A stretch of 64,000 bases of DNA from NCBI GenBank assembly GCA_963576735.1, contig CAUYWD010000170.1, positions 1 to 64,000 on the forward strand, in the 5' to 3' direction. Positions 1-64,000 of the stretch are shown here, piece after piece (the first letter of the stretch is position 1; each line of letters begins with the position of its first letter). Under the pieces are notes generated by a model. That model worked only from the letters and a program-made list of their open reading frames with translations. It was not told the DNA's origin and made no database searches. This stretch comes from Bedellia somnulentella (taxonomy: Eukaryota > Arthropoda > Insecta > Lepidoptera > Bedelliidae). The position numbers and the translations under genes were made by a program.

Positions 1-994
1 ATCGTCTTTACTTATCTGCTTTATCTGGGAAGTCTCTGTACGCCTGGCGTGGACGTGCCCATTCTTCGTCCATATAAACTTCCAGCCCTGTTTTTTCCTG
101 CATCGCGAGCCTTCCCGAAAAAGGATGCGGTCGGATTTAGTGAGACGCCTCGTTGATGTACAGCCGGCGCGGAGCGTGCGGTGGCAGGCCCAGGTCGGCG
201 GTGTCGGCGTTGCGGCGAGCGCGCGCGCCCCCCAGCAGTTGGTCGCGTAGAGCACGGCGCGCCAGCCGCAGCACGACGGGCGCGGCCGCGGGGCGGGCCC
301 GGCCGCCGAAGTGGCCACGAGGCGGCGCGGTCCCACGCGCGTCGCGCTCACCACGTCTCTCTCCTCCAAGTTCACCCCCATCTTGCGGCTACGACCAGAG
401 CGAGGTGCTGCGCTGACTCCCCGTCAAACTCCGGGACTCCGGTGATCTCGACATCGTTAGCCAGCGATTGTCTCTCTCGGCTGCTCGATTCCATCCGTAT
501 AGTTTCTATTTCATTCCGCAACAAGGTATTCTCCGTTTCCAATTTCGTCAAGCGTTCCAAAACCAACGACAATTGATTATTAAAATCCTTGCGGATGACT
601 AATAATTTTCCTCAAAATTTGCAAACTGTTTTATTAATTTTTCCTCCAACAAATTTCCTATGTTGTGTAGCGTGAGATCAGAATCAAAATTTAGACGCTG
701 AGGTGGAGTCGAAGAGGTGGTATTGATGGACTCCGTGGACATGTCAACATCTAGGCGGGCGTCCAGTTGGCCTCCTTTACCGACAGGAGTATCGACTCCG
801 TCCCGTCTCATACTGCGAAGGGTTATATTAGTACAGCGGCTGCACGACCATTTAGATTTTAACTCGTTGAGCTTTTCACGATAAACGGCCGAAGTAATAT
901 TGACACAATTATGGTGGTATTTTGATTTACATGTCACGCATTGTAATAACTCTCCAATTCTAATCTCAGCCAAACACCCATCGCAAGCTGGCAT
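1..994 (-). pseudogene. Decayed ORF1 of a CR1/Jockey-type non-LTR element (PHD finger, coiled coil, FP-like domain)
   Basis: Reading leftward from the ATG at 994, the frame opens with a Cys/His-rich PHD-type finger (CDGC...CVTC...H..C...CSRC). A short coiled-coil region follows (LERLTKLETENTLLRNE), then a conserved LANDVEITGVPE-like stretch, and at the left a GC-rich C-terminal domain with LYINE and GWKFIWTKNGH motifs. The same architecture is seen in the intact ORF1 at 53973-55031, which is the basis for the call. The gene is broken. A missing T near 606-610 moves the frame after the finger, a missing A near 377 moves it again, and at least two more shifts lie near 280 and 144. The 3' part runs off the window, so ORF2 is not seen. 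Its job would have been RNA binding and RNP formation. Confidence 0.75.
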
Positions 995-1556
995 CTTAAC
1001 GCAAATAGTATCTATTAAATATAATATTAAAAAGTACTAAGTGCTGCCCTCTAGTTTCTTGTCTTGAGTTACTGAAGTTCGGTGCTTATCGATCTATGAA
1101 CACTTGGTGTAAAAAAAAAGTCGTTTTGGTTATGTTTGCGTTTTAGTTCTTGGTATAAAATGTAGATGTCACTATAATAACGATAGTTTTAAACTTTCTT
1201 TCTTCTACCCATATAGCAATTAAATTTGTTTTCAAAATTTTATCACTTTTGTCTCATTTTCACTGAGCGGAAACACTAATTATAAATAATTTATTGTATA
1301 TTTGTGTAGATAACATTCACAAGCCACTACGTCACTTCACGGTAGCAATATCAGGAATAGCACAACTCACTTTTATTTTAACGGTTCTCGATTCTGCTCA
1401 ATTTTGCACTGATAGCACTGATAACATTAATCCCAATTTATTAGAACATGTTTATTACAATTATCAATGTCACGTATGGAATATAATTGTAAAAATAATT
1501 ATTAGATAATTATAGAACTGCACAGTGTTTACTAGTTAAAGCGACCTCTGGTGGAA
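995..1556 (-). other. Probable 5' UTR of the element at 1-994; no gene seen
   Basis: AT-rich DNA upstream of the ORF1 start. I see no coding signal on either strand: the short plus-strand frame at 1294-1509 has no recognisable motif. It ends at the palindrome at 1557. The precise 5' end of the element cannot be set from one copy. Confidence 0.4.
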
Positions 1557-1649
1557 AAAAGATGTTATTAAAGGAAAGAAAAATTTCGACACTGCGGGGT
1601 TCGAACCCCGCCAGTGTCGAAATTTTTCTTTCCTTTAATAACATCTTTT
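1557..1649. repeat. 93-bp near-perfect palindrome with a self-complementary core
   Basis: Arms 1557-1594 and 1612-1649 are 38 bp and read as exact reverse complements. The 16-bp core CGGGGTTCGAACCCCG (1595-1610) is itself a palindrome, and only one base (C at 1611) is unpaired. It lies exactly at the junction between the minus-strand CR1-type element and the 5'-truncated plus-strand SART-1. It may be a fold-back made during insertion or repair. The core resembles a tRNA T-arm/B-box, but no tRNA surrounds it. Confidence 0.9.
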
Positions 1650-2267
1650 ATTCAAGAAGTCTTGCCTCCTGAAGCGAAGGTGGCTAGACCGATGATGATG
1701 AGGGATATGCGTCTGCTCGGCCTGGACTACTCAATATCTCCTGAAGAGGTGTCAGAGGCAGTTGCCAATGTAGGTGAATGTTCTGCTGCCGACGTTAAAA
1801 TCGGAGAGATAAGAGAAGGCCCGAGAGGGAAGGGATCAGTTTGGGTTCGCTGCCCCGCTGAAACACTCAAAAAGGTGAGCAAGATCGGGGCAATTCAGAT
1901 TGGCTGGAGTTTGGCCCGCGTCCAAATTTTGCCTCGCCAGGACTTAAGGTGCTATAAGTGCCTAGAAATCGGGCATGTTCGTAGCACCTGCCTTTCAAGC
2001 ACAGACCGCAGTGGGCTTTGTTTCCGCTGCGGAGATGAGGGCCACCAAGCGAGGAACTGTGACAAAAAGCCCTACTGCCCCATCTGCGCTGCTGACAACA
2101 AGCCAGCAGAGCACCGGATTGGGGCAAAGTCGTGCACTAAGAAGGCTAATAAAAAGTCCAGTCCTGGGGCTGTATCAAAACGGCAGCCAACAAAGTCTTC
2201 TCGCTCGCTGACTAACAACAGTGAGCCTATAGAAGAAGGGGGGGAGCCCGTGGTCATTGATCAATAA
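1650..2267 (+). pseudogene. SART-1 ORF1, C-terminal part (three CCHC-type knuckles)
   Basis: The frame enters from the palindrome and becomes homologous to SART ORF1 near residue P of the stretch before RDMRLLGLDYS. It carries zinc knuckles CYKCLEIGHVRSTC, CFRCGDEGHQARNC and a third CPIC...H-type finger, the usual set for nucleic-acid binding by R1-clade Gag-like ORF1 proteins. The N-terminal two thirds is missing, so a functional ORF1 protein is not expected. The stop codon TAA (2265-2267) overlaps the ORF2 ATG (2267) as TAATG, the arrangement known from SART1 for coupled termination and reinitiation. Confidence 0.85.
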
Positions 2268-3921
2268 TGGCCACGCGGTTCCACCAGGCGAACCTGAACC
2301 ACTGTGCCTGCGCCCAGAACCTGTTTCTACAGAGCATGGCACAGTGGTCAATTAAAATTGGAATGGTTTCGGAACCATACTTTGTCCCTGCGGGGGCAAA
2401 CCGGGTGTCGGACCTAGACGGTGTAGCGGCTATCACTATCTCGGGGGCTGCTGGTTTGCAGTTTCGGGACGTGACTCGGGGTCACAGGTTTGTTTCGGCG
2501 TTGGTGGGAGAGGAGGTTCTGGTCTCCGTTTATTTCTCCCCCAACCGACCGCGCGCTGACTTCGAGGTCTTGCTTGGGGAATTGGAAGCAGTAGTCCTGC
2601 GAAGCCGCCCTCGCCGAGTGTTGATTGCCGGGGATTTTAATGCCAAGTCTTTAGCTTGGGGCTCCCCGGTCGATGATCCATTCGGCGACACCGTCGTTGA
2701 GTGGTTGACAGCTACAGGAATGGTTGTCGCCAACAGGGGTTCGGTACCCACCTGTGTGCGTCGCAACGGGAGTTCTCTTGTCGACCTGACACTAGCGACT
2801 CCCGACCTCTGCGCCCTTATCCAGGGCTGGAGAGTCATCACGGACGTGGAGGTGTTCTCGGATCACCGTTACATTCGCTTCGACATCTCCGCGTCTCGCC
2901 AGGCCATCACGTCAAGTGGCCCGTCGGCCAACGAGGGACCAAGATGGGCCCTCAGCAGGCTGGACAAGGAGCTCATGACGGAAGCTGCCATTGTCCAGTC
3001 TTGGGTGGCCAGCCCAGATAGGGCCGCCAACCTGAACGACGAGGTGACCTGGTTTCGTGAGGCTCTCACAGAGATCTGCGACGCATCTATGCCCCGCGCG
3101 GGCCCGATGGCTCCGAGACGACGGGTGTACTGGTGGAATGACCACATTGCGCAGCTTCGCACGGCATGCGTTGCGGCAAGGCGCCAGTACGCCCGTCACA
3201 GAAGAAGAAGACGCCGGGACGAGGCCGAGGAAGGCCGTCTCTACGACGCCTATAAGGAGGCAAAACAGGCCCTTAAACTGGAAATCTTTAGGGCCCAAAT
3301 CGCCTCCAGGAAGGAACTGTTGGAGACTCTCAACGATGACCCATGGGGGCGGCCGTACAGGATGGCGCGGCAAAAGCTGCGTCCCTGGGCACCCCCATTG
3401 ACCAGTAGTCTCCAGCCGGACGTCGTGGAGAACGTTGTCTCGGTCTTGTTCCCATCAAGGCCGGAACACCCGGCCCCGGAGATGGGAGGGTCTATAGCAG
3501 CTGCGGAGGTTGAAGAGGTGGTGCCGGAGGTCACTGAGCCAGAGTTGGCGGTGGCCGTCAAGCGCCTCCAGGCAAAGAAGACGGCCCCGGGCTTAGATGG
3601 AATCCCGGGGCAGGCCTGGGTTGTGGCGCTGAAGCCCTTCCTTGCTGATAGGTTGTGTAACCTGTTCTCCATGTGCCTGGAAAGAGGAGTGTTTCCTGAG
3701 CCTTGGAGAACAGGTAAATTGGTGTTGTTGCGCAAGGAGGGGCGCCCCGCCGACTCACTTCAGCCCTCGGCGTTCCGGCCCATCGTACTGCTCGACGAGG
3801 TGGGAAAACTTCTGGAGAGAGTCATCTCTTCCCGCGTCGTTGAGCATCTGGAGGAGTCTGGTCCGAATATATCGGACCAGCAGTTCGGCTTCCGCAGCTG
3901 CCGCTCAACAATTGATGCGGT
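2267..3921 (+). pseudogene. SART-1 ORF2, part 1: endonuclease and start of reverse transcriptase
   Basis: Starts at ATG 2267, overlapping the ORF1 stop. The N-terminal ~220 residues form an AP-type endonuclease: EPYFVP near residue 39, GDFNAKS near 121 and FSDHRYIRF near 200. A basic linker (RRRRRR region) follows, and then the RT fingers (TAPGLDGIPG, RTGKLVLLRKEG, FRPIVLLDEVGK, QQFGFRSCRST). The frame is open to 3921, where the Gypsy LTR interrupts codon GTG after ...STIDA; the frame then runs a few codons into the LTR. The continuation is at 9779. I see no other inactivating change in this half. Confidence 0.9.
3919..3921. repeat. Target-site duplication (GGT) of Gypsy-1, left copy
   Basis: GGT at 3919-3921 repeats at 9776-9778. 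The rebuilt codons GAT GCG GTG CAA match the length and position of the same stretch in the other SART ORF2 copies. Three bases is shorter than the usual 4-5 for Gypsy; a 4-bp duplication with one change (CGGT/AGGT) is the alternative. Confidence 0.7.
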
Positions 3922-4060
3922 TATAAGGATGGCGGTTGGAGACAAGTAAATGAGACAACGAGTAAGGTTCGACTAAAATATATTTAGATTACACGTGCGC
4001 ATCATGAACTATAATAAGGATATAGATAGAAGCTATAAGATATAGGTATATAACTCTACA
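3922..4060 (-). repeat. Gypsy-1 3' LTR (139 bp)
   Basis: In sense it starts TGTAGAG and ends CCTTATA. Nearly identical to 9637-9775. The purine-rich CCGAGGGAGG (sense; 4061-4070) abuts it and is the likely polypurine tract. Confidence 0.92.
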
Positions 4061-4168
4061 CCTCCCTCGGTAAGAGAAAAAAAAATATGACAATACATTT
4101 CATTATTTTTTTTTTTACATTGGTTATATATGAAATTTATAACTAAAGATTACATTATTATTCGGATA

Positions 4169-7100
4169 TTAGAGAGTAATATACTTTCTAGTTCTATTCT
4201 TATGTACTAAATCAACTTTTCCATTTTTATCAATTTCGACATTTGGTGGAATATCTCGTATAACCTTGTAAGGACCTGAATAAATACTGGTGAACTTATT
4301 GCCTGTTTCATTTTTGACCAATATTAAATCATTTGGATAGTATGTAATAGGATTAGAGTTTGTATCGTATGATGCTTTTCTTATTGTCTTACTTTTAATT
4401 AAATTATCTCTAGCTTGTTTTTGAGTTATTTGTAACTGATATTTTAATTGCTGAGGATAACTTTCGTAGTTATATAGTGGGTCAACTGTCTCTTTGATAA
4501 GATTAGTTGGTATATTACAAACCTTCCCAAAGACGAGTTCAAAAGGTGTGTACCCCGTTGAAGTATGCACTGACGTGTTTTGGGCAAAGCACCAAAATGG
4601 TATCCAATTGCTCCAGTTGTCTGGGTCGTTGTCTGTTTGGATTCGGAGAAAGTTACCTAAGCTTTTGTGTGCATTCTCAAGTGAACCAATTGTCTGGTGA
4701 TGATATGCTGTCGAATTCAGTTGTTTAATCTGGAGTATTCTACAAACCTCTTGTAACGTGCTGGATAAAAACTCAGATCCGCGATCTGTAGCAATGGTTT
4801 TGGGTATACCGTATCTTAATATGAAATTACTTACCATACTTTTTGCTACATCTATGCTACTTTTACTGGTTAATGGATAAGCTTCTAAAAATTTGGTTAG
4901 TTCACATTGTATTGTTAGTATGTATACATTGTTATAAATATCTTTCGGTAAAGGACCTACAATGTCCAAATATATTTTTTCAAAAGCACTGTTGGCTGTA
5001 GTAGTTATTACCATTGGTTCTTTAATATATTTATTCGTATATTTTTGCGTTTGACATTTTACACATTTGTTAACAAATTTTTTTTACATCCTCGTATAAT
5101 CCAGGCCAAAAATAATATTTCTTTATGTTATTATACATTCTCCTTATTCCAGCATGACCACTGGTTGGAAGTATATGAAAATCATTAATAATAATTACTC
5201 TTCTGTCATCTTTATCATTTATTCTTTTAATATTATTATTATTTAACACATTTAAACGTGGACGTGGGCCGGTTACATCTTTCATTTTATTCATTGTTTT
5301 CAATAATTTTTCAATAAATATATTATTATAATTATTTTTTACAATGTATATCTCTTTAATATTAAACTCTTCACACATTTGCACTAGTTCTCTCGCAAAG
5401 TCGTCTCGCGTCCTTTGTGATTGAGAAAAAGGCTTTATAAATATTTTCTTCAATTGTGGTACAAACATTAACGATTTACTTTCTTTTATTTTATTATTAT
5501 AATTTTTAATATTCCTCAATTCTTTCTCATTACTATAAAATAATTCCACATATTCTGAATAAGTTTGACTTACAACTTTGGGTTGATCAGACCCGCTGCT
5601 GTCTGTCGTCATTTTCTTTCTTTGCGCGCGCGTCATGACGTTAACGACGTCACTCATTTCTTTCAAGTCAGTTGAAGATAGTTTTATCCGAGACAATGCA
5701 TCCGCGGCAGCATTGCTTGAACCTTTTACGTATTCTACAATAAAATCGTATTCCTCAAGAATCATGCGAAATTTTAAAAGTCTACTACTTGGATCTCGCA
5801 TATTAAATAGGTATACAAGTGGTTTATGGTCTGTTAAGATCTTAAATTTTCGTCCGTATAAGTATGGGCGGAAGTGTTTAACTCCCCACACTATTGCTTA
5901 AAGCTCTTTTTCAATCGTGGGATAGTTTAGTTCGTTTTTATTTAATGTACGGCTAGCATAAGCAACTGGTTTGTTATCACCGTTGGCTAAAATTGCACCT
6001 ATAGCAAAACCAGATGCATCGGTTTGCAACTTGAATTCGTTGTTGTCACTAAAATCCGGATAACTTAAGAGAGGCGGCGTAATCAAACAATTTTTCAATT
6101 TATGAAACGCCTTTTCACACTCGGAGTTCCAAATAAAAGGAATATTTTTTCTGCATAGTTTATTTAAAGGATGAGCAATTTCCGCAAAGCCATTGATAAA
6201 TTTTCGGTAATAATTTGCAAATGCTACAAATCTCTTAACATCATTCAAATTTTTAGGGACGGGATATTCCTGCATAATTTTTATTTTCTCTGGGTCAGGG
6301 AGAACTCCATTTTCTGTAACTATATGTCCTAGATATAATATTTCTTTTCGCAAAAAGTTACACTTATTAGGATTAAGTTTTAAATTGACTTTTCTTAGGC
6401 GTTCAAAAACGTCAATTTTTTTATTGTGATTTTCTAAATTCCTTCCGAAAACTATTAAATCGTCTAGGTATACAAAGCATTTTTCATAAGTTAAGCCTGA
6501 CATTGCAAGTGTTACTATTCTTGAAAATGAATTTGGACTGATTTTAAGACCTTGTGGCAGTCTTCGCATTTGGAATTGACCTGCACAATTATAATTTTCT
6601 TGTTTTCCTGACGTTTCATTTATTTGAATATTTCCCGGGCTGAAAGCTGTATATTTTCTACTATTTTCCGATAAATTTATTTGATTGTACCCAGAAAAAC
6701 AATCTAAGTGTGTAAAATAGATCGCACCTGCCAATGAATCCAATATTTCAGTAATGTTCGGTAATGGAAATTTATCTTCTTCTATTTTTTCGTTTAATTT
6801 TCGATAGTCTATAACTAATCTCCATTGTTTTTCATTACTATTACTCTTTTTCGGTACTAATAAGATGGGGCTTGACCACTCACTATTTGTCGGTTCAATT
6901 ATTTCATCATCCAACATTTGTTTTATTTGTTTACTTATTTCTAACTTTTGGGAATGCGGTAATCTATAAGGTTTTGTATAGACTGGTGTGGCATTGGGTT
7001 TTAAATGTATATTTTGTTCACCTAAATTTGTTGTTGTTAATTTGTCTCCAGGCAAATGAAATATATCGGGATATTTAGCACAGATCGTCTCTATTGACCT

Positions 7101-7832
7101 TTTCTCCTCAGTATTGAAATGACTCAGTTTTAAAATAGAAAATAATTGTTTTACTCTATCCGAATTATTCTTACACTTATCAAAAACGCACACCTTATAG
7201 TCACTTAAGCGCTGAGTCACAATATTAAAGTTATTTAAATATACCTCTTTGTCGGTTGTGTTTAAAATTTTTACCGGTATTTTACCATTCCTTGGCCTCG
7301 CTAAAGAGTTAGCCATGTAAACGCCATCGCTTAGTTCATTAGAACAAATTATTATATCATTACTTTCGATAGTGTCAACAAAATGTATAGATTCCGATCG
7401 AGGCGGTATTGAAAGTACTTCTTTCGCATAACCATGACGCATTGGTAATGTAATTGACTCGTTGTATATATTAGTTATCGTTATGGAATTCGTATGTAAA
7501 TCTAAATTTGCTTTATATTTGTTTAAGAAGTCATGACCTAAAATGCCGTAAGACTTACACGGGAGTGTTTTAAAAACATAAAATATATGATCAAATACTT
7601 TGTCATAAGCGGTTAATGACAAACACACGTATCCGATAGTCTCTAACACACCGCCGATGCCCTTAATTAGAGTTCGCTGCTCATGTATCATTAAGTTCTG
7701 TTCAACACAATGTTTATACTTTATAGCCGAAATGGTAGCGCCGGTGTCAATTAACCAATCATAACACTGGTTATAAAGTGTTAATTGTACTGTAAGGGAA
7801 TTATCACATGCAAACATATAATGGTTAGTCAC
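4169..7832 (-). pseudogene. pol: Gypsy-1 pol: protease, reverse transcriptase, RNase H, integrase (two disabling changes)
   Basis: The frame opens just after gag. Protease has DTGA at residues 29-32. RT has VIDYRKLN, LDCFSGYNQ, LPQGL and the catalytic YLDD near residue 454. RNase H has LQTDASG near 603 and ADALSR. Integrase has an H-H-C-C finger, then the D,D-35-E pattern (LDIVGPLP, TDRGSEFLS, SLENAHKSL). Two defects are visible: an in-frame TAA at 5898-5900 where a Leu codon (TTA) is expected in ELLAIVWG, and an extra A in the 8-base homopolymer at 5078-5085 that shifts the frame just before the integrase zinc-finger cysteines. A 17-residue insertion between RT motifs A and B (after TAFSPG) is unusual. 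The first codon is set by the gag overlap, not by an ATG. Confidence 0.92.
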
Positions 7833-9024
7833 AAAAAAACTGGTTCAAATTTTCAGGTTTTTCAGCTGTATTAGATTGCGTGTTGTCCATGAAGTTAATA
7901 TTATTCCTCCGACTTCGTCCTTTAAAATTGTTATTTGTATAATATGACTTACCTGGGTACCGACCTCTGCCTCTGCCGGCTGCGTGGCTCATGCGGGACG
8001 TACCTCGTTTCCAGTAATCACCACGTGAGGATTGTTCGGGCTGCATGTGTGGCGGCCTACCACGAGAATTAGAGAAATGGCCGCAATGAAGGCTTCTTGT
8101 GTTGAAGTTCCTGCCTTGATAATAATTACCACGATTCCTGAAATTGTAATTTTTATGAGACTTGGTATTCATATTAAGTACTTGTCCTGAAGTACCAGGA
8201 GACGACACCTCCTCGTCGACCGCTGCCTGTATTGCGTCCTTTAATGAAGTAAAATTCCGGGCTGCAATTATTGTACTAATCCTTCTATTCCTCAAACCAT
8301 CGCCAAACTTTTTGATAGCGGTTTTTTCATTCAGAGGTTTTAAGACTGAAAAGCTTTCTGAGTTTCCGTTGGCTTGGGAAATAGTAAGATCCACAAATAA
8401 CTCCGAAAGTTCTTTCCCAAACTCACTAATAGATCTATCATCCTGCCTTATCTGTTGCAACTTTGTTTGAATGGCGGTTGCGCCCTTTTGAGCCAACAGT
8501 ACAGTGCGCATGTCCTCTAACAGGCTAGCAATATTAGCATAATTATTTTGCAATTTAATTCTTGCTGATTGAGATAATCGGCTTTTTAAGACAAATTTAA
8601 TTAAGTTTTGTTGACATTCCGAACTTTTCAACAATGATCCATAATAATCGATATTATCAATAAGTTGTTTAATACTGGTCTGGTCATCATTCATTACTGG
8701 TAATAAGTTCAACGCAGTCTTTAAATCGAAAGTATCCATTTTTGATGATTTTTCCTGCTTACAATAAGCTTGAATCTCACTATATAAAGTTACAATTTCG
8801 TTACTTTCAATATACACTTCATCAATGATACTCTTTTCAACCAATTTTTGGCTTACTAAAGTAGTAAATTTACTTATTAATTCCTCATATTCTAAATACA
8901 ATTGTTCAGCTTCAGAAAATTTTTCGTCTAAAATATTTCCTGTCCTTCTTTTTGGGCCTATTTTACAGAGATAGGTCCTTATGGCTTTCAACTTCTCTTT
9001 GATAATTATATATGGTTCTGACAT
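7825..9024 (-). CDS. gag: Gypsy-1 Gag
   Basis: 399 residues starting at ATG 9024. An alpha-helical N-terminus (residues ~1-110) precedes a capsid-like region containing FDLKTALNLLPVM and KFGDGLRNRRIS, and these motifs are shared with the Gag at 16614-17840. The C-terminus (~300-385) is rich in Arg, Gly, Asn and Tyr and has no CCHC knuckle, so RNA packaging probably uses the RG-rich tail. The last codons overlap pol, which lies in the +1 frame; a run of seven T precedes the gag stop. The same relative frame is seen in Gypsy-2. The ORF is intact. Confidence 0.88.
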   Translation of the reverse strand: MSEPYIIIKEKLKAIRTYLCKIGPKRRTGNILDEKFSEAEQLYLEYEELISKFTTLVSQKLVEKSIIDEVYIESNEIVTLYSEIQAYCKQEKSSKMDTFDLKTALNLLPVMNDDQTSIKQLIDNIDYYGSLLKSSECQQNLIKFVLKSRLSQSARIKLQNNYANIASLLEDMRTVLLAQKGATAIQTKLQQIRQDDRSISEFGKELSELFVDLTISQANGNSESFSVLKPLNEKTAIKKFGDGLRNRRISTIIAARNFTSLKDAIQAAVDEEVSSPGTSGQVLNMNTKSHKNYNFRNRGNYYQGRNFNTRSLHCGHFSNSRGRPPHMQPEQSSRGDYWKRGTSRMSHAAGRGRGRYPGKSYYTNNNFKGRSRRNNINFMDNTQSNTAEKPENLNQFFCD

Positions 9025-9228
9025 AACTTACCCATAACACCTAATACACAATAACACTATATTTTTATATATATATATTTTTTATGTATTTATTATTATT
9101 TTAACTTAATGTCCATACATGATTACGTTGATTCGAATATAGGTTGAATAATATATATATTTTTATTTTTATTTAATTAATTAGAACACTTCACTAATCT
9201 GCTAGGTTTCACGCGGATCCTGGGGACC

Positions 9229-9489
9229 TCAAACCTTGGAGACCCTCTGCATACGCAGCATCCCAGCGTCGACTCCTCTCTCCACTCTTTTATTAAAACA
9301 TTTGGCGCAATAGCGCAAAACGAAGACCGCAGATATTAACACAAATATCAGCAGTATAATCAGCATGCACCAAGATATTATGCCGATATGAATGTCCACA
9401 CTATTTGTTGTTATATTATTTTGATATCCAATTTGCGCCGTCACAGGGGTTTGCACTGGGGGTTTAGGGGTAGTATATCTAGTACCCAT
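9229..9489 (-). CDS. Small leader ORF with one transmembrane segment (Gypsy-1)
   Basis: 86 codons between the primer-binding site and gag, starting at ATG 9489. The sequence has a short Pro/Thr-rich N-terminus, then a clear hydrophobic helix (IISWCMLIILLIFVLIS-type, residues ~39-58), then a Cys-containing basic tail (YCAKCFNKRVERG). This looks like a single-pass type membrane protein with an N-terminal outside and C-terminal inside orientation by the positive-inside rule. I know of no function. 412/mdg1-type elements have short ORFs in their leaders, but I cannot claim homology from sequence alone. Gypsy-2 does not show the same ORF. Confidence 0.55.
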   Translation of the reverse strand: MGTRYTTPKPPVQTPVTAQIGYQNNITTNSVDIHIGIISWCMLIILLIFVLISAVFVLRYCAKCFNKRVERGVDAGMLRMQRVSKV

Positions 9490-9624
9490 TTTAATTTATT
9501 TTCACTGGTATATTTATCACACCACGACAATTTTTCCCGACGAAAGTAACTTTATTACTGATCAAATCCATTTTTATTTTTCGCGCAAGCAGCTACACTT
9601 TACTAACTTACACTTTGTTTTTAT

Positions 9625-9636
9625 TCACGGTCGCCA
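9625..9636 (-). promoter_or_regulatory. Gypsy-1 primer-binding site
   Basis: In sense, TGGCGACCGTGA directly follows the 5' LTR end CCTTATA. It begins with the TGG complementary to a tRNA CCA end. It resembles the tRNA-Arg-type PBS of 412/mdg1-like elements; the tRNA assignment is inference. Confidence 0.75.
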
Positions 9637-9775
9637 TATAAGGATGGCGGTTGGAGACAAGTAAATGAGACAACGAGTAAGGTTCGACTAAGATATATTT
9701 AGATTACACGTGCGCATCATGAACTATAATAAGGATATAGATAGAAGCTATAAGATATAGGTATATAACTCTACA
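9637..9775 (-). repeat. Gypsy-1 5' LTR (139 bp)
   Basis: Same 139 bp as 3922-4060 with a single difference by eye. Followed by the second GGT of the target duplication (9776-9778). Very short for an LTR. Confidence 0.92.
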
Positions 9776-9778
9776 GGT

Positions 9779-11246
9779 GCAACGCGTCCGAGGTAAAGCG
9801 GACGAGGCGGTCTCTCGGGGCGAGGTGGTGCTGGCGTGTTCCTTAGACATTAGGAACGCCTTCAACACCTTGCCCTTCTCGTGTATCAGGGAGGCACTTG
9901 TATACCACGGAGTGCCTCCCTATTTGAGGGATATTCTCGGGTCGTACCTCTCGAACCGGCAAATTGCGTATCCGGGTCGGGAGGGTTGGTGCCGCCGTAG
10001 TGTGTCTTGCGGTGTTCCGCAGGGGTCGGTCCTCGGACCGCTTCTGTGGAGCATTGGCTACGATTGGGTGTTGCGCGGCGCCTTCATCCCGGGTGTTCAA
10101 GTGGTATGCTACGCTGATGACACCCTGGTAACGACCCGAGGGAAGACGTTCAGAGAGGCCGCCATCCGGGCTACGGCTGGCGTGGCCCAGGTGGTGCACC
10201 GCATTAAGTTGTTGGGCCTTGAAGTGGCCCTGAACAAATCCCAGGCCCTGTGGTTTCACGGGGCCCGGAATCGCCCGCCGGTAGACTCCGCCATTGTTGT
10301 GGGTGGGGTAAGGATTGCCGTCGAGACAACTCTGCAGTACCTCGGATTGATTCTCGACGGCCGTTGGACCTTCCGCGCCCACTTCGAGCGCCTGGGGCCG
10401 AGACTGATAGTGGCAGCAGCGGCGCTCTGTAAGCTGCTGCCAAACCTGGGGGGGCCCAGGTCTGGCTGCAGGCAGCTATATGCGGGGGTCGTGCGGTCGA
10501 TGGCCATGTACGGCTCCCCGATATGGGCTGACACCCTGAATGGGCCGAACGCGGCGCTGCTTCATGCGCCGCAAAGGCTCATTGCGACCAGGGTGTCGAG
10601 AGGCTACCGCACAATCTCTCGCGAGGCTGCCTGCTTATTGGCGGGGTCAATGCCGCGGGACCTAGACGCCAGAGTCCTCGCGTCGACGTTCCACTGGCGG
10701 AAGGAACGGCGGGCTCAGGGCCACTGGCCCACGCAGACGGAGACGGCTGCCTACCGCTTGGAGGTGGAGGCAGTCGCCCTCGAGGCCTGGGCGCTTAGGC
10801 TGGGTGAGCCAAGCGCCGGGCACAGGACGGCGGAGGCGATTCTCCCCGTCTTCGAGCGGTGGTTGCAGCGGGAACACGGAGCTCTCAGCTTTCGGCTTAC
10901 ACAGGTGCTGACAGGGCATGGCTGCTTTGGAAGGTACCTGTGGGGGCTGGGCAGGGAGCGGTGTGCCCGATGTCACCACTGCTTGGCGTGCCCAGAGGAC
11001 ACGGCTGAGCACACACTTGAAGTGTGCCCGGCCTGGTCTCGAGAGAGGGCGATTCTCCAAGCGGAGATCGGCCCGGATTTATCGTTGCGGGCCGTGGTGG
11101 CGGCCATGGTCGAAAGACCGTCTGCGTGGACAGCAATGGCTTCCTTCTGCGAGACAGTCATGCTCGCGAAGGAGGCAGCGGAAAGAGAAAGAGAGTTGGC
11201 GGACCCGAACCGCAGAAGGGTCCGCCGCCGCGGCGCGCGTCACTAG
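9779..11246 (+). pseudogene. SART-1 ORF2, part 2: reverse transcriptase palm and C-terminal zinc finger
   Basis: Resumes in frame at QRVRGKADEAV once the Gypsy element and one GGT are removed. It contains RT motif A (LDIRNAFNTLP), motif B (GVPQGSVLGP), the catalytic CYADDTLV (motif C) and the thumb. Near the end is the C-terminal CCHC finger (CARCHHCLACP...H....C) typical of the R1 clade. It ends with a basic tail and a stop at 11246. Apart from the insertion, the two halves would form one uninterrupted ORF of roughly 1,040 codons, so this was probably a coding-competent ORF2 when the Gypsy landed. Confidence 0.9.
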
Positions 11247-11619
11247 CGCTGCGGTCCCGATGAGCCCTGCTAGTGTGGTGATGATGATAAGCCACCTAGC
11301 GGGGCACTGAGGCAGGGGGTGCCTAGAGGAAGGGCTCTTGGGCGCCCATCCAATCCTGCCTCGAGGAGGCCGGAAGCTCAGGGTGGCCTTGAGCTTCCGT
11401 TGAAAAAGATGGCGTGAAAGGGGGCACATAAGGTCCCCCGAGATGTTCGCCGAAAGGCGTGGTGCGTGGGGCACGCGGACGTCATGCCTCTGGCGATTCC
11501 CGTATGCCCCGCAACGAAGCACGTGAGATGGCCACCGTGGGGTTTTAGCCGGTAGGAGTCCGGCATATCCCCGCCGCACCCTTCAAGTAGCGGGGAATCC
11601 ATGAGGATTTCCCCACGAC
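11247..11619 (+). promoter_or_regulatory. SART-1 3' UTR with conserved terminal stem
   Basis: Non-coding 3' region. A hairpin (GGAAGCTCA...TGAGCTTCC) lies at 11382-11408. The 3' end holds CGTGGGG (11535-11541) able to pair with CCCCACG (11611-11617), with an inner GCCGG/CCGGC hairpin. The same terminal arrangement occurs in the other SART copies and in short units 1 and 2. For SART1 the 3' UTR is known to be required for reverse transcription start; equivalence here is inference. Confidence 0.7.
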
Positions 11620-11634
11620 AAAAAAAAAAAAAAA

Positions 11635-11648
11635 GGTTAGGTTAGGTT
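11635..11648 (+). repeat. Telomeric repeat tract (GGTTA)2GGTT
   Basis: GGTTAGGTTAGGTT follows SART-1 poly(A) and is followed directly by the truncated SART fragment. Confidence 0.9.
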
Positions 11649-12833
11649 TGCAGGAGAGATTTCGGGGCCTAGTCACCACGTGCCTGGAACAAGGTGTTTT
11701 TCCAGAGCCGTGGAAGACGGGCAAACTCGTTTTGTTGTGAAAGGAAGGGCGCCCCGCCGACTCTGTAGAACCCTCCTCTTTTCGACCAATTGTGTTGCTC
11801 GACGAGGCGGGCAAACTGATGGAGAGAGTGGTTTCTGCCCGAATCGTCGGGCACCTGGAGGGAGCTGGTCCGAATCTTTCGGATCAGCAGTTCGGTTTCC
11901 GGCGCTGTCGCTCGACTGTGCATGCGGTTCTGCGGGTCCGCTCAATAGCGGACGAGGCGGTCTCCCAGGGCGAGGTGGTGTTGGCGGTATCGCTCGATAT
12001 AAAAAACGCCTTCAACACCATGCCCTGGTCTTGCATTGTGGAGGCACTTAAATACCACAACGTGCCTCCCTACTTAATGAGGATACTCGAGTCGTACCTC
12101 TCGGACCGTTTCCTCACATACCCGGTTCGGGAGGGTTGGTGTCGCCGCGAAATGTCTTGCGGTGTTCCACAGGGTTCAGTCTTGGGCCCACTCCTGTGGA
12201 ACATCGGTTACGACTGGGTCTTACGCGGCGCCAACCTCTGGGGTGTCCAACTTACCTGTTACGCAGATGACACCCTAGTGACGGCTCGAGGCAAGACTTA
12301 TAGAGAGGCCGCCATTCGCGGAACTGCGGGAGTGGCGCACGTGGTGCGTAGGATTAGGTTGTTGGGTCTCGAAGTGGCTCTGAATAAGTCCGAGGCCATG
12401 TGGTTCCATGGCGCTCGGAATCGTCCGCCGGTTGGTGAATCCGCCATCGTTGTGGGTGGCGTGAGGATTGCCGTCGAGTCTACTCTGAACTATCTCGGTC
12501 TATTACTCGACGGCCGTTGGACTTTCCGCGCTCACTTCGAGCGTTTGGGGCCCCGTTTGATGGTTGCGGCAGCTGCTCTTTGCAGACTCTTGCCCAACCT
12601 TGGGGGCCCCAGGAGCGCGTGCAGGCAGCTCTACATGGGGGTCGTACGGTCCATGGCCATGTACGGCTCCCCAGTATGGGCGGACGCCCTGCAGGGGTCA
12701 AACGCGGCGCTACTTCACGCGCCGCAGCGACTGATGGCTGCCAGGGCGTCAAGAGGCTACCGGACGGTGTCTCGAGAGGCTGCCTGCCTAATGGCGGGTT
12801 CAATGCCGTGGGAGTTGGATGCAAAAGTAAAGA
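11649..12833 (+). pseudogene. SART fragment A: RT domain only
   Basis: Begins inside the RT fingers (RTTCLEQGVFPEPW-like region) straight after a telomeric tract, so it is a 5'-truncated copy inserted into GGTTA repeats. It retains SLDIKNAFNTMPW, GVPQGSVLGP and CYADDTLV. A TGA replaces an Arg codon in KLVLLRKEG near 11737, so the usable frame starts at 11792. It stops abruptly at 12833 (PWELDA), where an opposite-strand A/G-rich tail begins, and the C-terminal zinc finger is lost. Much closer to SART-3 than to SART-1. An almost identical inverted copy is at 31042-32216. Confidence 0.88.
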
Positions 12834-13040
12834 AAAAGAAAGAAAGAAAGAAAAACATTTATTCGCTGCTACACACGTACAAAGGAAAACACAGCACAAA
12901 AATAAGTATATACAAACACACAGAAAAATAATAATAAAAAGACAATATCATACACACTAATTCCAAGATATACAAGAAAAAAAAACTATAGCCGTATAAC
13001 CTGCGTAGTAGCAACGAATTTTGAAGCTGCCTCAGCATTA
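12834..13040 (-). other. 3'-terminal piece of an unidentified non-LTR element ('C'), inverted copy
   Basis: On the minus strand this reads as a 3' UTR ending in AATAAA-type sequence (CGAATAAATG) and a TTTC-rich tail abutting the SART fragment at 12833. It is the reverse complement of 25753-25879 joined to 30946-31041. No ORF of this element is present in the window, so its family is not assigned. Confidence 0.6.
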
Positions 13041-13969
13041 AGTTGTCACATGCCTATAAACTAGAATGTGGAGTGAGGCAGGGGGGGCTTAGTTCTCCAA
13101 ATCTATTTAACCTGTACGTTAATGACTTGATCGTGGAGCTTAGCAGCAAGCGCATCGGTTGTCGCGTAGATGATGTTGCTGTAAATAATATCAGCTATGC
13201 TGATGATATGGTGCTGCTGAGCCCCACGGTCAAAGCTCTGAATGAATTGTTACGTACTTGTGCCGATTATGCTTCCAAACATGGTTTGATGTACAATGTT
13301 AAAAAGAGCGAATGTTTGGTCTTTGGAGCCGACGGGAAGAAAACCCCAGAAACTATACCAGCTATTAAATTAAATAAAGTGGTACTACGTCGCGTCACTA
13401 AATTTAAATATCTGGGGCATATTGTGACCGACGACCTCAAAGACCAAGAGGATATAGAGAGGGAACGCAGAGCGATGGCGGTCCGCTGTAATATGCTGAT
13501 TCGTAGATTTGCTCGGTGTAGCAAAGAAGTCAAAATTAGTCTATTTAAAGCCTACTGTCAGGTATTTTATACGTGCACCCTATGGACCAGATATACGCAG
13601 CGGGCCATCACTACTCTGCGAGTCCAATACAATAATGGTTTCAGAATGTTGTTGGGGCTGCCTCGCTTCTGCAGTGCTTCGGGCATGTTCGCGCAGAACC
13701 ATACAGACGACTTTTATGCCATTATGCGCAAAAAAGCCGCTTCGTTGCTCTGCAGGGTGCGGTGCAGCCCTAACTCTATCCTGAGGACCATGGCAGGGCG
13801 CTACGACTCCCTAATAATGCAGCACCTTGCGCGGGTGCTAATTGACTGATTGTGATACTGATTAATAATAATAAATAGATTATATTGTATACTAACATAG
13901 GCTAAGATAATAATGTTACTAATACTATGGACCCTTGTTGTCTGATTTAATAAATAATTAATAATAATA
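13041..13969 (+). mobile_element. 5'-truncated non-LTR fragment of the element-B family
   Basis: ~930 bp inserted into 3'-UTR 'C': the right arm of the inverted duplication (25753-25760) shows the uninterrupted target CAGCATTATCGTTG. The target duplication is ATTA (13037-13040 / 13970-13973), partly hidden by the AAT-rich tail. The 3' UTR shares a (TAA/AAT)n tail and ATGG(A/G)(C/T)CC-type stretch with element B. Confidence 0.8.
13043..13849 (+). pseudogene. Element-B-family RT, C-terminal fragment
   Basis: Starts within RT motif B (LECGVRQGGLSSP) and includes the catalytic ISYADDMVLLS, the thumb (FKYLGHIV, RFARCSKEVKISLFKAYC) and the C-terminal region to the stop at 13849. About two thirds identical by eye to 24646-25440. 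The first codon is set by truncation, not a real start. The remaining frame is open. Confidence 0.85.
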
Positions 13970-13973
13970 ATTA

Positions 13974-14164
13974 TCGTTGTGAAGTAAATGAATACCTCAC
14001 AACACTGATTTTCAGTCAGCCCCAAAATAAAAATATATAAAAGAAAAGACGTCACAATGTCATAATGAAAAAGAGAACTTATAACATACTCGTATAAATA
14101 AATAATAGCAGTAGAAAGTACCGCGTTACTAAATTATTATTATTATTATTTTTATTCATTTATT
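13974..14164 (-). other. Inverted copy of 3'-UTR 'C' plus the last bases of element B
   Basis: Reverse complement of 25567-25757. It includes the ~60-bp target duplication of element B and the (ATT)n end of B itself, showing that B was already present when this arm was copied. Homology stops at 14164, where truncated Gypsy-2 begins. Confidence 0.8.
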
Positions 14165-16610
14165 GGAACATACGTGCAATATCTAGCGTCGCTTATAACA
14201 TTATTCGACTGGCTAAGACATTTATTATTATAATTGTCTGAAAATCTCAACTCAATGATATCTTTGGGCCGTTTGAGTACTTCTACTGCTGTAGGTTGAT
14301 CAGGCCTACGGGCGGTCGAAGACTCGGTCTGTCGGTCTGTGTTAATTCCTTGAATGTCTAACTTCTTCTTCTGGGCTCTAGTTAGTACTGAAACTACTTG
14401 CTCGTGCATTTCCTTTAAATCTTTCGACGTAACCGGGAGACGACTTAACGCATCTGCAGCTGCATTATGTCGGCCTGGCACGTATTCTACCTCAAAATCG
14501 TATTCTTCTAAATATAAACGGAACTTTGTTAATCGACTAGATGGGTCGTTCAGTCCGAACAAATAAACAAGGGGCCTGTGGTCAGTAAATATTTTGAACT
14601 TGCGGCCATATAAATAGGGTCGAAAATGGCGTACAGCCCAAACGATAGCTAATAATTCTAACTCAATAACTGGGTATCTGGTCTCGGCTGGTTTAAGGCT
14701 TCGACTTGCATACGCTATCACTTTACCATTGCTATTGGACAAAATTCCACCTAGGCCTAATTTTGATGCGTCGGTTTGTAGTCTAAAAATATTATTTTCT
14801 GAAAAGTCTGGGTAATCTAGTACTGGAGGGTTGGTAAGGGCTAATTTTAAATTCTGGAATGCAGTTTCGCACTCAGGACTCCACTCAAAACTGACACCTT
14901 TTTTACACAAAGCATGTAACGGATATACTATATCAGCAAATCGCGGAATAAATCGCCGGTAATAATTAGCAAAAGCGACGAATCGTTTTACATCGTCAGC
15001 GCACGCGGGTCTTGGGTAGTGACGCGTGACCTCGATTTTGCTTGGGTCGGGAAAAATACCTTCTGGTGTTATTTTATGTCCTAAATAAACTATCTCTTTC
15101 CTCAAGAATTCGCATTTCATGGGGTTAAGTTTTAAGTTAACGTCCCTTAATCGATTTAACACACACATAAGATTTTTATTATGGTGTTCCATAGATTTTC
15201 CTATTACTACACAATCGTCTAAGTAAATAAAACATTTTTCAAAGTTTAGGCCTGCCATTGCTATGGTCATGAGCCTGGAGAAAACACTAGCACTGGTCTT
15301 GAGACCCATGGGACAGCGTTTCATCTGATACTGTTTTCCTGCTGTAAATGCTGTACATTTGCGTGAATTACTATCCAAAGAAAGTTGATACATCTTATTT
15401 AAGCTAAATGATGTATATTTACGCGATTTTGGATCTAAAGATAATTGATAATAAGATTGGGAAAGGTCTAATTTCGAAAAATAAATACTTCCGGACAATG
15501 AGTCAAGTATTTCGGTGATATTTGGAAGTGGAAATTTGTCATCTTGAATTTTATTATTTAACTGTCGATAAATAATCGATGACCAATCTCCATTTTTTCT
15601 CGTTTGATTTATCAGCTTTCTTTGGGACTAATAGAACTGGGCTTGACCACTCTGACACGGTCTCCTCTATGATGTCGTTTTTCAGCATCTCTTGGATTTG
15701 TTTCTCAATTTCACCTTTCAAAGCTTGTGGAACTCGATAAGGCTTTACATACGCGGGACTCACGTTATCTTTTAAAATTATATTATGTTGCATTAGATTT
15801 GTAACTGATAACTTATCACCAGGTAAGTGGAAAACATCGGCATATTTCGCACATATTTTCTCAATTTCTAACTTTTCTTCTCTATTTAAGTAATTCAAAT
15901 CAAGTAGTTCAAATAAATTTTTCACGCGGTTTACTGATTTATTTTCAGCATTAAATTGGCAAACATCAAAATTATTGATTGATTGCATTGGAATATTATA
16001 TAAATTAATATTGACTTCCTTTTCGGTCGTATTTAAAATTCTTATGGGAATGCTACCATTACAAGGTTTTGAAATCATTCCGGCAACAAAAACACCTTCT
16101 TTTATTTCCTGTGCTAATATGACGGTATCGTTAGTAGAGCTACAAGGAATATATTTAATTATCTCGCAACGCGGCGGTATCATGTGAATGTATTCACTCT
16201 GGCTACTGCCTATTTTTATGCTCACGGTTCTGTCATTTGAAAATAGCTTTAATGACGATGTTTTATAGTCTATAATAGCGTTGAATCGTCTAAAAAAATT
16301 CTCTCCTAATATTCCATTTGCTGAGCATGACATATTCTTAAAAACATAAAACTTCTCTCTAAAAGTAATATTATCATACGTTAAATCTAAATAAATGTAA
16401 CCTTCGGAATATAATTGACCACTAACACCTTTAATCGTAATTTTATCATAGTATAATTCATTCATTAAATCAAAGTGCTGACTTAACCACTCATATTTTA
16501 ATACGCAAATACTTGCACCACTATCTACTAATAAACTTATTTTCTTATCTATACCTAAGTTGCTTACGCTGAGAGACACAACGCTACTCATATTATAATT
16601 TAAAATAAAG
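14165..16610 (-). pseudogene. pol: Gypsy-2 pol: protease, RT, RNase H (frameshifted, 3'-truncated)
   Basis: Protease has LVDSGAS (DSG rather than DTG). The frame is lost near 15570-15583 by a 4-bp TTAT duplication just after RLVIDY. It resumes in another frame with LDLSQSYYQL, CPMGLKT, catalytic YLDD and RNase H LQTDAS, DHRPLVYL and ADALSR. A tandem duplication of about 60 nt repeats the YQLSLD..SRK.T.F block between RT motifs A and B. The reading runs into the fused junction (stop at 14152) without integrase. Confidence 0.88.
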
Positions 16611-16613
16611 TGC

Positions 16614-17840
16614 TCATTCATTGAAGGCACGAAAAAACTCGCTATTCGGTGCAAATTGAGTGCACTCCGGTGTGTCTGTCGAATTGCGCTGTGCTTGCAA
16701 TACGTGTGCGCTATTTTGCATGTACCGGGGTGTTGAACCTCGATAGCGGCCTCGCGTGGTGCCTCTAGTAGGCTTACCGCGACCATGGTTTGGTGAAAAT
16801 GATTGATACGATGAGCCATTATTATTATTGTACTGTGGCTTATTATCGCGGCTATTGTTCGAATACCGATTCGAACTAAAATAAACTCTTGAACGTCCTC
16901 TATTATATGCGTAACCTCTATTGAAGTTTTGCCTAATTTTCATTACGGGCTGTTCATCGGTGGGCGATAAAGAATTTTCGTCGATCGCGGTCCTAATGGC
17001 CTCTGGAAGAGAGTCGAACGTTCGCGCGGCTATGATGGTACTTAAACGCTGATTAGACAATCCGTCGGCAAAACGTTTTATCGCGATTTTTTCGTTTATG
17101 TGCCGTAAAATATCATATTTATTATCATCTCCGTCGGCTTGAGCTATGGTTAAGTTAACAAAAAATTGTTCTAAATCATAACCGAACTTCTCGATGGACA
17201 TACGTCCTTGTTTAATTTCGTGAAGTTGTGATTGTATACGAGTAGCAACTGCAGACTTTTTCTGAATTAAATGAGTTCTCATATCATTAATTAAACTATC
17301 TACTGTCGCGTACTTCGATTTTAATCTTAACTTAGCGCTAGCGGAAAGTCTTGTTTTAAGTACAAATTCTATTAATTGTTTATTCGCGTGTTCATTGATC
17401 ATAGAACTGTAAAGTTGTATAGAATCAATTAATTGAGAAGTGATTTGCTCCTGGCCGGTCATTACGGGCAACAGGGCTATTGCTGTTTTTAAATCAAAGT
17501 TATCCGCCATTTTTAAACTTTCTGAACTGTCCTGATAATCTTCGAGTGTCTTATTCTTTTCTACCATAAAGACTAAATTTAAAATAAAACTGTAAATAGA
17601 ATGGATATCTTCTATGTACTTATGAATTACTTGGACTGTCTCTCCTATTAACTCAGAGTTCTCTATTTTAATTTTAATTTCGGACGAAATAGGCTCCAAA
17701 CGACTGTACGCTATTTGAGCTTCTTTAAATTTATTTTGAGCTGTTTGAGAATTTTGTCTTCTAATGGGACCAATCTTGACGAGGTATTCTCTAATATTAA
17801 CTAATTTCTCATATACAATTTCAAGCTCGGTTAAGGACAT
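16614..17840 (-). CDS. gag: Gypsy-2 Gag
   Basis: 408 residues from ATG 17840. Shares the FDLKTAIALLPVM and KRFADGLSNQRLS motifs with Gypsy-1 Gag in the same order. No CCHC knuckle; the C-terminal ~110 residues are rich in Asn, Arg, Gly and Tyr. The frame is open, but the element lacks integrase and a 3' LTR. The last ~200 bp overlap an open stretch of the pol frame, with the protease itself starting near 16600. Confidence 0.85.
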   Translation of the reverse strand: MSLTELEIVYEKLVNIREYLVKIGPIRRQNSQTAQNKFKEAQIAYSRLEPISSEIKIKIENSELIGETVQVIHKYIEDIHSIYSFILNLVFMVEKNKTLEDYQDSSESLKMADNFDLKTAIALLPVMTGQEQITSQLIDSIQLYSSMINEHANKQLIEFVLKTRLSASAKLRLKSKYATVDSLINDMRTHLIQKKSAVATRIQSQLHEIKQGRMSIEKFGYDLEQFFVNLTIAQADGDDNKYDILRHINEKIAIKRFADGLSNQRLSTIIAARTFDSLPEAIRTAIDENSLSPTDEQPVMKIRQNFNRGYAYNRGRSRVYFSSNRYSNNSRDNKPQYNNNNGSSYQSFSPNHGRGKPTRGTTRGRYRGSTPRYMQNSAHVLQAQRNSTDTPECTQFAPNSEFFRAFNE

Positions 17841-18322
17841 TACAAATTAATTATTGAAACAGAATGCTGGAGGTCTTGGCGTAATTTTAGGAACGGCCTT
17901 ACTTTACATATCTGAAGTGAAAGACGGCTCGACGTGGCCTTTCATCGGGCGGCGGCGGCGGCGGGGTCGGCGCGTGGCATCATAGGGCTGCAGCGGGCGG
18001 CGGCGCGGCGGCGGTGGCTCCACGCTCTGCTGCTGGGTGGGCCGGGCTATTCCCTGGACTCCTCTTGATGTGTGCTCTTCATGATTATCTTCTTTTATGG
18101 CTGCTGACTTGATAAGGATTCTTCTTAATAATAGCTTTTAGATTAAATGCGTTTCTTTATAATTCCGGGACACACTGTTTCTTATGGATAGGCTGGTTTC
18201 ATGATGTGGTCGCTGGGGTCATCTTTTTTATTTTAGGTAGCCGAAATCTTCTTTAATGTTTAATAGCTGGTTTTCATTTTAGTGCAGGTTGCCGGGGTCT
18301 TCTTTGGGTTCTTAGTGCAGGG
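17841..18322 (-). other. Gypsy-2 leader with a CGG-rich patch
   Basis: Non-LTR leader between PBS and gag. 17938-18050 is very GC-rich with (CGG)n-type repeats. On the minus strand it encodes an ATG-less stretch of Pro and Arg (VEPPPPRRR...RRRRRP) ending at a TAA near 17910. The membrane ORF of the Gypsy-1 leader is not found here. Confidence 0.5.
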
Positions 18323-18328
18323 TCGCCA
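18323..18328 (-). promoter_or_regulatory. Gypsy-2 primer-binding site (start)
   Basis: In sense TGGCGACCCTGCA directly follows the LTR end CTTCA; the first eight bases equal those of the Gypsy-1 PBS. Full extent about 18316-18328. Confidence 0.65.
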
Positions 18329-18535
18329 TGAAGTGTGTGGTGTTGGTGGTCAGGTTGGTATTGGCGGTATATCAAATCAAAGACATGTTTGATTGTTGGT
18401 GGTCGTTTATTGAATAACGTAAAGTATTAAAAAGTACTACAACTATAACTTACTGACTAAGCATATCGCGACGGACATAACATGTGTAACCTAATTAAGT
18501 CGTATTGCTATGTCGCAACACTACACTATTATTTA
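18329..18535 (-). repeat. Gypsy-2 5' LTR (~207 bp)
   Basis: In sense it starts TGTAGTG, like Gypsy-1 TGTAGAG, and ends CACTTCA before the PBS. Only one LTR survives, so the outer edge is inferred from the TG/CA ends. Confidence 0.65.
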
Positions 18536-18718
18536 TTTATTAATCTTTATTAACATAACTGTTTTTTACAGCTTGTCTGCAGGTGGAGTCTCTTATGTAT
18601 TTATATTTATGTATTATGTATGAATATTTTAGTATATAATTATACGTGTAGTTTTTATATAATAATTTAGTAACGCGGTACTTTCTACTGCTATTATTTA
18701 TTTATACGAGTATGTTAT
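18536..18718 (+). other. Piece of 3'-UTR 'C' ending in the target duplication of element B
   Basis: AT-rich, no gene. The last ~60 bp (18659-18718) repeat at 25591-25650 on the far side of element B and form its target-site duplication. With 25651-25879 and 30946-31041 it makes one broken 3' UTR on the plus strand. Confidence 0.65.
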
Positions 18719-18757
18719 TATTATTATTATTATTTTTTACACGGCTAACACAGTTAG

Positions 18758-19399
18758 AATTGTAAGAATATTAAACGGTCAGTTGAAAATGTACGTCATC
18801 TATGCGATTCTGCAGATTTAATTGCTTTACAAGAAACTTGGCTGTTGCCTGATGACCTACCGTTTCTGAATACAATTAGTACTGAATTTAGTGCGACTGG
18901 AGTGTCGGCAGTTGATTTATCGTCGGGAATGCTGCGCGGGCGCCCCCATGGGGGAGTGGCGCTGTTATGGAGGAATAGTTTATTTAGCAGTGTATCTATT
19001 GTTCAGTGCGTGAATCCCCGGCTTTGTGCAATAGAAATATTGTTAAAGAGAAAATCGGTGTTAGTGGTAAGTGTGTACATGCCTACAGATGAACGACAGA
19101 ACCTGGAGGAATTCACAGACATATGCAGTGGGGTGAGTGCTATTATTAACTCCTGTAGTAGTGAGTGTGTGTACATACTAGGTGACTTTAACGCGAGCCC
19201 GACGGCGGGTTTGTTTTATAAAGAACTGATACAAATTTGCGATAGCCAGCAATGGACTTGTATGGACACTAAGTGGTTAGGAATAAATTCTAAAACGTAT
19301 ACGTTTGTAAGTGAGGCCCACGGGACAGGTCATTGGTTAGACCATTGTGTTGTTTCCCAAGCGGCGGTACCTACAATAACATCAGTCTATGTAAAATAC
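18758..19399 (+). pseudogene. Element B endonuclease, part 1
   Basis: The frame opens after TAG 18755-18757 with NCKNIKRSVENV, typical of the first strand of an AP-type endonuclease. ALQETWLLPDD and YILGDFNASP follow. No start codon is present because the element is 5' truncated. It ends at codon TAC (19397-19399), where Gypsy-3 inserted. The catalytic SDH motif lies beyond the insertion at 23338 (WSDHFPLVIE). Confidence 0.85.
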
Positions 19400-19962
19400 T
19401 GTTACGACATCTGTTCGCAAGTAGGAGATAGGATTTGCCACTACTAGATTATACTAGATGGCGTTACTAGTATTTAATGAGTCGCCATGATATCTGTTGC
19501 TGAAGGAAGTGTCACTACTAGAGAACAGATGGCGTTACTAGTATTTTAATAAGTAAAAAAAGGAATTACTAGATGTTTCTCGAATATCGACTTTTCGAGA
19601 ATGTGGTACTAGAACTTTCTGTAATATTCGCGTATTTGAGATTTGGCATATATAAAGAGCAACGCGTGCTACGGAGTTATTCGAGTGCGAAGAACTAAAG
19701 CGAGAACAAGCGAAATACTAGAGCGAAGAAATTAAATACGACAGTGCAGTGATATACGGATTACGGAAATAAGCTTAACGGTGTGGACAGTGTTACTATA
19801 ACGGAGTAAATTAGTGTTGTTAATTAGTGCGAGTATCGATAGTAATTATCGATAGTGTTTGTTGTGTTGTGTAAAGTGCGTTATTGGTCAATAAATATAA
19901 TTACACCTTATTGCACGAAAGTGTGACTGGTATTTATCAAATTAAGAACCCGGTACGTAACA
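19400..19962 (+). repeat. Gypsy-3 5' LTR (563 bp)
   Basis: TGTTACG...CGTAACA with 7-bp terminal inverted repeats. A TATATAAAGAG stretch near 19648 is the probable core promoter and AATAAA near 19891 the poly(A) signal. Followed by ATTGGTGACAGAAG, whose TTGGTGACA is the likely primer-binding site; the tRNA is not assigned. Confidence 0.92.
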
Positions 19963-19996
19963 ATTGGTGACAGAAGTGGATTTGAAGATACCAGTT

Positions 19997-21229
19997 ATGC
20001 CGAAGGAAGACGGAAGAGAGGGTGTGAAGACACGCGCTCAGAAAGCCGCAGAGGGTGAACAGCTGTCCGAAATGAGGTCATCGGTCACGAACCCTCGGAG
20101 TGACATTCCAGAGGAGACGTCCGCGGTGACTAACGCGCCGTCTACATCAACGGCGCCGGCGGCCGCAACTAATACTGACTTGGCGATGATAGTTGAAATG
20201 TTTCAAAGCATGCGTGAAGCACAACAAAACATACAGGATGTTGTGAAAAACATACATTCGGAGGTACAGGGTGTTGTGAAACAAGAAGTTCGTGAGTTGC
20301 GCGAGGAACAGCAAACTAAGTTCTCACAAGTTCTCACTGCGGTCAATGAAGTCAGTGGTCGGGTGGTTACTGTGGAAAAAGACGTAGAGCAGATGAAGGA
20401 GCAGGTAACCACTATTAAGAAAGATATCGATGACATGAAGACCGACTTCCGCGGAATGGAGAAAAGGGTTCTGCAGCTTGAATCACGACCGGTCAAGGTC
20501 GTCTCCGGTGAGAATGTAGTAGCTGTCCATGGTCCTCGTGTGAAGGTTCCTCCCTACGACGGAACAACATCCTGGTCGGCGTATAGACATCAGTTCCAGA
20601 CTGTTGCGGCTGCCAATGGTTGGACTGATGAACAGTGTTTGGCTGCACTGACGGTGGCGCTCCGAGGTCAAGCACTGTCAGTAATAGAGGCGCTGCCGAC
20701 TCCGAGTGGTGGTTTCAAGGACCTGCTGGATGCGTTGGAGTCTCGCTATGGAGAGCGACACCTGGAGCACGTGTTCCGCGCTCAGCTGCGTGATAGGGTC
20801 CAGCGTTCCGGAGAGGGACTTCAGCAGTGGGCCCTTGAAATCGAGAAGCTCGTCCGCAAGGCCTATCCCAGTGTAGATCCGAAGACGGTGGAAATGAACC
20901 TGGTGCAAGCATTCGTCGACGGCATCAGAGATATCGAAGTGAGAACAGCGGTGAGACTTCAACACCACACGTCTCTCAAGGATGCCTTGGCGAACGCTCT
21001 AGAAGTTGAAGCTTGCCGCCAGGATACGCGCCAAACTCATCGACTTCGTGAGATTGCGGAAGCAAATGAGGACGTCAAGGTCATTAAAGCACCCGTCGGA
21101 AGGAGTACTGGACCGATTTGTTATGGCTGCGGGAAAAGGGGCCATTTGAGATTAAGTTGCCCGCTGAGGAAGGAAGAAAAGAGGCAGGCAGAGGCTCCTG
21201 CCGCAAACGTCCAGGGAAACGAGCATTAG
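19997..21229 (+). CDS. gag: Gypsy-3 Gag
   Basis: 410 residues from the first ATG (19997); the frame is open upstream without a start. Residues ~65-170 form a long coiled coil (Glu/Lys/Gln/Val heptads). A capsid-like region with VPPYDGTTSW, SVIEALP and LEVEACRQDTRQ follows, and then one CCHC knuckle, CYGCGKRGHLRLSC, near residue 374. It ends at 21229. The pol frame overlaps in the -1 frame. Intact and possibly still made. Confidence 0.88.
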   Translation: MPKEDGREGVKTRAQKAAEGEQLSEMRSSVTNPRSDIPEETSAVTNAPSTSTAPAAATNTDLAMIVEMFQSMREAQQNIQDVVKNIHSEVQGVVKQEVRELREEQQTKFSQVLTAVNEVSGRVVTVEKDVEQMKEQVTTIKKDIDDMKTDFRGMEKRVLQLESRPVKVVSGENVVAVHGPRVKVPPYDGTTSWSAYRHQFQTVAAANGWTDEQCLAALTVALRGQALSVIEALPTPSGGFKDLLDALESRYGERHLEHVFRAQLRDRVQRSGEGLQQWALEIEKLVRKAYPSVDPKTVEMNLVQAFVDGIRDIEVRTAVRLQHHTSLKDALANALEVEACRQDTRQTHRLREIAEANEDVKVIKAPVGRSTGPICYGCGKRGHLRLSCPLRKEEKRQAEAPAANVQGNEH

Positions 21230-21231
21230 CC

Positions 21232-22742
21232 AGGACCGGGGGGCCGGTGCTGGCTAGAGAGGAGAAAGCCCCGACAATGACCATCTCACAAGCCTGTAAC
21301 GGGAACAGTTTGGTGATATTGGGCTGTGTCAATGATCAAGACTGTAAACATTGCCGGAAGCAAGAGTCGAAGGAGGAGGTCGTGAAAGTGACTCGAATTT
21401 GTCCATTGGATGGATGGGAAACAGAAGCTATGCAGAAGGCCCAAGAAGAAGATGAGAACCTCAGACCCATCATGAAATGGAAGAAGGAAAAACACGATCA
21501 ACCGGCTTGGAGTGAAGTAGCGTCCACAGGAGTGAGTACGAAAGCTTACTGGGCGCAATGGAACAGCCTGGTTCTGATCAATGGTCTACTGTACCGGAGG
21601 TGGGAGAAACCCAACGGTAAGGAAGAGCACCTACAATTGGTCGTGCCCAGAGCCAAGGTTAAAGATGTACTGCGGGAAACACATGACGGTGTTTCGGGCG
21701 GGCATCTTGGGGTAAATCGTACGTTGCAGAAGGTTCGTGCGAAGTTTTACTGGCTTCATTGTAGGGACGACGTACAGGACTGGTGCCGGAAATGTACAAC
21801 GTGTGCCGCGGTGAAAGGTCCGCAGACCCGGAGTAGAGGGGGATTACGGTTGTACAATGTGGGAGCTCCCTGGGAGAGGATTGCGTTTGATGTGGCTGGA
21901 CCGTTTCCACAATCAGAGTCCGGAAATAAATATTTCATGGTGGTGATGGATTACTTCACTAAGTGGCCTGAAGTGTTTGCCATACCCAATCAAGAAGCAA
22001 TAACTGTGGCTACAAAACTGGTTGAGGAAGTGATCTGTCGATTTGGCGTGCCCCTGGAGAGTGTATCTCCGACCATGACCAGGGAAGAAATTTTGAGTCA
22101 CAAGTATTTCAAGAGGTGTGCAAACTACTTGGAATGCATAAAACCAGGACGACGCCATATCATCCTCAGTCAGATGGAATGGTGGAGAGGTTCAACCAAA
22201 CACTGGAGAGACAGTTGGCGAAGATGGTTGAAAAACATCAGAAGGACTGGGACAAACACATTCCATTATTTTTACTGTCTTACCGGTCAGCTGTTCACGA
22301 AAGCACGAAGGAAACACCTGCTTTCGTCAATTTCGGAAGAGAGCTACGATTGCCTGTAGATTTGTTGACAGGAGGGTCACCAGATGAGCCGCAGAGTGTA
22401 ACTGAATATGTAAGCGATTTGAGGGAAAGAATGCAAGATGTACATTCCCTAGTGCGTGAAAATGGTTTACATGCTAGTGAAAAGATGAAAACCAGATATG
22501 ACCGTAAAGCTAACACACCGCGTTTCGAAGAGGGTATGCTCGTCTGGTTACAAAATCCAACTCGCCAGAAAGGGAAGTCCCCTAAGTTACAAAATAGGTG
22601 GGAAGGACCGTACAAGGTGGTCACTAGAATAAACGATGTAACGTACAGAATTCAACGCCAACCTAGAGGGGCTTCGAAAATAGTTCACATCGATCGACTT
22701 GCGAAGTACCATGGAAGCAATAATACTCGGGACGAGTATTAA
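21232..22742 (+). pseudogene. pol: Gypsy-3 pol remnant: protease start fused to integrase
   Basis: Begins with the N-terminal end of a retroviral-type protease but jumps to the pre-integrase linker before any DTG. Integrase keeps its H-H-C-C finger (HDGVSGGHLG...CRKCTTC) and first Asp (AFDVAGPFP). The frame shifts near 22060-22075, and the second Asp (DQGRNFES) and Glu (MVERFNQTLE) are read in a second frame ending at 22742. So integrase is also broken in this copy. A C-terminal GPYKV-type domain is present. Confidence 0.85.
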
Positions 22743-22758
22743 TGTAAGGAGGGGGTAA

Positions 22759-23321
22759 TGTTACGACATCTGTTCGCAAGTAGGAGATAGGATTTGCCAC
22801 TACTAGATTATACTAGATGGCGTTACTAGTATTTAATGAGTCGCCATGATATCTGTTGCTGAAGGAAGTGTCACTACTAGAGAACAGATGGCGTTACTAG
22901 TATTTTAATAAGTAAAAAAAGGAATTACTAGATGTTTCTCGAATATCGACTTTTCGAGAATGTGGTACTAGAACTTTCTGTAATATTCGCGTATTTGAGA
23001 TTTGGCATATATAAAGAGCAACGCGTGCTACGGAGTTATTCGAGTGCGAAGAACTAAAGCGAGAACAAGCGAAATACTAGAGCGAATAAATTAAATACGA
23101 CAGTGCAGTGATATACGGATTACGGAAATAAGCTTAACGGTGTGGACAGTGTTACTATAACAGAGTAAATTAGTGTTGTTAATTAGTGCGAGTATCGATA
23201 GTAATTATCGATAGTGTTTGTTGTGTTGTGTAAAGTGCGTTATTGGTCAATAAATATAATTACACCTTATTGCACGAAAGTGTGACTGGTATTTATCAAA
23301 TTAAGAACCCGGTACGTAACA
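22759..23321 (+). repeat. Gypsy-3 3' LTR (563 bp)
   Basis: Same as 19400-19962 except G/T near 23086 and G/A near 23161 by eye. Preceded by the purine-rich AAGGAGGGGGTAA, the likely polypurine tract. Confidence 0.92.
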
Positions 23322-23322
23322 A

Positions 23323-25440
23323 TACGACGCCGTCTGGTCTGATCACTTCCCACTGGTAATAGAGTGTACTTTAGAATGTATTCAGTGTAAAATTGTTGAT
23401 AACGTGACGCTTGTAAACAAAGTGACATGGGGAGACAGAAAACCTGACGAAATCGATCTTTACACTAAGGAATGCCACCAGCAGTTGAGACTTATTGATT
23501 TTCCGGCAGAATGCTGTAAATGTGCCGACGAAATGTGTTCAATTAGTAGCCATAAGAAGGTTATTGACTTTTTATATAGTGAGATTGTGTTAGCACTTAG
23601 CGCGGCGGCGAGGGTAGGACGGGCAGATAGTCGACCACGTCGTAATAAGCGAAAAGTGATCGGTTGGAATATGCACGTGAGCGAGGCTCATGGAAAGGCT
23701 AAGCAAAAAATGTTGGAGTGGGTTTGGTACGGAAAACCTCAACATGGTAACATCTATGATGAAATGATATTATCAAGGAAAATTTTTAAATCACGTTTAA
23801 AATGGTGTCAGGACCATGCGCATCAAATTAGAATGGATATGATTGTCGCTCACCATTCGAATAAAGACTTTCGCGGATTTTGGAAAAGTACTAATAGTTT
23901 AAATAGCAAGCCTGGCCTTTCCGTGAGTGTCGATGGTATCAGTGGAGCGGAGAACATAGCAAATCTCTTCAAAGAGCATTTTAAAGTAAGTTCTCCGCTG
24001 GGGTTATCAGAGTCAACAAATAGCATTGATAGACCGAAAAAGATAGATATCCGTTTCTCAGTTAAAGATATTGAGCAAAATATAAAGGTTATGTCTAGAG
24101 GTAAATCCCCTGGGCATGATGGGCTAAGCATAGAACATCTAAAATATGCTGGTCCCCACCTGCCCAGAGTATTGTCACTGTTATATAATTTATGTGTTAG
24201 TCATTCTTATGTACCGGAAGAGATGATTAAAACTGTAGTAGTTCCCTTCGTTAAAAATAAAACCGGAAATTTAGCAGATAAGACAAATTATAGGCCAATT
24301 TCATTAGCGACGGTGATTGCGAAGGTATTTGACAGTTTGCTTAATGCACAGCTTAATAGGTATGTACATCCTCACCATAACCAGTTTGGCTTCCAACCCC
24401 ATTTATCGACTGAGAGTGCAGTGTTGTGCCTTAAGCATACTGTCAACTACTACACGAAGAGGGGGACAGACACGTATGCCTGCTTCCTGGACCTCTCAAA
24501 GGCGTTCGACTTGGTTTCCTACGACCTACTCTGGAAAAAGCTAGAGGGGGTTCATTTTCCCTCGGAATTAACCAGCATATTTAAATATTGGTATGGAAAT
24601 CAGGTCAACGCTGTGAGATGGGCAGGTTCACTATCGGAGCCGTACAGGTTGGAGTGTGGCGTACGGCAGGGGGGCTTGAGTTCGCCAACCCTCTTCAACC
24701 TTTACGTTAACGAGCTCATCGTCGCGCTTAGCAGCACCAAAATTGGATGTCACATAGACCGTGTGTGTGTAAACAATATAAGCTATGCTGACGACATGGT
24801 GCTGCTGAGCGCTTCGGTGTGCGGGCTGCGAAAGCTGTTGTCGATATGTGAAGACTATGCAAGGACGCACGGTCTTCTATATAATGTGAAAAAGACCGAA
24901 GTCATGGTCTTTGGGGGCGGGGGAAAACAGGTGTCCAGTAGTATCCCACAGGTGTATCTGGGGGGTGTCCCACTCAAAAGAGTGTTTCAATTTAAATACC
25001 TTGGACATATGTTGACTCCCGGTCTCAAAGACGATGACGATATAGATAGGGAACGGAGGGCGTTGTCGGTGAGGGCGAACATGGTGGCCCGCAGGTTTGC
25101 CAGGTGCTCTAAGGAAGTTAAAATATCTTTATTCCGAGCCTACTGCACATCTTTCTTTACCTGCAGCCTGTGGGCTAACTATACGCAAAAAGCCTACAAC
25201 GCTCTCCGTGTCCAATACAACAATGCGCTCCGGATGCTGTTGGGTCTGTCCCGGTACTGTAGTGCATCAGGTATGTTTGCTGAAGCCCGGGTCGACTGCT
25301 TTTTTGCCACGATGCGTAAGAGATGTGCATCCCTGGTGTGCAGGGTGAGGGCCAGCACCAACAGTATCCTGAACATGATCGCAGGCAGACTGGACTGTCC
25401 ATATGTGGGTCGCTGCTGTCTTCTGTCCCATGGCATTTGA
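23323..25440 (+). pseudogene. Element B ORF, part 2: end of endonuclease and reverse transcriptase
   Basis: Continues the frame of 18758-19399 with YDAVWSDHFPLVIE (endonuclease SDH). A linker and RT follow: GKSPGHDGLSIEHLK, NYRPISLATVIAKVFD, QFGFQPHLSTESA, FLDLSKAFD (motif A), GVRQGGLSSP (B), ISYADDMVLLS (C, catalytic) and the thumb FKYLGHML. The C-terminus ends at 25440. Together with part 1 it forms one open frame of about 920 codons, so element B lacked only its 5' end before Gypsy-3 landed. Confidence 0.9.
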
Positions 25441-25590
25441 CGGTGGTGACTCACTGACAGTATTTTGTAATATTTTTTGTAAATAGTTTGTAAATATACC
25501 TAGACATAAGTTACTAATATAGTTTTTCGTAAGTGTTTTAACTAACCAATGGGTCCCTGTAACCTGAATAAATGAATAAAAATAATAATA
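25441..25590 (+). other. Element B 3' UTR and (AAT)n tail
   Basis: Short 3' UTR ending in AATAAATGAATAAAAAT followed by an AAT microsatellite. No poly(A), typical of CR1-group elements. Confidence 0.7.
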
Positions 25591-25650
25591 ATAATAATTT
25601 AGTAACGCGGTACTTTCTACTGCTATTATTTATTTATACGAGTATGTTAT

Positions 25651-25879
25651 AAGTTCTCTTTTTCATTATGACATTGTGACGTCTTTTCTTTTATATATTT
25701 TTATTTTGGGGCTGACTGAAAATCAGTGTTGTGAGGTATTCATTTACTTCACAACGATAATGCTGAGGCAGCTTCAAAATTCGTTGCTACTACGCAGGTT
25801 ATACGGCTATAGTTTTTTTTTTCTTGTATATCTTGGAATTAGTGTGTATGATATTGTCTTTTTATTATTATTTTTCTGT
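25651..25879 (+). other. Piece of 3'-UTR 'C'
   Basis: AT-rich with a GCTGACTGAAAATCAGTG hairpin near 25712. No gene. Interrupted at 25879 by the CR1-like element; the uninterrupted version is at 12926-12930 in the other arm (reverse complement). Confidence 0.6.
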
Positions 25880-26255
25880 CAAAAAAAAGTCAAAAGTCAA
25901 AAAGTTTATTTTTCAAAATTAAGTTAAAAATTAACATTTTTTGAACGTCAAATTTTTTTAAATTTATCATTAGTCCGTTGCTTCGGAAGGTGTTCGTAAA
26001 GAGAAGAAGCAACAAAGAAACTCTTTACATTCACATTTTTTCATTTTTTCAAAACATGGTTTGTACAATTTTAGTTTATTAACATGTTTTTACTTTATAA
26101 AAGATTTTCTATGCGACAAAACCAAACGCTAGTTTGACATATTTATAATAAATTGTCCATCACAAAAACCAATCACATAACGTGAGAAGAAAAATCCTCA
26201 CCAGACAATTATTCCTAGGAATAACGAGGGAAGATTTATAGCTTTACGGACACGG

Positions 26256-29045
26256 TCATGTGCGCGTTGGGTCCTTGTCGTTTAAAAAATCTTGAACACT
26301 GTAGTAAGACTTCTTTAAAAGCATGGCTTTTATTGCCTTTTTAAAAGATGCCACAGGCAATTCCAATATGTCAGAAGGAAGTTTGTTGAACATTTTCAGG
26401 GATAGTCCCATAAAGGAGTTACTTACTTTATTAAGTCTCCACTTCGGTACGTTAAGTTTCTCCTTATTTCGAGTATTAACAGTATGCCAAACACTAACTT
26501 TACTAAATTGGCCTATATTCTTTTTGGCATACATTTAATTCTCAAATATGTATTGGCAAGGGACAGTTAAAATGCCAATATCTTTAAATTTTTCGCGCAA
26601 CGAATACCTCGACCTCAACATGTAAATAGATCGGATAGCTCGCTTTTGTAAGACGAAAACTTTATGAACATCAGCCGCTTTACCCCATAATAAAATACCG
26701 TACGACATAATACTATGAAAATAACTGAAATACACAATGCGAGCTGTTTCTACGTCTGCTATTTCTCTAATCTTACGCACGGCATACGCTGCTGAGCTCA
26801 GCCTTTTAGAAAGTGTTAGTATATGGGGTCCCCATTGCAACTTAGAATCGATTATTATCCCTAAGAATTTTGTTTCTTTCACTAATTCTACTTGTTCACT
26901 ATCAATAACAATATTGTTATCAACTTGCCTAACATTCGGTAAAGTAAATTTAATACATTTAGTTTTTTTGGCATTTAGAACCAGGTTATTTACAGTAAAC
27001 CAATGCAATACCAGTGAGATAGCTTTATTTACGTCGTCAAGAGATGTAGAGGATCTCGCTACATTAAATATTAAAGATGTGTCATCTGCAAACATAACTA
27101 TCTCAGAATACTTTTGTACCATAAATGGTAAATCATTAATGTAAATCAGAAACAGTAATGGGCCAAGTATAGAACCTTGAGGAACGCCCATCTCTATTTC
27201 CGATCCTTCCGACGTGGTTCCATTAATATCAACCTTTAAAGTTCTTTTATGAAGATATGATGCCATTAATTTCAGTGCTTGCTCGTCAAAACCGTAATAT
27301 TTAAGTTTAATCAACGCTATTTCTTTTTTTACACAATCAAAAGCTTTTGTGAGGTCACAAAATATACCTAATGCATCCCGGGAGTTTTCCCATGAATTAA
27401 AAATATGTTTCATTAGTGACACTCCTGCTTCTACAGTAGACCTACCTTTGGTGAAACCATATTGCTCGTCATGGAATGGCCTATAATTGGTAAAGTCCTG
27501 ACTATCTCCTGATTTATGTAGTGGGATGAGCCTACTTAACTTCATACAGTCTGGAAATTCTCCTATATCTATACATTTATTAAAAAGTATCGTTAAATGA
27601 GGAGCGATTATATTTATTATTCTGTTTATGACGAAAACTGACATTCCTGTTATGTCTTCGGTTTTTTTAAGATTAATAGTTTTAAAATTTTTAATTATAT
27701 CATTATTGTCAACATACTTGAAAGAAAACTGTGCTGTTGTTTTGGTAACATTTTGTTCCAACAACTCAAGAGCTTTCTGGGGACATGAATTTAATTTCTC
27801 TGTTGTCTGAGTGGGGGTATTTATAAAATGATTTTCAAAATTGTCAGCAATTTGTGATTTTGACTGTATCAGTTCATTATCTAATAATAAATTGAGATCA
27901 TGTGGGGACTTTAGTTTTCCAGTTTCACTGTTAATTATTTTCCAGACAGTCTTACTCTTGTTAGAAGAATTCATAATTTTATGTTTTATGCATCTAGATT
28001 TAGCTTCACCACAAACTTTTTTGAAAATTTTTGAATAATTTCTGACATAAATAATAAAATCTTGGTTGAAGTTATAGGACTTTTCTCTATAAATGTTATA
28101 TAGGTGATCTCTACTTATTCTAATTCCAGCGGTGGCCCATTCAGCAAAAGAGCATTTTGTATTACACAGTATTACCTTAGTTTTAAAGATTTTGTTGAAT
28201 TCAGTTTTTAGCTCATTGATGAATGAAAGACAATTCTCTAATGATTCACTGCTTCTCATTGGGGGGCTGATGCTAGACCTAATATTATTTTCAAATAAGC
28301 TAAGTTTTTTTTCAGTTATCTGTCTACATACTATTGACTTTTTCTTTTCGATGGTAAATTCTAAATTTATAAATTGACCCTTGTGGTCTGAGGTAATGCA
28401 ATCAAAAAGGAAGTGACCGGAGTAATCACAATTGCAATAAATATTATCTAAACATGTTGCAGAGGTCGAGGTAATTCGGGTTGGCTCATTAAATACATTT
28501 AGAAGATTAAATGATTGAAAAAATGTCAATATTCTCTCCTTTACTAGACCCTCACCCAACAAGTCAACATTGAAATCCCCACAAACTACAACCTCTCTGG
28601 AGCTGCGGGAAGCCATCCCCAAAGCATCTTCCATCGCTGCTTCAAAGATGTCATAGTTACCTTTGGGTGGGCGATATACACACAAAATTATATACTTGCT
28701 CAATTCAATGCATGAGATTTCTACATGTTGTTCAACAGAGAGTCTACAGATGTCTTTTCTTTCTTTAAATTTAATGTCTACATATAATAGTATCATACTA
28801 CCCCCACACATTATGGACTCTCTGTTAAAACAACTGCCCACTGTGTAATTCTTTAAACTAAAATTCATTTGTTCTGCTTTTAACCAGTGTTCTGTTAAAC
28901 AAAGTATTTTGGCATTGTACTTATTAATGAATAACTCTAATTCTAATAGTTTGCAGGAAAGGCTCTGTATGTTCTGATGAACTAGTGAAATGTATGCCTT
29001 TTCCTTTGTCTTACTACCTAGTTTAAAGCTAAATTTGCAGATACA
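26256..29045 (-). pseudogene. CR1-like ORF2: endonuclease and reverse transcriptase (one in-frame stop)
   Basis: The frame is open from 29045. The first ATG is at 28868, but the endonuclease starts upstream (SLVHQNIQSLSCK, LCLTEHWLK), so translation must begin earlier. It overlaps the end of ORF1 by ~28 nt in another frame, so reinitiation or frameshifting is implied. Endonuclease: VCGDFNVDLL and ITSDHKG. RT: motif A FCDLTKAFD, B GVPQGSILGP, C VMFADDTSLIF. The conserved C-terminal LREKFKDIGILTVPCQYIFEN is cut by TAA at 26535-26537 in place of a Leu codon (TTA) and then continues MYAKKN to 26256. Confidence 0.88.
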
Positions 29046-30505
29046 TTAGTACATGTACTAATAACTGCATCCAAGTCAGATGAAATTGTTATGTTATTCA
29101 AATTAATAACATTGTTGTATACAATATTACTAGCTAGTAACATAGCTAGACGTTTTTTAGAATGTTCAGGTACTTTCAAGGTACTTTTAGTCAATAATGG
29201 TTTCTTAATATAATTATTTATATTAAAATTAACAATTTTTTGCCTATATCCCAAGGTCAAATTATATAGTAACATATTTAGTTTATAAATCCTAGTATTA
29301 ACCTTATAGCTAAGATGCTTGGAATATAGGAAGTCACTTATAATTATTTTTCTAACATTTAAATTGACCAATTTGTCAAATGATTTCTTTAAGTCACTTG
29401 GATTCACCTTATTACTCGAACCAATTAAAATAACTAAAGTAGTATTGGAGTCATATTGTTCTTTTAAAATGGTATTTATTATTTGAGAGTAACTTGCTCC
29501 GGGCATACAAGTATTTAAAATACATTGGTCTAATTCTTTGTTTAAATGATGGCCAATGTTAACACCAAGAGAATCGGAGAAGACTAAAGTCCTCTGAGTC
29601 GACACATCTCTATTGTAAGCAAAAGTGGGCTGAACCATATTATTTCTATTTTCAGGAGATACATCATTTATGACAGTACTTACACTTTCACACTTAGTGC
29701 AAAAACTAGATAGTGTTTCTACTGTTTTGATATTTTCATTACTTAACTCTATGATTTCTTCTAATCCTACTATGTAGCTTTGCATTTCTAAGTGACTATT
29801 ATGATAGTTTACTGTAATATCTTGAAGAGATTTTTCTAACTCTATAATTCTATTACTATCATGACTTAGTTTAACTTTGTTACTGTCTAGAGAAAGTTCA
29901 TAATCACTACATAGTTGTTCTAGCCTATTTAACTTAAACTTCATCTCATGATGTTGACTACACCTAAGTTTATTAAGTTTTTTTACAAGATTTCTTACAG
30001 TTCTTTTAAGTTTAAGGTACTTTTTTAACTTTCTGGAACCTTTTATGTTCACAATCGGTAGGGATTTTTCCTCCTTTAATGGAGTAGTCAAGTCTATTGT
30101 TGGCATATCAATAATGTTATCATACATTCGCTGCAGAATAATTGAGTTCTCCTCTGTTTTCTTACTTCTTAATGAATGTAGTTCTAATTCAGCTCCTGCT
30201 AGTTGTGCTTTTAACAATTCTATTTCTTTCAGTGCTACTTCATGAAAATCATAACTGTTTTGGTGCAAACTAACATCTCTTTCCAGGGCCAATCTTTGGG
30301 CTATGCTATCTTGCAGCTCTGCATCCAAGTCAACAAGTTGTTTCTTTAAACAAGAATTGGTTTTAATAATATTGTTTATTTCTTGCTCACTATCCTCACG
30401 TTCCTCTAACAATTTTATGGTATTTTCTTTAGATTTTTTTAATTCTAAAAGGGTTGAATTTAACTTCTTTTCTAAATTACTAATAGTTTCACTGCGAGTA
30501 GGCAT
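29018..30505 (-). CDS. CR1-like ORF1: coiled coil plus degenerate SGNH/esterase-like domain
   Basis: 495 residues from ATG 30505. Residues ~1-110 and ~160-260 are long coiled coils (Leu/Glu/Lys heptads). Residues ~305-400 resemble the SGNH hydrolase fold: LVFSDSLGVNIG fits block I (GDS-like), CMPGAS block II and VILIGSSNKV block III (GxND-like, with Ser-Asn). ORF1 proteins with esterase domains are known in CR1/L2-group elements. The catalytic His of block V is not obvious, so activity is doubtful. The ORF is intact. Confidence 0.75.
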   Translation of the reverse strand: MPTRSETISNLEKKLNSTLLELKKSKENTIKLLEEREDSEQEINNIIKTNSCLKKQLVDLDAELQDSIAQRLALERDVSLHQNSYDFHEVALKEIELLKAQLAGAELELHSLRSKKTEENSIILQRMYDNIIDMPTIDLTTPLKEEKSLPIVNIKGSRKLKKYLKLKRTVRNLVKKLNKLRCSQHHEMKFKLNRLEQLCSDYELSLDSNKVKLSHDSNRIIELEKSLQDITVNYHNSHLEMQSYIVGLEEIIELSNENIKTVETLSSFCTKCESVSTVINDVSPENRNNMVQPTFAYNRDVSTQRTLVFSDSLGVNIGHHLNKELDQCILNTCMPGASYSQIINTILKEQYDSNTTLVILIGSSNKVNPSDLKKSFDKLVNLNVRKIIISDFLYSKHLSYKVNTRIYKLNMLLYNLTLGYRQKIVNFNINNYIKKPLLTKSTLKVPEHSKKRLAMLLASNIVYNNVINLNNITISSDLDAVISTCTNVSANLALN

Positions 30506-30941
30506 TTTAACTATTTTTAAGCTAATGGTACTTGATATTGTAAACTAAGTTTTATTTACTAGATAACTTATTGACTAATTTAAGGTTATATTTTATGATA
30601 AGAGTATATCTAGTAAAATATAAGTGGATAAGAAGAAATATAACTCATTTATTCAGTATTTAGTTAAACTGAGGTATTGTTTTAATGTGTGAATTGTGAA
30701 ATAAAGAAAAAATACTGGCCTGAAAAAACCGTTGAAACAAGCGCAAACCAATACTTTAATATAATCACGAAATAATTATTAAACTTCAATACTCCTTATA
30801 TAACATATGTTATCCTTAATAAATGGAGTTCTTTTCAGTGAGAATTCTTTCGATATCTATCTTAATTATAATTAAAAATTCTAAAAATTAAATTTTCGAC
30901 TCAAACACTTGTCGATGCCACAGAGTAGTTGAATGGCGACA
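30506..30941 (-). other. CR1-like element 5' UTR
   Basis: AT-rich, no ORF, no recognised promoter motif. Ends at the CTGT target duplication. Confidence 0.55.
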
Positions 30942-30945
30942 CTGT

Positions 30946-31041
30946 GTGTTTGTATATACTTATTTTTGTGCTGTGTTTTCCTTTGTACGTGTGTAGCAGC
31001 GAATAAATGTTTTTCTTTCTTTCTTTCTTTTTCTTTACTTT
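30946..31041 (+). other. 3' end of element 'C' with TTTC tail
   Basis: Reads through GCGAATAAATG (poly(A)-signal-like) into TTTC repeats that abut the inverted SART fragment at 31042. This is a typical 3' tail of a non-LTR element inserted into SART sequence on the opposite strand. Confidence 0.6.
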
Positions 31042-32216
31042 TGCATCCAACTCCCACGGCATTGAACCCGCCATTAGGCAGGCAGCCTCTCGAGACACCG
31101 TCCGGTAGCCTCTTGACGCCCTGGCAGCCATCAGTCGCTGCGGCGCGTGAAGTAGCGCCGCGTTTGACCCCTGCAGGGCGTCCGCCCATACTGGGGAGCC
31201 GTACATGGCCATGGACCGTACGACCCCCATGTAGAGCTGCCTGCACGCGCTCCTGGGGCCCCCAAGGTTGGGCAAGAGTCTGCAAAGAGCAGCTGCCGCA
31301 ACCATCAAACGGGGCCCCAAACGCTCGAAGTGAGCGCGGAAAGTCCAACGGCCGTCGAGTAATAGACCGAGATAGTTCAGAGTAGACTCGACGGCAATCC
31401 TCACGCCACCCACAACGATGGCGGATTCACCAACCGGCGGACGATTCCGAGCGCCATGGAACCACATGGCCTCGGACTTATTCAGAGCCACTTCGAGACC
31501 CAACAACCTAATCCTACGCACCACGTGCGCCACTCCCGCAGTTCCGCGAATGGCGGCCTCTCTATAAGTCTTGCCTCGAGCCGTCACTGGGGTGTCATCT
31601 GCGTAACAGGTAAGTTGGACACCCCAGAGGTTGGCGCCGCGTAAGACCCAGTCGTAACCGATGTTCCACAGGAGTGGGCCCAAGACTGAACCCTGTGGAA
31701 CACCGCAAGACATTTCGCGGCGACACCAACCCTCCCGAACCGGGTATGTGAGGAAACGGTCCGAGAGGTACGACTCGAGTATCCTCATTAAGTAGGGAGG
31801 CACGTTGTGGTATTTAAGTGCCTCCACAATGCAAGACCAGGGCATGGTGTTGAAGGCGTTTTTTATATCGAGCGATACCGCCAACACCACCTCGCCCTGG
31901 GAGACCGCCTCGTCCGCTATTGAGCGGACCCGCAGAACCGCATGCACAGTCGAGCGACAGCGCCGGAAACCGAACTGCTGATCCGAAAGATTCGGACCAG
32001 CTCCCTCCAGGTGCCCGACGATTCGGGCAGAAACCACTCTCTCCATCAGTTTGCCCGCCTCGTCGAGCAACACAATTGGTCGAAAAGAGGAGGGTTCTAC
32101 AGAGTCGGCGGGGCGCCCTTCCTTTCACAACAAAACGAGTTTGCCCGTCTTCCACGGCTCTGGAAAAACACCTTGTTCCAGGCACGTGGTGACTAGGCCC
32201 CGAAATCTCTCCTGCA
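31042..32216 (-). pseudogene. SART fragment B: RT domain only (inverted copy of 11649-12833)
   Basis: Same boundaries, same TGA in the RT fingers and same C-terminal cut as fragment A. The only residue difference I see in the frame is CYADDTPV here against CYADDTLV there, which alters the residue after the catalytic YADDT. Non-functional in either case. Confidence 0.88.
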
Positions 32217-32230
32217 AACCTAACCTAACC
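32217..32230 (-). repeat. Telomeric repeat tract, inverted (CCTAA orientation)
   Basis: AACCTAACCTAACC followed by 15 T (32231-32245): the reverse complement of the 11620-11648 poly(A)-GGTTA junction. Confidence 0.88.
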
Positions 32231-32479
32231 TTTTTTTTTTTTTTTGTCGTGGGGAAATCCTCATGGATTCCCCGCTACTTGAAGGGTGCGGCGGGGATAT
32301 GCCGGACTCCTACCGGCTAAAACCCCACGGTGGCCATCTCACGTGCTTCGTTGCGGGGCATACGGGAATCGCCAGAGGCATGACGTCCGCGTGCCCCACG
32401 CACCACGCCTTTCGGCGAACATCTCGGGGGACCTTATGTGCCCCCTTTCACGCCATCTTTTTCAACGGAAGCTCAAGGC

Positions 32480-32733
32480 CACCCTGAGCTTCCGTTGCAA
32501 AAGATGGCGTAAAAGGGGGCACATAAGGTCAGCCCCCGAGATGTTCGCCGAAAGGCGAAGTGCGTGGGGCACGCGGACGTCATGCCTCTGGCGATTCCCG
32601 TATGCCCTGCAACGAAGCACCTGAGATGGCCACCGTGGGGTTTTAGCCGGTAAGAGTCCGGCATATCCCCGCCGCACCCTTCAAGTGGCGGGGAATCCAT
32701 GAGGATTTCCCCACGGCAAAAAAAAAAAAAAAA
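32480..32733 (+). mobile_element. SART 3' UTR remnant with poly(A)
   Basis: Close relative of the SART-1 3' UTR. Contains the terminal stem CGTGGGG (32634-32640) / CCCCACG (32709-32715) and poly(A) at 32718-32733. The body of the element has been lost at the palindrome. Confidence 0.82.
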
Positions 32734-32772
32734 GGTTAGGTTAGGTTAGGTTAGGTTAGGTTAGGTTAGGTT
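32734..32772 (+). repeat. Telomeric repeat tract, ~7.8 GGTTA units
   Basis: 39 bp of perfect GGTTA repeats between the SART 3' remnant and short unit 1. Confidence 0.95.
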
Positions 32773-32781
32773 CCCCCACAC

Positions 32782-32860
32782 CCCCCACACGGTGCAGCCT
32801 TGTCGTGGCGTGGGGGCTCAGTAGCCCCGGACTAGCCATCCGGGGTGAAGCTAATGCACC
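32782..32860 (+). ncRNA. HDV-like self-cleaving ribozyme (short unit 1)
   Basis: Pairings in the nested double-pseudoknot order: P1 CCCCCAC with GTGGGGG, P2 GGTGCA with TGCACC, P3 GCC with GGC around loop TTGTCGT, and P4 CCCCGG with CCGGGG. The P4-P2 joining strand is GAAGCTAA, whose C is the candidate catalytic base. Expected cleavage is 5' of the first C of P1. HDV-like ribozymes are known at the 5' ends of SART elements. Here nine extra bases separate it from the telomeric repeat. Confidence 0.78.
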
Positions 32861-33265
32861 GAGGTGGCGTCGCTCCCAGTATCCGTCTCATTAGGAGAGG
32901 GGACAGGGGAAGCGACGCAAATCGTAACCCTAGCAACAGTTGTAGCCGCTGTTGCTGGGACCGAGGGCCTTGCCGTCACTGGCAGGTCGCGAGGAGTCAA
33001 CCTCTATAAAAAATCGGAGGAGAAAACCTCGTTAAAAATCATGGGGTGGGTTGCTCCCGTTTTCCTTTCGAGGTGTAGAGAGGGAACGGGAGCAAGAGGG
33101 GAACTCGTAACCCTGGCAGTATTGCACTACCAGGGCCGAGGGTCTTGCCGAGGTGTAGGCTTGACCGCGAGGAGTAAACCTCTATAAAAAATCGGAAGAG
33201 GAGTAAACCTTCCGCAAAAATCCGAGGACAAAACCTCGTTAAAAAATCCGTGAGGTGGTGGGCTG

Positions 33266-33518
33266 TGTTCGGTGCAATATCACCTAACACTGAACTCGTG
33301 GATTGTCGGTCATGTTCGGCTCCGCTCGGATTACAATGTATTAATTATTTAGTAATTATGTAGAATAAATCAGTGTGTTTACCGTAATCGTACTTACTGG
33401 TCACATTCACCTATCATTATCATTTTCATCAACTTATCATAGTTAAATAAATAAACAGAATATTTGGGTTTAAGCAGTGTATCATTGAACTATCATTATA
33501 TCATAAAAAGCCCAAACA
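33266..33518 (+). repeat. BEL/Pao 5' LTR (253 bp)
   Basis: Starts TGTTCGGTGC and ends GCCCAAACA. The identical sequence is at 41429-41681. Followed by TTTTTGGTCCTTCG, the likely primer-binding region. Confidence 0.93.
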
Positions 33519-33802
33519 TTTTTGGTCCTTCGAAAAATTAAGAACCTAGCGCGATTTGTTCATCAGTCGGACTCATCTCGCGAGTGACTTATCAAATATC
33601 AATCACTTAAGAACAGACTATAATAAAGTGTAGTAAAACAGTGCTGCGGGAAAGTGTTTAGTGTTAAAGTTTGGAGAGCAAGTGTGTCAGCATCTGAATT
33701 AAAGGAGCAGCAACTGCGGTTACGTATCATCTTTAATTAATTACGCAGCATATATCCAAGTAAGACTGTTCTTTTTATTCACCTATTCAGTTAACCGTTA
33801 AA

Positions 33803-36800
33803 ATGGAAGAATTGTATGAAAAGCAGGTACTTATTTCTAAAAGTATCAAATCATTGGGTGAAAATTTCAAAAAAGACGGTCCATCCCGTAAGACCCAATC
33901 TTACTTTGAGAAAAGGTTCTCAGAGTTGGAAGAGCTATGGGCTAAATATGAAGTAAATCACCAGGATTTGTATCAATTGTATGACAGAAGGCATCCTTAT
34001 TTTGCAAATTACGAATATGAGCAGACTAAGAAACTTATGGAGTCCATCCGGGCTCTCATGGAACAGAAGTTTAACGAAATATTTGACGTTCAAAAACCAG
34101 GGACAAGTGGCAATAACACTGAAGAGAATAGGGATTTCGTACCACCCTTGTCACAGAAGGATATACACTTGAAAGACCAGGGCGTATTTAGCAAGTATGA
34201 CGACCTCATGAAAAAACAATCTGTTAACTTCAAAGCATTTATGAGAACAGTAAATAGCATTAACCTCGAAAGTATCAATGACAAGTGGGAATTCGAAGAC
34301 GCGCTTAATACATTGCAGAGACGATGGTCTATCATTGACAAGAGCCACTGGGAGATAGCTACAGAGTTAGACGAAACTGATGTAGGTTATGAAGATATAT
34401 TTACAAAACATGAAAAGATATATAATGACCTGAAAAAATCAATAAATACCAAATTTTGGTCCATGCAGCATCGAGAAAAAACCACCCCTCAGATGGAAAT
34501 ACCAATGTTTACTGGAGATTTTCATTCTTGGGTATCTTTCAAAGATCTTTTTAATGAAATCATTCATCGCAATCCATCATTATCACCGGCCCAAAAAATG
34601 CAATTTCTTAAAGGCAAGATAAAGGGTGAGCCACAAAAGTTAATTCAGCATTTACAAATATCTACCGAAAATTACAACAATGCATGGGACATTTTAAATA
34701 ATCGTTACGATAATAAAAAACAAATATTTTCTTGCCACATGGACACCATTATGCGTCTCCCAATATTAGCTCAGCAATCAGCAACAAGCATTAAAAAAAT
34801 GCATGACACGAGTGTGGAATGTCTAAATGCCATCAAAAATTTAGGAGTCAGTATAGAAACATGGGATCCTATCATTGTCCATATTTTATCAAGCAAATTA
34901 GATCACGAGAGTCACAGAGATTATATAGAGTCGTTGAAGAACTCGAAAGAACTACCGGTACTTAAAGAGTTTTTGGAATTTTTAGAAATAAAATTTACAT
35001 GTTTAGAATCATCTAGAAGGAAAGCAGAGACATTTGTATCAAAGCCATATCCACCTAATCATCAGCATAATCGTTCATCATCGCACATATCACCAGCATA
35101 TAAAAAGTCGTATCAACCTGTATATAACCAATTTCATAATCAATATCAATATCAAAAACAAGCGGCGAATAACAAAGTATCATTGGCGGTGAGTGGAAGA
35201 ATCAAATGTCCATTGTGCAAATGCGAACATGGCATCTTTAATTGCAAAACATTTATGGAAATGACAAATGAATTAAAACTGCAAACTATTGCTAAATTAA
35301 AATTATGTGAAAACTGCCTTTATTGCCACAATGGTAAGGAATGCATATCAAAAAGAAGATGCCGCCTTTGTCAAGAGTGTCATAATACACTTTTGCACGA
35401 GGCTTACACTCAACGACCACATAATAGCATTAATATGCAAGGGGGTAGGCAGCCAGGCAATACCTCTCTTGTAACTCAATCAAAATCGGGAGAAATTCTT
35501 TTATCAACCGCTCTTATTAAAGTAAAGGGCGCAGATGAATCATACCACGTGTTAAGAGGACTTATCGATCAAGGTAGTCAGATATCAATTATAACAGAAG
35601 CAGCCGCACAGATTTTGGGTTTAAAGAGACGTCACTATAATGGCACTGTAGTAGGCGTCGGCCAGAATGAGAACAACTGCAAGGGTGTCCTCAATTTAAC
35701 ATGTTTGTCTTTACACAACGATTTTACTTTTAATACAGAAGCGCTTATAATGAGCAATCTAATAAAAAACTTGCCCAATAATACAATATCAAAGCCGAAC
35801 TTATCATATTTGGAAAATATAAGCCTTGCAGATCCAGATTATCATATCAGCCGACCCGTTGACTTATTATTAGGGGCCGATATATATTCAACAATAATTT
35901 TAAATGGTATTATTAAAGGAGAGAACACGGATCAGCCACTAGCCCAACAGTCTCAATTAGGGTGGTTGCTATGTGGTAACGTGAAATCATTTCACTGCAA
36001 CGTTATTGTAAACAATGTACAGGATTTAAAATCGTTTTGGGAAGTGGAGGAGCTAAACGACGAGAACGATCTGACATCTGAAGATCAAAAATGTATTGAC
36101 TACTACTTGTCAAGCACTAAAAGACAGGAGAGTGGAAGATATATTGTCAAAATACCATTTAAAGATAATTTTGAGCAACAACTCGGTTCTTCAAAGGAAA
36201 AAGCTATAGCACAGTTTAAAAACATTGAGAAAAAATTTACACGGCAGCAAACATTGGCGGAGCAATATAAAACTTTTATGCAGGAGTACCGAGATATGGG
36301 TCATATGATATTATCAAACAATAATAGCACAGATGGTTGTTATCTCCCGCACCATGCAGTGATTCGTGCTGATTCCGTTACTTCCAAGCTACGCGTGGTA
36401 TTTAATGCGTCAGCAAGGACGTCCACGGGAGTTAGTTTAAATGATGTAATGTGTAAAGGGCCCAACTTACAAAAAGATTTACAATCACTTATTTTATCAT
36501 GGCGTCAATATCAATATGCATTTACCAGTGACATAGAAAAGATGTATCGACAAATTATCATCGACAAGTCACATCAAAAATACCAGAAGGTTATGTGGAG
36601 AGAGTCAAAAGAAAAACCTATACAGACATATCAATTAAGCACAGTCACATATGGTACTAAAGCAGCTCCTTTTTTAGCTATGATGACACTTAAAAAGTTA
36701 GCAACTGACGAAAATGAGAACTACCCAGAAGCAAGCATCATATTGGAAAACTCATTTTACATGGATGACCTGGTTCACGGCTCACATTCCATACAAAAGG

Positions 36801-39800
36801 GTAAGCAGATTATAAAAGATCTCATATCGCTACTTCAATCAGGCGGTTTCAAGTTGAGAAAGTGGGTTTCAAATCATCCTAAAATATTGGAAAATGTTAC
36901 ATCAAATCAAGATTTATTATCAGACTCGTTTATTTTTAAATCAGAAAACTTATCAAAGACATTAGGGTTGTATTGGAATGCAGTGGAAGATAAATTCATA
37001 ATACAATGCAACATAACGCACGATATAAATAAACTTACGAAAAGAACTTTACTGGCTGAAATATCAAAAATGTTTGACCCGCTTGGTTGGGTAGCCCCTA
37101 TCACCACGAAATTCAAATTATTATTTCAAAAAGTTTGGAGTGAACAAATAAAATGGGATGAGGAAGTACCAATACATATAAAGAAAGAATGGACAAATAT
37201 CACTAGAGATCTATATCAAATATCAAACATACAGATACCAAGATGGTTAGGAAGCCAAGAGAATGATAAAATTGAGTTACATGGTTTTTCAGACGCCTCT
37301 ATTAATTGTTATGCAGCAGTTATATATGCCCGGGTTCGCCAGCCAAATAATAATAACATCGTTCTATTAACATCAAAAACTAGAATAGTCCCCGCTAATA
37401 AATCGATATCATTACCTAGATTGGAGTTATGTGGATCATTTTTATTAGCAAAACTTATGAAAAAAGTATCAAGCAGCTATCCCGATCATCTCTTACAAAT
37501 TCATGGCTGGTGTGATTCCAAGGTCGTCCTTGCGTGGCTTCAAGGCGATCCCGGCCGTTGGAAGACTTTTATATCAAACAGAGTAAAGTTAATTACATCC
37601 ATCATACCCCCTGCGAATTGGCAATATGTAAAAAGTAATGAAAATCCTGCTGACTGTGCTAGTAGAGGTCTTACAGCTTCACTTCTTATTAAACATAACA
37701 TATGGTGGAAAGGCCCAGAATGGCTTAAAAGTATAAATAACCAATATCAAGACAGAAAACAAGTGTATAATACTGACCTAGAAATAAAAACAAAACATAC
37801 AAATGTAGCTCAAATACAAGATACGAGTATTATCCAACAGATATTAAATCAGCATAACGATATCAATAAAATAAAAAGAAAGATAGCGTGGATTCTAAGA
37901 GCATGTAAAATACTATTTTCGAATGTGTCTACCCCATTATCAAGCTACTTGAGTTTATCTGAATTAGAGCAAGCAAACAACATACTTATTAAATATGAAC
38001 AAAGAACTTATTTTTCTTCAGACATAGAAAGTATACTTAAACATAACAAGTTAAGCTCCAAGAGCCAATTACGTAATCTTTATCCCATGTTATCTAATGG
38101 TGTTTTACGTGTCGGAGGACGATTGAAAAATGCAAATATAACTCCTGAGATGAAACATCCGATTATCATAGCAAAAAACAGTCAGTTAGCAAATCTTCTT
38201 ATCAACGAAGCGCATCGTATTACTTATCATGGAGGAGCGCGCCTTACCCTATCATATTTAAGGAAAAGGTATTGGATCATTGGAGGTACCAGAACAGTTA
38301 AAAAGGAAATAAGAAAATGCATCATTTGTGCGAAGCAAAACACTAAAACTCAATATCAATTAATGGGCGATCTCCCGCCGTCTAGAGTTAACGAGGCAAA
38401 ACCATTCGAGCATACGGGTGTTGATTACACAGGATTCGTAGAAATAAAATGTAACAAAGGGCGCGGTATCAAAACGTCGAAAGGGTATATAGCTGTTTTT
38501 ATTTGTATGGTCACTAAGGCTGTACATTTAGAATTAGTTTCCGATATAACAAGTTCAGCATTTTTAGCAGCATTAAGAAGAATGGCAGCCAGGAGAGGGG
38601 TGCCATCACATATGTATAGTGACAACGGAACAAATTTTGTTAAAGCCGATAGAATCATTCAAGAAGCGTTTTTAGAAATTCAGCAAATTTTCACAGATAC
38701 TTTTTATAATGAAATAACTGATATGGCTATAGTCTGGCATAGAAACAGTCCAACCCACTGCCAAGCAGGTGGAATTTGGGAGAAAATGGTGGGTACTTTA
38801 AAGCATCATTTAAAACGAGTACTGAATAATCAAAAATTGACATTTGAAGAATTTTCCACACTATTAGCACAGATTGAAAGTTGTATCAATAGTCGACCAC
38901 TGTGCCCATTAACAGAGGACATTGAGGATTTAGACTTTCTAACACCTAACCATTTTCTAATAAGTCGCCCCGGGTTATCAGTTATTGAAACAGCAGAAGA
39001 CGCTAGAACACGCTGGCATCACATAAATAGAATATTTAAAGACATCTGGCGCCGTTGGAAATCAGAATATCTCACACAACTTTCGGTAAGAAATAAATGG
39101 TTGGAGCCGAGAAAAAACATTGAGATCGACGATTTAGTAATTATTCACGAAGACAACCTACCAGCCAATAAGTGGTTAATGGGTAGAGTAACAGAAACAC
39201 ATCCTGGAAAGGACAACTTAGTAAGAGTAGTAACCCTAAAAACTAAAAATGGTTTTCTGACACGACCGGTTGTTAAATTATCAGTCTTACCCCTACGATC
39301 TTCATGTCAGCAAAGCCAAAACAAACCCCACAATATCAATCAAGCCACTCCAATAACTCATAATAATACTGAAAAGAAAGTCTATCAATCTCAAACAAGT
39401 TTTGTATCAAAAGCATTTTGTATTATTTTATTCATGATGACAATACTCTCCAGTACCGAAGCTTCTCTAAATATATCAAGCATGAAACCAAATCAATCGA
39501 TATACTTCGACCATGTAACAAAAATGCAACTGACTCAAGATAAATGGACATTGGTAGTTTATTACGATATGGCACCATATTGGGAAGGGGAAACTGCATT
39601 TAAAAAAATATTCGGTCATTTAACTACTATATGCTCACGGATAGAAACTACAACTAATTGTGATATGATTATATTACAAATGACTCATAACTACGAAGAA
39701 TTAAAATATTACGATGAGATACTATGTAGTAAACAATTGAGAAGCGGTGGCGAGACACCACGGCGCGGGCGTCGAGGCCTTATCAACGGTGTCGGTTACA

Positions 39801-41260
39801 TCGCCAATTCCTTGTTCGGAGTATTGGACGAGAGATTTGCTGAGCAATATTCGAATGATATAAACTTGGTTCGTAACAATGAATTACACCTTGTAAACTT
39901 ATGGCGCAATCAGACATCGATTATAGAATCCCAATACAGTTTGTTAAAGCGAATAGAAGAAAATATATCTCAACAACATAAAGCGATAGAAGAACATTTT
40001 AGTTCCTTAGATCACGTAATGATTACGTTAAATCAACAAATGAAGAGTACTTCTCAAAGAGAAGACTTCCTTATAGCGACCATTGCTGCACAAAATTTGC
40101 TGAACAACTTAAAGCAGATACAAGATACTATATTATACACCATAACCGATGTGAGTCAAGGTCAACTTAACCTACATTTATTATCACCCGAGCAGTTGAA
40201 GAATGAATTAAATATCATATCAGGTCAAATATCAAAAGAACTTTCCCTTCCTATCAATAACCTGCATACTGATCTATCCAAAATTTACAAATTATTAAAA
40301 ATAAAATCAAGAATGACGAAAGATTACTTACTGTTTGAATTGAATTTTCCATTAATAAGCAGAGATGATTATGAAATATATAAATTAATAGCGATCCCGC
40401 AAAAACACGAGAATTATGTGATTGAGGTTTATACCAAAACTGATTATTTAGCAATTAATTTAAGAAAAGACAAATACTTGACCCTATCAATAGACGAATT
40501 GCAATCATGCACAGATAATGCTGAGTATGTTTTATGCGCTTTGCAAAAGCCCATATTTCATTTACCATCCGATGAAAAGTTTTGTGAACTGAATAGTAAT
40601 GAGCAATGTAAAATTAAGAAGACTGTATGTGAAAACAAGTGGATACCACTGTCAAACATGGTTAAATACCTCTATTTTGTCTGCTCACCAACCAACGTTA
40701 TTGTTTTATGTGAAAATAAACCGATATCAACTGAAAATATTAAATTGACGGGCATAATATCACTGGAACAAAATTGCGAAATTAAAGGAAAGGATTTCAC
40801 TCTGACGACACACGAGTATCCTTACAAACTAAATATATTGAATATGAAACCAAATATTAATATTCCAATTATAACAGATATAAACAACATTTTCAATATT
40901 TCTATTCCAAAATTTATTTATAATATGGAATCAGAAAGCAACATCAATATTTCGTTATCACATTTGAGCAAGCAGATCAAGGACATGAAAGATGCTGATA
41001 GCGATTTGAACCAGTTATCTAGCCATGACATCCACCAATACAGTATCAGCTACGGGTTAGTGGTAGCAGCCGTGGTTGCAGCAGCGGTGTTCGTGTGGAG
41101 AAGGTGTAGACGCCGTAGACGGCTAGAATTACCAAACATCAACGTCGCCAACCCGGACTCGATAGAACTTAATGTGTGCAACAGTGATCAAGTGTCAGTG
41201 TCTAAAGTGAAAAGTGTAGCGACCTCCCCTGTAGTTAAAAAACGTAGTATAATAGTGTGA
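33803..41260 (+). CDS. BEL/Pao Gag-Pol-Env polyprotein (2,485 aa)
   Basis: Starts at ATG 33803 in good context (AAAATGG). Order by residue: Gag with a DUF1759-like region ~230-370; Cys-rich knuckles ~466-535; aspartic protease-like LIDQGSQ ~588; RT with RVVFNAS ~862 and catalytic YMDD ~985; RNase H with HGFSDAS ~1157 and NPADCASRG ~1280; integrase with an H-H-C-C finger ~1466-1512 and D, D, E near 1536, 1603 and 1658; a DUF5641-like domain ~1737-1832. The Env-like part follows without a stop: a hydrophobic signal-like segment ~1867-1887, a furin-type RRGRR site ~1986 followed by GLINGVGY and LFGVLDE, coiled coil, and a C-terminal membrane helix ~2417-2434 with an Arg-rich tail. The layout recalls Envs related to baculovirus F / errantivirus fusion proteins; homology needs a search. 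No subgenomic splice site was identified. Confidence 0.92.
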   Translation: MEELYEKQVLISKSIKSLGENFKKDGPSRKTQSYFEKRFSELEELWAKYEVNHQDLYQLYDRRHPYFANYEYEQTKKLMESIRALMEQKFNEIFDVQKPGTSGNNTEENRDFVPPLSQKDIHLKDQGVFSKYDDLMKKQSVNFKAFMRTVNSINLESINDKWEFEDALNTLQRRWSIIDKSHWEIATELDETDVGYEDIFTKHEKIYNDLKKSINTKFWSMQHREKTTPQMEIPMFTGDFHSWVSFKDLFNEIIHRNPSLSPAQKMQFLKGKIKGEPQKLIQHLQISTENYNNAWDILNNRYDNKKQIFSCHMDTIMRLPILAQQSATSIKKMHDTSVECLNAIKNLGVSIETWDPIIVHILSSKLDHESHRDYIESLKNSKELPVLKEFLEFLEIKFTCLESSRRKAETFVSKPYPPNHQHNRSSSHISPAYKKSYQPVYNQFHNQYQYQKQAANNKVSLAVSGRIKCPLCKCEHGIFNCKTFMEMTNELKLQTIAKLKLCENCLYCHNGKECISKRRCRLCQECHNTLLHEAYTQRPHNSINMQGGRQPGNTSLVTQSKSGEILLSTALIKVKGADESYHVLRGLIDQGSQISIITEAAAQILGLKRRHYNGTVVGVGQNENNCKGVLNLTCLSLHNDFTFNTEALIMSNLIKNLPNNTISKPNLSYLENISLADPDYHISRPVDLLLGADIYSTIILNGIIKGENTDQPLAQQSQLGWLLCGNVKSFHCNVIVNNVQDLKSFWEVEELNDENDLTSEDQKCIDYYLSSTKRQESGRYIVKIPFKDNFEQQLGSSKEKAIAQFKNIEKKFTRQQTLAEQYKTFMQEYRDMGHMILSNNNSTDGCYLPHHAVIRADSVTSKLRVVFNASARTSTGVSLNDVMCKGPNLQKDLQSLILSWRQYQYAFTSDIEKMYRQIIIDKSHQKYQKVMWRESKEKPIQTYQLSTVTYGTKAAPFLAMMTLKKLATDENENYPEASIILENSFYMDDLVHGSHSIQKGKQIIKDLISLLQSGGFKLRKWVSNHPKILENVTSNQDLLSDSFIFKSENLSKTLGLYWNAVEDKFIIQCNITHDINKLTKRTLLAEISKMFDPLGWVAPITTKFKLLFQKVWSEQIKWDEEVPIHIKKEWTNITRDLYQISNIQIPRWLGSQENDKIELHGFSDASINCYAAVIYARVRQPNNNNIVLLTSKTRIVPANKSISLPRLELCGSFLLAKLMKKVSSSYPDHLLQIHGWCDSKVVLAWLQGDPGRWKTFISNRVKLITSIIPPANWQYVKSNENPADCASRGLTASLLIKHNIWWKGPEWLKSINNQYQDRKQVYNTDLEIKTKHTNVAQIQDTSIIQQILNQHNDINKIKRKIAWILRACKILFSNVSTPLSSYLSLSELEQANNILIKYEQRTYFSSDIESILKHNKLSSKSQLRNLYPMLSNGVLRVGGRLKNANITPEMKHPIIIAKNSQLANLLINEAHRITYHGGARLTLSYLRKRYWIIGGTRTVKKEIRKCIICAKQNTKTQYQLMGDLPPSRVNEAKPFEHTGVDYTGFVEIKCNKGRGIKTSKGYIAVFICMVTKAVHLELVSDITSSAFLAALRRMAARRGVPSHMYSDNGTNFVKADRIIQEAFLEIQQIFTDTFYNEITDMAIVWHRNSPTHCQAGGIWEKMVGTLKHHLKRVLNNQKLTFEEFSTLLAQIESCINSRPLCPLTEDIEDLDFLTPNHFLISRPGLSVIETAEDARTRWHHINRIFKDIWRRWKSEYLTQLSVRNKWLEPRKNIEIDDLVIIHEDNLPANKWLMGRVTETHPGKDNLVRVVTLKTKNGFLTRPVVKLSVLPLRSSCQQSQNKPHNINQATPITHNNTEKKVYQSQTSFVSKAFCIILFMMTILSSTEASLNISSMKPNQSIYFDHVTKMQLTQDKWTLVVYYDMAPYWEGETAFKKIFGHLTTICSRIETTTNCDMIILQMTHNYEELKYYDEILCSKQLRSGGETPRRGRRGLINGVGYIANSLFGVLDERFAEQYSNDINLVRNNELHLVNLWRNQTSIIESQYSLLKRIEENISQQHKAIEEHFSSLDHVMITLNQQMKSTSQREDFLIATIAAQNLLNNLKQIQDTILYTITDVSQGQLNLHLLSPEQLKNELNIISGQISKELSLPINNLHTDLSKIYKLLKIKSRMTKDYLLFELNFPLISRDDYEIYKLIAIPQKHENYVIEVYTKTDYLAINLRKDKYLTLSIDELQSCTDNAEYVLCALQKPIFHLPSDEKFCELNSNEQCKIKKTVCENKWIPLSNMVKYLYFVCSPTNVIVLCENKPISTENIKLTGIISLEQNCEIKGKDFTLTTHEYPYKLNILNMKPNINIPIITDINNIFNISIPKFIYNMESESNINISLSHLSKQIKDMKDADSDLNQLSSHDIHQYSISYGLVVAAVVAAAVFVWRRCRRRRRLELPNINVANPDSIELNVCNSDQVSVSKVKSVATSPVVKKRSIIV

Positions 41261-41428
41261 TATACAAATAATATTTTTAAAAAAAGTGGTTATATTTTTA
41301 GACTCCATTTTAAAGTTTTAACTTCATCTTAATTTTAAGGAAAAATTGTTTATCACTTTGTATCATTTAGTCATCAGCTGCATTTCATTTCATTATCCTT
41401 ATGGTTTCTTATCTCGTATCCGGGAGCA
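41261..41428 (+). other. BEL/Pao 3' non-coding region and polypurine tract
   Basis: AT-rich, no ORF. CCGGGAGCA (41420-41428) abuts the 3' LTR and is the probable polypurine tract. Confidence 0.6.
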
Positions 41429-41681
41429 TGTTCGGTGCAATATCACCTAACACTGAACTCGTGGATTGTCGGTCATGTTCGGCTCCGCTCGGATTACAAT
41501 GTATTAATTATTTAGTAATTATGTAGAATAAATCAGTGTGTTTACCGTAATCGTACTTACTGGTCACATTCACCTATCATTATCATTTTCATCAACTTAT
41601 CATAGTTAAATAAATAAACAGAATATTTGGGTTTAAGCAGTGTATCATTGAACTATCATTATATCATAAAAAGCCCAAACA
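41429..41681 (+). repeat. BEL/Pao 3' LTR (253 bp)
   Basis: Reads identical to 33266-33518. Followed by the second GGCTG (41682-41686). Confidence 0.93.
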
Positions 41682-42007
41682 GGCTGCGACCGGCGGGTTG
41701 CAGTCTGCTACTCTGCAAGGAGAACCTCGAGGGGGCGGGCGTTTGGAACTTGTGGCCCAAACGTCTGCGGTGCTGAGGAAGCACAGAGGGGAGTGGGGGA
41801 CTTCATGTCCCCCGAGATGGACGCCGAGAGGCGTGGTGCGCGGGATTGGAGGTAGACTGCCACGGGCGTTCCCACCAATCCCGCATCAAAGCACCGAAGA
41901 TGGCCACCGTGGGGTTTTAGTCGGTAAGAGTCCGACATACCTTCGTCACCCCGTCGGGTGACGTCGGATCCATGAGGATTTCCCCACGACAGAAAAAAAA
42001 AAAAAAA

Positions 42008-42011
42008 GGTT
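42008..42011 (+). repeat. Single partial telomeric unit GGTT
   Basis: Only GGTT separates the poly(A) of short unit 1 from the ribozyme of SART-2, the shortest junction in the array. Confidence 0.6.
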
Positions 42012-42091
42012 CCCCCACACGGTACAGCCTTGTCGTGGCGTGGGGGCTCAGTAGCCTCGGGCAATCCAGTCCGGGGTGAAGCTAATGTACC
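42012..42091 (+). ncRNA. HDV-like self-cleaving ribozyme (SART-2)
   Basis: P1 CCCCCAC/GTGGGGG, P3 GCC/GGC, P4 CCTCGG/CCGGGG (one G-T wobble), joining GAAGCTAA. P2 is GGTACA/TGTACC here and GGTGCA/TGCACC in the short units: both strands change together, which supports the pairing. It sits exactly at the GGTT border. Confidence 0.82.
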
Positions 42092-42499
42092 AAAAGTCCG
42101 CTTCTCTCCTCTGCTTCCAGAGCGAGCAGTAAGCGGACGGGAAGTCGTGGCACATTCTGATGTGCACGGCTTAGCCCCAGCGTTTGTCCACATTGGGCGG
42201 CTGGGGCGGGTGTTAGAACCTGGCGTCTGTGTCGCATCGGTCGGCCAGGTTCTGTCTTTGTGGGGCGGCAGTGTCTTCATGATACTGCCGGCCAAACCGT
42301 AAGTCTACTTCGGTGGGAACGGGGGCTCAGGCCACTGAGGTCTGGGCTGCGAGGAAGAAAACCTCTATAAAAAATTACCCTAATCCGAAGGTCAGCGTGC
42401 CGAGGGGATGAGTGTCTGGAGGGGGTCCAGTGCCTAGCGCAGGGGATGGGGGGGTTAAGCTCGCTGGTAGGCCGAGGGTAAAGCCTACCAAAAACTAAT

Positions 42500-44641
42500 A
42501 TGAATAAGGAAATTTTGAAGAGTATTACCCAGGTGGGTCCCCGAAAGGGGGAATCCCACCCTTCCGCTTCTGCGGAAGGCGCCCCCGCGTATTCTGGGGG
42601 GGGCAAAAACTTCCAAACCAACGACCAAAGCAAACGATTAACGGATTCCGATTTTAGTGATGAGGGGATGAGCGATTCATCAATGAAGACTGCAGGTAGC
42701 TCGAATAGCTTCTTCGATCTTCTAAGAAAGCGACGAGCTGGGAGCGGACTGAGTGTCTCAGACTCCGATGGCAGTGTCGAAACTTCCTTTGCTGGTAGCA
42801 CAGTACCACCGAAAAAAGGCCGCGGAAGACTTCCTTCCACAGGTCAATACATAGGCGTTGGCAAGGCAAGGGCTGATGCAAGAGCAGCGCGAAATCAGTT
42901 CTTACGGCAAGAGCAGATAGTAACGGAACAGGAGGATATAAGCCAGCGAGCCAACCGTAATGCAGCTCAGAAAGAAAAAACGCAGGCCTCGACAGCCCTA
43001 AGTGCGAAAAATTCGGCTGCAGAATTAGCTCAGACTGTCGAAGAGGGGGTCTCGAAAATATTGGAAGTAGCCAAGAGATCGGGAAATTTAAAAGGTACTT
43101 TTGTAAGGGACCTTAAGAATGCGGCGGAAAAAATTCTGCATCATAATGAACTTCTCAAGGAGTGTTCATCTTCTGATGAAGTTATAAAGTTGCAGGAAGA
43201 GCTCTCCCGGCAAAAGGAGGAAAATCAAAGGATAAAAGCCGATAACGCTAGCTTAGCTAGCCAAATGGATGCTCTGCGGATGGAATTGGCGGAAATGAGG
43301 GTAAAAATTAGCGGCATTAGCTCATCCTCGGAGAAAACATCCTCGCCAGATGAAAACTTAGCTCGTGCAATCATGGTTCAAGTAGGAACCATGGTTAACG
43401 CCAGACTTGAGGCACTGGAAGGCCGTCTCCTTCCAGAAAAACGGATTCGCCCACCGTTGGCTGCAGATGGAGTAACCTCAAAGCTGGTAGCAAACGCTGC
43501 ACCACAAAGAAAGAGTACATCTGTAGCTAAAGAGACCCAACAAAAAACGGCGGAAAAGGGCAAGGGCAAAGGCCAGGGTAAGAAAACTGCTAAAGTATCC
43601 TCACCAGAAGTGAGCCTACAAGAAGTAGCCCAACCTCTGGGTCCTCGAGCTGCGGATTTGCAACCTGTTCCCGGCCCTTCTTCAGGGGACGCAGTAGAGT
43701 CCTGGGCGACTGTGGTCCGGCGGGGCAAGAAGCGGTCCACAAAGGATGTTCCAGCGAAAGACCGTCAGCCGACCAAAAACAAAGCGGCATCAAAGAAGTT
43801 ACGAGTCCCTCGTACTTCAGCAGTAATAGTTACGCTTCAAGAACAAGCTTGTGAGTCTGGTCTTACTTACAAGCAAATTATGACTGAAGCAAGGCAAAAG
43901 TTGGACCTGCCAGGCTTAGGAATGGGGCCCTTGCGTATGCGGACAGCATTAACTGGGGCTCGAAAACTAGAGGTAGGTGGTGAGAGCTCCTCTCAGAAGG
44001 CGGACGTTCTTGCGGCGAAATTAAGAGAAGTTTTTGATGCCAGTATGGTGAAAATTTCTAGGCCATCAAAACTGGAAGACCTACGTCTTGTCGGCCTAGA
44101 CGATTCAGTCTCTGTAGAAGAAGTGAGAGTCGTCATTGCAACTGCTGCTGATTGCTCCACATCAGACTTAAAGGTGGGGCAGATAACGGAAGGACAACGC
44201 GGATTGTGTTCTGTTCACATTAGGTGTCCAACCGTTACTGCCAAGAAACTATTGCAGTTGAAGGCGCCAGAAATCGGTTACGGAACGGCTAGGGTGCAGC
44301 TTCTTTCAAAGAAAGAGCTACGCTGCTATAAATGCCTCGAACCTGGCCATGTACGTGCGCAGTGCTAGTCGGAAATAGACCGTAGCAACATTTGCTACCG
44401 TTGCGGTCAGCCAGACCACATTGCTAGGGAATGTGGGGCTAAACCTAGCTGCCCCGTTTGCAAAGCCGCCAATAAGCCAGCGGATCATACTGTTGGTGCA
44501 AAAGCCTGCTCTTCGAATAAAAAGAAGAGAGGAGGCACGACAAGAGCAGGAACAGGGTACCAAAGCCCTGACAAGTCTAATCGCTTACCAAGAAATGGTG
44601 GCGATAAAAGATCTGAGGCGGAACCCATGGTCATAAGTTAG
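42500..44641 (+). pseudogene. SART-2 ORF1 (Gag-like, one premature stop)
   Basis: Starts at ATG 42500. Long charged and coiled-coil region (~residues 190-290), AIMVQVGTMVNARLEALE (~294), a Lys/Gly-rich linker, ESWATVVRRGKK (~403), a central RRM-like fold region and CCHC knuckles. The first knuckle CYKCLEPGHVRAQC is followed at once by TAG (44366-44368). The same frame continues with CYRCGQPDHIAREC and a third finger to TAG 44639-44641. Truncation would remove two of the three knuckles. ORF2 starts 3 bp later (TAGTGATG), so the tight TAATG overlap seen in SART-1 is relaxed here. Confidence 0.88.
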
Positions 44642-44643
44642 TG

Positions 44644-46069
44644 ATGGCTATGCGGTTCCTACAGGTGAACCTTAACCACTGCGCCACTGCCCAAGACCTG
44701 TTCTTTCAAAGCATGGCGGAGTGGTTAATAAACATTGGAGTGGTCTCGGAGCCATATTTCGTCCCCGATGGGGTAAATTGGGTGTCGGATCTTTACGGCG
44801 TCGCTGCAATAACGGTCAGCAGATCTTCAGGACTGCTGCTGGAAGAAGTGACCCGGGGTTGGAGGTTCGTGGTGGCTCGCATCGGAGAAATTGTCGTAGT
44901 GTCAATCTACTTCTCCGCTAACGATCCACTTTCCGACTTCGAGGTGTTTCTGCAAGATCTAGAAGCAGTAGTCCTTCAGCGCCGTCCTCGGCAGGTTTTG
45001 ATTGCCGGGGACTTTAACGCTAAGTCAGTGGTTTGGGGATCCCCGGCAACGGAACCTTTCGGACACGCCGTTGTTGAATGGGCGACGCCCACTGGAATGG
45101 CTGTCGCTAACACGGGTTCGACACCAACATGTGTTAGGCTTAACGGGAGTTCGATCGTCGATCTGACTTTCGCTACTCCCGGTCTCTGGGCCCTAATTAA
45201 GGGCTGGAGGGTCATCACTGACGTGGAGACATACTCTGACCACCGATATATCCGGTTTGATGTCTCTACGTCTCGTGAAGCCACCTCATCAGGCGGCTCA
45301 TCGGCAAACGGGGGCCCAAGATGGGCCCTCAGCAGGCTGGATAAAGAACTAATGGCCGAAGCAGCCATTGTCCAGTCCTGGTCTGCACCGCCTGACTTTG
45401 CCAATGACATCATGGCTGAGGTGGCCTGGTTTAGTGGGGCCCTCACAGAGATATGCGACGCGTCCATGCCCCGGGCGGGACCAATGGCTCCAAGGAGACA
45501 AGTTCACTGGTGGTCTGCCGAAGTTGCTCAGCTCCGCCGAGCTAGCATGGCGGCGGGCCGCCGATGTCAGCGCTACAGAAGGAGAAGACGCCGAGAGACT
45601 GCGGCCTACAAGCAGGAGGTCGGGACAGCCGAGCGCGGGGCACAAGACGGTGGAGGCCATTCTCCCCGTCCTCACGCAGTGGTTGCAGCGAGAGCATGGA
45701 TCTCTGAGCTTCCGGCTGACACAGGTCCTTTCCGGGCATGGTTGCTTCGGTAAGTACCTGTGGCGGCTGGGTAAAGAGCAGGCTGCTCGTTGCCACCACT
45801 GTCTGAATTGCCCCGAAGATTCGGCGAAACACACTCTCGAAGAGTGCCCAGCTTGGGCTGGGGAGAGGGCAGCACTCCGGGCAAGCATTGGCCCGGATCT
45901 ATCCCTGACGGCCGTAGTTGCGGCCATGGTGGGGAGCCCCGAAGCGTGGGCGGCGGTGGCCTCCTTTTGCGAACACGTAATGCTTGCAAAGGAGGCCGCC
46001 GAAAGGGAAAGGGAGCTGGCGGACCCCACTGGAAGGGGCCGTCGTCGCCGCGGTGCCAGGAACCACTGA
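44644..46069 (+). pseudogene. SART-2 ORF2 with RT domain deleted
   Basis: ATG 44644. The endonuclease is complete: EPYFVP, GDFNAKS and SDHRYIRFD. After the basic stretch near 45590 the sequence jumps to the region just before the C-terminal finger (AAYKQEV), losing the entire RT (roughly 1.5 kb). A second small deletion follows near 45630. The C-terminal part (VEAILPVLTQWLQREHGS, CHHCLNCPEDSAKHTLEEC) is read in another frame to 46069. No RT activity is possible. Confidence 0.88.
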
Positions 46070-46458
46070 CGCACCGCGGCCTCGGTTAGGGTCTTCTAAG
46101 ACCACGGAGCCCCCATATGGCGTGCGTCGCCGAAAGCGGGGCTCCACGGGCAGGAGGCGCGCAGAGTGGGGCTATCTGCGCGCTACCAAACCCTGCCCAA
46201 GAAGGAGGCGCTTAGGTGGTCCTGAGCGTCCGTGACTACAAAAGTGGAAAAGGGGGGTTCTGTCCCCCCCAAAAGAAGGAATGCCGCGAGGCATTAGGTG
46301 TGTGGAGCCCGCGGCGATGAATTGCCTAAGGCCAGACGACCCGTGGGCTCTACAAATTCGCACCTGGAAGGACCACCGTGGGGTTTTAGTCAGTAGAAGT
46401 CTGACATATCCCCGTCGCACCCCCATGCGGCGGAGAATCCATAAAGATTTCCCCACGT
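46070..46458 (+). promoter_or_regulatory. SART-2 3' UTR with conserved terminal stem
   Basis: Non-coding. CGTGGGG (46377-46383) can pair with CCCCACG (46451-46457); an inner AGTCAGTAGAAGTCTGAC hairpin is enclosed. Poly(A) follows. Confidence 0.7.
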
Positions 46459-46476
46459 AAAAAAAAAAAAAAAAAA

Positions 46477-46495
46477 GGTTAGGTTAGGTTAGGTT
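46477..46495 (+). repeat. Telomeric repeat tract, 3.8 GGTTA units
   Basis: Between SART-2 poly(A) and the SART-3 ribozyme. Confidence 0.93.
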
Positions 46496-46575
46496 CCCCC
46501 ACGTGGTACAGCCTTGTCGTGGCGTGGGGGCTCAGTAGCCTCGGGCAATCCAGCCCGGGGTGAAGCCAATGTACC
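46496..46575 (+). ncRNA. HDV-like self-cleaving ribozyme (SART-3)
   Basis: P1 CCCCCAC/GTGGGGG, P2 GGTACA/TGTACC, P3 GCC/GGC, P4 CCTCGG/CCCGGGG, joining strand GAAGCCAA with the candidate catalytic C retained. It starts immediately after GGTT. Confidence 0.82.
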
Positions 46576-46884
46576 GAGTCGGCGTCGTTGCCAGGTTCTG
46601 TCTTGCGTTCGGTCCCAGCTACCCACATTGGGCGGCTGGTGATGGAGGGGTGGCAGTGTCTTCGTGATACTGTCGGCCAACCCGTAAGCCTACTTCGGTG
46701 GGAACGGGGGCTCAGGCCACTGAGGTCTGGGCTGCGAGGAAGAAAACCTCTATAAAAAAATACCCCAATCCCAAGGTCAGCGTGCCGAGGGGATGAGTGT
46801 CTGGAGGGGGTCCAGTGCCTAGCGCAGGGGATGGGAGGGTTAAGCTCGCTGGTAGGCCGAGGGTAAAGCCTACCAAACTAAAAA

Positions 46885-49007
46885 ATGGATAAGGAATTTT
46901 TAAATAGTACTACCCAGGTGGGTCCCCGAAAGGGGGAATCCCACCCTTCCGCTTCTGCGGAAGGCGCCCCCGCGTATTCTGGGGGGGGCAAAAACTTCCA
47001 AACCAACGACCTTACTGCATGTTTAATGGACTTCGATAATAGCGACGTGGCTGTGGAGATCTTGAGCGACAGCTCATATGCCTCCACAACAAACAGAAAT
47101 GGCGTAAGCCAAGAGAATGGGTCAGAATCCCGGCGTAAGCGGACTTACAACGGATCTGAACTAGGATCTTCGGATTCTGATAATGAAGGAGGACTCGAAT
47201 CTGATACGGACCGACAGCCGTCCATCTCGAGCAAGGCATCTGCCAAGAGGGGGCGTGGACGACCACCAACGACAGGTCAATATATTGGTATCGGAAAGGC
47301 CCGTGCGGAGGCTGCAGCAGCCAAGAGAGAAAGCTTTTTGCGGCAAGAAGCAGAAGAGCTCTCACAGCGAGTGGAGAGATACCATTCTCTCCAAGCGAAG
47401 AAAAAAGCTGCTGCGTCCGAGAGTAAAATACCAGCGACTGAAAAGTGTGCCTCTGACTTAATGCAGTCGGTACAATACCAGATCGGCGAGATTCTGCAGG
47501 TGGCACAGAAGTCAAGGGCGTTGAAGGGCACCTACATCAAGGTCCTCAAAGACGCTACGGCGGCAATAAAAGAGTCCTCTGAGGCTCTATTCGAACGGAC
47601 ATCCTCTGAAGAAACGAAGCGTCTCCAACAAGACAATGCTCGTTTGCGGGACGAGCTTCAGAGGATGAAAACCAATAACGAGAGTCTCCGTCAAGAACAA
47701 GTAGCCTTACGAAAGGAAATGGAGGCTCTTCGAACAGATGTGCAGAGCACACGCCCAAATATGGAGGCAGGGGACGAGCTAGCTCGTTCGATCATGGTCC
47801 AAGTTGGAACCATGGTCAACGCCAGGCTTGAGGCCCTCGAAACGCGTCTTTTGCCAGAAAAGCGCATAAGACCACCCCTGGCTGCGGATAAGAGAGTCCC
47901 TGGAACGGAAACAGTCCAAACCAATGCCAAGGCAACAGAAGGACTACCCAAAAACAAAGGGAAAGGGAAGGGCAAAAAATCGTCTCAACCTGCCCGTCCC
48001 CAACACCCTGCTCCTACTAATTTGGCACCGGTGGTTCCTTCTGTCTCACTGAGAGAGCCTGCTGCAGGTTCATCGAATGCCGCGCCTGCGGAAACATGGG
48101 CCACAGTTGTACGCCGAGGAAAACGGAAGGTTAAGGCAGCTGTTACCATTCCCGGTAAAGCTCCGCAAAAACCTGCAGCGAAGGTGACAGCAAACAAGCT
48201 GAAAGTGCCGCGTTCTGCCGCGGTGATAATAAGCCTGTGTGAGGATGCTGCCAGTAAAGGAGTTACTCTGGGCAATATCATGTCTGATGCTAAGCAGCAG
48301 ATCGACATATCGGCCCTCGGCATCGGGCCCATGCGGATTCGTTCTGCTCTTACTGGGGCCCGAAAGCTGGAAGTTTCCGGAGCACAGGCTCAGGAAAAAG
48401 CGGATACGTTGGCAGCTAAACTCCGAGCCGTACTGCCTTCCGAGCTAGTCAGGGTTTCGAGGCCGACCAAAACTGAGGCAGTGCGCTTGATTGGCTTAGA
48501 TGACTCGGTCACCGTGGCTGAAATTGTTGCGGCCATCGTAGGAGCTAGTGGTTGTTCTGGGACGGAACTCAGGGTTGGTCGAATCACGGAGGGAAACCGG
48601 GATTGCTCGGTCTTGGTTAGATGCCCTCTGGTTGCGGCAAAAAAGCTCGCCGAAGCAAAACGCTTGCAGGTTGGCTGGGGTGAAGTGGCGGTGCAACTCC
48701 TTCCACGGAGAGAACTGCGCTGCTACAAGTGTTTAGAGCCTGGCCATGTGCGAGCTACCTGCACTTCCGAAGTGGATCGCAGCAGTAACTGCTATCGCTG
48801 CGGTTCGCCAGGACATAAAGCGGAGTCTTGCTCGGAAAAACCATGCTGCCCACTCTGTAAAGCAGCCAACCGGGCATTCGACCATATGGTGGGGGCAAAA
48901 TCTTGCAAAGCAAAAACGCAAGTAAAGCGAAGACGGCCACAAAAAAGGTGGTCGCTCGTAGTTGCCCTGGAAATGGGCCAGTGGAGGAACCAATGGCCGT
49001 TAATTGA
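46885..49007 (+). pseudogene. SART-3 ORF1 (Gag-like, late frameshift)
   Basis: ATG 46885. Order: acidic/charged N-terminus, coiled coil (~residues 230-290), SIMVQVGTMVNARLEALE (~303), Lys-rich linker, ETWATVVRRGKRK (~404), RRM-like region, three knuckles CYKCLEPGHVRATC, CYRCGSPGHKAESC and CPLC...H. After the third finger the frame drifts, probably at the A run 48941-48946. The alternative frame ends PVEEPMAVN and TGA 49005-49007, overlapping the ORF2 ATG (TGATG). In the drifted frame the ORF runs on to 49500 over ORF2. The zinc-finger region is unaffected. Confidence 0.88.
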
Positions 49008-52000
49008 TGGCCATAAAGTTCCTCCAAGCGAACCTCAACCACTGTGCAACTGCTCAGGATTTGTTTTTCCAAAGCACAGCACAGTGGTTGATTCAAGTGG
49101 GGTTAATCTCGGAGCCGTACTTTGTCCCCGCGGGGGTGAATTGGGTGTCGGACCTAAATGGCGTGGCGGCAATCACAGTCAGCCGGTCATCAGGGCTGCT
49201 GCTGGAGGAAGTATCTCGCGGCAGAGGTTTCGTTGCGGCACGGATAGGGGAGATAGTAGTCATCTCGATTTACTTCTCCCCCAACGATTCCTTTGCCAAT
49301 TTGGAGATCTTTCTACAAGAACTGGAAGCAGCAGTCCTGCAACGTCGCCCTCGCCAAGTATTGGTTGCTGGAGACTTCAACGCCAAATCGGTGGTCTGGG
49401 GTTCTCCAGCGACAGAGCGCTTCGGCGAGGCAGTGGTGGAGTGGGCGACGACCACGGGTTTGGCCGTGGCCAACAGAGGTTCGACACCTACATGTGTTAG
49501 GCATAACGGGAGTTCGATCGTAGATTTGACCTTCGCAACTCCCGGTCTCTGGGCCCTGATCGAGGGCTGGAGGGTTATCACGGACGTGGAGTCGTACTCG
49601 GACCATCGGTACATCCGGTTCGAGATCTCCACGTCCCAGCCAGCCACCTTACCGGGTGGACCGACGGCAAATGGGGGACCTAGGTGGGCCCTCACCAGGC
49701 TGGACAAAGAAATGATGGTGGAAGCTGGTTTCGTGATGCCCTCACAGAGATATGCGATGCATCGATGCCCCGCCAGGGACCGATGGCTCCGAGACGCCAA
49801 GTGCACTGGTGGAGCGCCGAAATTGCTCAATTGCGATTAGCAAGTATGACGGCGCGCCGCCGGTGCAAAAGAAATCGAAGGAGGAGGATCCGGGACGAGG
49901 CGGAACAGCTTCGCCGCGTTGAAATATTCCGCGAGGCAAAGAAGGCCCTGAAGATTGCGATAATCAGGGCCAAAGAAGCCTCGCGAAGGGAGTTACAGGA
50001 GGCTCTAGATAACGATCCATGGGGGCGCGCCTACAGAATGGCTAGACAAAGGCTGCGACCATGGGCGCCCCCACTTACGACGAGCCTCCAGATCCACGTG
50101 GTGGAAAACGTGGTTTCGACCTTGTTCCCGGACAGGGGGGCGCATCAGCCTCCCGTAATGGCTCTTGAGCGGCAGCGTTCGGCGGACGAACATCTCGTCC
50201 CCGAAGTGACCGAACCGGAGTTGGCGGTGGCCATAGAGCGCCTGAAGAAAAAGAAGACAGCCCCGGGACTGGATGGAATTCCGGGGCAGGCGTGGGTAGT
50301 GGCGCTCAAACCGTTCCTGGAGGAGAGGTTTCGGGGCCTGTTCTCCACGTGCCTGGAACAAGGTGTGTTTCCAGAGCCGTGGAGGACGGGTAAACTCGTG
50401 CTTCTGCGAAAGGACGGGCGCCCCGCTGACTCCACAGAACCCTCAGCTTTCCGGCCGATAGTCCTGCTCGACGAGGCGGGCAAACTTTTGGAAAGGGTGA
50501 TCTCTGCCCGAATCGTCGAGCACCTAGAGGGAGCTGGTCCGAACCTCTCGGACCAGCAGTTCGGTTTCAGGCGCTGTCGCTCGACAGTTCATGCAGTTCT
50601 GCGGGTCCGCTCAATAGCGGACGAGGCGGTCTCCCAGGGCGAGGTGGTGTTGGCGGTCTCTCTCGACATCAAAAACGCCTTCAACACCATGCCCTGGTCC
50701 TGTTTAGCGGAGGCACTGAAATATCACGAAGTGCCTCCGTACTTGAGGAGGATTCTCGGGTCGTACCTCTCGGATCGGTTCATCACGTATCCGCTTCGGG
50801 AGGGTTGGGGTCGCCGCGAAATGTCTTGCGGTGTTCCACAGGGCTCAGTCTTGGGCCCGCTCCTGTGGAACATCGGCTACGATTGGGTCCTGCGCGGCGC
50901 CAACCTCTGGGGTGTCCAACTCACCTGCTATGCAGACGACACCCTAGTGACGGCCCGAGGAAAGACGTACAGAGAGGCCGCCATTCGCGGAACTGCGGGT
51001 GTGGCGCACGTGGTGCGCCGTATAAGGTCGTTGGGTCTAGAAGTGGCCCTGAACAAATCCGAGGCCCTGTGGTTCCATGGGCCTTGGAATCGTCCGCCGG
51101 TAGGGGAATCCGCCATCGTTGTGGGTGGCGAGAGGATTGCCGTCGAGTCCACGTTAAAATACTTGGGACTAACACTCGACGGCCGTTGGACGTTTCGCGC
51201 TCACTTCGAGCGTCTGGGGACCCGGTTGATGGTTGCGGCAGCTGCACTCAGCAGACTCCTGCCGAACCTTGGGGGCCCTGGGAGCGCGTGCAGGCAGCTC
51301 TACATGGGGGTCGTACGGTCTATGGCCATGTACGGCTCCCCAGTGTGGGCTGACGCCCTGAAGGGGTCGAATGCGGCGCTTCTTCATGCGCCGCAACGGC
51401 TCATGGCTGTAAGGGCGTCAAGGGGATACCGCACGGTAATGCTGCCTGCCTAATGGCGGGTTCAAAGCCGTGGGAGTTGGACGCACAAGTTCTCGCGTCT
51501 ACTTTCCACTGGCGAGAAGAACGGCGGACACAGGGCCACTGGCCCACGGATCGGGAAACAGCGGCCTATAAACAGCAAGTAGAGGCCGCTGCCCTCGAGG
51601 CATGGGCGCTTCGGCTAGGTCAGCCAAGCGCGGGGCACAAGACGGTGGAGGCCATTCTCCCCGTGAGGACGGCAGAACGGCAGTGGTTGCAGCGGGAGCA
51701 CGGATCTCTGAGCTTCCGGCTGACACAGGTCCTTTCCGGGCATGGTTGCTTCGGGAAATACCTGTGGCGGCTGGGCAAGGAGGAGGCTGCTCGTTGCCAC
51801 CACTGCCTGAACTGCCCCGAAGATACGGCGCAGCACACCTTAGAGGTGTGCCCAGCGTGGGACGTGCCGAGGGCGGAACTCCGGGCGGTCATCGGCCCGG
51901 ATCTCTCTCTGCCAGCCGTAGTCGCGGCTATGGTGGAGAGACCCGATGCGTGGGCTGCGGTGGCCTCCTTTTGCGAACAAGTCATCAATGCAAAGGAGGC

Positions 52001-52073
52001 CACCGAACGAGAAAGGGAGCTGGCGGACCCAACTAGAAGGGGACGTCGTCGCCGCGGTGTCAGGAACCACTGA
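49007..52073 (+). pseudogene. SART-3 ORF2: endonuclease, reverse transcriptase, zinc finger (two deletions)
   Basis: ATG 49007. Endonuclease: ISEPYFVP, VAGDFNAKS, YSDHRYIRF. A ~65-bp deletion near 49722 (compared with SART-2) shifts the frame. RT then reads from ~49727: TAPGLDGIPG, SLDIKNAFNTMPW, GVPQGSVLGP, catalytic CYADDTLV. A net 7-bp loss near 51435 shifts the frame again, and the C-terminal part (WLQREHGSLSFRL, CHHCLNCPEDTAQHTLEVC) ends at 52073. SART fragments A and B are its closest relatives here. Confidence 0.9.
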
Positions 52074-52450
52074 CGCCGCGGTCATTGGTAGGGTCTTCTA
52101 AGACCACGGAGCCCCCATATGGCGTGCGACGCTGAAAGTGGGGCTCCACGGCAGTAGGCGCGCAAAGGGGGGCTATTTGCGCGCTAGCCACCCTGCCAAG
52201 AAGGACGGACGCTCAAGTGGTTCTGAGCGTCCGTTTCTATGTATGGGTAATAGGGGGGTTCTACTCCCTCCTTTGTAGGAATGCCGTGAGGCAAAGGTGC
52301 GAGGGGTCCGTGGTAAATTACCTTCGGTAACAGAGGCCAGGGACCCCGACCATCGTGCACCGAGAAGGACCACCGTGGGGTTTTAGTCAGTAAGAGTCTG
52401 ACATATCCGCTGGGGGGAGCGACGGGGAATCCATGAGGATTTCCCCACGT
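52074..52450 (+). promoter_or_regulatory. SART-3 3' UTR with conserved terminal stem
   Basis: CGTGGGG (52374-52380) pairs with CCCCACG (52443-52449) around a GTCAGTAAGAGTCTGAC hairpin. The last ~80 nt match SART-2 closely; the upstream part is less alike. Confidence 0.7.
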
Positions 52451-52469
52451 AAAAAAAAAAAAAAAAAAA

Positions 52470-52478
52470 GGTTAGGTT
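52470..52478 (+). repeat. Telomeric repeat tract GGTTAGGTT
   Basis: Between SART-3 poly(A) and short unit 2. Confidence 0.88.
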
Positions 52479-52557
52479 CCCCCACACGGTGCAGCCTTGT
52501 CGTGGCGTGGGGGCTCAGTAGCCCCGGACTAGCCACCCGGGGTGAAGCTAGTGCACC
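52479..52557 (+). ncRNA. HDV-like self-cleaving ribozyme (short unit 2)
   Basis: P1 CCCCCAC/GTGGGGG, P2 GGTGCA/TGCACC, P3 GCC/GGC with loop TTGTCGT, P4 CCCCGG/CCGGGG, joining strand GAAGCTAG. Starts exactly after GGTT. Confidence 0.8.
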
Positions 52558-53283
52558 GAGGTGGCGTCGCTCCCAGTATCCCTCTTATTAGGAGAGGGGA
52601 CAGGGGAAGCGACGCAGATCGTAACCCCAGCAACAGTTGTAGCCGCTGTTGCTGGGACCGAGGGCCTTGCCGTCACCCGCAGGTCGCGAGGAGTCAACCT
52701 CTATAAAAAATCGGAGGAGAAAACCTCGTTAAAAATCATGGGGTGGGTTGCTCCCGTTTTCCTTTCGAGGTGTAGAGAGGGAACGGGAGCAAGAGGGGAA
52801 CTCGTAACCCTGGCAGTATTGCACTACCAGGGCCGAGGGTCTTGCCGTGGTGTAGGCTTGACCGCGAGGAGTAAACCTCTATAAAAAATCGGAAGAGGAG
52901 TAAACCTTCCGCAAAAATCCGAGGACAAAACCTCGTTAAAAAATCCGTGAGGTGGTGGGCTGCGACCGGCGGGTTGCAGTCTGCTACTCCGCAAGGAGAA
53001 CCTCGAGGGGGCGGGCGTTTGGAACGTGTGGCCCAAGCGTCTGCGGTGCTGAGGAAGCACAAGGGGGAGTGGGGGACTTCAAGTCCCCCGAGATGGACGC
53101 CGAGAGGCGTGGTGCGCGGGATTGGAGGTAGACTGCCACGGGCGTTCCCACCAATCCCGCATCAAAGCACCGAAGAAGGCCACCGTGGGGTTTTAGTCGG
53201 TAAGAGTCCGACATACCTTCGTCACCCCGCTGGGTGACGTCGGATCCATGAGGATTTCCCCACGACAAAAAAAAAAAAAAAAA
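52479..53283 (+). mobile_element. Short unit 2: intact ~0.8-kb non-coding SART-derived element
   Basis: 805 bp from ribozyme to poly(A) (53267-53283), with GGTTA repeats on both sides. The first ~80 nt equal the SART 5' block and the last ~110 nt carry the SART 3' stem (CGTGGGG 53184-53190 / CCCCACG 53258-53264). The middle is not SART ORF sequence. It contains two related blocks built on GAGGAGTNAACCTCTATAAA-type motifs (52688, 52866) and ACCTCGTTAAAAA (52724, 52930). Serves as the reference for units 1 and 3. Confidence 0.87.
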
Positions 53284-53297
53284 GGTTAGGTTAGGTT
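53284..53297 (+). repeat. Telomeric repeat tract (GGTTA)2GGTT
   Basis: Between short units 2 and 3. Confidence 0.92.
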
Positions 53298-53376
53298 CCC
53301 CCACACGGTGCAGCCTTGTCGTGGCGTGGGGGCTCAGTAGCCCCGGACTAGCCACCCGGGGTGAAGCTAATGCACC
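53298..53376 (+). ncRNA. HDV-like self-cleaving ribozyme (short unit 3)
   Basis: Same pairings as unit 2 with joining strand GAAGCTAA. Immediately after GGTT. Confidence 0.8.
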
Positions 53377-53972
53377 GAGGTGGCGTCGCTCCCAGTATTC
53401 CTCTCATTAGGAGAGGGGACAGGGGAAGCGACGCAAATCGTAACCCTAGAAACAGAAATTGAATTTGTTTATAAACTCTGACCAGCTCGCACAGCACAAC
53501 ATAAACAAATATACAAACTATTCACAAACAGTTAAGATCACATTGGAAGAACAGACCAGTGCCACAGCTTGAAAACAATTGAATCACACTACAAAGTAAG
53601 ATAATACGAAATTCAGTTCTCCTAATGAGATCAAGAGTTAATCAATTACTAACTAAATTAAGCTAAGAGAGCATTATAAATAAATAAATTCCACCGTGAG
53701 CGCCACCTAGTGTATACGCCGAAAACTTATATTAGAAGTGTGTCTGGCAAGCGCCGAGCCAGTGCACCATTGATTTATTGACTGCAGATTGCTCGCCTTA
53801 GTTCAGCTTTTTCCCACTAGATTACGTTAGTGGTGACGACACAAAACCGAACATCACTAAATAATTACGTAATTCGCTTCGCTCTGCGATAATCTGAGTA
53901 TTGAGTAACAACACTATTCTAGGCAGGGGTTGTACCACTGTATCTAAGGATAATCTAAGATTAAACACAACC

Positions 53973-55031
53973 ATGAGCTGCGGTGTGTGTAACTCCGTTC
54001 TGAAAGAAAATGAGATTGACGGCATTAAATGTTCAACTTGCCCTCTTAACTTTCATTTGGTATGTCTACAACTTACCAGAGATGAAGCGAGAAAGCTTCG
54101 ATCCCAACCCACTAGCTTAATCTGTCCTAAATGTAAGATGGATAACAAGCTAAAGATCAATGACAAAACTCCTGCCAGCCCTTCGGGGTTTCGGCACATC
54201 ATACCCCCTGCAACAACCGACGCTAATACCACAAATACAGAGTCCGCACGAGACGTATTGTTCCCAGAGTTACCATCCAATATAACTAAGGCATTTACAT
54301 CCTCTTTGATAAAACTACAAGATACATTCGATCACATGAAAGCTGAAATGGTTGCCTTTACTAAATCTCTTAATTATACGACCGAACAGATGAGTTTGTT
54401 TCAATCTGAACTCACTGATATGAAATCACAAATACAAGAACTTCAAAAATGCAGATCTGAGGTAACAAGTTTACGTGCAGAGGTCGCCGTGCTGCGTGAA
54501 GAACTTGCGATGCGCGAACAAACCAGCTTCCTAAAAGACGTCGAGATTACTGGTGTCACCGAACATAAAAACGAAAACTTGGACAACATCATAAGCTCTC
54601 TCTCATCCCAACTGCATATTGACATGGACCCAAGGGATGTCGACAGCGTTAAGAGAATCGGCCTTAGAGGTGGTGGCACCGGTGGAGCTGAACGACCCAG
54701 ACCAATCATCTTAACTTTAGTTAGAAAAGCCACTCGAGACCAAATACTGAAAGCTGCGAGAGTGCGGAGAAATCTCACTACCGAATCTGTACAAGTCCAT
54801 GGAACTCCCCGAAGCATCTACGTGAACGAACACCTGACCAAAACCCACAGAATCCTGTATAGTAAAGCCCGGGCAAAGGGTAAAGAACTGAAGTTTAAAT
54901 ATGTGTGGGTTAAGAACGGCAACATATTTATGAGGAGAAGTGAAACCAGTACAATCCAACGAGTGACTTCGGAGGCCTTTTTAGATAAGTTAGCTCATCA
55001 AAAAGACCAGAACCCCCCTCAGTGCTCCTAG
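53973..55031 (+). CDS. ORF1: PHD finger, coiled coil, FP-like C-terminal domain
   Basis: The frame is open from 53901, but ATG 53973 (ACAACCATGAG) begins exactly at the finger and is preferred: 352 residues. Residues 1-55 form a PHD-type finger (CGVC...C..C...H..C...C..C). ~120-210 is helical/coiled coil. KDVEITGV (~188) leads into a C-terminal domain (~190-345) with RPRPIILTLVRKATRDQIL, IYVNEHLTKTHRILY and FKYVWVKNGNIFMRR. This domain resembles the baculovirus FP/L1-ORF1-like RNA-binding C-terminus found in such ORF1 proteins. Intact; the decayed 1-994 copy has the same order. Confidence 0.88.
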   Translation: MSCGVCNSVLKENEIDGIKCSTCPLNFHLVCLQLTRDEARKLRSQPTSLICPKCKMDNKLKINDKTPASPSGFRHIIPPATTDANTTNTESARDVLFPELPSNITKAFTSSLIKLQDTFDHMKAEMVAFTKSLNYTTEQMSLFQSELTDMKSQIQELQKCRSEVTSLRAEVAVLREELAMREQTSFLKDVEITGVTEHKNENLDNIISSLSSQLHIDMDPRDVDSVKRIGLRGGGTGGAERPRPIILTLVRKATRDQILKAARVRRNLTTESVQVHGTPRSIYVNEHLTKTHRILYSKARAKGKELKFKYVWVKNGNIFMRRSETSTIQRVTSEAFLDKLAHQKDQNPPQCS

Positions 55032-55405
55032 TAAGACTTTATTTTTTTATTTCTGGATACTAATAAGTTTTCATTTTTACATTTTTTTTATTACTCTTGA
55101 ATTTGTCTTTAATGTTACTTTAAAAGTTAAACTTAGTCTTGTGCGTGTGTGTGAAAACCTAGATAATTTATATACTTTATATTTAATACATACTTCATAC
55201 TTAATATATACTTTATATAATTTATTAATTACTAACAAAACTAACATGAATAATAGTTGCTTAACTGACCACATATTGTTCTCTTTTCCCCATATCAACT
55301 TATCTCAATCGATATCAACAATCGGCTTAAAATTTTCTTTTACAATCTTAATACATGACATTAACTCTGACCTTACATCTATATATATATTGAGAATTTC
55401 CAAAA
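55032..55405 (+). other. ORF1-ORF2 intergenic stretch of the CR1-like element
   Basis: 374 bp, very AT-rich, with stops in all frames. No gene. An unusually long gap between the two ORFs, so ORF2 expression is not by simple overlap. Confidence 0.6.
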
Positions 55406-58369
55406 ATGGATAGTCTGGACTTTGAAAATGACTTTGATAGAACGCTAGACATTAACTGTATTGAAATAGGCTCAGTAGAGTCGTGCAGAGATTTTCTTAA
55501 ACCTAACCAATTTGTAATACTATCCCTTAACATACGAAGTGTTCAGAGCAATTTTGACGAATTCATACTTTTATTAAACCGGCTAAACCATGAAGTAGAT
55601 GTCATCTTACTAACCGAATGTTGGTTATCGGACTCAACTATCATCGGCGTGATTCCCGGTTATGAATCGTTTGCTTCCAAGCGTAACATAAACAAAAACG
55701 GTGGAGTGGTAGCCTTTGTTAGAGAATCTTTAAATGCATCATTCTCTGAGCCACTTATCTCTGATGCATGTAGTATAGTCATACAAATTCCCAATTTATT
55801 AACAATAGTTGGGATTTATCGTTCTCCTTCCTTTAAAAACACTCACAACTTTTTATTAGGTCTCGACAGCTTATTACATTCAATCCCCACAACTCAAGAC
55901 ATCATAGTGGCAGGCGATATCAATATCGACTTACTGTCAACAAACAGGTCTCAACATGACCCTACCGAATATCTCTGCCTCGCATCGTCTCATGGCCTAC
56001 GTCCAGCCATAACCAAACCGACGAGAAAGAAAGCATGTCTGGATCATATCCTAATCAGAACCCGTCTGCCTGTATTGGGTTTTGTATGTGAATCTGATAT
56101 ATCAGACCACGATCTTGTTATAGCTACAATTAACCGAGTCGAAATCAAAAAGGACAAAACACCACGCCTTAAGACCGTATTAGACTTCAAAGGAATTGTA
56201 AAAGATCTTGAAACCCTAAACTGGTCTCAGATATTAAATGAGCATGACTTGCAGACGTGCACCGATTCATTTATAAAAGTTTTAAACGATTGCATAGATA
56301 AACATAAATCTGTAAAAAAAGTAAGTAAATCCAGATACACACTTGAGCCTTGGATGTCCCCTGGTCTAATAAAATGCGCTAGACATAAAGACCATCTCCA
56401 TATGCTGGTAAAGAAACACCCAGAAGACATTATTCTAAATGTATCCTATAAAAGGTACAGAAACTTTTACATAACTCTCCTCCGTAACATAAAATGCGAG
56501 TATGAAAAGGACTTCCTAGACAGGAATAAGGGCAATTCGAAAAAGACATGGCAATCTATAAAAAAGATCTGTCACTTGAAGTCCAATCGATCCAATCCAG
56601 CTAAAGAATTGTTCAACATAACACAAAACACTGAAAATCCCCTGAATAAATGCAACCAATATTTCTCATCCGTTGGATCTAGTCTTGCGAAAAGAATACT
56701 TGACAAGATAAATATATCAGAACAAGAATTGGCTTCTTCAGTTCCTACAAACGATGGCCCCTGTTCCTCCTTTTTTTTGCCTCCAACAGACCGTGACGAA
56801 GTAGCTAACCTTATCTCTCTCATCAAGGAAGATAGTGCTCCTGGGATTGATGGAATAAGTGGTAGTCTAGTAAAGAAATTGAAACATCAAATAGCGGAAC
56901 CCCTTACCCATATCTTCAATTTAAGCCTTACTTCTGGTTCCTTTCCTAATGCATGGAAAACTGCCGCTGTATCCCCCATCCACAAAAATGGTCACAAAAG
57001 TGATCCATCTAACTACCGCCCTATTTCTCTACTGAGCATACTATCCAAACTGCTAGAGAAAATTGTAAATAAAAGGCTCGTTGATTACCTTGAATCGAAT
57101 AAACTGCTTGCTTCGTCACAATTCGGCTTCAGACGTAACAAGTCAACAGAAGACGCCACAAAAGCTCTCACTAGTAAAATAGTAAACAAATTGGATAGAG
57201 GACATAAAAGTCTGGTTGTTTTCTTGGACTTGTCGAAAGCCTTCGACACTGTTTCAATTTTAATATTATTAAGAAAACTAGAAGGATTAGGTATACGGGG
57301 TACAGCTCTCTGTTGGTTCAAAAGCTACTTAGAAACAAGAACTCAAGTCACCAGAATAGACTCACTCCAAAGTGATATTAGTCCAATAGATTTCGGAGTC
57401 CCACAAGGAAGTATCCTGGGGCCGACCCTTTTCTTAACTTACCTAAACTCAATCCAAAACGTTAGCCTTGAGAGTGCGGAAATAGTCTGCTATGCAGACG
57501 ATACCGCTATATTGTTCCACGGCTCAACTTGGGATGATGCTAAAACTGCTGCTGAGAAAGGTCTGGGTAAGATCAATGAATGGCTGCAACAAAACTTACT
57601 GACACTTAATACCCAAAAGACACAATTCATATGCTTTTACAAGACCGCAACATCGAGGCCAGACTCTTTGAACTCCTTGACCATGCACAGCTGCAAGAAT
57701 GACGGAAGTGGAACCTCACCATGTGACTGCAATAAAATATACCGGACTAAAGACATTAGGTACTTGGGCCTTATTCTGGACGAACGTCTAACATTCGAGG
57801 CTCACATAAGTAAGCTTGCTAAAAGAATTAGGAGCGTAACCGGTGTCATGAAACTCCTCCGAAGTTCTGCTGACATGGATGTTTTAAAGCAAGTCTACTA
57901 CGCGCTAGGCCAATCCCTGCTTTTTTATTGTATAGAGGTCTGGGGAGGTGCAGCGAAATCTGTACTTATCCAACTAGAAAGGGCGCAAAGAGCATTACTG
58001 AAGACTATGCTCCGTAAACCTATGACCCACCCTACAAATGAATTGTTCAGGTTGGCAGAAGAAGAAGAATCAGTAAGACAACTTTATCTACAAAAAGTGT
58101 GTCTAACCACACACCGAAACTTAGGTAAATCATCCGAATTTAACTTGCTTAAATCGAACCGAGTCCACCAAATTGTCATTCCTATTGTAACTACCAGCTT
58201 TGCTAAACGCACAGGTACTTTTGCATACGCTCACATATACAACAATTTAGTCAAAAAGTGTAATATTCAAAGAGATGACTCCTTACCGTTACTTAAATCA
58301 AAGGTGACGACACAGTTAAGCTCTATGGACTACGAGAGTACAGAGTCAATTATTAGCATATATCAATAA
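55406..58369 (+). CDS. ORF2: endonuclease and reverse transcriptase, intact
   Basis: 987 residues from ATG 55406. Endonuclease: LSLNIRSVQSNFDE (~34), LLTECWLSD (~68), VAGDINIDLL (~170), ISDHDLVIA (~231). RT: DSAPGIDGISG (~475), YRPISLLSILSKLLEK (~533), QFGFRRNKSTEDA (~571), motif A FLDLSKAFD (~608), B GVPQGSILGP (~663), C VCYADDTAILF (~693). The C-terminal region has no zinc finger. The frame is unbroken, all catalytic motifs are present, and ORF1 is intact, so this copy may be functional. Confidence 0.92.
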   Translation: MDSLDFENDFDRTLDINCIEIGSVESCRDFLKPNQFVILSLNIRSVQSNFDEFILLLNRLNHEVDVILLTECWLSDSTIIGVIPGYESFASKRNINKNGGVVAFVRESLNASFSEPLISDACSIVIQIPNLLTIVGIYRSPSFKNTHNFLLGLDSLLHSIPTTQDIIVAGDINIDLLSTNRSQHDPTEYLCLASSHGLRPAITKPTRKKACLDHILIRTRLPVLGFVCESDISDHDLVIATINRVEIKKDKTPRLKTVLDFKGIVKDLETLNWSQILNEHDLQTCTDSFIKVLNDCIDKHKSVKKVSKSRYTLEPWMSPGLIKCARHKDHLHMLVKKHPEDIILNVSYKRYRNFYITLLRNIKCEYEKDFLDRNKGNSKKTWQSIKKICHLKSNRSNPAKELFNITQNTENPLNKCNQYFSSVGSSLAKRILDKINISEQELASSVPTNDGPCSSFFLPPTDRDEVANLISLIKEDSAPGIDGISGSLVKKLKHQIAEPLTHIFNLSLTSGSFPNAWKTAAVSPIHKNGHKSDPSNYRPISLLSILSKLLEKIVNKRLVDYLESNKLLASSQFGFRRNKSTEDATKALTSKIVNKLDRGHKSLVVFLDLSKAFDTVSILILLRKLEGLGIRGTALCWFKSYLETRTQVTRIDSLQSDISPIDFGVPQGSILGPTLFLTYLNSIQNVSLESAEIVCYADDTAILFHGSTWDDAKTAAEKGLGKINEWLQQNLLTLNTQKTQFICFYKTATSRPDSLNSLTMHSCKNDGSGTSPCDCNKIYRTKDIRYLGLILDERLTFEAHISKLAKRIRSVTGVMKLLRSSADMDVLKQVYYALGQSLLFYCIEVWGGAAKSVLIQLERAQRALLKTMLRKPMTHPTNELFRLAEEEESVRQLYLQKVCLTTHRNLGKSSEFNLLKSNRVHQIVIPIVTTSFAKRTGTFAYAHIYNNLVKKCNIQRDDSLPLLKSKVTTQLSSMDYESTESIISIYQ

Positions 58370-58920
58370 TTATCAATAATTAGTTAATAAGGTTCTCCAT
58401 CTTATCTATCTCATTTATATTTATATACTCATATATTCAAATATATATTCATATATATATTCACACCATACATACAAACTATATATATATATTCTATTTT
58501 AGTTAGATTAGTTCATCACATTTGTCAATACTAACAAACTAACAACTACACACACACTCACACTCATAAAAAAAAAAATATAATATCAATGAAACCGAAT
58601 GTAATGTATAGATCTATTATATTATCATTATGGAACTCTCCTCTATTTTGCTTTGTTTATGTCCATCATTTTGTTTTGTGTTGTTCGTGTCTTTTAATTA
58701 TTATTTTTTTTTTCTTTTTCATTCTTTTAATTTTATTACATACTTTTTTTTTGATGTAACATATAATACTTTGATTAAAGCGCCTATTCCATTATATTAT
58801 ATAATTAAATTGGTTTCCCAAGGTACAGGCTAAGCCTAGTTTGGGAACCCCTGGAAATTTGTGAAAGCTGTAATTCTTTTAATAAATATACTTTTTACTT
58901 TTTTACTTTACTTTTACTAG
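58370..58920 (+). other. 3' UTR of the CR1-like element
   Basis: AT-rich with a TATATA microsatellite (58440-58495). AATAAATATAC near 58881 and TTTTACTTTT repeats end the element. A short open frame at 58630-58833 has no recognisable features. Confidence 0.6.
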
Positions 58921-59320
58921 TTGTAGCCGCTGTTGCTGGGACCGAGGGCCTTGCCGCCACTGGCAGGTCGCGAGGAGTCAACCTCTATAAAAAATCGGAG
59001 GAGAAAACCTCGTTAAAAATCATGGGGTGGGTTGCTCCCGTTTTCCTTTCGAGGTGTAGAGAGGGAACGGGAGCAAGAGGGGAACTCGTAACCCTGGCAG
59101 TATTGCACTACCAGGGCCGAGGGTCTTGCCGAGGTGTAGGCTTGACCGCGAGGAGTAAACCTCTATAAAAAATCGGAAGAGGAGTAAACCTTCCGCAAAA
59201 ATCCGAGGACAAAACCTCGTTAAAAAATCCGTGAGGTGGTGGGCTGCGACCGGCGGGTTGCAATCTGCTACTCCGCAAGGAGATCCATGAGGATTTCCCC
59301 ACGACAAAAAAAAAAAAAAA

Positions 59321-59359
59321 GGTTAGGTTAGGTTAGGTTAGGTTAGGTTAGGTTAGGTT
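59321..59359 (+). repeat. Telomeric repeat tract, ~7.8 GGTTA units
   Basis: 39 bp between short unit 3 and the last R1-clade element. Confidence 0.95.
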
Positions 59360-59361
59360 TC

Positions 59362-59919
59362 GTGCGGCCGGTTAAAACCTCGGAGGTCCGTATCCACGAC
59401 CTTGACGATTCGCTGTCTGCCCACGACGTTGTGGCCGCAATAGTGGCAGCTAGCGGCTGCAAGGAGTCGGAGGTGAAGGTGGGGGACGTTCACCGTAGAG
59501 GCCAAAGCCGACTCGGTACGGCCTGGGTGAAATGCCTTATAGCTGTCGCAAATAAGCTGGCGACGGGAAAGACACTGCCTGTGGGGTGGGCTGCTGCCCG
59601 AGTTGAGCCCCTGAAATCCCGAAAAACGCAGTGCTATAAGTGCATGGACTTTGGTCACGTCCGAAAACAGTGTCCCAACTCGGCCGACCGCAGCGACTGC
59701 TGCTATAGGTGCGGTGAAAAGGGTCACAAGGCCCGCGAATGCTCTGCAAAGGAGCCGAAATGCGCTCTGTGCACCGAGGCAGGGAAACCAGCAAACCACC
59801 GCTTGGGATCCAAAAGCTGCCTACAGCACCTGAACGGAAATGCCAAAAAGACCGGGAGAATACCGGCGAAAGTGGTAACAACCACTGGGGAGGATCTAAA
59901 CGCCGCAAAACATGGATAA
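59362..59919 (+). pseudogene. ORF1 C-terminal part of the distant R1-clade element
   Basis: Truncated at the 5' end. Retains the end of the central domain (VRIHDLDDSLSAHDVVAAIV) and three knuckles: CYKCMDFGHVRKQC, CYRCGEKGHKAREC, CALC...H....C. It ends with TAA 59917-59919. ORF2 begins at ATG 59912, giving an 8-bp overlap (ATGGATAA), a third type of stop-start arrangement in this window. Confidence 0.87.
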
Positions 59920-62841
59920 CCACATCATTATCCAATGCAACCTCAACCACTGCCGCGGGGCACAAGACCTCCTTATGCAATACGCATCAGAAAGGTCTGT
60001 GGCAGTGGCCGCGGTCCAAGAACCATACAGCGTCCCAGATCATCCCCGCTGGTTCAAAGATTCTACAGGCATGGCAGCGGTGTACTGGGGTGGGAGCCTC
60101 AACAACATGCCCGCTACATTGCTGAGACAGGGACAAGGCTGGGTTGCCGTAAAGTGGGGCAAAACAGTTATCGTTAGCTGCTACGCCTCACCAAACTGCA
60201 GCCTGGCTGAGTTTGAGACCTTTCTGGACTCCCTTGCGGTCTGCACGAGTGACCTCACCCATCACCCGATGATGCTCTTGGGGGACTTTAATGCCCGATC
60301 CCGAGCCTGGGGGGACACAACTTGCAACCGCAGGGGGGAAACCATCCAGGAGTGGGCGGCCCAGATGGACGTCGTCTTGTTGAACTCCGGTAGAACGTCC
60401 ACCTGCTCGCGATGGCAGGGGGATTCGGTCGTCGACCTCTCCTTTGCGAACCGGGCGGCCCTCAGCAAAGTCTCTGGTTGGAGAGTGATGGATGATGTGG
60501 CCACTCTATCCGACCACCACTATGTTGAGATGAGGATGTCGACGCCGAAAAGACCTGCTCATCAGGAGGTTACCCAGAATAGGTGGTGCGCTAAAAAGAT
60601 GGACCGGGACCTGCTGTCGGCGGCAGCAAATGTGGCGGCCTGGCTTCCCGAGCCAGACGTAATCAACCCGGAAGCAGAGGCTGAATGGTTCCGGGAAACC
60701 ATGGTTACCGTCTGCGACTCCGCGATGCCACGAACCAGGCCCCGCGAGAGGAGGAGCCAGTATTGGTGGTCGGGCGAAATCGCTGGACTCCGCACAGCCT
60801 GTTTGGCTAGTAGGCGACGGTGCAACAGAACCCGAAGACGGCGGCGGGCTACGGACGCCGAAAAAACCGAAGCCTATCTAGCCTACAGGGAGGCAACTGT
60901 GCGCCTGCAAAACGCGATTGCTCAATCCAAAGAGAGCGCTTGGAAGGAGCTGACAGAGCAGCTGGACCAGGATCCCTGGGGGAAGCCGTATAAGGTGGTC
61001 CTCGGGAAACTGCGTCCATGGGCCCCACCAGTCACCGAAACCCTCGAGTCGGAATTCCTGACCAATGTGGTGGACACCCTGTTCCCCTTTGCTCGGGATG
61101 AACGCCTCGCGGGAGCGGCCTACCGACAGGAGCTGCAGTGGTCTGATGACTGGGCTGTCACGACCGAGGAGCTCGAGAGAGCAGTAAAGCGGATGGGCAG
61201 GAAGAACACAGCCCCGGGCCCGGACGGGATCCCAGGGAAAGCGTGGGCGCTAGCGCTGAAGGTACTGGGTGGCAGACTTCAGCTGCTGTTTACCTGCTGT
61301 CTCCGGTTGGGCCACTACCCCAGTGACTGGAGAAGGGCGGGGCTGGTGCTCCTGCGGAAAGAGGGGAAGAACGCCTCCCTTCCCTCATCCTACCGCCCCA
61401 TATGCCTCCTGGACGAGTCGGGGAAGCTGTTTGAGAGAGTGATCGCCGAACGCGTATACGCGCACCTAGCCGACGAGGGCCCCGATCTGTCGGATAGGCA
61501 GTATGGCTTCAGAGTGGGGCGCTCTACGGTCGATGCGATCCGGTGGGTCCGCTCTCATTCCGGGCAAGCAGTTGAAGAGGGTAAAGTGGTGCTGGCGATT
61601 AGCCTCGATATCGCCAATGCCTTTAACACCCTTCCCTGGACTGCCATACGCGATGCGCTGAGGAGGTTCCGCATGCCCGAGTACATATGCCGTATTATTG
61701 GGGCATACTTATCAGACCGGAAGATAAACTTCAAAGACAGGGAACGCTCCACACAGAGCAAGGAAGTTTGTTGCGGTGTGCCCCAAGGGTCGGTGCTCGG
61801 GCCAATCCTCTGGAATATTGCGTACGACATCGTCCTGACAACCAGGTTTCCGGAGGGCAGCGAACTGGTCTGCTATGCCGATGACACTCTTGTCCTCGTC
61901 GAAGGCTCGGACTTCGAGCGGACGGCACGGCTAGCAGACCTCACACTCGCCAGGGTAGTGGCGTGTATCGAGAGCCTAGGGCTGAAGGTTTTTCCTCAAA
62001 AGACAGAAGCGATATGGTTCCATGGCCTGCCGAAGAATCGGGAACCGCCTGATACCACCATCAGAGTTGGTGGCGTCCCGGTGAAGGTGGGTCATTACCT
62101 TAAATATCTTTGGGTCATCCTGGACAGCCGATGGCTCTTTGCGGAACATATAGAAAGGATGATCCCCAAAACCTTGAAAGTCGCAGGAGCACTGCACCGG
62201 CTGCTGCCAAACCTTGGTGGTCCATCTGAGGAGGTCCGAAGGTTATACTCTGGCATAATTCGCTCGATTGCCTTCTACGCAGCTCCAGCTTGGTCAGACA
62301 GACTGTCACGGAGCTGCGTGAGGAAACTCAACAGCTGTCAGCGTCTGATAGCCATCAGAGTTGCCAGGGGATACCGGACGATCTCCTTCGACGCAGCTAC
62401 ACTTCTGGCGCGTATGCCGCCATTTGACTTGCTCGCGGCAGCGGATACGGCCGTGTATGACAGGTCCCGCAATGCGACCGACCAGCGGCAGACGGACAGG
62501 GAGAAGTCAGCACTCCGAAAGGAACAGAGGCAGATCGCGCTAGAAGCCTGGGCAGAGCGCCTCTCAGACAGGCCAGCCTGCGAACGGCGAACGGTAAAGG
62601 CGATCCTTCCCAGCTTCCGGGAATGGATCGAAAGACCGGGAGGAAGGGTGAGCTTCGGCTTTACCCAGATTGTCACCGGACACGGATGCTTCGGTGACTA
62701 TCTGAACAAAATTGGCCGTGCCGAAACGACCAAATGCCACCACTGCAGCAGTGACTTAGACTCGGCGCAACATACTCTGGAGTTTTGCCCGGCTTGGGAC
62801 AATGAGCGCCGAGTTCTAACAAACCAAATCGGGACTGATTT
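59912..62841 (+). pseudogene. ORF2 of the distant R1-clade element: endonuclease, RT, zinc finger; 3' end cut
   Basis: ATG 59912. Endonuclease: AAVQEPYSVPD (~33), LLGDFNARSRAW (~121), LSDHHYVEM (~200). RT: NTAPGPDGIPG (~432), YRPICLLDESGKLFE (~494), SLDIANAFNTLPW (motif A, ~568), GVPQGSVLGP (B, ~621), CYADDTLVLV (C, ~656). The C-terminal finger CHHCSSDLDSAQHTLEFC (~947) is complete, but the protein is cut at ~976 by the Copia LTR, which supplies the stop at 62863. Otherwise open. Confidence 0.9.
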
Positions 62842-62996
62842 TGTTGAACTTTTATTTAAATAGTCTGCCTTCCATACGTATTCTATGCTCATGTACTCTG
62901 TGGTGTTCTTCTTTTTTATTAATATATATTCTCTATCATTCCGTGGTACAACGAGTGTTCTCATTTCTTATCCCTGATTTATTGATTAAGTCATCA
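62842..62996 (+). repeat. Probable Copia-like 5' LTR (~155 bp)
   Basis: Starts TGTTGAAC and ends CATCA just before GGTTATGAGGCCCAG. Only one copy in the window, so limits are approximate. Confidence 0.55.
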
Positions 62997-63011
62997 GGTT
63001 ATGAGGCCCAG
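62997..63011 (+). promoter_or_regulatory. Copia-type primer-binding site
   Basis: GGTTATGAGGCCCAG resembles the initiator-tRNA-Met half-molecule PBS of copia (GGTTATGGGCCCAG type). Confidence 0.6.
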
Positions 63012-63145
63012 TTAAGCCCAAGTTGTAAAGAAAGTGTCAACAGAGTTAATTATACGCATAAAACGGGATTACAAACAGTTTCGAGCGAATTGGTAGTGTA
63101 CCGGTATAACCTAAAAACCGCGTGTCTCAGTTTTATCAAATCATC

Positions 63146-63958
63146 ATGGCGAGTAGCAATCCTCTGGTACTTATAGAAAAATTAACAGGCCGAGAAAATT
63201 ACAGCACCTGGCTGTTTGCTGTTAAAACATACCTTCAACATGAAGAGCTTTGGGAATGTATTGAAAATCCCAACGACGAACCAATTGACAAGAAAAAGGA
63301 CACAAAAGCAAAATCGAAAATCATTTTACTTGTCGATAGTACCAACTTCGTACATATCCAAGAGGCAGAAACAGCCAAAGAAGTGTGGGAGAACCTGTCC
63401 CGCGCTTTCGACGACTCGGGGCTTACACGCAGAGTTGGCCTACTACGTGATCTCTGTACAACTACACTCTCTAGTTGCCAAAATATAGATGAATACGTGA
63501 GCAAAATAATGTCTACAGCGCACAAACTCCGAAATATAGGATTCAAAGTTGATGATGAGTGGCTTGGAACACTTTTACTCTCCGGGTTACCTGAACATTA
63601 TAAACCAATGATCCTTGCTATAGAAAGCTCAGGGATGAAAATAAGTGCAGACTCAGTTAAAACTAAATTGCTCCAAGAAGTTAAATCTGAAAACAGTAAC
63701 TCTGCTTTTACATCTGCTCATGGTTATCAAACTAAGAATGTGAAAAAGAAGTTAAACAAAGGTCCTAGATGTTTTCAGTGTAATAAATATGGACACAAAA
63801 GTCCAGAATGCAGGTCTAAACCGAAAGAAAAGGTTGCTAAATCAAATAGCTCATATGCTGCCGCGTTTGTCACTCCATTTGACAACAGCTCTGCATGGTT
63901 CATTGATTCTGGCGCAACCATGCACATGACGAGACACCGAAACCTTCTCCAAAATCAG
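63146..63958 (+). pseudogene. gag: Copia-like Gag with start of protease, truncated
   Basis: ATG 63146. Residues ~1-200 are a Ty1/copia-type Gag (KLTGRENYSTWLFAVKTYL, WENLSRAFDD, LLLSGLPEHYKPM). A CCHC knuckle CFQCNKYGHKSPEC (~210) follows, then the copia-type protease start WFIDSGATMHMT (~251). The frame is still open at 63958 but then enters R1-clade sequence in an unrelated frame, so Pol is lost. No stop occurs before the window edge. Confidence 0.85.
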
Positions 63959-64000
63959 GGACAGGGAGAAGTCAGCACTCCGAAAGGAACAGAGGCAGAT
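63959..64000 (+). other. R1-clade ORF2 sequence resumes (repeat of 62494-62535)
   Basis: The final 42 bases equal 62494-62535 with no difference seen. The repeat starts 348 bp upstream of the Copia insertion point, so it is far longer than a target duplication. Confidence 0.85.

Follow-up and report, generated by a model that had tools for sequence, protein, structure and literature searches.

The short units found in the window, by which we mean the whole 64,000-nt stretch of Bedellia somnulentella DNA analysed here, very probably belong to a family of non-autonomous retrotransposons that are short and non-coding and are moved in trans by SART, a telomere-specific LINE of the R1 clade. Their sequence shows a shared multi-copy lineage with exact ends, target-site duplications, insertion sites of the AGG type, a conserved 3' RNA fold and no evident coding capacity, and SARTs with long open ORFs lie close to them. 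The claim of the initial annotation that the window holds a non-autonomous element with SART ends, placed in telomeric repeats and forming one lineage, is supported by our observations. The positions of the units (U1, U2 and U3), of their parts and of the neighbouring elements are given in Table 1.

Table 1. Units U1–U3, their parts, nested insertions and adjacent SART elements in the window.
Feature	Position	Strand	Evidence or remark
U2, complete non-autonomous element, poly(A) included	52479..53283	+	805 nt, uninterrupted
U2 5' block common with SART, HDV-like ribozyme fold (predicted)	52479..52560	+	86–90% identity to 19 SARTs
U2 core, non-coding, with repeated hairpin/A-linker module	52562..53023	+	absent from SARTs examined
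U2 SART-type 3' UTR with poly(A)	53024..53283	+	similarity to SARTs
U2 four-helix 3' RNA structure	53181..53264	+	covariation score
U1 5' target-site duplication, GGTTCCCCCACAC	32769..32781	+	identical to 42008–42020
U1 5' part	32782..33265	+	98.1% to U2 over 484 nt
BEL/Pao LTR element nested in U1, not part of the system	33266..41681	+	LTRs, GGCTG, Pfam domains
U1 3' part with full 3' structure and poly(A)	41682..42007	+	96.9% to U2 over 326 nt
U1 3' target-site duplication; also GGTT and first bases of next SART	42008..42020	+	
SART element, internally shortened, 4,465 nt	42012..46476	+	
SART element, near full length, 5,973 nt	46496..52468	+	
U3 5' part	53298..53455	+	96.2% to U2 over 158 nt
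Non-LTR element nested in U3, not part of the system	53456..58918	+	endonuclease and RT domains in ORF 55406–58369
U3 3' part, 3' UTR deleted to last ~39 nt	58919..59320	+	97.9% to U2 over 374 nt, then 39 nt at 100%

All three previously annotated units of about 0.8 kb are present, U2 whole and U1 and U3 each split by a nested element. Poly(A) and then GGTT follow in 3/3 units, as had been described; the SART-type 3' region attributed to all of them is shortened in U3 to its very end, and the full 3' stem was rightly assigned to U1 and U2. The placement of the SART block directly after GGTT does not apply to U1, which starts at 32782 with the GGTTCCCCCACAC duplication in between. Neither ORF1 nor ORF2 of an autonomous SART was found in the units. 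The longest plus-strand ORF of U2 with an ATG or CTG start has 62 codons, and one CTG-started ORF of 117 codons overlaps U2 on the minus strand. GGTTAGGTT occurs 25 times in the window against 0.53 expected occurrences, and patterns of the unit match more than 100 times in the genome with 0 matches for the reversed controls; chance is excluded. The BEL/Pao element inside U1 has 253-nt LTRs whose identity indicates a recent insertion, and it is flanked by the 5-nt duplication GGCTG; its single ORF of 2,485 codons encodes reverse transcriptase, Pao peptidase, integrase zinc-binding and baculovirus F-like envelope domains.

Insertion sites were tabulated for 36 fetched copies having both ends: 17 start directly after GGTT, seven after GGTT and a few SART 5' bases, and 12 lie in non-telomeric DNA. 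Hence the units are not strictly bound to telomeres, and the earlier description of them as telomere-targeted fits most of the tabulated copies, which do lie in telomeric repeats, but not this third group. Exact duplications of 14–16 nt (one A counted) were detected by script in seven of the 12 non-telomeric copies, and inspection by eye added L049 with 14 nt and L051, whose 13 identical nt are followed by a mismatch, so that 9/12 carry duplications of 13–16 nt. The duplications of L058 and L059 are imperfect by eye, with no exact one detected by script; none was found for L012, whose junction may be rearranged. In mispaired control flanks (n = 132) the longest match was 6 nt. With the A beside the poly(A) counted, all nine duplicated sites start with A and six of them with AGG, which is the likeness they bear to the telomeric site TT^AGG. 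For SART1Bm, a nick between TT and AGG and the joining of poly(A) to AGG have been described (PMC7265360). As to the 5' boundary, nucleotide 1, the first C of CCCCCAC, is where 11 of the 12 copies in non-telomeric DNA begin, and L059 aligns from base 2, so the first base of the element is known without reference to GGTT. Since duplications are visible there, these copies define the insertion target, and also where the 5' end lies exactly, better than a SART surrounded by telomeric repeats can.

The few extra bases after GGTT could be thought to come from re-copying of the template at the 5' end. This explanation was rejected, since six of the seven copies concerned have exact 14–17-nt repeats of their 3' flank, which identifies the extra bases as target-site duplications reaching into a neighbouring element. 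U1 has the same arrangement: GGTTCCCCCACAC precedes it, and its poly(A) is followed by GGTTCCCCCACAC and the rest of a SART 5' end, which makes the repeated stretch a 13-nt target-site duplication (14 nt with the A) reaching into the 5' end of the resident SART. U1 is an insertion event of its own, into telomeric repeat just upstream of a SART, and the unit copies are separate insertions. Five interstitial units (L016, L053, L056, L058 and L060) lie in what looks by eye like one dispersed repeat, GGTCACATTTAGCTAGGTTAGGTT...ATGTATAAAACGAGCGAG; this repeat, which contains short telomere-like GGTTAGG stretches, may serve as an internal landing site.

These insertion data bear directly on the idea that the three units are copies of a single subtelomeric segment and that ectopic recombination or unequal exchange, not retrotransposition, has spread it. 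Telomeric arrays do recombine, the window itself contains a 1.55-kb inverted duplication (99.9%), and three copies on contig C1 are spaced at 5,017 nt; such an origin would, however, leave unexplained that flanks and poly(A) lengths vary from copy to copy, that the nine non-telomeric copies have private duplications of 13–16 nt where mispaired controls reach 6 nt at most, and that U1 has a duplication of its own. The private target-site duplications largely refute spreading by segment exchange, which we regard as extremely improbable, and retrotransposition is retained as the explanation.

The genome-wide search with U2 that the initial annotation had proposed covered 549 Mb in 486 contigs and revealed at least 46 near-full-length copies on 31 contigs, with 97–100% identity (the best 40 of 1,558 candidates were scored). 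In pattern searches allowing up to 3 mismatches, the 5', core and 3' patterns had 117, 152 and 158 matches in the genome, respectively, and the reversed patterns used as controls had none in any of the three cases. Among the 100 exact core matches listed, 76 had a listed exact 3' match 375–396 nt downstream (the distance was 396 nt in 60 cases), and four had one at another distance, including U1 with its BEL insert. The remaining 20 had no listed 3' match; seven of these are nevertheless units, namely U3, L021, L056 and four fetched copies with 91–96% identity to the unit, one of which is cut off at nt 558. Similarly, 76 of the 100 listed 5' matches had a core or 3' match at unit spacing; among the other 24, 12 lie on contigs covered by the listed core or 3' matches, and the three of these 12 that were read proved to be two diverged units and one chimera. 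The initial annotation had also raised the possibility that the interior is simply the UTR of one SART subfamily and the copies one-off deletions; this does not hold, as the copies have one interior in common, are separate insertions, and differ in that interior from all 21 two-ended SARTs read.

A sister family, B (about 650 nt, represented by L012:340-989), was recognised as well, and its junction pattern has 114 matches in the genome. Family B shares the second half of the core and has its own 5'-flanking and 3'-UTR segments; L061, judged by eye, is a unit whose 5' half is of type A and whose 3' region is of type B. Copy number is not equal to the number of insertions, because some copies have been multiplied within larger segments: three unit copies at C1:2828560, 2833577 and 2838594, spaced exactly 5,017 nt, reflect the tandem duplication of a longer segment in which a unit is contained. 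Exact 25-mers of the element had no match in viral or prokaryotic contigs, as expected for an insect element.

At the 5' end, the first ~83 nt of the unit are 86–90% identical to the 5' ends of 19 SARTs and can be folded into the nested double pseudoknot of an HDV-like ribozyme, comprising P1 (CCCCCAC/GTGGGGG), P2 (GGTGCA/TGCACC), P3 (GCC/GGC), L3 (TTGTCGT) and P4 (CCCCGG/CCGGGG). P1 begins at base 1, and the predicted cleavage position lies just before 52479. Pairs were counted in 26 five-prime ends (24 distinct): 98.4% of cells pair, compared with 36–52% in slid controls, and one pair of P2 is altered on both sides (G-C to A-U). Covariation does not rise above shuffles (the score was reached by 55/500, the number of cells changed on both sides by 253/500 and the percentage paired by 83/500) because the 5' block is nearly invariant. 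The Rfam model RF02682 (HDV-F-prausnitzii) aligns end to end, from the same base, with the 5' ends of two SARTs of the window, scoring 15.8 and 13.9 bits, far below the gathering threshold of 44; it gave no match on U2, and no Rfam family matched the whole window at the gathering level. A descriptor of HDV ribozymes found the five true sites in the window together with 15 other matches; it is thus not specific on its own and was not relied on. The L3 signature CCTNNNCGTGG occurs six times in the window, five of them in these ends, and is close to CCUCCUCGUGG, the L3 signature reported for R2 ribozymes (PMC5035012). On a strong match in fold, the 5' end is predicted to be an HDV-type ribozyme.

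The same near-invariance would also suit a promoter, and the 5' end might then be set by an internal Pol II promoter, the conserved block being promoter plus leader and not a ribozyme. In L1Tc, promoter and ribozyme are combined in one 5' segment. Promoters containing a DPE motif have been ascribed to SART1 and TRAS1 of Bombyx (PMC4748587). Against this, U2 and two SARTs were found to have neither a DPE-type match within their first 60 nt nor an initiator-type match within their first 20 nt, and the double-pseudoknot fold, CCTNNNCGTGG and the weak end-to-end RF02682 match from the same base favour a ribozyme. We consider a promoter-defined 5' end unlikely, and the predicted ribozyme is preferred.

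The 3' end is similar to that of SART over a longer distance. The 3' UTR of U2 is 75–77% identical to several SARTs over about 200 nt, and the last 110–119 aligned nt of the unit are 78–90% identical to 18 of the 19 SARTs. The structure formed there consists of a closing stem, CGTGGGG/CCCCACG, and three hairpins. It was evaluated on 38 distinct 3' ends of units and SARTs against 500 shuffles, none of which reached the 95.6% of cells paired, the 71 cells changed on both sides (24.8 in shuffles) or the covariation score. Pairs with changes on both sides numbered six compared with 4.0 in shuffles, a value reached by 29/500, and the 16 further pair types were below the 19.7 of shuffles. The 3' end of the units keeps the four-helix RNA fold of SART, and this fold is far better supported than the ribozyme. 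Two copies, U3 and L026 of the sister family, are found in telomeric repeats without most of the fold. L026 (383-797) is shortened, with most of its 3' UTR lost at a breakpoint different from that of U3, and both 3' deletions may be secondary.

Between these ends lies the core. In a BLAST-based catalogue of SART elements, a match of at least 60 nt to the core (unit nt 101–540) was present in none of the 21 SARTs having both ends. The 12 core-bearing elements in the same stretches all measure 650–805 nt, except two with nested inserts. The initial annotation described the interior as common to the units and not derived from SART ORFs. The core is not simply foreign, since it repeats a conserved SART 5'-UTR motif: the hairpin/A-linker GAGGA-AGAAAACCTCTATAAAAAAT (23–28 nt), searched with up to 4 edits, is present a single time in all 19 SART 5' regions, in none of 2,000 single-base shuffles of one such region, and four times in the core (52685, 52714, 52862 and 52921). 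We infer that the core is a rearranged and duplicated SART-type 5' UTR.

The units might be SIDEs strictly speaking, deletion derivatives of a SART subfamily that is extinct or outside those read, with the core as its 5' UTR. The repeated motif and the alignment of the unit with SART UTRs at both ends agree with such a descent, and internal deletion has been proposed as the source of SIDEs (PMC3414825). It is weakened by the absence of the core from all 21 two-ended SARTs, which are a minority of the SARTs of the genome, although the 17 of them that could be grouped represent eight groups at 90% in an ORF2 segment; moreover, seven odd pattern matches that were fetched proved to be six units and one chimera, and no core-bearing SART. 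We hold this origin to be about evenly balanced between true and false. It concerns origin only and is compatible with mobilisation by SART, our best explanation of how the units move. An origin from telomerase RNA was rejected by inspection, as the unit has no tandem CCTAA template.

Short length, lack of coding sequence, a LINE-like 3' end and poly(A) are also what a SINE would have, a transcript of RNA polymerase III with a LINE-derived 3' tail. However, no A or B box within 1 mismatch is present in the unit, only scattered sites with 2 mismatches, no tRNA match was found, and the 5' end is SART-like; a 7SL or 5S head gave no Rfam match at E values up to 10. Such a nature is hardly credible. 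As a Pol III promoter was not found, the term 'SIDE-like' fits and 'SINE' does not, and of the 'SIDE/SINE-like parasite' of the initial annotation only the first half, with its SART ends and missing coding capacity, can be kept.

As to a helper for the units, 16 of the 19 SARTs are open over 1,042 codons or more where ORF2 is positioned. The 3' end closest to that of the unit belongs to the SART at C8:20068098-20074268, with 89.8% identity over the last 117 nt, the next one having 82.4%. Independently of this, the same subfamily is involved in a chimera at C12:117365 down to about 114546, seen as two read stretches 1.25 kb apart (L063 and L064). This telomeric insertion starts with nt 1–260 of the unit and continues, across a joint with a 2-nt overlap by eye, in the middle of ORF2 of a C8-type SART. 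Its ORF2 is 98.1% identical to that of the C8 element (next best 81.0%), and it ends in a C8-type 3' UTR (97.8%) and poly(A), followed by telomeric repeats. When the ORF2 segments of 17 SARTs were grouped at 90%, eight groups resulted, and the C8 element was the only SART in the group of the chimera. The chimera has a simple explanation if reverse transcription jumped templates, from SART RNA to unit RNA; DNA recombination is a possible source too. The SART subfamily of C8:20068098-20074268 is the likeliest current helper; as one chimera records one event, it points to this helper and is no proof. Elsewhere, at C466:13972-83293 (L030–L037), a tandem array with units on its flanks comprises eleven SARTs of 6.15–6.37 kb, all in head-to-tail order, and in ten of the eleven the ORF2 position is open over 1,042 codons or more.

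The following cycle is likely, with ribozyme activity, the source of the transcript and the use of SART protein in trans as its inferred parts. A unit would be contained in a longer RNA that extends across telomeric repeats or across a SART next to it. The 5' HDV-like ribozyme would cut it just before CCCCCAC, fixing the exact 5' end, and the shared 3' UTR fold and poly(A) would be bound by SART proteins. The SART endonuclease would then nick TT^AGG, at telomeric repeats or sometimes elsewhere, and target-primed reverse transcription would yield a full-length copy with a target-site duplication of about 14 nt. For SART1Bm, mobilisation in trans is reported of a marker RNA that carries the SART1Bm 3' UTR (PMC7265360).

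The nearest known systems are the R2 SIDEs and R2/R1 hybrid SIDEs of Drosophila, which likewise have a ribozyme-type 5' end, the 3' UTR of an autonomous LINE and no coding capacity (PMC3414825). Like these SIDEs, the units use the target site of the partner, have R1-type duplications of ~14 bp and are not Pol III elements (PMC3414825). They differ in their target, telomeric TTAGG and scattered AGG sites as opposed to 28S rDNA, and in abundance, with more than 100 pattern matches here for elements that were described as rare (PMC3414825). Further differences are the ~460-nt core with its repeated 5'-UTR-like modules, which the units have kept, the partner, which is SART, and self-cleavage, which is predicted here. 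The units have several features of a SIDE, namely the putative ribozyme block of the partner's 5' end, the partner's 3' end, no evident coding sequence, and a TT^AGG-type site with a ~14-nt duplication; an origin by simple internal deletion would be a further one. Wherever the comparison can be made they work like a SIDE, and they are not a SINE.

Telomeric elements of other organisms offer partial parallels. HeT-A of Drosophila attaches to chromosome ends and is not known to require a repeat target. It is, like the units, a non-autonomous telomeric element relying on a partner, but it encodes an ORF1 protein (PMC4700185), whereas the units have no evident coding sequence. With SART1Bm of Bombyx mori, compared by its description, the units have in common the SART-type 3' UTR, poly(A) joined to AGG and the telomeric target (PMC7265360); they lack ORF1 and ORF2 and possess a core absent from the SARTs examined. 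MoTeR2 of Magnaporthe oryzae resembles the units in having the ends of an autonomous partner, MoTeR1 (860 bp and 77 bp are shared), a different interior, a telomeric location and mixed head-to-tail arrays (PMC7367193). Its orientation is the opposite one: MoTeR2 faces the chromosome end with its 5' end, and units located near such ends do so with their 3' end. It also belongs to a different type of LINE and another kingdom, with no ribozyme mentioned in the text available for it (PMC7367193); the units are alike in working but not members of that group. In agreement with the initial annotation, which knew of none, no SART- or TRAS-linked non-autonomous element was found in searches of the open-access literature, and no work on a SART ribozyme was listed there.

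Where telomerase is only slightly active in an insect, as in Bombyx mori, telomere maintenance probably relies in part on SART-like elements. A parasite of the protein and target of SART would tax this maintenance and, at the same time, lengthen chromosome ends with non-coding DNA. The units are also a compact natural substrate for studying what SART needs from its RNA. A more far-reaching scenario, which we put forward tentatively and with less than even confidence, is that of a stable guild of two parasite families (A, ~0.8 kb; B, ~0.65 kb) in which telomeric read-through RNAs cut by the HDV-like ribozymes would compete with SART for the end-extending protein, the core modules being amplified packaging signals for the ORF1 protein by which the competition is won.

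Several other arrangements were observed in the window. The best-scoring named relatives of the reverse transcriptase of its SARTs are lepidopteran. Positions 11371–12923 and 30942–32494 are 99.9% identical on opposite strands, forming a 1.55-kb inverted duplication with copies ~20 kb apart, and at 32217–32747 two SART 3' ends face each other in a 535-nt inverted repeat (94%). To the right of the telomeric repeats that follow U3, a second element with a zinc-knuckle-like sequence and an ORF of 983 codons occupies 59360–62863; it is apparently another R1-clade element, TRAS-like and cut at its 5' end.
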